NCBI GenBank assembly: GCA_030065655.1
Contig: JASJDT010000009.1
Location: 1-33,220 of the forward strand
Length of the DNA stretch: 33,220 nucleotides
Direction of reading: 5' to 3'
From: Desulfocapsaceae bacterium
GTDB taxonomy: Bacteria; Desulfobacterota; Desulfobulbia; Desulfobulbales; Desulfocapsaceae
The position numbers were made by a program, and so were the translations under genes. This document shows positions 1-33,220 of this stretch, one piece after another. Each line of letters opens with the position of its first letter. Within the stretch, counting starts at the first letter, position 1. The notes under the pieces were generated by a model. That model worked only from the letters and a program-made list of their open reading frames with translations, made no database searches and was not told the DNA's origin.

Positions 1-374
1 AGCCTTGCCAGGATTTAGAGTGTTGAATTCAAGTGAAATATCCAAAAAATACCTATCTGAAAGTAAAAATAAATCAAATAATACTTGTGCTTTCGATAAT
101 AATCAATTAGGGTGCGCTCGCAATTTGCTGCTGGAGCACTCTTTGCACTATTCTCAGTTATATTCTCATACGAATCATACCTTGAAATTGTCTCATTGAT
201 GCTCTTGTACAAAAAACAGCTATTTGTTATCGAGTCCCGGTGGGAAAACCTTCTCATGGTTTTCTTCCTGGAAAAATACTGGAGCAATCCTATAGTTGAC
301 AGTTAATTGCCGGTTGGCAATACCAATATTTTTTGCTGGTTGACCTTTCGTATGGAGAGGCAACCTCTAACAAT

Positions 375-419
375 GGCTCTATGGAAGAGCCGATTTACAA
401 TCGTGCGCATTTATCGCAC
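375..419 (+). promoter_or_regulatory. Two tandem hairpins in the csp 5' leader (GGCTCT-atgga-AGAGCC; GTGCG-catttat-CGCAC)
   Basis: Perfect inverted repeats 375-380/386-391 and 403-407/415-419, directly upstream of the AAGGAG Shine-Dalgarno of the csp ORF. Confidence 0.55.
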
Positions 420-440
420 AACGAACAAGGAGTAGTAACA

Positions 441-641
441 ATGGTTGAAGGTACAGTAAAATGGTTTAACGATGCAAAAGGTTTTGGATTTATCGAGCAA
501 GATGGATCCGGTGATGTTTTTGTGCATCATACAGCTATCCAAGGTGAGGGTTTCAAGACTCTTGACGAAGGCGAGCGAGTAACCTTTGAAGTTGTCGATG
601 GAGCAAAAGGACCGGCAGCTGAGAACGTCGTTAGAAGCTAA
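441..641 (+). CDS. CspA-family cold-shock protein
   Basis: [34 protein letters not shown] is a canonical cold-shock domain. ATG at 441 follows AAGGAG, so the longer 333 start in the ORF track is probably leader. Confidence 0.95.
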
Positions 642-662
642 TTTTTTGCCTCTATAGTCGTA

Positions 663-693
663 AAAACCCGCCCTTGTGGTGGGTTTTTTTTTG
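663..693 (+). terminator. Rho-independent terminator of csp
   Basis: AAAACCCGCCC-ttgt-GGTGGGTTTTTTTTT. Confidence 0.85.
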
Positions 694-785
694 CTTTTTT
701 CTGAGGGGAGAACTACTCTAGGGAAGGATCTGATTTTTCTAGAAAAAAGATCTTCACATGCGTACTTACAGCCTAGGAGAAAGCA

Positions 786-1096
786 ATGATAACATTCGCA
801 TGGGTGGCTACTCCGGAAGCATGGGTTGCCCTTATCACACTGGTGGCCATAGAGATTGTACTGGGAATTGATAACATTTCTTTCATCTCTATTCTTGTTG
901 CCAGATTACCCGTTGTGAAAATAAATAAGGCCCCTTGTCTTTTCCACGCTCATTGCCATCTTCATCACTCCTCAAACCATTTATTGAACATCCTTACTGG
1001 CAGAATTTAGGTTTCCTTATTCTCATCATTACATTTATTTTTGGCTATCTTTATCATTCAATGGCGACTTTTATCAGTAATAATTATTATTTTTAG
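786..1096 (+). pseudogene. Degraded TerC-family membrane protein (internal deletion/frameshift)
   Basis: N-terminus WVATPEAWVALITLVAIEIVLGIDNISFISILVARLP is a TerC signature. It runs into a frameshifted tail; another frame reads KPFIEHPYWQNLGFLILIITFIFGYLYHS, resembling a TerC C-terminus. Confidence 0.6.
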
Positions 1097-1132
1097 AGTT
1101 GATTAAGATATTAGCTCAATCTAGCGTGCCGT

Positions 1133-1163
1133 TGAGAGCCTGCCTCTCACCAGCCGGGAGGCA
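1133..1163 (+). promoter_or_regulatory. Bistable leader: TGAGAG/CTCTCA hairpin versus TGCCTCTC/GGGAGGCA hairpin that contains the Shine-Dalgarno
   Basis: 1133-1138 pairs with 1144-1149; 1141-1148 pairs with 1156-1163 (one G-U). GGAGG precedes ATG 1168. Confidence 0.45.
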
Positions 1164-1167
1164 AAAT

Positions 1168-1854
1168 ATGAATAAAATAATAGTTATACTGCTAAATATA
1201 GTTATTTTGGCAATACCATTTACAGGACAAGGCAGCACGATAGTCTGTGCCAATCAACCTGAAGTCACGATCAATCATGCTCGACCGGAGATGATACCCG
1301 AGCTTTGCGCTTCTTCAGCCAAAGCATTAAGTATACTGGGTAGCTACGATCTGACTCCCAAACGGCAGATAGTAATTAACATAATCAATACTGAAATTAA
1401 TCACCTCGGCTACATGGCCTACGGTTCCTATAACAGCCGTACGGATCGAATAGAGTTAATGTCATATGAATCCATATTGAAACAGGACGATGCACCGGAG
1501 ATGTATGGTGAGTTTTTCGACCGGGTTCACTACAGAGGTGCCATTGCCCATGAAATCGCCCATGCGGTTTTTCATCACCATTCTCACAACATGTCACCCG
1601 GGCCGGCACCGCAAGAGTATCTTGCCCATGCCGTTCAACTCGCATCTCTGCCAAAGGAAAGAAGAAACAAAATTATCAGCAGCAAAGACTCAACATCTTG
1701 GGAATCGGGGGATGCCATCAGTGATGTCTATATGGCTCTCGAACCAACCGGATTTGCGGTAAAGTCATATATGCACTTGACCACTACGGAGAATCCCTTG
1801 GTGTTTATCGACATTCTTCTCAAGTCTAAATGGTTCTATGTATATATACCCTGA
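1168..1854 (+). CDS. Secreted HExxH putative zinc metallopeptidase (DUF6639-like)
   Basis: Signal peptide MNKIIVILLNIVILAIPFTGQGS; motif AIAHEIAHAVFHHH; internal ATG 1168 preceded by GGAGG. Confidence 0.7.
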   Translation: MNKIIVILLNIVILAIPFTGQGSTIVCANQPEVTINHARPEMIPELCASSAKALSILGSYDLTPKRQIVINIINTEINHLGYMAYGSYNSRTDRIELMSYESILKQDDAPEMYGEFFDRVHYRGAIAHEIAHAVFHHHSHNMSPGPAPQEYLAHAVQLASLPKERRNKIISSKDSTSWESGDAISDVYMALEPTGFAVKSYMHLTTTENPLVFIDILLKSKWFYVYIP

Positions 1855-2032
1855 TGCCGGTAAGAGAGCTTGATAGAGCATATTTACTAGCATTTTTTAT
1901 GATAAAGATGGTTTGTGGAATGGGAAATCATTTTAAGAGCAGGCCATCTAATGTTCTAAAAATCTGCCGGTCAGGCACAACTTTGTAACTGTCAGGAAAA
2001 CTTGGAGAGGTAGAGTCGGTAATGTTGTACTA

Positions 2033-2059
2033 CCAATCCCGCTAGCTAAGCGAGATTGG
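2033..2059. other. 11-bp hairpin with one mismatch downstream of metF (possible terminator without a clear U-tract)
   Basis: CCAATCCCGCT-agcta-AGCGAGATTGG. Confidence 0.35.
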
Positions 2060-2075
2060 CAAAGCAGATCTATAA

Positions 2076-3590
2076 TTAAGCAGCTTTTTTATCCTTCGCT
2101 TGGTGATCTCTATCCAAGTGAAAATTAATCCAGGATGATGTATCCTTGAGTTCCCATAGTCGCGGTGGCACGAAGGAGCTGGCCAATTCATCGGTTTCGC
2201 TGTGTTTTTTCATGCGGTAGTAGGCTCGTACCCAGACGCAGAGCTTGTCTTCGTGGACCTCGCAATAGCCGTTATTGCTGCCACCACAGGCACCGTTTCT
2301 GGTGTGTTTTGGACACCCCGATTCCGGACATAGAAAGCCAACGTGCTGGATACCACAATCTCCACAGCTCTGGCAGGAGAGCATGAGTTTTTTAAATGGA
2401 TCTTCGAGAAAGAGTTTAAGAGCCCAGGATGAATTGGTTTTGTCCAGTGAACTTGATATTTTTTTATAGATTGGTGCTAATTTCGCATTCTTATCAAAGA
2501 ACCAATCATGAGCAGTACGAAGGAAAAGATAGTGGCAATTATCACCCACTTTGAGTTTGATTTTTTCTTTATATACCTGACCATTTTTTTGTTCATCAGA
2601 TTTTTTATAGAGATAAAACGATTTCGGATCATTTTCCTGGAATTCTTCGCGATAATCTTCCCAGTTGTGCTCTATCTCATCCATACGGTCAAGCACTTTA
2701 CCGACGGTATCAAAGCTGTCATGGATGCCACCCAAATGGATACCGTTGTAGCCGATACCTTTGAGTACAACGCCAAGGCGTGCAATACGCTCGATTGCGT
2801 GTTTTTTACCCTCGCCACTTTCGTATTCACTCAACACTTTTTGCAGCAGGTTATCAGATACATGTACACCTGGGACCTTGCCGGCATTCATTGGACGAGC
2901 GGGTCCTTTACCCAACAGATATAGAGAGGCAAGCACCGGAATATCAACATCATGCTCCTGGTTATAAATCAGCAGCTCTTCATATTTGTCGATGTCATAT
3001 CCCAGCTGAGTAATGGTGAATGAAGCACCGGCTTCAATTTTTCTTTGTAGCTTTCTATACTGAACAAGAGCCTCCGCCTCGGTATACTTAAACGGAGAGA
3101 CCGCGCATCCCGTCAGAAATATCTCGGAATGCCCTGTTTTAATAAGACGCATATTCAGATCGTTGAGCATGGATATAAGCACTACGGAATCAAAATCGAA
3201 AACAGGAGTTCCCCGGCCTCCGTATCCAAGTCCGGAATAATCACCTGTGAGGGCAAGAATATTTTTCATGCCCATATGCGCCAACTGCAGGGCTCTGCTT
3301 TCCATGCCGACACGATTGGTGTCGCGACAGGTGAAGTGCACAATGACATCCAGACCATAATTCTGCATTTCATAGCCAAGAGCATCCGGGCTTAAGGCCG
3401 GGTTACCGCCGGGATTATCGGTTATCGATACAGCCGTAATGCGACCGTCCTCAAAGGACTCCTTGGCTATACCCTTGATTTTATCCAATTTTTGACCTGA
3501 TACTTCGCGACCTGGTACCAGCTCAAGAGTAACAACAAAATTATCCGGGGTTGAAATGTCATCATTAAAATTACGTTTCACAGTTTCCAT
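2076..3590 (-). CDS. metF: Methylenetetrahydrofolate reductase fused to a C-terminal MetV-like domain
   Basis: N-terminal MetF (VVTLELVPGRE...ITDNPGG...ALTGDYSG...TQLGYD). Cys-rich C-terminus CQSCGDCGIQHVGFLCPESGCPKHTRNGACGGSNNGYCEV matches the MTHFR C-terminal/MetV family. Confidence 0.9.
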   Translation of the reverse strand: METVKRNFNDDISTPDNFVVTLELVPGREVSGQKLDKIKGIAKESFEDGRITAVSITDNPGGNPALSPDALGYEMQNYGLDVIVHFTCRDTNRVGMESRALQLAHMGMKNILALTGDYSGLGYGGRGTPVFDFDSVVLISMLNDLNMRLIKTGHSEIFLTGCAVSPFKYTEAEALVQYRKLQRKIEAGASFTITQLGYDIDKYEELLIYNQEHDVDIPVLASLYLLGKGPARPMNAGKVPGVHVSDNLLQKVLSEYESGEGKKHAIERIARLGVVLKGIGYNGIHLGGIHDSFDTVGKVLDRMDEIEHNWEDYREEFQENDPKSFYLYKKSDEQKNGQVYKEKIKLKVGDNCHYLFLRTAHDWFFDKNAKLAPIYKKISSSLDKTNSSWALKLFLEDPFKKLMLSCQSCGDCGIQHVGFLCPESGCPKHTRNGACGGSNNGYCEVHEDKLCVWVRAYYRMKKHSETDELASSFVPPRLWELKDTSSWINFHLDRDHQAKDKKAA

Positions 3591-4057
3591 CCTTGTGTGG
3601 TTCAGTAATGCCTGTCTAAATCTTGGGTGGATAGGTCGTTGTAAGATATGCTTTTTAAGTGAATTCCTGGCAAATAAAACAACTGATCTGTCTCAACAAA
3701 AAACTCCCACGGCGTAGTATAAGCATTGTTTAGGTGTGCTGGAAGAAAAACATTAAAAATCGAGGGTATTCACTCATCTCGGTAAAATATGCTCCCTTTT
3801 TTACATCTATTTTGGGAAAAAATAACACCAGAAATACTTAAAGCAAAAATAATGATATTTGATATGTGGGAATCTTGTGCTAAAAAAGTATTGTTTGCAG
3901 GCTGTTACAATGTGGTAGCTATTTTTATGTGCTTGTTTGATTACGCCAAAATTTTAAATAGAAACTCACCTTTTTTCTATGGAAGGGCGAGCCGAGAGCG
4001 GGGAGAATTCAGATCATCCTGAATAAATGCGCACACTCTCCCCAATATTCTATCCCA

Positions 4058-4501
4058 CTAATCGTGGGAAGCAAAATAGAGTTTGGCAAAAGCGTCAATG
4101 TGCTCCTTGAGCTTCGCGGCGTTTTGAAGGTCGGTGGTCTGTTTGCATTTCATGGCATACACAAGCATCTGATGAAGATGCGTAAGCATTTCCTCGTAGT
4201 TTTTGTCATCGGCTTTAATGCGTTGGGTGAGAAAATATTGGCTTACTATTTCCTGGAATTCATTGGCATGTAGTTCTTTGTTCATAATCCAGCGAATATG
4301 CTGGTTGCTGTTCTTCCCATCAGCGGGATTGTTGATCTTGTCCATGGATTTTTCAATGGTGGCTACATGTTCTCTGAGCAGGCTGATACGCATCTCATCA
4401 TCATAGATACCGCAGGGAATTTCACAATGTGAAAATGCAGGAACAGCAATCAGTAGTGTAGCACCCAGCATAAGAATAACTTGCAGCAATATTCTGGACA
4501 T
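4058..4501 (-). CDS. sodN: Nickel superoxide dismutase with N-terminal Sec-type signal peptide
   Basis: Ni-hook HCEIPCGIYDDEMR immediately after hydrophobic leader MSRILLQVILMLGATLLIAVPAFS. ATG at 4501 has SD AAGGAGGT; the upstream extension in the ORF track is unlikely. Confidence 0.9.
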   Translation of the reverse strand: MSRILLQVILMLGATLLIAVPAFSHCEIPCGIYDDEMRISLLREHVATIEKSMDKINNPADGKNSNQHIRWIMNKELHANEFQEIVSQYFLTQRIKADDKNYEEMLTHLHQMLVYAMKCKQTTDLQNAAKLKEHIDAFAKLYFASHD

Positions 4502-4806
4502 GGTTTTACCTCCTTGTCGGTTGATTCTGGTAAGAGAAATGGTTGTGACGGAAAATGAGCAGCAAATACATAGTCCAAACCTATTCATCTCATGGAGTAC
4601 ACAGTATGACTCCCTTTCGGAAAAACAAGAAAGGAATAGAGTCCTCTCTCTTTGATGATCTAACACCTGGATTCGGAATGATCTTCTTGATTTCGCCGGC
4701 GGTAGCATCTATGCTAAGCAAATAGTTACCGATACAGACACCCTGAAATGCGATGTAAAAAGAATAACCCATAATTCAATCTGCTAACCGATACTTCAGA
4801 AAATAC

Positions 4807-7776
4807 ATGCGACTGCCGGAACTCTCCCTCGCTTCTGTTCCTTTTTATGTTTCCTTCATCGTAGTTACGACCCTGGGGCTGTTTGTCGGTAGCTTTTGGG
4901 CATTCAATGAATTCCATGCATACCGGCAGAGTGTTGCCAACCTGCAAGACAACTATCAAAAGCAATATGAAGGAAGAGTATTTGAGGAATTTGAAAGAAT
5001 TGTCAATTTTATAGAGTACCAAAGGGCGGAACAGAGCAGCAGGGCAGGAGATAAACTCAGAGAAAAGGTCCAATCCGCCATCTCCATCGCTTCCCATGTT
5101 AACAGTTTATACAGCGAGAGTGCTGCTCCTGTACAGTTGCATCATATGGTAGCTGAAATGCTACGACCAATTCGCTGGGATAATGGCCTTGGCTATTATT
5201 TTGCTGGCAGTTTATCTACCGGCAAATATGTGCTCCATGCTGACAGGCCCTCGCTTGAAAATGTAGGCTTAGTCCAGCATCAGAACAAAAACTATAGAGA
5301 GACAATAGAGGCATTCCTCAAGATCATTGAGGAAAAGGGTGCTGGGATGATCCGTTATAGATGGACCAAACCGGAGTCAACTGCAGATAATTATGAAAAA
5401 ATTTCCTTTGTCAAAGAGTTCCAGCCCTTTAATTGGTTTATTGGCACCGGTGTATATGTTGATGAGATGGAAAACAGAACGCAACAGGTTGTCCTCAGCC
5501 GCCTTCAAAACCTTCAGTTCGGCAAAACCGGAGAATTGATGATCTACAGTGGCGACGGCACCGTTGTTTGCAGTACCAATAGAAAATTATTAGGCAGGTC
5601 CTTTGCAGGGCTCGTAAATGATGGCCATTATGGGTTTGCCTCGGCAATTTCAGAATTGCAAAACTCTGGGCGTGGAAGCGGTTTCTACCAGTATTCTGTG
5701 GTAGATCGTGGCAAAAAAGGTGAGATGGAACGACTCGGCTACATGGCAGAATATCCAGAATGGAATTGGCTTATAGCCACAAGTATATCGAAAGTGGAAA
5801 TGAACAAGGCAATCCAAGCAGAGACCGAAACCTATGTTGACATCGCCTTCAAGAATTCCGCCCTTTTTATAATTCTCTTCATTATCGCAGTCTCCTCTCT
5901 TTTACTGGTCTCCTTTTTTTATTCACGAAAAATTCGGGGTAGTTTTAATCATTTCACCGAATTTTTTCAGCAGGCAACTGACTTTAGGGCACGGGTGAAG
6001 AAAGAGATGTTGGGTTTTCCTGAACTAGAGAAGTTAGGCGAATATGCCAACCGCATGAATGAAGACAGATTGGCCAAAGAAAAAGTTATTCTAAGGGATG
6101 AGCGGCGACTTGATACCCTGCTTCAACTTGGATTCATGGAGAGTGGTAGCCTTCGGAAAATGTATGAATTCACCCTGAGACGCCTTGTTGAGATTACCGA
6201 GAGCCGGGCTGGCTATTTTCTTACCATTGAAGATGGCAAGCCGGTTCTCCAATCACTGGCCCGCCGTGAAGATGATGTGGCCTTTGGTGTAACCGTGGAT
6301 CCGGATAAGGGGCCTCCCAAACGTTATGATAAAACTCTTGAACGAATACTCGCCCAAAAAGGTATCGTTTTTCAAACAAATGCCCAGCAGGCTGCCGATC
6401 AAACTTTTTTCCCCATTGATGGGGATGTATATCAGCGGGTTGACGTACCGATCTTTGAGAACGAACAGATAGTGGCAATTCTCGGTTTATGTAATAAATC
6501 AAAAGCCTATGGTGAAGAGGATGCCCGTCAGGCAACCTTGCTTCTTGAGGGTATGTGGCTGCACAAAAATAAGATAACCAGCAGCAAGGAAATGTTGAAG
6601 CTAAGGCAGCTGCTCAAAAACATTACCGACTCAATGCCCTCCATGCTCATTGGTATTGACCAATCTTACCGGGTTATCCAATGGAACCAGAGGGCTGAAG
6701 AAAATACCGGCGTTTCTGCGGCGCAGGCAGAAGGATGTTTGTTACATGAGGTTCTACCCAGAATCAAAAGTTATGAGAAAGAAATGCAAAAGGTCATTCA
6801 GTATGGCGAGCAAACAGAAATACGCAGGATCCCGAGTGGTACTGAGGAAGAAAAAAGGTATGAAACACTCACAGTCTATCCATTGATTGCCGGCGACATC
6901 CAAGGTGCTGTACTGCGTTTCGATGATGTTACCGAGCGGGTGGCCATGGAAGAGATGATGATTCAATCAGAGAAGATGATCTCCGTCGGTGGGCTTGCTG
7001 CGGGGCTGGCTCATGAAATCAACAATCCCCTCGCATCCGTCAAACAGAACCTGCAAATGGTGAAAAAAAGACTCCAATCTTCACTTCCTCTAAATCAGCA
7101 GGCGGCAGAAAAAGTGGGAGTTGAACTTGAGGATATTCATCGCTACCTGGACGAGCGTGGCATTAATCATATGCTTGATCTCATCGACAACGATTCTGCC
7201 AGAGCAGTCAAACTGATCCATAACATGTTGTCATTTAGCAGAAAAAGTGTCTCGGTTTTCAATTACGTCGACATTCGGGAATTGCTCGATAGTGCATTAG
7301 CGTTTAGTTTGACCGATTACGACCTGAAGAATAAATATGATTACCGACGGATAAAAATAGAAAAGGATTATCCGGGTAAAATGCGGGAGGTACAATGTGA
7401 GCAGAGCAATATCCAACAGGTATTTCTCAATTTGATCATAAATGCAACTCATGCAATGGTAGAAAAAATGCAGGATAGCGAGGAGCCGCCATGTTTGTGT
7501 TTGCGCGTTCAGGAAGAAGATGATATTGCCAGAATTGAAATCGAGGACAACGGTACAGGAATACCCCGGAAAAATCTCAAGTCGATTTTCGAGCCTTTTT
7601 TTACCACCAAGGAAATGGGTAAAGGAACCGGTCTTGGGCTTTCCATCTCCTATTATATCGTTACCGATCAACACAAAGGATCCTTGCAAGTGAGATCACA
7701 ACAGGGTAAGGGAAGTTGTTTTGTCGTTCGCCTGCCCTTTGAACAACAGAACAACGAAGAACAGACATCTAGTTAA
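4807..7776 (+). CDS. Membrane sensor histidine kinase (Cache - GAF - PAS - HisKA - HATPase_c)
   Basis: TM segments flank a Cache-like region ([32 protein letters not shown]); His[23 protein letters not shown]; ATPase [27 protein letters not shown]. Confidence 0.92.
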
Positions 7777-7842
7777 AGTATCCTGGTTTTGCATAATCGG
7801 ATGGCAGAGATTTTTGTATTAAAATTATCAGGTTAAAGGATC

Positions 7843-9096
7843 ATGAGTGAACTCATATTAATCAATATTTCCGGTAAAGACCGACGTGGGCTGAATTCCA
7901 GATTCAGTTCCCTGATGGCACAATATGATGTCAACATCCTTGATATCGGTCAATCGGTTATCCATGAACATATATCTCTTGGTATCTTGGTTGAAATTCC
8001 CGAGGCCGGTGATTTTCCGGCTCTCTATAAGGACATACTCTACGAAGGGCATAATCTTGGTTTAGCGGTGGAGATAAAAGCTGTAGCTCATGACCGTTAT
8101 GAGTCATGGGTGAAAGCTCAGGGTCAGGAAAGGCGCAAAATAACACTTCTCGGCAAAAAGATTACCGCCCAGCAGATTTCCGGTGTTACCTCGGTGATTT
8201 CAGAAAATGGTTTGAACATCGACTCAATATCCAGGTTGACCGGTCGCATTTCCCTGGCCAATCCCCAGCTTAATCCACGAGCCAGCATTCAATTGACAGC
8301 AAGCGGAAAGCCGAAAAATATCAAAGAAATGCGTAGAAGTTTCATGGAGATTTCTAGGCAGACCGGCATTGATATCTCATTTCATGTCGATAGTATCTAT
8401 ACCCGCAACAGAAAGTTGGTTGTTTTTGATATGGACTCGACTCTCATCCAGGTGGAGGTAATCGATGAATTGGCCAAGCTGGCTGGAGTTGGCGCCGAGG
8501 TTGAAGCTATTACTACGGCAGCCATGCGTGGTGAACTCGATTTCAAGGAAAGCTTTCGTAGGCGGGTTGCTCTGCTCAAAGGGCTGGACGAGCACAAACT
8601 CTCCCTTATAACCGACTCGCTACCTCTGGCTGAGGGCACCGAGATTGTGACAAAAACACTGAAGGGACTGGGCTATAAGCTGGGTATCCTATCCGGCGGG
8701 TTCACCTTCGTGGGTGAGTATCTCAAAAGGAAACTGGGCTTTGATTACCTCTATGCCAATACTCTTGATATAGCCGATGGGAAAGTTACCGGAGAGGTAG
8801 TCGGAGACATCATTGACGGCGAGAAAAAGGCTGAATTGCTGGCGATGATCGCGGAAAAGGAAAACATTCATCTTGACCAGACCATTGCCGTTGGTGATGG
8901 CGCCAATGATCTGCCCATGATCAGCCTGGCTGGGCTCGGTGTTGCTTTTCACGCCAAACCGGTAGTCAGGGAAAAAGCGGGCAATACCATCACCAGTGTT
9001 GGCCTGGACGGTCTACTCTACCTGATCGGCATTCATGATCGGGAAATACGTCAGGAAGAAGAAACGCTCCAGGTTGATCTGGACCAGGAGCGTTAG
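7843..9096 (+). CDS. serB: Phosphoserine phosphatase with N-terminal ACT domains
   Basis: HAD motif VVFDMDSTLIQVEVIDELA; GDGANDLPMISLAGLGVAFHAKP; N-terminal tandem ACT. Confidence 0.95.
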   Translation: MSELILINISGKDRRGLNSRFSSLMAQYDVNILDIGQSVIHEHISLGILVEIPEAGDFPALYKDILYEGHNLGLAVEIKAVAHDRYESWVKAQGQERRKITLLGKKITAQQISGVTSVISENGLNIDSISRLTGRISLANPQLNPRASIQLTASGKPKNIKEMRRSFMEISRQTGIDISFHVDSIYTRNRKLVVFDMDSTLIQVEVIDELAKLAGVGAEVEAITTAAMRGELDFKESFRRRVALLKGLDEHKLSLITDSLPLAEGTEIVTKTLKGLGYKLGILSGGFTFVGEYLKRKLGFDYLYANTLDIADGKVTGEVVGDIIDGEKKAELLAMIAEKENIHLDQTIAVGDGANDLPMISLAGLGVAFHAKPVVREKAGNTITSVGLDGLLYLIGIHDREIRQEEETLQVDLDQER

Positions 9097-9108
9097 CTCT
9101 GAGAGCCT

Positions 9109-9228
9109 CTATTTCTTGGTTGGTGTTGATCGCAGGATCAGGCAAAGGCGTAGAATGGCCTGATAGGTATCCCAATCTTTGGTAGCAAGAAGAGCTTGTT
9201 TAGTGAAGGCTATTTCATTTTTCAGCAT
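9109..9228 (-). CDS. 39-aa small ORF downstream of the cobalamin riboswitch/terminator
   Basis: MLKNEIAFTKQALLATKDWDTYQAILRLCLILRSTPTKK with strong SD AAAGGAGG; absent from the supplied ORF track because of its length. Confidence 0.6.
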   Translation of the reverse strand: MLKNEIAFTKQALLATKDWDTYQAILRLCLILRSTPTKK

Positions 9229-9266
9229 TGGTTCCTCCTTTGGTCCTGATTGAAGGTTCGCAAGCT

Positions 9267-9302
9267 AAAAAGCCCCGAACCAAAAAGGTTGATCCGGGGG
9301 CC
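9267..9302 (-). terminator. Intrinsic terminator between cobalamin aptamer and 39-aa ORF
   Basis: Minus strand CCCCCGGATCAACCTTTTTGGTTCGGGGCTTTTT. Confidence 0.75.
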
Positions 9303-9359
9303 CTGATTTCACCACAGATACAAGATTTCGACCTTTTTCCGCGAAGGTCAGTCAAATGA

Positions 9360-9512
9360 GTTTGAGGCAGGTCTTCTGACTTCCGGATCATCCCTTACCT
9401 GCGCCTTCCCGGCCATTCGGCCAGTGGCAAATGCAGGTTCAGTTCCCGGTCACAGCGGCGGGCCCGTTTCCGAATTACACGGAATTCCCTATTATGTCGT
9501 TTCGACACCTCT
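9360..9512 (-). ncRNA. Cobalamin riboswitch aptamer
   Basis: Minus strand GGGAATTCCGTGTAATTCGGAAACGGGCCCGCCGCTGTGACCGGGAACTGAACCTGCATTTGCCACTGG...GGGAAGGCGCAGGTAAGGGATGATCCGGAAGTCAGAAGACCTGCC carries the conserved B12-box and GCCACTG blocks. Confidence 0.93.
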
Positions 9513-9520
9513 AAATTCCG

Positions 9521-9549
9521 ACCATACCATAGCTTAAATTTGCGGTCAA
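9521..9549 (-). promoter_or_regulatory. Sigma70-like promoter for the cobalamin riboswitch transcript
   Basis: Minus strand TTGACC-N17-TATGGT. Confidence 0.6.
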
Positions 9550-9799
9550 TTAGTATGTTTGTGTTTTTTAGGATACTCCATGTGGTATCTTCTTAGTTGA
9601 AAATCTCTAAGTACGGAGCAGCTTCACCTTGCAAAATTACAATTTAGACGTATATTCAGAGGTCTTTTGGCAGGAGATAGACCAAGTTCACGTGAATTGT
9701 TGCTGAAAGCGATAACTTGTATAGGCAGGATATTGCCTCATTTTTCATCAGCAGAGCTTTGAGCACAGCAAAAGTAGGCAAGAGGAAAGCGACAGACAT

Positions 9800-9815
9800 T
9801 GGCTTTGAACTTGCA
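9800..9815 (+). promoter_or_regulatory. Candidate sigma54 (-24/-12) promoter for the glcD-glcF operon
   Basis: TGGCTTTGAACTTGCA, GG-N10-GC spacing, 80 bp upstream of the glcD ATG. Confidence 0.65.
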
Positions 9816-9895
9816 AAGCTTATTATGTCTTTAGCGAGAATGAAACTATGTGGATCGTGAATAAAGTACACAAAAATTTACGAGGTTTGTAGAGT

Positions 9896-11299
9896 ATGAA
9901 ACAAAACGTGTTGGCGGAACTGGTCGAAATTGTCGGTAGTGCCAATGTGTCGGAGGCTGCAAGCGATAGAATCACGCATTCCTACGATGCCACTAAAGAA
10001 CAGTTTTTACCAGATGTGGTCGTCTATGCTGAGAACAGCGAGCAGGTCAGTAAAATTGCCAGGTTGGCCAATACCAGAAAAATACCACTTCTGCCACGAG
10101 GAGCCGGCTCCGGGTTCACCGGTGGTACCCTTCCCATACGAGGTGGTATTGTCTTGGTGCTTACCAGAATGAACCGAATTCTGCAGATTGATAGCGACAA
10201 TCTGACGGCGGTGGTGCAGCCGGGTGTAGTGACCGCGGATCTGCAAAAAGAGGTGGAGAAACAAGGACTCTTTTATCCACCAGATCCTGCCTCCAAGGAT
10301 TTTTCGACCCTCGGCGGTAATGTCGCAGAGTGTGCCGGAGGTCCAAGATGCGTTAAATATGGAGTGACCAAAGATTTTATCATGGGGCTAGAGGTGGTTA
10401 CACCTCAGGGAGATATCATCCGAACCGGCGGCCAAACGTTAAAAAATGTGGTGGGCTATGATCTTACCAAACTGATCGTAGGATCTGAAGGTACACTTGG
10501 AATAATTACCGAAATTACCTTGAAATTGGTACCTAAACCCGAAGCCAAGAAAACCATGCTGGTTCAGTTTGAAACCATCGAAGGTGCAGCTCAGGCAGTT
10601 TCCGCCATTATTCGGGAGAAAATCATACCGACAACCCTTGAGTTTATGGATGCTGCAACAATAGACTGCATCAGGTCTATTTCGCCAATAGCCCTGCCGG
10701 CAACATGCAACGCTTTGCTGATAATTGAAGTGGATGGAGATCCGGAACTTATCGAGAAACAGGCAAAGAGGATTATGACCGTTATTGAACCGCTTGGCAT
10801 AGTCGAGGTCAAGGTTGCCGAAACCTCAACGGAGTCGGAAAAGATATGGCAGGTTCGCCGCAATGTCAGTCCCAGTCTGCGAAAAGTTAATCCCGATAAA
10901 TTTAATGAAGATATTGTGGTACCGCGCTCAAAGGTTCCCGATATGATCCGGGCCTTAGAGAAGTTGTCTAAAGATTATAATGTGCCAATTGTTAATTTTG
11001 GTCATGCTGGAGATGGCAATATCCATGTCAATGTCATGGTGGATTTGCGCGAGCCAGAGATGGAGGAGAAAGTTCACGAAGTGATGGAAAAAATCTTTGC
11101 AACGGCGGTGGGGTTGAAGGGGTCTCTCAGCGGTGAGCATGGTATTGGTACATCAAAAGCACGTTATCTTTCAATGGAGCTCGACTCCGCCACCATTTCC
11201 TATATGCAGGCAGTCAAAAATGCATTTGACCCGAATAATATATTAAATCCCGGCAAGATTTTTACGGCCGATCGGGAAGAGCAGATTAGTAGCGAATAG
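9896..11299 (+). CDS. glcD: FAD-linked 2-hydroxyacid dehydrogenase (glycolate/D-lactate type, GlcD family)
   Basis: PRGAGSGFTGG, PPDPASKDFSTLGGNVAECAGGPRCVKYGVTKDF, GHAGDGNIHVN, GEHGIGTSKA. Confidence 0.93.
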   Translation: MKQNVLAELVEIVGSANVSEAASDRITHSYDATKEQFLPDVVVYAENSEQVSKIARLANTRKIPLLPRGAGSGFTGGTLPIRGGIVLVLTRMNRILQIDSDNLTAVVQPGVVTADLQKEVEKQGLFYPPDPASKDFSTLGGNVAECAGGPRCVKYGVTKDFIMGLEVVTPQGDIIRTGGQTLKNVVGYDLTKLIVGSEGTLGIITEITLKLVPKPEAKKTMLVQFETIEGAAQAVSAIIREKIIPTTLEFMDAATIDCIRSISPIALPATCNALLIIEVDGDPELIEKQAKRIMTVIEPLGIVEVKVAETSTESEKIWQVRRNVSPSLRKVNPDKFNEDIVVPRSKVPDMIRALEKLSKDYNVPIVNFGHAGDGNIHVNVMVDLREPEMEEKVHEVMEKIFATAVGLKGSLSGEHGIGTSKARYLSMELDSATISYMQAVKNAFDPNNILNPGKIFTADREEQISSE

Positions 11300-11301
11300 A
11301 G

Positions 11302-12561
11302 ATGAGCAGCAACAAAAAACTGATAGATCTGGAAGAGCAAATTCGCCAGTGTGTAAAATGCGGTGTTTGCCAGGCACATTGTCCGGCATACCGGGAGAAT
11401 AGAAGAGAAGGAGATGTGGCCAGGGGAAAAATCGCCCTGGCGGCTTCACTGCTTGATGGCGAAGTTGGCCTGGAGAAGAGCCTGGAAGATGACATCAGCA
11501 TGTGTCTGATGTGCGGCTCTTGTGTTAATAAATGTCCAAACAGTGTTGCAACACCTGAAATTGTTGGAGCCATTCGTCGGGAAGTTACTGCGAACAAAGG
11601 ACTTTCTTTGTTTGGTAAATCCTTGGCCACGGTTATCAATTCTCCCGCATTGTTGAAAACACTCACCAAAGGAGGAGCATTTCTCTCTCCCCTGGTGTTA
11701 AAAAAGGTTCCGCAGTCAAGTGGCTTGCGCCTGCGTTTTCCAGCACCTCTCATGAAGAATAGAACGGTGCCAAAGCTGCCATTTCGTAACCTCTTTAATC
11801 TGGTTCCTGAATTCATTAAGGGTGTTGCTAATAAACCTACAGTTGGTTTTTTTGCAGGGTGTTCCATAACCTACGTCTTTCCGGCAATTGGCAAAACCAT
11901 GATCGATATACTGGTGAACATGGGCTATTCCGTTCACGTTCCCAAATCTCAGGGATGTTGCGGTATCCCGGCACTCTCCGCAGGAGCTGGTAGTATTGTC
12001 GAAGAACTGGCAGGTAGGAATAGCACAGCCTTCGGAAAATACGACAAAGAACATATCATCACCGCCTGTGCATCATGCAACGGTGGCATCGGTGAGTATT
12101 ATCAGACGATGCATGAAAATGATCAAAATTTCACAGATAAAGTCATCGATTTCACCGTCTTTCTGAAGCAAAACGGCATGGTGGAAAAGCTTGGAGCCAT
12201 GAAGCGGTGGTCGGAACGGGTAAAGGTTACCTACCATGATCCATGCCATCTGAAAACCCAGGGTATCACCGCAGAACCCCGGGACCTGCTACAGGCCTTA
12301 CCAAATGTCGATTTTGTGGAGATGGAAAACGCCTCGCTCTGTTGTGGACTGGGTGGTACATTTTCCGCTTACCACTATGAGTGCAGCAAGGCGATCGGTG
12401 CAAAAAAAATCCCTGGATTACAAGAAAGTGGTGCCCAACAAATAGCCACGGCCTGCCCGGGGTGCATAATCCAGCTTCAGGACATAATCAACCACGCTGG
12501 ACTCGAAGTGAAAGCCGTTCACCTTCTCGATCTGATCAGGGAAGCCTTGGCTAAGGAATAG
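11302..12561 (+). CDS. glcF: Fe-S (CCG-domain) subunit, GlcF/lactate dehydrogenase type
   Basis: Two 4Fe-4S motifs (CVKCGVCQAHCP, CLMCGSCVNKCP) and CCG domains (GCCGIPALSAG, CCGLGGTFS); starts 2 nt after the glcD stop. Confidence 0.88.
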   Translation: MSSNKKLIDLEEQIRQCVKCGVCQAHCPAYRENRREGDVARGKIALAASLLDGEVGLEKSLEDDISMCLMCGSCVNKCPNSVATPEIVGAIRREVTANKGLSLFGKSLATVINSPALLKTLTKGGAFLSPLVLKKVPQSSGLRLRFPAPLMKNRTVPKLPFRNLFNLVPEFIKGVANKPTVGFFAGCSITYVFPAIGKTMIDILVNMGYSVHVPKSQGCCGIPALSAGAGSIVEELAGRNSTAFGKYDKEHIITACASCNGGIGEYYQTMHENDQNFTDKVIDFTVFLKQNGMVEKLGAMKRWSERVKVTYHDPCHLKTQGITAEPRDLLQALPNVDFVEMENASLCCGLGGTFSAYHYECSKAIGAKKIPGLQESGAQQIATACPGCIIQLQDIINHAGLEVKAVHLLDLIREALAKE

Positions 12562-12629
12562 GCCAAGACAGCCGTATTCCCATGGAGTAGGAATAAGGCT
12601 GCCTTGAGTATAGATCCATCTTCAGTTTA

Positions 12630-13967
12630 CTAAAACGTGACTTCCTTAAAGGCTTTATCAGGAAAGAAACAGTAGGGACATGCCGATGGCGGCGAATCAC
12701 CATAGTGGACGTAGCCACAGATGCGGCAGCGCCAAGTTTTTCCAGTATTAGGCGGAGTCTGGGCATCCAGGGGATCGTGCTCCCGGTGGAGGGCGAGATC
12801 CTCCAGTTTCGGCAGGCTGGGAGTATATTTTTTCATGAGATGATCGGAGAGAATCAGGCGTTGGATCTCACTGGTTCCCTCGTATATCCTTAGCAGCCTG
12901 ACATCCCGCAGTATTTTCTCAATGGGAAACATCTTGGTGTAGCCATAGCCGCCAAATATCTGCAGTGCTTCATTGACCACCTCCAGAGCGGCTTCCGAGG
13001 CATACATCTTCGCTGTGGAAGCGCTCACCGTGTTATCCAGTCCTTGGTCGGAGTCCCAGGCAGCCTTCAGAGTAAGCAGGCGTGAAGTCTCTATTTTTTG
13101 AAACATTTCCGCCAGCTTAAACTGTATTGCCTGAAAATTAACGATGGGTGCTCCAAAGGCTTGGCGTTTCTTGACATAATCAAGTGAGTATTCCAAGGCG
13201 GCTCTGGCAGCACCTACCCCAAACGAGCCGATGATTGGCCGCGTTCTGGCAAAAGTCTTCATGGCCAGAACGAACCCCTCTCCTGGCAGAGCAATGACAT
13301 TTTCCTTTGGCACACGGACATCCTTGAAATGAATGCCTACCGTGTTTGAACAACGCTGGCCCATTTTGGGTATATGGCGACCGGCAGTGACGCCAGGCCA
13401 CGCTGTTTCAATAAAGAAAGCGCAAATTCCTTTGTGTCGCGATTTTGGGTCGACGGTGGCGAATACAGAGAGATAATCTGCTATGCCGCCGTTGGTAATC
13501 CAATATTTTGTGCCGTTGAGAATATAATCCTCACCGTCTTGGGCGGCCTGGCAGCGGATACCGGCAACATCAGAGCCCATGGTCGGTTCCGAAGTGGCAA
13601 ATGCTGCAAGCTTATTGTCTTTGGCGATTTGATTAAGGTATTTTTGTTTGGCATCTTCATTTTCTGAAAGCAGCAGCGGTTCCATTCCCAGGGAGCTGTC
13701 GAAAATTGAAGTGGCCAGCCCCGAGCAGGCCGCAGCAATCTCTTCAGTAATAATTGCCGATTCGATCAAGCCAAGCCCCCGGCCCCCATACTTTTTGGGG
13801 ATGTCAGCGCCAACGAAGCCAGCCTGGAAAGCTTTGTTGATAATTTCCCGAGGAATTTCATCTTTTTCATCATAGTACCAGGCAACCGGCAGGACTTCTT
13901 TGAGGGCGAATTCCCGAGCTTGCTCTTGTATTTTCAGCTGTTCCGGGGTGAGATGAAAGTTGAGCAT
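12630..13967 (-). CDS. Acyl-CoA dehydrogenase with C-terminal rubredoxin-like domain
   Basis: ACAD signatures (FATSEPTMGSDVAGI, YWITNGGIADYLSVFA, RIYEGTSEIQRLIL) followed by WRCRICGYVHYGDSPPSACPYCFFPDKAF. Confidence 0.92.
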   Translation of the reverse strand: MLNFHLTPEQLKIQEQAREFALKEVLPVAWYYDEKDEIPREIINKAFQAGFVGADIPKKYGGRGLGLIESAIITEEIAAACSGLATSIFDSSLGMEPLLLSENEDAKQKYLNQIAKDNKLAAFATSEPTMGSDVAGIRCQAAQDGEDYILNGTKYWITNGGIADYLSVFATVDPKSRHKGICAFFIETAWPGVTAGRHIPKMGQRCSNTVGIHFKDVRVPKENVIALPGEGFVLAMKTFARTRPIIGSFGVGAARAALEYSLDYVKKRQAFGAPIVNFQAIQFKLAEMFQKIETSRLLTLKAAWDSDQGLDNTVSASTAKMYASEAALEVVNEALQIFGGYGYTKMFPIEKILRDVRLLRIYEGTSEIQRLILSDHLMKKYTPSLPKLEDLALHREHDPLDAQTPPNTGKTWRCRICGYVHYGDSPPSACPYCFFPDKAFKEVTF

Positions 13968-14326
13968 AGTGTCTCCTGTCAGTTAGATTGGTAGAGAGAA
14001 TGAGAAAACGGCCAGTGGTTTGTAGTAATAGTTATCAAAAAAACAGCGTAGCCGAAGATTGCCACGCTGGCAAGCAAATATGGCAACATTGTAAAAACCC
14101 TTGAGCAACCGGATTCGCCAAGACAAAATCAATTGCTTACCGAGTTCGGAACTTCGGCTTTGGTGGTTTTTACGAAACCGACAAATATAATGTGGCCAGA
14201 TTTCTATGTTGGCACACTTTGACAGTCTGATTACAATTGCTTGTCATATTTGACTTATCGTTGCTATAGTGCCACAATTGGTTGATAAAATGCGGTTTGA
14301 AACTTCCTTAATTCCACCTGAGAGCA

Positions 14327-14965
14327 ATGACCAAATCCATACTCATAGTCGATGATCACCCCATGATCAGCCATGGCCTGAAAAGCATTATCAGTAAACA
14401 CGCATCTTACAGGGTCATTGGTGAGGCAAATGACGGGAGAAGCTGCCTGAAGCTTATCGAGCAGAATAAACCGGATGTTGCTATTGTAGATATTACCCTC
14501 AAGGATGGTGACGGCATCAGCCTCGTCGTGAAAATCAGGGAGATTGCTGCAGAAACAAAAATTATCATGTACACCATGCACAGCAGCAAAGAATATGTTG
14601 GCAGAGCCTTTGTTGCCGGTGCCTTTGCCTATGTCCTTAAAAGTGATAAAATAGAGGACATTTTGACAGCAATCGATGCTGTGCTCCAGGGCAGGATTTA
14701 TTTAAGCAATTCCTTACCGCAGGAAATACTCAGCGAACTAATGGGTAAGAGAAATAGTGGTGAAAACAGCATGGATACGCTTACTCCGAGGGAATATGAA
14801 ATAGCTTCACTTATTTCCCAGGGCAGAACGCCCCAGCAAATTGGTGAGCTTCTGTGTATCAGCCCGAAAACAGTTAGGGTGCACCGCACCAACCTGATGC
14901 ATAAACTATCATGCAGTCATATTCATGAGCTGCTGCTACAACTCCACCACTATTTTCCACGCTAG
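14327..14965 (+). CDS. NarL/FixJ-type response regulator (REC + LuxR HTH)
   Basis: ILIVDDHPMISHGLKSII...; LTPREYEIASLISQGRTPQQIGELLCISPKTVRVHRTNLMHKL; no adjacent kinase. Confidence 0.92.
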   Translation: MTKSILIVDDHPMISHGLKSIISKHASYRVIGEANDGRSCLKLIEQNKPDVAIVDITLKDGDGISLVVKIREIAAETKIIMYTMHSSKEYVGRAFVAGAFAYVLKSDKIEDILTAIDAVLQGRIYLSNSLPQEILSELMGKRNSGENSMDTLTPREYEIASLISQGRTPQQIGELLCISPKTVRVHRTNLMHKLSCSHIHELLLQLHHYFPR

Positions 14966-15139
14966 CAACCTTCTTTTTTTCTGGCATAGCGGATCAATAA
15001 CCCACCAATCTAGTCATCCGGCTTAGGCTATTTTATGACAATAGCCTATTGTCTTACTGCGGGTGAACATCGTATCATACATCATGTTGTAGTATTCGGT
15101 TTACTGATGTCAAAATCAGCTACAGTTAGGACATAGTTA

Positions 15140-15250
15140 ACCAGCTATAAATCAAGCTTGAAAAGGGCAATCCCTTCAAAAGGAGGGTTACGCAAAACCA
15201 CCGGCCTACGTCGCATTACAACGATAGGGCAGCGGAGTTACCTGGCTGAG
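15140..15250 (+). ncRNA. Cyclic di-GMP-I (GEMM-I) riboswitch aptamer
   Basis: AAAAGGGCAATCCCTTCAAAAGGAGGGTTACGCAAAACCACCGGCCTACGTCG...GATAGGGCAGCGGAGTTACC matches the conserved GGGCAA / ACGCAAAnCC / CGGCCTA / GGCAGCGGnGTTACC layout. Confidence 0.9.
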
Positions 15251-15252
15251 GC

Positions 15253-15310
15253 GTATCTCCAGATACATACTCAAGCAGGTTGAGGGGAAAGGAAAAAATA
15301 TTGGAGATAC
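15253..15310 (+). promoter_or_regulatory. Predicted expression platform: GTATCTCC pairs either locally (GTATC-tcca-GATAC) or with the SD-containing GGAGATAC
   Basis: 15253-15257/15262-15266 hairpin is mutually exclusive with 15253-15260/15303-15310; GGAG at 15303 lies 8 nt before ATG 15315. Confidence 0.6.
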
Positions 15311-15314
15311 TGCC

Positions 15315-15437
15315 ATGATTAAAACCGAATGTTCAACTCAGAGACCAGCACGGGCGATGTGTTTTAAACTCTCTCGCGCCTCGTTAGTACTTGAGTATTC
15401 TGAACAGATAGGTCCGATTGTCTGGCAGAACTACTGA
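15315..15437 (+). CDS. 40-aa small ORF downstream of the c-di-GMP riboswitch
   Basis: MIKTECSTQRPARAMCFKLSRASLVLEYSEQIGPIVWQNY; GGAG SD; position after aptamer. Confidence 0.4.
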   Translation: MIKTECSTQRPARAMCFKLSRASLVLEYSEQIGPIVWQNY

Positions 15438-15461
15438 GATGCAAAGAAGAGAGGTAGCGCA

Positions 15462-15617
15462 ATGGCCGTCAATTTCTATAGACTTATTTTGTTATTATTA
15501 TTTCTTTCAGTTGGTTATCTGTTGTCAGCGGAAGGAGAGATCAATCAGAATGTTTTGTTGACTGGGGGAAATGACAATGTAGTTCACGACCAGCTCATAA
15601 ACTCTGATATAGACTGA
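15462..15617 (+). CDS. 51-aa small ORF with N-terminal hydrophobic segment (putative exported/membrane peptide)
   Basis: MAVNFYRLILLLLFLSVGYLLSAEGEINQNVLLTGGNDNVVHDQLINSDID; signal-peptide-like start; SD GAGAGG. Confidence 0.5.
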   Translation: MAVNFYRLILLLLFLSVGYLLSAEGEINQNVLLTGGNDNVVHDQLINSDID

Positions 15618-15763
15618 AGCAATACATTTGACCATAATGGCCAATACTGCAGTCAGCATTGACTTGAAAAAGTTCAGTATCGTAAAAGATAGGAACTAAA
15701 TAGTTTAGCCGGTTTATTAACAGAATTTTAAGAATTAGATATATGCTTGAATGCGGCAGGGGA

Positions 15764-15810
15764 GCCGCCCAACCCGTCATTTATCGAGGGTTGGGCGGTT
15801 ATTTTTTTTA
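15764..15810 (+). terminator. Strong intrinsic terminator ending the c-di-GMP riboswitch transcript
   Basis: GCCGCCCAACCC-N12-GGGTTGGGCGGTTATTTTTTTT. Confidence 0.88.
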
Positions 15811-15823
15811 GCTCTTGTCCATA

Positions 15824-15994
15824 TTATGAAATCTTCTGGGGTTTGCAGACATTTTCTGCTTTTGCTGCGCTCCTGCCGCAGCCCTGACAGAAATGAGTAG
15901 CCGGCTGGATCAGCTTGATATATGCTTGAGGATCTTTTAAATGAAGTTCTTCATCCACATGGGCGCAGAGGGTTTTTTGTTCATTGTCACTCAT
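15824..15994 (-). CDS. 56-aa Cys-rich small protein
   Basis: MSDNEQKTLCAHVDEELHLKDPQAYIKLIQPATHFCQGCGRSAAKAENVCKPQKIS; perfect SD AGGAGGT; CxxC motif. Confidence 0.75.
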   Translation of the reverse strand: MSDNEQKTLCAHVDEELHLKDPQAYIKLIQPATHFCQGCGRSAAKAENVCKPQKIS

Positions 15995-16181
15995 TGCTTA
16001 CCTCCTATTAAATTTGCTATTCTTGCTATATAGTGTGATTCTTAAGTAATCAAATAGTCTTCATAGTTGAAGACGTAGATTAAATGGTAGACACGTGAAC
16101 AGGTGTGTCAAGCAGGGCCTGTACTCAGTACTGTATTTGATCAAACTCGATGATTGCCTGCGTTTTTATTGAGTTGAAAAA

Positions 16182-17228
16182 CTATTCGATTATGAGCTGA
16201 TCGGGGATATCTATTCCCTGTTCTCGAAAAAAACGGGCCGCACCAGGATGGAGTGGGATAGGTAATCCGGATATGGCGTTCTGCAAGGTCATGGCGCGGG
16301 TTGCCTGGTGGATATTATTGAGGAAATCTAGATTATTGTAGATGGTTTTAACAATTTTGTAGACCGCTTCATCATCGACATCATAACGTACAGCCATAAA
16401 ATTAGGTTGAGCTATTGTACGTATTGTCTGATCCTGCAGTGGATAGGTGCCTGCAGGTATATCATATTCACTCCAGAGCCCATAGCCTTGGTTAATGCGC
16501 TCAAGTTGTTCCAAAGTGCATTCCAAGACCGTGATATCTTTTCCCAGAGCGGTAAAGGCACGAGCAACGGCACTTGCCGGTGGACCTGCCGGTATATTAA
16601 TGCCAGCAACTGACCCATTCATGAGGGCTTCAGCGCTCTCTCCATAGCCAAGATGGACGAGCTGGAAATCCCTCTCCGGAGTGAAGCCGAGCCGTTTAAG
16701 AATATGGCGACCGGATCCTTCAGTTCCTGAATTTTCCTCTCCTATGGAAAATCTCCTGCCGATCAAGAGTTCCATATCACTGAGATTTCCACTGCGGACC
16801 AGATCCGATTGGATGGTAAAATGTTCGACGTTGCGCCAGAGCATGGTAACCGAACGCAGAAATTTTTTTGGTCCGGTGTCGGTAAAAGCTCCTTTGCCAT
16901 TCCAGGCCCAGGCACCATAGAGGCCCTGTAAGATGGCAAACTGCGCCTCATTATTGCCAAGAAGTCGAATGTTTTCACCGGAACCGGCTGAACTGATTGC
17001 CGATAGTGAGATCTTATCCTTCGGTTCAAGCTTGATCTTGGTCAGGGTGGCAACGGCAACCCCAACCGGATAATACGTTCCACCCGTGGTGGCGGTGGTG
17101 AAAGTATAATTTCCCTCACTTTTTGACATTAATGGAGTGGCAAGGCAGAACAAAACAGCAATAACCGGCAGGAGCAGGGAATGGGAGGGGACACTGCCTC
17201 TACGGTCGACATGCCCTTTAAAGATCAT
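16182..17228 (-). CDS. TAXI-family TRAP transporter solute-binding protein (second copy, no adjacent permease)
   Basis: YTFTTATTGGTYYPVGVAVATL...SAGSGENIRLLGNNEAQFAILQ; start may be 17228 or 17270, overlapping the end of the response-regulator gene. Confidence 0.88.
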   Translation of the reverse strand: MIFKGHVDRRGSVPSHSLLLPVIAVLFCLATPLMSKSEGNYTFTTATTGGTYYPVGVAVATLTKIKLEPKDKISLSAISSAGSGENIRLLGNNEAQFAILQGLYGAWAWNGKGAFTDTGPKKFLRSVTMLWRNVEHFTIQSDLVRSGNLSDMELLIGRRFSIGEENSGTEGSGRHILKRLGFTPERDFQLVHLGYGESAEALMNGSVAGINIPAGPPASAVARAFTALGKDITVLECTLEQLERINQGYGLWSEYDIPAGTYPLQDQTIRTIAQPNFMAVRYDVDDEAVYKIVKTIYNNLDFLNNIHQATRAMTLQNAISGLPIPLHPGAARFFREQGIDIPDQLIIE

Positions 17229-18609
17229 TATTTTCATTTTCCTGAAGAAAGTTTTTGCGGGATATTCCATGGTTTTTCATCTTCTGATTGAGGGTGCGCC
17301 GGGGTAGTTCAAGTTCTTCGAGTACCGCACTGACATTTCCCCGATGACGTTTCAATGAGTATTCAATTACACAACGCTCAAAGTTGGCGGCTTGATCGGC
17401 AAGTGAGAAAAATTCGGATTGTTTCTCCAGGGAACTATGCTGAAGGATATGTCTAACCCGCTGTTGTGGCGGCAGGGAAGAGAGAATATAACGCTCAGCA
17501 GCGTTTTTTAACTCACGAACATTACCTGGCCAGTTGTGGGTCATCATCAACCGAATGTTGTCATTGTCCAAAGGTGGCGTATCCCGTTCATAGCGTTCCG
17601 CTGCCTGAAGACAGTAGTACTCAAAAAGTAAGATGATATCACTGCCACGCTGACGCAGCGGTGGAATCTTGATTTCGGCGACATTGAGGCGATAGTAGAG
17701 ATCCTGACGAAAGCTTCCATCCGCACATGCCTGGCGCGGATCACCATTGGTGGCGCTGATGATTCGAATATCAATGGGAATTGCCTTGTTACTGCCTAGG
17801 CGCTCTATTTCTCTTTCCTGGAGTACGCGCAGTACTTTCACCTGCAGATTTGGCGGCATGGCATTTACTTCATCGAGAAAAAGGGTACCGCCGTTGGCTT
17901 TTTCAAACTTGCCGATGCGCCGCCCTTGGGCACCGGTGAAGGCTCCTGGCTCGTGACCGAACAATTCACTCTCAAATAACGTCTCCGGTATGGCACCACA
18001 ATTTATGGCCACAAAATTTTCTTTGCCTCTTCCGCTTATTTCATGGAGGCAGCGGGCAACCACTTCTTTTCCTGAACCGGTTTCGCCAACCAAAAATACA
18101 CTGGCATCCGTTGGTCCAAGGTCCTGGATTTCCTGATGTAGAAACTGGATGGGCTCACTATTGCCAAGCAACTTTTTTTCCAGGCCGGTCGACTGATCGA
18201 GCTTGCTTTTCAATGCTCTGTTTTCCAGAATAAGGCGTCTTTTTTCTCCGGCCCGGCGGATGGTTTCCAAGAGTATTTCCGGTTCGAAGGGCTTTTCAAT
18301 GAAGTCATAAGCGCCGCTACGCATGGCCGAGACAGCCATAGGAATATCACCATGGGCAGTGATAAAAACAACCGGGATTTGGTAATCTATCGCCAAAGCT
18401 TTTTCCATCAGTTCAATGCCATCCATGCCAGGCATACGGATATCGGTCACCAGTACCCCGTCAAAATCAACGGAGAGATGCGGTAAAACCGCATCGGCCT
18501 GGTCAAAACTTTCTACTTCATAGTCACTGAGACTGAGCCACTGAGCAATGGACACCCTCATGCTCTCTTCATCATCGACTACGAACACCTTCTCCACCCT
18601 GGTTGACAT
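17218..18609 (-). CDS. dctD: NtrC-family sigma54-dependent response regulator, DctD-like
   Basis: REC domain; AAA+ GETGSGKEVVARCLHE, sigma54-contact GAFTGAQGRRIGKFEKANGGTLFLDEV; Fis-type HTH at C-terminus. Confidence 0.93.
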   Translation of the reverse strand: MSTRVEKVFVVDDEESMRVSIAQWLSLSDYEVESFDQADAVLPHLSVDFDGVLVTDIRMPGMDGIELMEKALAIDYQIPVVFITAHGDIPMAVSAMRSGAYDFIEKPFEPEILLETIRRAGEKRRLILENRALKSKLDQSTGLEKKLLGNSEPIQFLHQEIQDLGPTDASVFLVGETGSGKEVVARCLHEISGRGKENFVAINCGAIPETLFESELFGHEPGAFTGAQGRRIGKFEKANGGTLFLDEVNAMPPNLQVKVLRVLQEREIERLGSNKAIPIDIRIISATNGDPRQACADGSFRQDLYYRLNVAEIKIPPLRQRGSDIILLFEYYCLQAAERYERDTPPLDNDNIRLMMTHNWPGNVRELKNAAERYILSSLPPQQRVRHILQHSSLEKQSEFFSLADQAANFERCVIEYSLKRHRGNVSAVLEELELPRRTLNQKMKNHGISRKNFLQENENNDL

Positions 18610-18613
18610 ACAT

Positions 18614-20404
18614 TCACTCCTGACCTGCTTGCGGCAGCTCCACTATAAATTGGGCACCACCTGCCTGAAGATTTTCAGCTCGAATACTTCCGTCCATGTC
18701 CTCAACAATACCATAGGCAATTGACAGACCCAGCCCCAACCCTTTGCCGATTTCCTTGGTGGTAAAAAAAGGATCAAACAGCGAGTCCATAACCTCGTCC
18801 GATATACCAGCACCACTGTCTGAAACTGTTAATATGGCTTTTTCATTGGTTGTTTGCAGCAAAACCTTAATAGTTTTGGACGATGCCTGTTGCACGGCAT
18901 CGAGACTGTTGTGCAGGAGATTACTCAGTACTTGCTCGAGCTGCAAGCTGTCGCCGCGGATCGAAACACGGCAATTCCTGTCCACTTCCGTGCTAAGTGC
19001 TACTCCCGCTTTACTGCATTGAGGTTCCAATTGACGAACAACATTGTAGATCAACGCGCCAAGTTCAATAGTTACCACCTTTCCTTTTCTCTTTCTGGCA
19101 AAGGTTTTTAGTTGTCCAGTTATTTTTCCCATACGGTCAGTGAGGCCGGCAATAAAGTCGAGGTTCTCGTTTACCTTGTCTACCTCATTGCGCTCAAGCA
19201 GTATTCGGCAACTGGCCACAAAAGTACGTATGGCTGTGACAGGCTGATTGAGTTCGTGAGCGATAGCAGCAGACATGCGGCCCAGGGCAGCAAGTTTATC
19301 TGCTTGAACGAGTTCTCTTTGGGTTTGGCGCAGATCGTTTTCTGTTAGCTGGTGTTTGGCAATTTCCAGTCTAAGCCGCTCGTTGATTTCACCAACGGCT
19401 TGGGCTCTTTTGGCTTCCTGACGGGAGATGAGTTTCTGTCTTCTCTCCCGAATGTAGAGAAATGTTAATAACAAAAACGAAGAGAGAATAGTTGCGACGA
19501 TAATAGCCAAAGCTTTGTTGTTTTTGACGGCTTCAAGACTCGAGAGATAATGTATTCGCCAGCCGTATTCAGGTAGTTGTAAGGCATTTTCGAGATATCT
19601 GGTGGTATCAAGCTGAAGGATATTATAATTTCTGACGCTGTGTCTCTCCAGTTGCAAGGTAGGGAGAGGGAGGTTGAGGTATTTTACCGCTTGCAGCCTC
19701 TGCGTAGTATGATCGGGTAATTCTCGTAGAGATGTATATTTCCATTCCTGATTACTGGTAAGAAAAATTACGCCGAAGGCATCGCTGACAATGACCGCTT
19801 CGCCACTCTTTTTCCAGGTTTCCTGCATTGCTTCCAGGTTGATCTTGACGACGATAACTCCCAGAAAGGATCCCTTATCCTTTACTGGATAGGATAGAAA
19901 AAAACCGGGTTGACGGGTTTGGAGGCCGACGGCGTAGTAGCCGCCGGTTTGCCCCGACCTGGCATCGGTGAAATAGGGCCGGAAGCTATAATTGTGGCCA
20001 AGCAGGCTTTGTGGTGTTCGCCAGTTGCTGGTGGCGACAGTGGTGCCGCCCTGATCGAGGACATAGATCAATGCTCCCGAAGCCCGGGCGAAATCCTCGA
20101 GGTGGGGATTAACCCTGATTGCAGGAATATTGTTCTGGAGCAGGTCAATAATTTTATCATTTCTTGCCAGGACGTAAGGCAGGTGACGATGTTTCTCCAT
20201 GGTGTTCCGCAGGGTGGTTGCATAGAGATTTAGCCGTAACTCACCCGTAGAGGCAAGCTGATCGAGTGTTCTTTTTTCGGTGAGTTCGGCAATTTGCCAG
20301 ATCGAGATGGAGAGTATGGAAACGGTCAGCAAAACAGCAAAAGTTTTGCTTTTAATCACATGGTAAAACTTCTGGTAAGGCTCTGATCTACCTGGACTTC
20401 TCAT
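18614..20404 (-). CDS. dctB: DctB-like sensor histidine kinase (periplasmic Cache domain)
   Basis: Two TMs flanking a Cache domain; GRMSAAIAHELNQPVTAIRTFVASCRILLER; SNLLHNSLDAVQQ; GLGLGLSIAYGIVEDM. Confidence 0.92.
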   Translation of the reverse strand: MRSPGRSEPYQKFYHVIKSKTFAVLLTVSILSISIWQIAELTEKRTLDQLASTGELRLNLYATTLRNTMEKHRHLPYVLARNDKIIDLLQNNIPAIRVNPHLEDFARASGALIYVLDQGGTTVATSNWRTPQSLLGHNYSFRPYFTDARSGQTGGYYAVGLQTRQPGFFLSYPVKDKGSFLGVIVVKINLEAMQETWKKSGEAVIVSDAFGVIFLTSNQEWKYTSLRELPDHTTQRLQAVKYLNLPLPTLQLERHSVRNYNILQLDTTRYLENALQLPEYGWRIHYLSSLEAVKNNKALAIIVATILSSFLLLTFLYIRERRQKLISRQEAKRAQAVGEINERLRLEIAKHQLTENDLRQTQRELVQADKLAALGRMSAAIAHELNQPVTAIRTFVASCRILLERNEVDKVNENLDFIAGLTDRMGKITGQLKTFARKRKGKVVTIELGALIYNVVRQLEPQCSKAGVALSTEVDRNCRVSIRGDSLQLEQVLSNLLHNSLDAVQQASSKTIKVLLQTTNEKAILTVSDSGAGISDEVMDSLFDPFFTTKEIGKGLGLGLSIAYGIVEDMDGSIRAENLQAGGAQFIVELPQAGQE

Positions 20405-20462
20405 TGGATGCAGTTATGATCATACGCTACTGAATGAATTTACCATCCCGGTAAAAGAGATA

Positions 20463-21695
20463 TCAAATCGACTTACGGACAAGTAGACTGGCATTGGCTA
20501 TATAGGCTGATTCTTCTTGTAAATTTGAGAGAAAGTCAAGAGCTTTACTCTTATCCCACTTTTCTACCCCGATCTTTTTACAGATATCCTCAGTCAGTTC
20601 CGTGACCATGGCAATGCGGATGCGGCGGGTTTTGGTCATCATGGCCAGGGCTGTACCACCGTTACCCTGATAATTCTCTGTAAGTTTGGCAAATGCCCTT
20701 GAAAAATCACCAAGCTCAAACCAGGGAAGAAAGGTGGTTGAGCCGATGTCATCTCGACATTCACTGAAGATGAGCAGTAGCCCGCCGTCTTCAACAAACA
20801 TCGCACTGTTATGAATAGCCTTATGGCTTTGGATGAAGTTGATGTCTTTGGGAAAGCCACCGCAGGAGGCTACTACCACAGGAAATTGGTGAGAGGCTGA
20901 TTCACAGAGACTGCCGTGGTAGCGGCAGGCTTCCAGGTAAGTTTCTCTGGTGGAGCCAATGAGGAAATCACAGACATCACCGTGCGAATTCATTATTCCG
21001 TGGATAGCAAGATCGGATTCCTTGCAATCGGCGATTTCGAAGAGGTCGTCGGCAAGGGGGTTGTCTGCCAGTACACCGGGCTGACAACCGATACTCAACT
21101 CGGCTGTGTTCCGGTCAAGATAGAGTCCATGGTTGGCATAAATCGCCTCGCGTTCACCACAGCCGGGAAAGATGAGTTTTCTTCCTCCTCCATAGCCGGC
21201 AAAATAGTGATGGCAGATAGGGCCAATTGTGATAACGCAGGAAGCATCCAGGATATCCTGACGTATGCGGATTGGCGTACCTTTGGAGGTTGTACCGAGA
21301 TCTTTGAAGCATTCGCCCTGGGTACAATCATGATGGATGAAGGTGAACTTATTATAGGTCTCTCCGTAACATTGATAGCTTTCTTCATCGCTTTGACGCG
21401 GGTGGGTGCCATAGGCGATGATGAAACAAAGCCTCTCAGCCAAGGTACCAAATTTTATTAAGGTCTCGGTCAATATCGGCAGGTAGGTGCCATATCCACA
21501 AACTCGAGTCTTATCGGCTACAATGACAACCGGAGCGCTAAGATCGGGCTGTCTCTCGTGAAGTGCATCATCAAGTATTTGTGAAAAGCGTTCCGGATTC
21601 ATGACAGCTTCAGGCTCACGAATAACTAGAAACGAAGTGCTGTCCGGCAGATCTGCCGGTAAAGATGTATTGCCGTAGGGGATGCTGACGTTCAT
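20463..21695 (-). CDS. larA: LarA-family nickel-pincer-dependent 2-hydroxyacid racemase
   Basis: VADKTRVCGYGTYLP, YGTHPRQSDEE, IGPICHHYFAGYGGGRKLIFPGCGEREAIYANH match the LarA/DUF2088 fold. Confidence 0.88.
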   Translation of the reverse strand: MNVSIPYGNTSLPADLPDSTSFLVIREPEAVMNPERFSQILDDALHERQPDLSAPVVIVADKTRVCGYGTYLPILTETLIKFGTLAERLCFIIAYGTHPRQSDEESYQCYGETYNKFTFIHHDCTQGECFKDLGTTSKGTPIRIRQDILDASCVITIGPICHHYFAGYGGGRKLIFPGCGEREAIYANHGLYLDRNTAELSIGCQPGVLADNPLADDLFEIADCKESDLAIHGIMNSHGDVCDFLIGSTRETYLEACRYHGSLCESASHQFPVVVASCGGFPKDINFIQSHKAIHNSAMFVEDGGLLLIFSECRDDIGSTTFLPWFELGDFSRAFAKLTENYQGNGGTALAMMTKTRRIRIAMVTELTEDICKKIGVEKWDKSKALDFLSNLQEESAYIANASLLVRKSI

Positions 21696-21717
21696 TACCA
21701 GTAATAGTTACTTGTTG

Positions 21718-22266
21718 TTATCGCATTGAGAAATCAGCACCCATATCGATGCCAAGCTCACAGGCCTTGATGTTCATCTCGAGAAAGTCCCTTGGTACCC
21801 GGGCCTTGACGGCAGCGATCAGCGAGTCCGGCTTGATCATCTCGGTCAAGCCCACCAGGGCACCCAATACACAGATGTTAAAGACGATGGGCTTGCCGAT
21901 CTGCTCCATGACCTGCTCATACATGGGCAGCTCCAGCTGCTTGGCATCCACCTTGGTGGCCTGCTCGACAAAGCGTGAGTCGGTGAGCAAAATACCACCC
22001 GGCCTGATAATCGGGGCAAAGCTGGTATAGGCCGCCTGGGTCAGGCAGACCAGGATGTTGGGTTGGGTAACTCCTGGAAAATCAATCTCATCATGGCTGA
22101 GGATGACATCGCTTCTGGTCGCCCCGCCCCGGGCGGCAGCACCGTAGCTCTGCGACTGGGTGGCGTTCATGCCCTCATGAATGACCGCCGCCTCGGCCAG
22201 GATAATGGCGGCGGTGATTACCCCCTGACCGCCGGAGCCGGAAAAAACAACACGTGTCCGTTTCAT
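21718..22266 (-). CDS. korC: 2-oxoacid:ferredoxin oxidoreductase gamma subunit
   Basis: VVFSGSGGQGVITAAIILAEAAV...QSYGAAARGGATRSDVILS. Confidence 0.93.
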   Translation of the reverse strand: MKRTRVVFSGSGGQGVITAAIILAEAAVIHEGMNATQSQSYGAAARGGATRSDVILSHDEIDFPGVTQPNILVCLTQAAYTSFAPIIRPGGILLTDSRFVEQATKVDAKQLELPMYEQVMEQIGKPIVFNICVLGALVGLTEMIKPDSLIAAVKARVPRDFLEMNIKACELGIDMGADFSMR

Positions 22267-23069
22267 CGCGCACCCCCCATGGCCTTGTCGACCAGTTTAT
22301 CATACTCTTCACAGTATTCGCCGCGTTCCTCTTCAACGAAGATTCCCCGCGGGATGAGATCAGGGTTCTTCTCCAGGGCCTTGGAACCGAGCTTGGCGGT
22401 GGTGTCTTTGTAGAGCTCCAGCATATCCGGGGCATCGCCCTCCTTGTTCTTGCGACCATAATGGGTAGGACACTGGGAGAGAATTTCCACCACGGAAAAA
22501 CCTTTATGCATGATCGCTTTTTTAAGATAGAGGGTCGATTCCTTGGCATGATAGGTGGTCGATCTGGCCACAAAGGAAGCACCGGCAGCCTTGGCCAGCT
22601 TGACCACGTCGAACTCCTGGTCGATGGTCAGAAACGGCGCCGTGGTCGCCCGTTTACCACAGCCGGACAGGGGCGAGAACTGGCCGCCGGTCATGCCGTA
22701 GATCCGGTTGTTCATGACAATGGCGGTAATGTTAATGTTTCTTCTAGCCGCATGGATGAAATGATTGCCGCCGATGGCCAGAGCATCACCATCACCCATG
22801 GGTACCAGCAGATTAAGCGCCGGCTTGGCCAGCTTCACCCCGGTGGCAAAGGCCAGGGCCCGGCCATGCAAAGTGTGCAGGGAGTGGAAGTCGACATAGC
22901 CGGAGATCCTGGCCGAGCAGCCGATCCCCGAGGTCATGACGATATCGTTTTTCGCCAGGCCCAGCTCTTCAACCGCGTGCAGCAGCGAGCTCAGCACGAT
23001 GCCGTGGCCGCAGCCGGGACACCAGATATGCGGAAAGAACCGCTGTCTGAGATAATCTTTGATAGCCAT
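22263..23069 (-). CDS. korB: 2-oxoacid:ferredoxin oxidoreductase beta subunit (TPP)
   Basis: FPHIWCPGCGHGIVLSSLLHA...GDGDALAIGGNHFIHAARRNINITAIVMNNRIYGMTGGQ. Confidence 0.95.
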   Translation of the reverse strand: MAIKDYLRQRFFPHIWCPGCGHGIVLSSLLHAVEELGLAKNDIVMTSGIGCSARISGYVDFHSLHTLHGRALAFATGVKLAKPALNLLVPMGDGDALAIGGNHFIHAARRNINITAIVMNNRIYGMTGGQFSPLSGCGKRATTAPFLTIDQEFDVVKLAKAAGASFVARSTTYHAKESTLYLKKAIMHKGFSVVEILSQCPTHYGRKNKEGDAPDMLELYKDTTAKLGSKALEKNPDLIPRGIFVEEERGEYCEEYDKLVDKAMGGAR

Positions 23070-23071
23070 GT

Positions 23072-24220
23072 CTATACTCCTCTGCCCTGGATAACCCGCA
23101 GGAGCTGTTTAATATCGGTCGGGGTGATCAACTCGCCGTCGATCCTGTTGGCCAGGAAGACATTTTCCGGATGATCAACCGCACTCTTCACCTGAGCCAG
23201 AACTTGACCCATGTTCATCTCCACCACGATGACCGCCTTGGCCCCGCTGCACTTCTCACGGATCATGGCGGTGGGGAAGGGCCAGATGGACTGGAGCTCG
23301 AGCACGCCTATTTTCTCGCCGCGCTTGCGCCGGTTTTTAGCCAGATGGATGGCCGATCTGGCCGAAGAGCCGTAGGAGACCATGACATAATCGGCATCTT
23401 CTAAGAAATGTTCCTTGTGCCGGGTGATGGAATGGACGTTGTTTTCGATCTTATCGACGATATGATGGAGCAGTTCGTTGACCACCCGGGGATTGTTCGA
23501 AGGAAAACCCCACATGTCATGGAACAGACCGGTGACATTATAGCGGTGGACGTCGCCGAAGTCAGACATGGGCAGCCGGCCGTCTTCCCGGGGCAGGTAG
23601 GGGTGATAGTCCACACCCTTGCCCACCGAAGTGCGCAGCCGGTCAACAATAGGCAGCGCACCTTCTTCGGGGATAACCAGTTTCTCGCGCATATGACCGA
23701 TGGCCTCATCGAGCAAAAGGATGACCGGCGTACGGTAGGTTTCGGCCAGGTTGAAAGCATCCACGGTGATGGCAAAGACATCCTGATGGTTCGAGGCGGT
23801 CAGGGCGATGATTCCATGATCACCGTGGGTGCCCCAGCGTGCCTGGTTGACATCGCCCTGGCTGACATGAGTGGGATTACCGGTGGATGGGCCGCCCCGC
23901 TGGACATTGGCGATAACGCAGGGAATCTCCGCCATGCAGGCGTAGCCGATGGCCTCCTGTTTAAGCGAAAACCCTGGCCCGGAGGTGGCGGTCATGACCT
24001 TCTTACCGGTGAGTGACGCTCCGATGATGGCGCACATGGAGGCGATCTCATCCTCCATCTGGATGAATTTGCCACCTGCCCTTGGCAGTCTGCCGGAGAG
24101 TGATTCGGCGATCTCCGTGGAGGGGGTGATGGGGTAGCCGGCATAGAAGTTGAGCCCGGCATACAGGGCTCCTTCGACACAGGCTTCGTTGCCCTGGACA
24201 AAGCGGATATTATTTTTCAT
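23072..24220 (-). CDS. korA: 2-oxoacid:ferredoxin oxidoreductase alpha subunit
   Basis: GNEACVEGALYAGLNFYAGYPITPSTEIAESL...SGPGFSLKQEAIGYACMAEIP; start set to ATG 24220. Confidence 0.94.
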   Translation of the reverse strand: MKNNIRFVQGNEACVEGALYAGLNFYAGYPITPSTEIAESLSGRLPRAGGKFIQMEDEIASMCAIIGASLTGKKVMTATSGPGFSLKQEAIGYACMAEIPCVIANVQRGGPSTGNPTHVSQGDVNQARWGTHGDHGIIALTASNHQDVFAITVDAFNLAETYRTPVILLLDEAIGHMREKLVIPEEGALPIVDRLRTSVGKGVDYHPYLPREDGRLPMSDFGDVHRYNVTGLFHDMWGFPSNNPRVVNELLHHIVDKIENNVHSITRHKEHFLEDADYVMVSYGSSARSAIHLAKNRRKRGEKIGVLELQSIWPFPTAMIREKCSGAKAVIVVEMNMGQVLAQVKSAVDHPENVFLANRIDGELITPTDIKQLLRVIQGRGV

Positions 24221-24440
24221 GATCGCCTCCCTCACCCTTTTCGGTGATGACCTCGATGGCGAGGTCGGGACACCGTAGTTCACACATTTTACAGCAGATG
24301 CAGTCCTCCGGCCGGACGGCAATACACCTGTCCTGGCGATCAAGTTCCAACACCTGGGTCGGACAGAACTTGATGCAGATGCCGCAGCCCTTACACCAGT
24401 CACCGTTGATAACCAGCTCTTTTAGTTTCTGCTTGGCCAT
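24210..24440 (-). CDS. korD: 2-oxoacid:ferredoxin oxidoreductase delta (2x4Fe-4S) subunit
   Basis: CKGCGICIKFCP, CICCKMCELRCP; ATG 24440 with SD GAGG. Confidence 0.92.
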   Translation of the reverse strand: MAKQKLKELVINGDWCKGCGICIKFCPTQVLELDRQDRCIAVRPEDCICCKMCELRCPDLAIEVITEKGEGGDHEK

Positions 24441-24591
24441 TAAAGTCCTCTTCGTGGGTACACTCTCTAGAGATAAAAAATCCCTGTTAATCAGTTCATC
24501 CGATGTTGCTTGTTCGGTATTTCGAACCATGCAAAACATCCTGCTAGAGGCAACAAGCAGATAAACGCGAATAATATCTGGCTAGTCCTAT

Positions 24592-24607
24592 GGCAATCTT
24601 TGTGCCT
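24592..24607 (-). promoter_or_regulatory. Candidate sigma54 promoter upstream of korDABC-larA-dctB-dctD-TAXI
   Basis: Minus strand AGGCACAAAGATTGCC: GGCAC-N5-TTGC with GG-N10-GC spacing, about 150 bp upstream of korD. Confidence 0.75.
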
Positions 24608-24733
24608 AAAATAATTGTATACCAAAAAAAAGTACAATTCACTAGTAGAGTATTATTCATGTGTAATTCCAAAGAGTAATGTCCAAAGTAGGGTTAACTC
24701 TTAACTTTCTTCCGTTGAGTCTTTGAAGGAGAA

Positions 24734-24753
24734 ATTTGAGTAAATGATCAAAT
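24734..24753. promoter_or_regulatory. Dyad ATTTGA-N8-TCAAAT, copy 1 (candidate enhancer for a sigma54 activator)
   Basis: ATTTGAgtaaatgaTCAAAT; perfect 6-bp inverted repeat; shares 17 of 20 bases with the copy at 24816. Confidence 0.65.
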
Positions 24754-24815
24754 GTGGCGGGCTGAGAGGAGGTTGGTTGCTAAAATGTGAAATGATTACT
24801 TTGTCTTGCTGTTGT

Positions 24816-24835
24816 ATTTGAGTATTTGGTCAAAT
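24816..24835. promoter_or_regulatory. Dyad ATTTGA-N8-TCAAAT, copy 2
   Basis: ATTTGAgtatttggTCAAAT; centre 82 bp from copy 1. Confidence 0.65.
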
Positions 24836-24911
24836 TCACCCACTCCTGTGTCGCCTTTACCCTAAAATTATGGAGACGGAAAGAGCAGGTGAGTGAATAC
24901 CAAATTCTCTT

Positions 24912-25406
24912 TTATTGATCAATATCCTTCTGAGCGCGTTGGCGGAGTTGCTTGGCGACATCGCCGCCGCGATAGGAAAGGATGGGGACCGGGCAGCGGC
25001 GGAACATCCGCTCAGCCACCGAACCGGTGAAGATATGGCGCAGCTCCCGGGTCTTTGTGCCCATGATCACCAGGTCGACCTTTTCATCGAGCACCAGACG
25101 CAGCAGTTCCATGGCCGGATCTCCGGCCAGCAGCTTGTAATCGTAGGCATCATCGGCCATGCCCAGCCGCTCAACCATCCCCTCGAACAGGGCAATCCGT
25201 TCTTCTTGAATGGTCGCCACATACTTGTCACCGTCGATCTTGTAGCCATGACTGGAAATCTTCTCCACCGCCTCCAGGCTCTTCTCGCTGATCACGTTGA
25301 CAATCAGCAGTTTCGCCCCATACGGTTTGGCCAGCCGCAGAGCATAGTCGAGAATGGACTCGGAATAGCTGGAAAAGGCAATGGGCACCAGTATCTTCTT
25401 GAGCAT
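24912..25406 (-). CDS. Universal stress protein (UspA family)
   Basis: KILVPIAFSSYSESILDYALRLAKPYGAKLLIVNV...VIMGTKTRELRHIFTGSVAERMFRRCPVPIL. Confidence 0.92.
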   Translation of the reverse strand: MLKKILVPIAFSSYSESILDYALRLAKPYGAKLLIVNVISEKSLEAVEKISSHGYKIDGDKYVATIQEERIALFEGMVERLGMADDAYDYKLLAGDPAMELLRLVLDEKVDLVIMGTKTRELRHIFTGSVAERMFRRCPVPILSYRGGDVAKQLRQRAQKDIDQ

Positions 25407-25425
25407 GACGCTACCTCTTTTGAGC

Positions 25426-28017
25426 TCAGGCGGCCTCGGCCTGGGCGGATTGATTTTTGCTGATCCGGCCGCGCTGCAGACGATAGATCACCCCAAAGAG
25501 CAGCACCGCCGGAATAAACATCAGTTGCTTGGGCGGCCGCTCCGCCTCCAGCTGCACACTGAGGATCTCCTGGTCAAAGTCAACACCCGCTTTTTCAGCG
25601 GGACTGGCGAACATGACGTTGTCAACGATGGTCTTGCCCTCATCGACCCGGGTCTCAAAACCCATGCCCTCGATCCGGGCGGCGCCATCCTCCTCATCGC
25701 CCACCGGCAGCATCAGCGTCTTGGTATAGCTGTTGCCGTGAAAGTCCATACCCTCCACCATAATCATCATCTGGGAGCCGGGCGCCATGTTCCCGGCAAT
25801 ATCAGCGATCTCGGTGGCTGGCTTATCCACCAGCGGCGCATACACCTTATCCCAGAAAAATCCGGGCCGGAGCAGCAGAAAGGCGATGAACAGCATGGCC
25901 ACTGTCTCCCAGATCCGGTTATTGGTGAGCATGAAGCCTTGCGTGGCCGCAGCGAAAATCAGCATGGCGGATACCGAGGCGATAATTACGATGACCAGAT
26001 GGAACCAGTTCTGGATGCCGATCATCAACAGCTCATTGTTAAAAATGAAGATAAAGGGCAGAATCGCCGTACGGATATCATAGCCGAAACCCTGAATACC
26101 GGTGCGGATCGGATCACCCCCGGAAATACCCGCCGCCGCAAAGGCGGCCAGCCCCACCGGCGGTGTATCATCGGCGAGGATCCCGAAGTAGAAGACGAAC
26201 AGATGCACGGCAATCAGCGGCACGATAAGGCCGTTTTCCGCACCCAGGTTGACGATAACCGGAGCCATCAGGGTGGAGACCACGATATAGTTGGCCGTGG
26301 TCGGCAAGCCCATACCTAAAAGAAGGCTGATAAAGGCGGTGAATACCAAAATCAGCACCAGGTTACCACCGGAGATAAATTCGACAAATTCGGTCATCAC
26401 CAGGCCGATACCGGTGAGGGTAACCGTACCCACGACAATACCGGCGGCGGCGGTAGCCACGCCGATACCAATCATGTTACGCGCCCCGGAGACCATACCA
26501 TCGATCAGATCAACAAAGCCCTGCGCAGCGGAAAACTGGCTGCCGGTCGCCTTGCGGAGAAGGCCCTTCAGCGGCCGCTGGGTAATAACGATGAAAATCA
26601 GCAGTACCGTCGCCCAGAAAGCCGACAGTGAAGGCGACAGCCGCTCCACGGTGAGGCACCACATCAGCACCACGATGGGTAAAAGAAAATAGTAGCCAGC
26701 CTGGGCAGTGGCCCCGAGCGGCGGCAGTTCGGTGATCTCCGTGGTCAACTCCAGCTCCGGCACCTTGGTGGCCAGGTAGATCAGTGCCAGGTAAGCGACA
26801 GCCAAGAGAACACAGACAATGGCCAGGGTAAAATCGCCTGCCACCAGTTTGATCCAGCCCAGCCCGTAATAGGTAGCTGCGCCGATAACGAGCAAGACCA
26901 CGATGGTGGTGGCAAAACTGAGCAGGCTTTGGGCCAGCGTCCGGGTACGCCTTTTCGCCAAACCCTCAAGGCCAAGCTTGCAGGCCTCCAGGTGAACGAT
27001 GTAGACCAAAGCGATATAGGAGATGATCGCCGGCAGAAAGGCGTGTTTAATAACATCGACATAGGAGATGCCCACATATTCCACCATGAGAAAGGCGGCA
27101 GCACCCATGACCGGTGGAGTCAGCTGGCCGTTGGTGGAAGAAGCCACCTCGACGGCACCTGCCTTTTCCGCAGGAAAGCCTACTTTTTTCATCAGCGGGA
27201 TGGTGAAGGTACCGGTGGTTACCACATTGGCAATGGAAGAACCGGAGACCAGGCCGGTCATGGCCGAGGAAACCACCGCTGCCTTGGCCGGGCCGCCGCG
27301 CAGGTGACCGAGTCCGGCAAAGGCGGTACGGATGAAATAGTTGCCCGCTCCGGCCGCTTCCAAAAGCGAGCCGAAGAGCACGAACATGAACACCATGGAG
27401 GTCGATACCCCCAGGGCCACTCCGTAGACGCCCTCGGTGGTCAGCCAGTAGTGCGACATGCCCTTGACCAGGCTCGCCCCTTTATGGGCGATGACATCGG
27501 GCATATAGGCGCCCCCGAAGGTGTAGATGATAAATACCGTGGCCACCACCATCAGGGGTGGGCCCAGCGCTCTTCTGGTGGCTTCGAGCAGCAGGATCAG
27601 GCCGGTAACCGCCACCACCAGATCAAGGGTGGTCGGGTTGCCGGGCCGATCGGCCAGCTCGTTGTAGAACAGAAAGAGGTAGCCGGCGCAGAAGGCCCCG
27701 ATCAAAGCGATGATCCAGTCCTGGATGGGAATATAGTCCTTGGGTGATGATTTCAGCGTCGGAAAGGCGGTATAGGACAGGAAGATGGCAAAGGCCAGGT
27801 GGATCGAACGAGCCTCGGTGGAGTTGAGCACCAGGATATTGAACATGTAAGGCAGTGGCGAGGCGTACCAGAGCTGAAAAAGCGTCCAGGCCAGCGGGAT
27901 GAAAAACAGCACCTTCTTGGGGAAGCTTCCGGTGGGGTGGCGCCCGCCGCTGTCGGCCTGGGCCACCATTTCATGCAGCTTATCTGGTGACAGCTGGCTT
28001 TCACTGGGTTTGCTCAT
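25426..28017 (-). CDS. TRAP transporter fused permease (TAXI type) with C-terminal DUF3394/PDZ-like domain
   Basis: Multi-TM; SGSSIANVVTTGTFTIPLMKKVGF, NGQLTPPVMGAAAFLMVEYVGISY, LLGMGLPTTANYIV; C-terminal ASPAEKAGVDFDQEILSVQ. Confidence 0.93.
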   Translation of the reverse strand: MSKPSESQLSPDKLHEMVAQADSGGRHPTGSFPKKVLFFIPLAWTLFQLWYASPLPYMFNILVLNSTEARSIHLAFAIFLSYTAFPTLKSSPKDYIPIQDWIIALIGAFCAGYLFLFYNELADRPGNPTTLDLVVAVTGLILLLEATRRALGPPLMVVATVFIIYTFGGAYMPDVIAHKGASLVKGMSHYWLTTEGVYGVALGVSTSMVFMFVLFGSLLEAAGAGNYFIRTAFAGLGHLRGGPAKAAVVSSAMTGLVSGSSIANVVTTGTFTIPLMKKVGFPAEKAGAVEVASSTNGQLTPPVMGAAAFLMVEYVGISYVDVIKHAFLPAIISYIALVYIVHLEACKLGLEGLAKRRTRTLAQSLLSFATTIVVLLVIGAATYYGLGWIKLVAGDFTLAIVCVLLAVAYLALIYLATKVPELELTTEITELPPLGATAQAGYYFLLPIVVLMWCLTVERLSPSLSAFWATVLLIFIVITQRPLKGLLRKATGSQFSAAQGFVDLIDGMVSGARNMIGIGVATAAAGIVVGTVTLTGIGLVMTEFVEFISGGNLVLILVFTAFISLLLGMGLPTTANYIVVSTLMAPVIVNLGAENGLIVPLIAVHLFVFYFGILADDTPPVGLAAFAAAGISGGDPIRTGIQGFGYDIRTAILPFIFIFNNELLMIGIQNWFHLVIVIIASVSAMLIFAAATQGFMLTNNRIWETVAMLFIAFLLLRPGFFWDKVYAPLVDKPATEIADIAGNMAPGSQMMIMVEGMDFHGNSYTKTLMLPVGDEEDGAARIEGMGFETRVDEGKTIVDNVMFASPAEKAGVDFDQEILSVQLEAERPPKQLMFIPAVLLFGVIYRLQRGRISKNQSAQAEAA

Positions 28018-28198
28018 CTTCGCGCGCTCCTTGCAATTGTCTGCCGTGATCGATACAGGAGGCTGTCTGGAAAAGCGGCCAATTCACAGACACACTCGCA
28101 ACACTTATGCTCCAGCAGGAAAGAATGTGACACCACAGGCCGGGCCCGTCTGCATAACCGGGGAGAGCGAAACTCTCCCCGGTACTGCGGGAAAACGC

Positions 28199-29173
28199 TT
28201 ACATCAGGCCGGCTTCTTTGTAGTACTTGGCGGCGCCGTCATGCAGAGGAGCGGAGAGACCGTCTTTGATCATCTCTTCCTTCTTCAGGTTGGCAAACGC
28301 CGGATGCAGTTTCTTGAACTGATCGAAGTTTTCAAAGACCGCCTTGACCACGTTGTAGATCACCTTCTCGTCGACTTTGGCCGAGGTGACGAAGGTGGCG
28401 CCCACGCCGAAGGTGGTGGTATCACCATCGTTGCCGCGGTACATGCCGCCGGGAACGGTGGCGACGCGATAGTAGTCGTTGGCCTCGATCAACTCGGTGA
28501 TCGCCGGGCCGGTGACATTGACCAGGACGGAGTCACAGGAGGTGGTGGCTTCTTTGATGGAGCCGCTGGGGTGACCGACGGTGAAGACCATGGCATCGAT
28601 CTTGTTGTCGCACAGTGCCTTGGACTGTTCGGCGGACTTGAGCTCGGAGGCCAGTTTGAAGTCATCCTTGGTCCAGCCCTTCTTGGTCATGATCACTTCC
28701 ATGGTGCCGCGCTGGCCGGAACCGGGGTTACCGATGTTGACCCGCTTGCCTTTCAGATCATCGAAGTTCTTGATACCGGAATCGGCCCGAGCAACCACGG
28801 TGAACGGCTCGGGATGAACCGAGAAGACTGCCCGCAGATCCTTGTTGGCGCCGGCGTCCTTAAACTTGGAGGTACCGTTGTAGGCATGGTACTGCCAGTC
28901 TGACTGGGCAACACCCATATCCAACTCGCCTGCGGCAATAGCGTTGAGGTTATAGACGGAGCCGCCGGTGGATTCAACCGAGCAGCGGATACCATGCTCT
29001 TTCTTGCCCTTGTTGACCAGACGACAAATGGCGCCGCCGGTGGGATAGTAGACGCCGGTTACCCCGCCGGTGCCGATGGTGACAAACTGCTGGGCACTAG
29101 CCATCTGCACACCGCCAAAGGTCGTGGCAAAACCAAACATCGCTGCTGCTACTAATAATAAACTCTTTTTCAT
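28199..29173 (-). CDS. TAXI-family TRAP transporter solute-binding protein
   Basis: Signal peptide [53 protein letters not shown]; start at ATG 29173. Confidence 0.94.
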
Positions 29174-29301
29174 ACTTCCTCTCCTTGTTGTTAAGGTTAC
29201 ACCTCTTCCCAAAAGAAAGAGTCGAGACACCTGTTAAAAAGTTCTCGGGTGAAAGTTATGAAAGGCCTGAGAAAACATTGGAGATACAACACTTAAATAA
29301 T

Positions 29302-29334
29302 CCCAAAAATTTGGCAACTTGTCAAATGTTTGGG
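29302..29334. promoter_or_regulatory. 12-bp inverted repeat (one mismatch) upstream of the TAXI-TRAP-Usp operon
   Basis: CCCAAAAATTTG-gcaacttgt-CAAATGTTTGGG. Confidence 0.6.
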
Positions 29335-29440
29335 TTGGTCGTTATCCGTTCAAGGTGATACTTTTACAGGGACATATCTCTGTCAAACATCTATGAATAT
29401 CGCAGTCGGGATGGGTGAGAGGAGAATACAAATTTACAAA

Positions 29441-29475
29441 AAAACACCCGTTACCTTTCGGTAACGGGTGTTTTT
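29441..29475. terminator. Bidirectional-looking intrinsic terminator
   Basis: AAAACACCCGTTACC-tttc-GGTAACGGGTGTTTTT downstream of the minus-strand HPF-CSD gene. Confidence 0.9.
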
Positions 29476-29508
29476 AGATCTATTACAATCTAATTTTGGT
29501 TAATATGC

Positions 29509-30042
29509 TTATTTGGCTAAACGCACCCACGATGCCTGTGGACCTTTATCACCGGTCGTCTCCCCGTAGAATACCGTATCTCCTTCGGAAAGTTCTTCCA
29601 TTTCCACGTTTTTCAGGGCATTCTCATGAAAATAGACATCCCTTTCATCAACCGTGACTATAAAGCCGTAGGATTCATGAGGTGATAGCTTGCGGATGGT
29701 TCCGTAGCTATCGCCATCAGCCAGTGCATCTGTCGGTTTCTTATTTTTCCTTTTCTTTCTAAGGTTTTCTTTTAATTGCAAAGAAAGTACATCAAACGCT
29801 TCAACCAGAAGAGGCCGCACAGCGCCTCCTTTTCTTGTTACCACAACAGTATCATTTGGTACTGATGCAACCAGTTTGATCTCAAACCCTCCTTCTTTAT
29901 GATGAGTAGTGGCTTCAATGACTACTCGGAGATGCAGTAAGTAGGCGGCGAAATTACGAACGAGCTTGTCTTTTTCTTCCTCAACTCTATCTTGCCAGCC
30001 TTTCCGCAGCTCAACGTTACGGGTTTCGATCTTTAGTTCCAT
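29509..30042 (-). CDS. HPF/RaiA-like ribosome-associated domain fused to a cold-shock domain
   Basis: N-terminal MELKIETRNVELRKGWQDRVEEEKDKL...; C-terminal YGTIRKLSPHESYGFIVTVDERDVYFHENAL. Confidence 0.88.
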   Translation of the reverse strand: MELKIETRNVELRKGWQDRVEEEKDKLVRNFAAYLLHLRVVIEATTHHKEGGFEIKLVASVPNDTVVVTRKGGAVRPLLVEAFDVLSLQLKENLRKKRKNKKPTDALADGDSYGTIRKLSPHESYGFIVTVDERDVYFHENALKNVEMEELSEGDTVFYGETTGDKGPQASWVRLAK

Positions 30043-30406
30043 AGATTTCCTCCAATGAATACTTTAACGATGTCACCAACACATCGCCGCCTCATGTGCC
30101 TGTTCTCAGACACACTCCTAGATGAACCCTCCTGTGCAAAAATGGAAAAGAACTGTCCCCTGCAGAACAAGAGGTTTCACCTCTTTCTAGAATTATATTC
30201 TCTGGTGGCTGAGAATCAAGCCTGAGTGATTATTTTCTAAGAACTGTAAGGAATATCCAAGGTTTCATTACAGTAACTTTTGCAACATTAAAATTCTTGG
30301 AGTAGAGTGGATGTTCTTTATTTAGTGACTTACTTTCTCATTTCCGACACCCTGTTCCCCGTCCATTTGAGGGGTTTGCAAAGCAGAAAGCGGAAAGCAT
30401 TAGAAA

Positions 30407-30478
30407 ACTCCGAGTTGGAGCAAGCTCCCAGGCAATTACACCCTTCTAGGGGGTACTGAACAGAGTCCCGCTTGCGGG
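30407..30478 (+). promoter_or_regulatory. Cluster of short hairpins in the hemH leader
   Basis: ACTCC/GGAG(C), GGAGC-aa-GCTCC, ACCC/GGGT, CCCG-CTTG-CGGG within about 72 nt upstream of hemH. Confidence 0.4.
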
Positions 30479-30505
30479 GTTATCGAAATTGACGAGGGTC
30501 GTTTA

Positions 30506-31465
30506 ATGACTAAAAGCACAACCACCGGCGTTGTTCTGTTAAATATGGGTGGACCAGAGAAGCCTGAAGATGTTGCCCCGTTTCTCTACAATCTCTTCTC
30601 AGACCGGGATATAATCCGCCTAGGTCCTAAATTTTTACAAAAACCGCTGGCCTGGTACATTGCCCGTAAACGTGCTCCCAAGAGTCTGGAAACATATAAA
30701 AAAATAGGTGGTGGTTCTCCTTTAATAAAAATAACCCAGGATCAGGCTCAGGCGCTTAGCTCAGAACTGAGCGAATACGGCTCCTACAAAGTTTTGAGTG
30801 CCATGAGATATTGGCATCCTACGGCTGAGCAAGCTCTTGAAAAACTCTCTGCAGCAGGTATTACTGAAGTCATTGCCTTACCTCTCTATCCCCATTATTG
30901 CTGCGCGACAACTGGCTCGTCGCTGGCAGATTTACAACGTGCAGCTTATAGAAGTCGTGACTCATTTGACATTACCGAGATTAAAGGTTGGCCTGACAAT
31001 CCTAAGTATATTGAGTGTTTTGCCAAAAATATACTCGAGGGTATTGCTGAATTTTCAACAGAAGATATCACGGTGGTCTATTCAGCACACTCTCTTCCCG
31101 TATCCTTTATCACTGAAGGCGATCCTTACTGCGATCATCTCAATATCACTATCGAAAAAATAGAGGAGATTACAGGCATTAAGGGAAGACTGTGTTATCA
31201 GAGTAGGAGTGGTCCAGTCGAATGGCTTTCACCCTCTACCCCTGAGATGCTTGAGAGCCTTGCGGCAGAGGGTTGCAAGAACGTTCTCATGGTTCCCATA
31301 AGCTTTGTCTCCGACCATGTTGAAACCCTTTACGAGATTGACATGCTGTACCGAGAGATGGCGAGTAAGATGGGCATGCGCTGTCTATCATGTAAATCGT
31401 TGAACACCGATCCTTTATTTATTGAAAGTTTGCGGGATCTGGTCCTCCAGCACCGGGCTCATTAG
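30506..31465 (+). CDS. hemH: Ferrochelatase
   Basis: GVVLLNMGGPEKPEDVAPFLYNLFSDRDII...YSAHSLP...CYQSRSGPVEWLSPS. Confidence 0.95.
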   Translation: MTKSTTTGVVLLNMGGPEKPEDVAPFLYNLFSDRDIIRLGPKFLQKPLAWYIARKRAPKSLETYKKIGGGSPLIKITQDQAQALSSELSEYGSYKVLSAMRYWHPTAEQALEKLSAAGITEVIALPLYPHYCCATTGSSLADLQRAAYRSRDSFDITEIKGWPDNPKYIECFAKNILEGIAEFSTEDITVVYSAHSLPVSFITEGDPYCDHLNITIEKIEEITGIKGRLCYQSRSGPVEWLSPSTPEMLESLAAEGCKNVLMVPISFVSDHVETLYEIDMLYREMASKMGMRCLSCKSLNTDPLFIESLRDLVLQHRAH

Positions 31466-31718
31466 CCTCCCACCTATCACATTATTTCATTCCGCAGATG
31501 CCAATATGGCTAAAGATTAAATGTGTTATCAGAGCAAATATCTCCAAGTTTCCGGGATATTGCTGCAAAGATATTAACCACTCTTGCTACTTGGCTAGCG
31601 AATCAAGAGCATTCAAATTGATTAATAAGTGAGTTTCAATAGCGTTTTCCGTTTTATTATCATTATTTATTTATAATAATAACATACACCTAAGTACCAT
31701 GGGTTTATTTCATAAAAA

Positions 31719-31774
31719 ATTTTATAAAATATTTTATAAAATCATTGACAAGGTATTTTGTCATCGGCTATGCT
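31719..31774 (+). promoter_or_regulatory. Promoter/operator region of hisD-like gene: tandem 12-bp AT palindromes, then TTGACA...TATGCT with an overlapping TGACAA-N6-TTGTCA dyad
   Basis: ATTTTATAAAAT twice (31719-31742); -35 TTGACA 31745-31750; TGACAA 31746-31751 / TTGTCA 31758-31763; -10 TATGCT 31769-31774. Confidence 0.65.
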
Positions 31775-31841
31775 TGAATTATCACCTACAGGCTCAAACC
31801 AATCATCGCATCCGCTAAAACATTTCCAGGGAGATTCGACC

Positions 31842-33146
31842 ATGGAATATCTCAAAAAAGCCAAGAAAAGTTTTGAGCAAGCAAGCAGTGAAAAACGTGA
31901 GACTGTTGCCAAGATTCTTCAGGACATAGAGGTACGGGGGGAGGCCGCTGTTCGCGAGCTAGCCGAAAAATTTGATAATTGGCAGGGAGACTTCATTCTC
32001 TCCGATGAAAAAAAAGAGCAGCTCATCGCCCAGGTTCCTGATGATGTGCGTCAGGATATTCGCTTTGCCCACGATCAGGTCTATAACTTTGCCCTTGCCC
32101 AGAGAAAATCCATTTCAGAATTCGAGCAGGAGACTCTTCCCGGAGTACGCCTTGGCCAAAAAATCATACCGATGGACACCGCTGGTTGTTATGTTCCGGG
32201 AGGCCGATTCGCTCATGCCTGCTCGGCGATCATGAGCGTTGCCACCGCAAAAGCCGCTGGTGTCAAAAACATCATTGCCTGTTCCCCACCCCGAGGAAAT
32301 AGTATTGCTCCAGCAGTAGTTTACGCTATGGATATTGCCGGGGCAGATATCATTTTAGAAATGGGTGGCGTTCAGGCCATCGCCACCATGGCCTTTGGAC
32401 TTTTTACCGGCAAGGCCGCGAATATCCTTGTTGGTCCTGGTAATGCTTATGTTGCTGAAGCAAAAGCAATTCTGGCAGGCACCGGAAAATGTGCAATCGA
32501 TGTTTTTGCTGGTCCTACTGAATCCTCGGTTATTGCTGACAGTACTGCAGACCCAATGACTATTGCCATTGATCTTGTCTCTCAGGCCGAACATGGCACA
32601 GACTCACCGGTTTGGCTGCATACTGATTCCAGGGAGATTGGTGAAGCCGTAAATAATCTGGTACCGGAACTTATAGCTCAAATGCCCGATCCAGATATTC
32701 CCCGCCAATCCTGGGAAGACTATGGGGAGATAGTTCTTTGTAGCGACCGCCAAGAACTTGTTGAAATAAGTGATCTATATGCTTCAGAGCATGTACAAGT
32801 AATGGCTGAAGATTTAGACTGGTGGGTCGCCAACCTCAGCAATTACGGCTCTCTCTTTCTAGGCGAGGGCAGTACCGTGGCACAAGGCGATAAATGTTCC
32901 GGGACAAACCACATTTTACCCACCCGTAAGGCGGGCTATATGTCGGGTGGGCTCAACGTTCACAAATTTCTGAAAATAACCACCTATCAGGAAATTTCAG
33001 CCCAAGCCAACAAGGTCGTCAGCGCTGCTGCCTCACGTCTTTCAAGGGTTGAAGGAATGGAAGGGCACGCCAGAGCATGCGATTGGCGGTTGCGAAAATT
33101 TTTCCCAGATGAGAAATGGGATTTTGAGGTGTACACTCAGCCCTGA
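31842..33146 (+). CDS. Histidinol dehydrogenase-family protein, possibly HpsN-like (sulfopropanediol 3-dehydrogenase) paralogue
   Basis: HisD fold motifs (PGGRFAHACSAIMSVATAKAAGVKNIIACSPP, VGPGNAYVAEAKAI, DVFAGPTESSVIAD). N-terminus MEYLKKA and C-terminal GTNHILPTRKAGYMSGGLNVHKFLK resemble the HpsN-like subgroup. Upstream start 31758 lies in the promoter. Confidence 0.85.
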   Translation: MEYLKKAKKSFEQASSEKRETVAKILQDIEVRGEAAVRELAEKFDNWQGDFILSDEKKEQLIAQVPDDVRQDIRFAHDQVYNFALAQRKSISEFEQETLPGVRLGQKIIPMDTAGCYVPGGRFAHACSAIMSVATAKAAGVKNIIACSPPRGNSIAPAVVYAMDIAGADIILEMGGVQAIATMAFGLFTGKAANILVGPGNAYVAEAKAILAGTGKCAIDVFAGPTESSVIADSTADPMTIAIDLVSQAEHGTDSPVWLHTDSREIGEAVNNLVPELIAQMPDPDIPRQSWEDYGEIVLCSDRQELVEISDLYASEHVQVMAEDLDWWVANLSNYGSLFLGEGSTVAQGDKCSGTNHILPTRKAGYMSGGLNVHKFLKITTYQEISAQANKVVSAAASRLSRVEGMEGHARACDWRLRKFFPDEKWDFEVYTQP

Positions 33147-33198
33147 ATTTCGCCGATGCAACCATCGCAACTATTCTTAGCAATGCATGGAGTTTTCA

Positions 33199-33220
33199 AT
33201 GGCTGATAAGAAGATCATTC
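33199..33220 (+). CDS. Start of a truncated ORF (MADKKII...)
   Basis: ATG following GGAG, cut off by window end. Confidence 0.35.

Follow-up and report, generated by a model that had tools for sequence, protein, structure and literature searches.

A conserved pair of palindromes before a sigma54-type korDABC promoter and a candidate glutamate-to-succinate regulon in Desulfocapsaceae

Introduction

Which regulator acts on the intergenic region upstream of korD, where two dyads with identical half-sites precede a sigma54-like element, and which genes does it switch? The question arose from the window, i.e., the whole stretch of DNA that was analyzed, which is one whole contig of 33,220 nucleotides from a Desulfocapsaceae bacterium. 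An earlier note, made from the sequence alone, had proposed an NtrC-type enhancer, a sigma54 promoter, a single korDABC-larA-dctB-dctD-TAXI transcript, and activation of this transcript by its own DctD.

Genes of the window and extent of the kor transcript

The genes on both sides of the promoter are the following:

16182-17270, minus strand: TAXI solute-binding protein, end of the gene run (TIGR02122; closest solved chain 9ibp)
17218-18609, minus strand: dctD-like response regulator of the NtrC family (GAFTGA loop present), which probably does not bind these dyads
18614-20404, minus strand: dctB-like dCache sensor kinase (profile match; ortholog absent from the congener G001), probably not the kinase that belongs to these dyads
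20463-21695, minus strand: larA-like nickel-pincer 2-hydroxyacid racemase (Lar_N, LarA_C), 22 bp after korC, transcript membership uncertain
21718-22266, minus strand: korC, gamma subunit (family-level profile match)
22263-23069, minus strand: korB, beta subunit (family-level profile match)
23072-24241, minus strand: korA, alpha subunit of a 2-oxoacid:ferredoxin oxidoreductase (NF006412, 520 bits, cut-off 411)
24210-24440, minus strand: korD, ferredoxin-like delta subunit, promoter-proximal gene (Pfam/NCBIfam)
24912-25406, minus strand: universal stress protein gene (USP), with which the upstream TAXI-TRAP-USP block ends (synteny with G001, L195)
25426-28017, minus strand: fused TRAP permease of the putative glutamate-type TAXI-TRAP transporter (TIGR02123; 80% identical in G001)
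28199-29230, minus strand: VcGluP-like, putatively glutamate-type TAXI binding protein (alignment to 8s4j)

The names korD, korA, korB, korC, larA, dctB, dctD, and TAXI, which had been assigned in the earlier note, hold at the family level. The "DctD" is a response regulator of the NtrC family in the generic sense and scores below every NCBIfam equivalog cut-off, and "DctB" is a generic dCache-kinase call. The closest relatives of LarA belong to Desulfobulbaceae MAGs, Desulforhopalus, and Desulfofustis.

The gene spacing is operon-like from korDABC to TAXI. In the genome of the window (G000) as well as in G001 a single korA was assembled at high identity, yet korD is also reached by another contig end, which comes from a different TAXI-TRAP, and, therefore, the kor operon is most likely a duplicated, collapsed assembly repeat. 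In G000 the final 87 bp of contig C81 (12979-13065) are 100% identical to window positions 24380-24466. Due to the collapse, the join between promoter, kor, larA, dctB, dctD, and TAXI is untrustworthy from the assembly alone; the link between promoter and korD is safe, because unique sequence continues into korD. Thus, the first part of the proposed transcript stands, i.e., the promoter is predicted to drive korDABC, and its extension through larA-dctB-dctD-TAXI is uncertain.

A second korDABC copy in this genus (L194, L196, L197) is located after another TAXI-TRAP, together with a divergent XRE-cupin regulator, and the assemblies break or collapse at korD. In L034 (7185-15915) korC-larA-dctB-dctD-TAXI is present without korDAB and has a divergent gene for a 748-aa sigma54 activator in front; this arrangement is either genuine or an artifact that the kor repeat caused in the assembly.

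Dyads and sigma54 element upstream of korD

Four elements were localized in the intergenic region:

24816-24835, minus strand: distal activator dyad ATTTGAGTATTTGGTCAAAT, core TTGACCAAATACTCAA on the minus strand, exact match, same place in G001, PWM score 24.3
24734-24753, minus strand: proximal activator dyad ATTTGAGTAAATGATCAAAT, core TTGATCATTTACTCAA on the minus strand, exact match, conserved in G001, PWM score 24.8
24608-24641, minus strand: third conserved block ATTGTA-N13-TACAAT with a GTATAC core, adjoining the -24 box, common to the korD promoters of G000 and G001 only
24592-24607, minus strand: sigma54 -24/-12 element AGGCACAAAGATTGCC, GG-N10-GC, counterpart AGGCATGGAGATTGCT in G001, predicted transcription start near 24581

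Both observations on which the earlier note was built were reproduced. The GG-N10-GC spacing is present upstream of korD on the minus strand (24607-24592), and the two dyads with identical half-sites are exact, with a step of 82 bp (24734-24753 versus 24816-24835), and the nearer one is located about 128 bp upstream of the -24 box. When the whole 3.84 Mb assembly was searched with ATTTGA-N8-TCAAAT, as had been suggested, the two window dyads were the sole exact copies. When the 471-bp intergenic region was simulated with a Markov-1 model, a single exact dyad occurred by chance with P = 0.00026, and two exact dyads were found in 0 of 100,000 simulated regions.

The element AGGCACAAAGATTGCC has two mismatches to TGGCAC-N5-TTGCW and retains the invariant GG/GC. 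Taken by itself the match is near chance level and not significant (20 comparable matches in the window versus 19.85 expected; P = 0.043 for the 471-bp intergenic region in the simulation); its weight comes from the conservation of its position. The genome encodes RpoN (TIGR02395, 427 bits). A sigma70 promoter or a terminator was not found in the intergenic region upstream of korD, and the 5' leader RNA had a structure z of -1.13 and no Rfam match. Another factor, GntR-like by appearance only, may use the third block as its operator.

Conservation and geometry in related genomes

The comparison of orthologous upstream regions, also proposed in the earlier note, was performed with the congener G001 (97% complete), which has the syntenic block TAXI-TRAP-USP-korD. 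Its intergenic region has strongly diverged from that of the window, save for the dyads, the -24/-12 element, and the ATTGTA-N13-TACAAT block. The dyad starts are exactly 82 bp apart in both, and the distance from the start of the nearer dyad to the -24/-12 element is 146 bp in G001 versus 145 bp in the window. At the sequence level, this conservation of dyads, spacing, and sigma54 distance in diverged DNA is a strong phylogenetic footprint.

In 58 relatives the exact ATTTGA-N8-TCAAAT retrieved mostly isolated sites at chance level, because the outer A/T is not conserved. A search for pairs of TTGA-N8-TCAA in 97 genomes of the family yielded chance matches in coding sequence and one clear class, TTGANNAWWTNNTCAA. 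This 16-bp palindrome, occurring in pairs, is the actual motif. Eleven strict pairs were found in 9 of 263 related genomes, and the reversed-pattern control gave 0. The half-site spacing was N8 in 22/22 sites, and a GG-N10-GC sigma54 element was present 121-132 bp beyond the pair in all 11 cases. The step between the two sites was 81-83 bp at the kor, TAXI, and NAD-GDH promoters and 68-69 bp at the gdhA promoters. The single strict motif was rejected as a marker, as in 24 genomes it matched 0-28 times per genome irrespective of the regulator, and a DNA search with the intergenic region returned only korD-proximal matches and second kor copies.

A composite scoring scan covered 2.34 Mb of loci. 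The strict-pair promoters scored 64-69, and the best score in the shuffled subset, a control that kept base composition only, was -1.2. Two promoters outside the training set were recovered, namely those of korD in G011 (52.4), where the pair is imperfect, and of TAXI in G089 (50.5); the next candidate was sucC in G000 (28.8).

These results bear on the idea that an unrelated factor, e.g., of the FNR/CRP type, uses the palindromes as operators and that the sigma54 match is fortuitous. The TTGA/TCAA half-sites indeed resemble FNR/CRP halves, and the lack of significance of the single sigma54 match would fit. However, the FNR/CRP consensus has TTGA/TGTGA half-sites separated by N6 rather than N8, and an FNR/CRP operator was ruled out on this spacing. 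Furthermore, the sigma54 element lies at the same distance in 11/11 independent pairs, and kor loci of genomes without the regulator described below have neither pair nor sigma54 element, so that an unrelated factor is highly improbable. Taken together, the repeated palindromes at a conserved distance support the view that an NtrC-type enhancer precedes a sigma54 promoter that drives korDABC.

The regulator of the paired palindromes

A response regulator that is encoded within an operon need not activate that operon. The earlier note had assigned the dyads to the DctD at 17218-18609, which would thereby autoactivate korDABC-larA-dctB-dctD-TAXI. This was plausible insofar as DctD has all the parts of a sigma54 activator (receiver, AAA+ domain with GAFTGA, Fis HTH) and its gene is located downstream with operon-like spacing. 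However, G001, the nearest genome in which this promoter architecture occurs, lacks orthologs of DctB and DctD (best match to DctD 46%, to DctB 32-37%). Conversely, G014, G016, L034, and L054 contain DctD orthologs with 61-72% identity, and no paired dyads were detected near their larA/dctB/dctD-type genes; palindromes shared near larA/dctB in DctD-carrying relatives, which might represent DctD sites, were also not convincing in any case. The sites thus fail to co-occur with DctD orthologs. Because the sites exist in G001 without DctB/DctD and are missing from DctD-carrying relatives, DctD is probably the wrong activator, and the recognition helix of its HTH differs from that of the co-occurring regulator. 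We regard control by DctD as very unlikely, and positive autoregulation, which depends on it, is likewise unsupported.

The candidate activator is a 456-aa NtrC-type response regulator that is encoded together with a dCache kinase (G000:C20:2360-3727; G001:C11:77820-79187), and is called C20-type regulator here. Its domains, as analyzed for the G088 ortholog, are a receiver, a sigma54 AAA+ domain with GAFTGA, and a Fis HTH; GAFTGA and the recognition helix are invariant in the alignment of the orthologs. Orthologs with 70-88% identity were found in 12 of the 97 family genomes, that is, in 9/9 genomes with pairs versus 3/88 others (G011, G097, and G100). Fisher's test gave p = 1.5e-10 overall and 0.007 within genus g14, both without regard to ancestry. 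In the regulator-positive genomes G097 and G100 a strict pair was not found. In genomes that lack the regulator, the upstream regions of 17 kor loci, one of them with only 340 bp available, contained the pair in 0/17 cases. In addition, the kinase-regulator genes adjoin target genes in G000, G001, G088, G089, G092, G094, and G098.

Another NtrC-family activator with the same phylogenetic pattern could in principle bind the dyads, as each genome has many activators (more than 100 candidate places in a first look), and two of them were compared across genomes. However, the C20-type regulator is found together with the pairs and, in addition, adjoins target genes, which makes this alternative unlikely. 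The regulator of the switch is thus apparently the C20-type NtrC regulator encoded elsewhere in the genome, and not the DctD of the neighboring operon, as judged from these genome comparisons.

Target genes and proposed mechanism

The paired-dyad promoter faces korDABC in G000, G001, G011, G088, G089, G090, G094, and G098, gdhA in G000 and G002, a 1049-aa NAD-type GDH in G092, and TAXI-TRAP in G001 and G089. Several target genes can be located behind one pair promoter, i.e., korDABC-sucC-sucD-GDH in G089 and korDABC-GDH in G094. In G000 sucCD follows the regulator gene and has a near-consensus sigma54 element with one dyad. The pair is missing at the window's own TAXI-TRAP promoter (gene at 28199-29230), the orthologs of which in G001 and G089 have it, at the kor copy examined in G092, and at the second kor copy of G090.

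Two further arrangements were observed. In L280 (G000:C20) positions 2360-10349 contain the candidate regulator and sucCD, followed by an Lrp-like gene, alanine dehydrogenase, and an AgcS amino-acid carrier. In genus g14 (L253 9944-12255; L250, L254) the paired dyads are flanked by kor or GDH on one side and by a divergent acyl-CoA synthetase-like gene on the other.

L-glutamate is a common ligand of TAXI proteins, and 2-oxoglutarate is known as well (PMC12344293). The TAXI protein at 28199-29230 aligns closely to VcGluP (8s4j), and the equivalents of the ligand residues Y45, S75, and Q93 of VcGluP (PMC11574862) are all conserved, which suggests a glutamate-type, VcGluP-like binding protein. 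Judged from the gene families, the targets would provide uptake, deamination, oxidative decarboxylation, and substrate-level ATP formation for glutamate, and together they resemble a regulon that leads from glutamate to succinate.

The elements, their conserved geometry, and their recurrence before gdh, TAXI-TRAP, and kor/sucCD/gdh can be read directly from the sequences; from them we infer the action of the regulator and its signal. In the proposed mechanism, the dCache sensor kinase adjoining G000:C20:2360-3727 would phosphorylate the 456-aa response regulator, the dimers of which would bind both palindromes, 82 bp apart, and assemble the AAA+ oligomer, which, via DNA looping, would remodel the sigma54-RNA polymerase. 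The signal, deduced from the target genes only, may be extracellular glutamate (or 2-oxoglutarate), and it would turn on uptake, deamination, the oxidative decarboxylation that yields succinyl-CoA, and the step from there to succinate. DctB/DctD of the operon would act on other targets. It is quite probable that korDABC has a sigma54 promoter with a fixed pair of the palindrome TTGANNAWWTNNTCAA, which the C20-type regulator would bind, thereby switching a glutamate-to-succinate pathway. Evenly balanced, in our estimation, is the wider proposal that an undescribed Desulfocapsaceae-type two-component regulator (dCache kinase and NtrC-type protein) controls the whole pathway via a rigid composite promoter, in which two activator dimers with a step of 81-83 bp (at gdhA, 68-69 bp) and a distance of about 120-132 bp to the sigma54 element would imply a geometric constraint on enhancer assembly.

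The predicted regulator, operator, targets, and signal form a testable regulon for amino-acid oxidation in a sediment lineage. In addition, the 13 promoters are a natural set for asking why the spacing of the enhancer-site pair is nearly fixed.

Comparison with known systems

Tandem upstream palindromes that act on sigma54 polymerase at about 100-250 bp are typical of NtrC/DctD-type enhancers in general. Here, the activator is probably a protein other than the downstream-encoded DctD homolog, and the site spacing is nearly constant. The AauS-AauR system of Pseudomonas also combines an NtrC-type regulator and RpoN with two operator copies before a -24/-12 promoter and with glutamate uptake as target (PMC7962211). 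However, the AauR site is TTCGG-N4-CCGAA, in contrast to TTGA-N8-TCAA of the present dyads (PMC7962211), and the AauSR target is an ABC transporter, whereas here it is TAXI-TRAP together with GDH, KOR, and SucCD; the regulators were compared by site and targets. MifS-MifR of Pseudomonas aeruginosa is likewise a two-component system that operates with RpoN, in this case for 2-oxoglutarate use, and the likeness is one of system type and metabolic role (PMC4482717). In the part of the D. vulgaris sigma54 regulome report that was consulted a glutamate regulon is not described (PMC4641369), and nothing relevant emerged when the literature was searched for such a regulon in this lineage. Thus, the class of mechanism is known, and the glutamate-to-succinate regulon is apparently undescribed.

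Additional genes of the window

Three further genes of the window have features of their own. The product of 29509-30042 carries an N-terminal S30AE/sigma54-modulation domain and a C-terminal cold-shock domain, an unusual-looking fusion. An acyl-CoA dehydrogenase with a rubredoxin-like domain at the C-terminus is encoded at 12630-13967, and the gene at 4058-4708 encodes a member of the nickel superoxide dismutase family.
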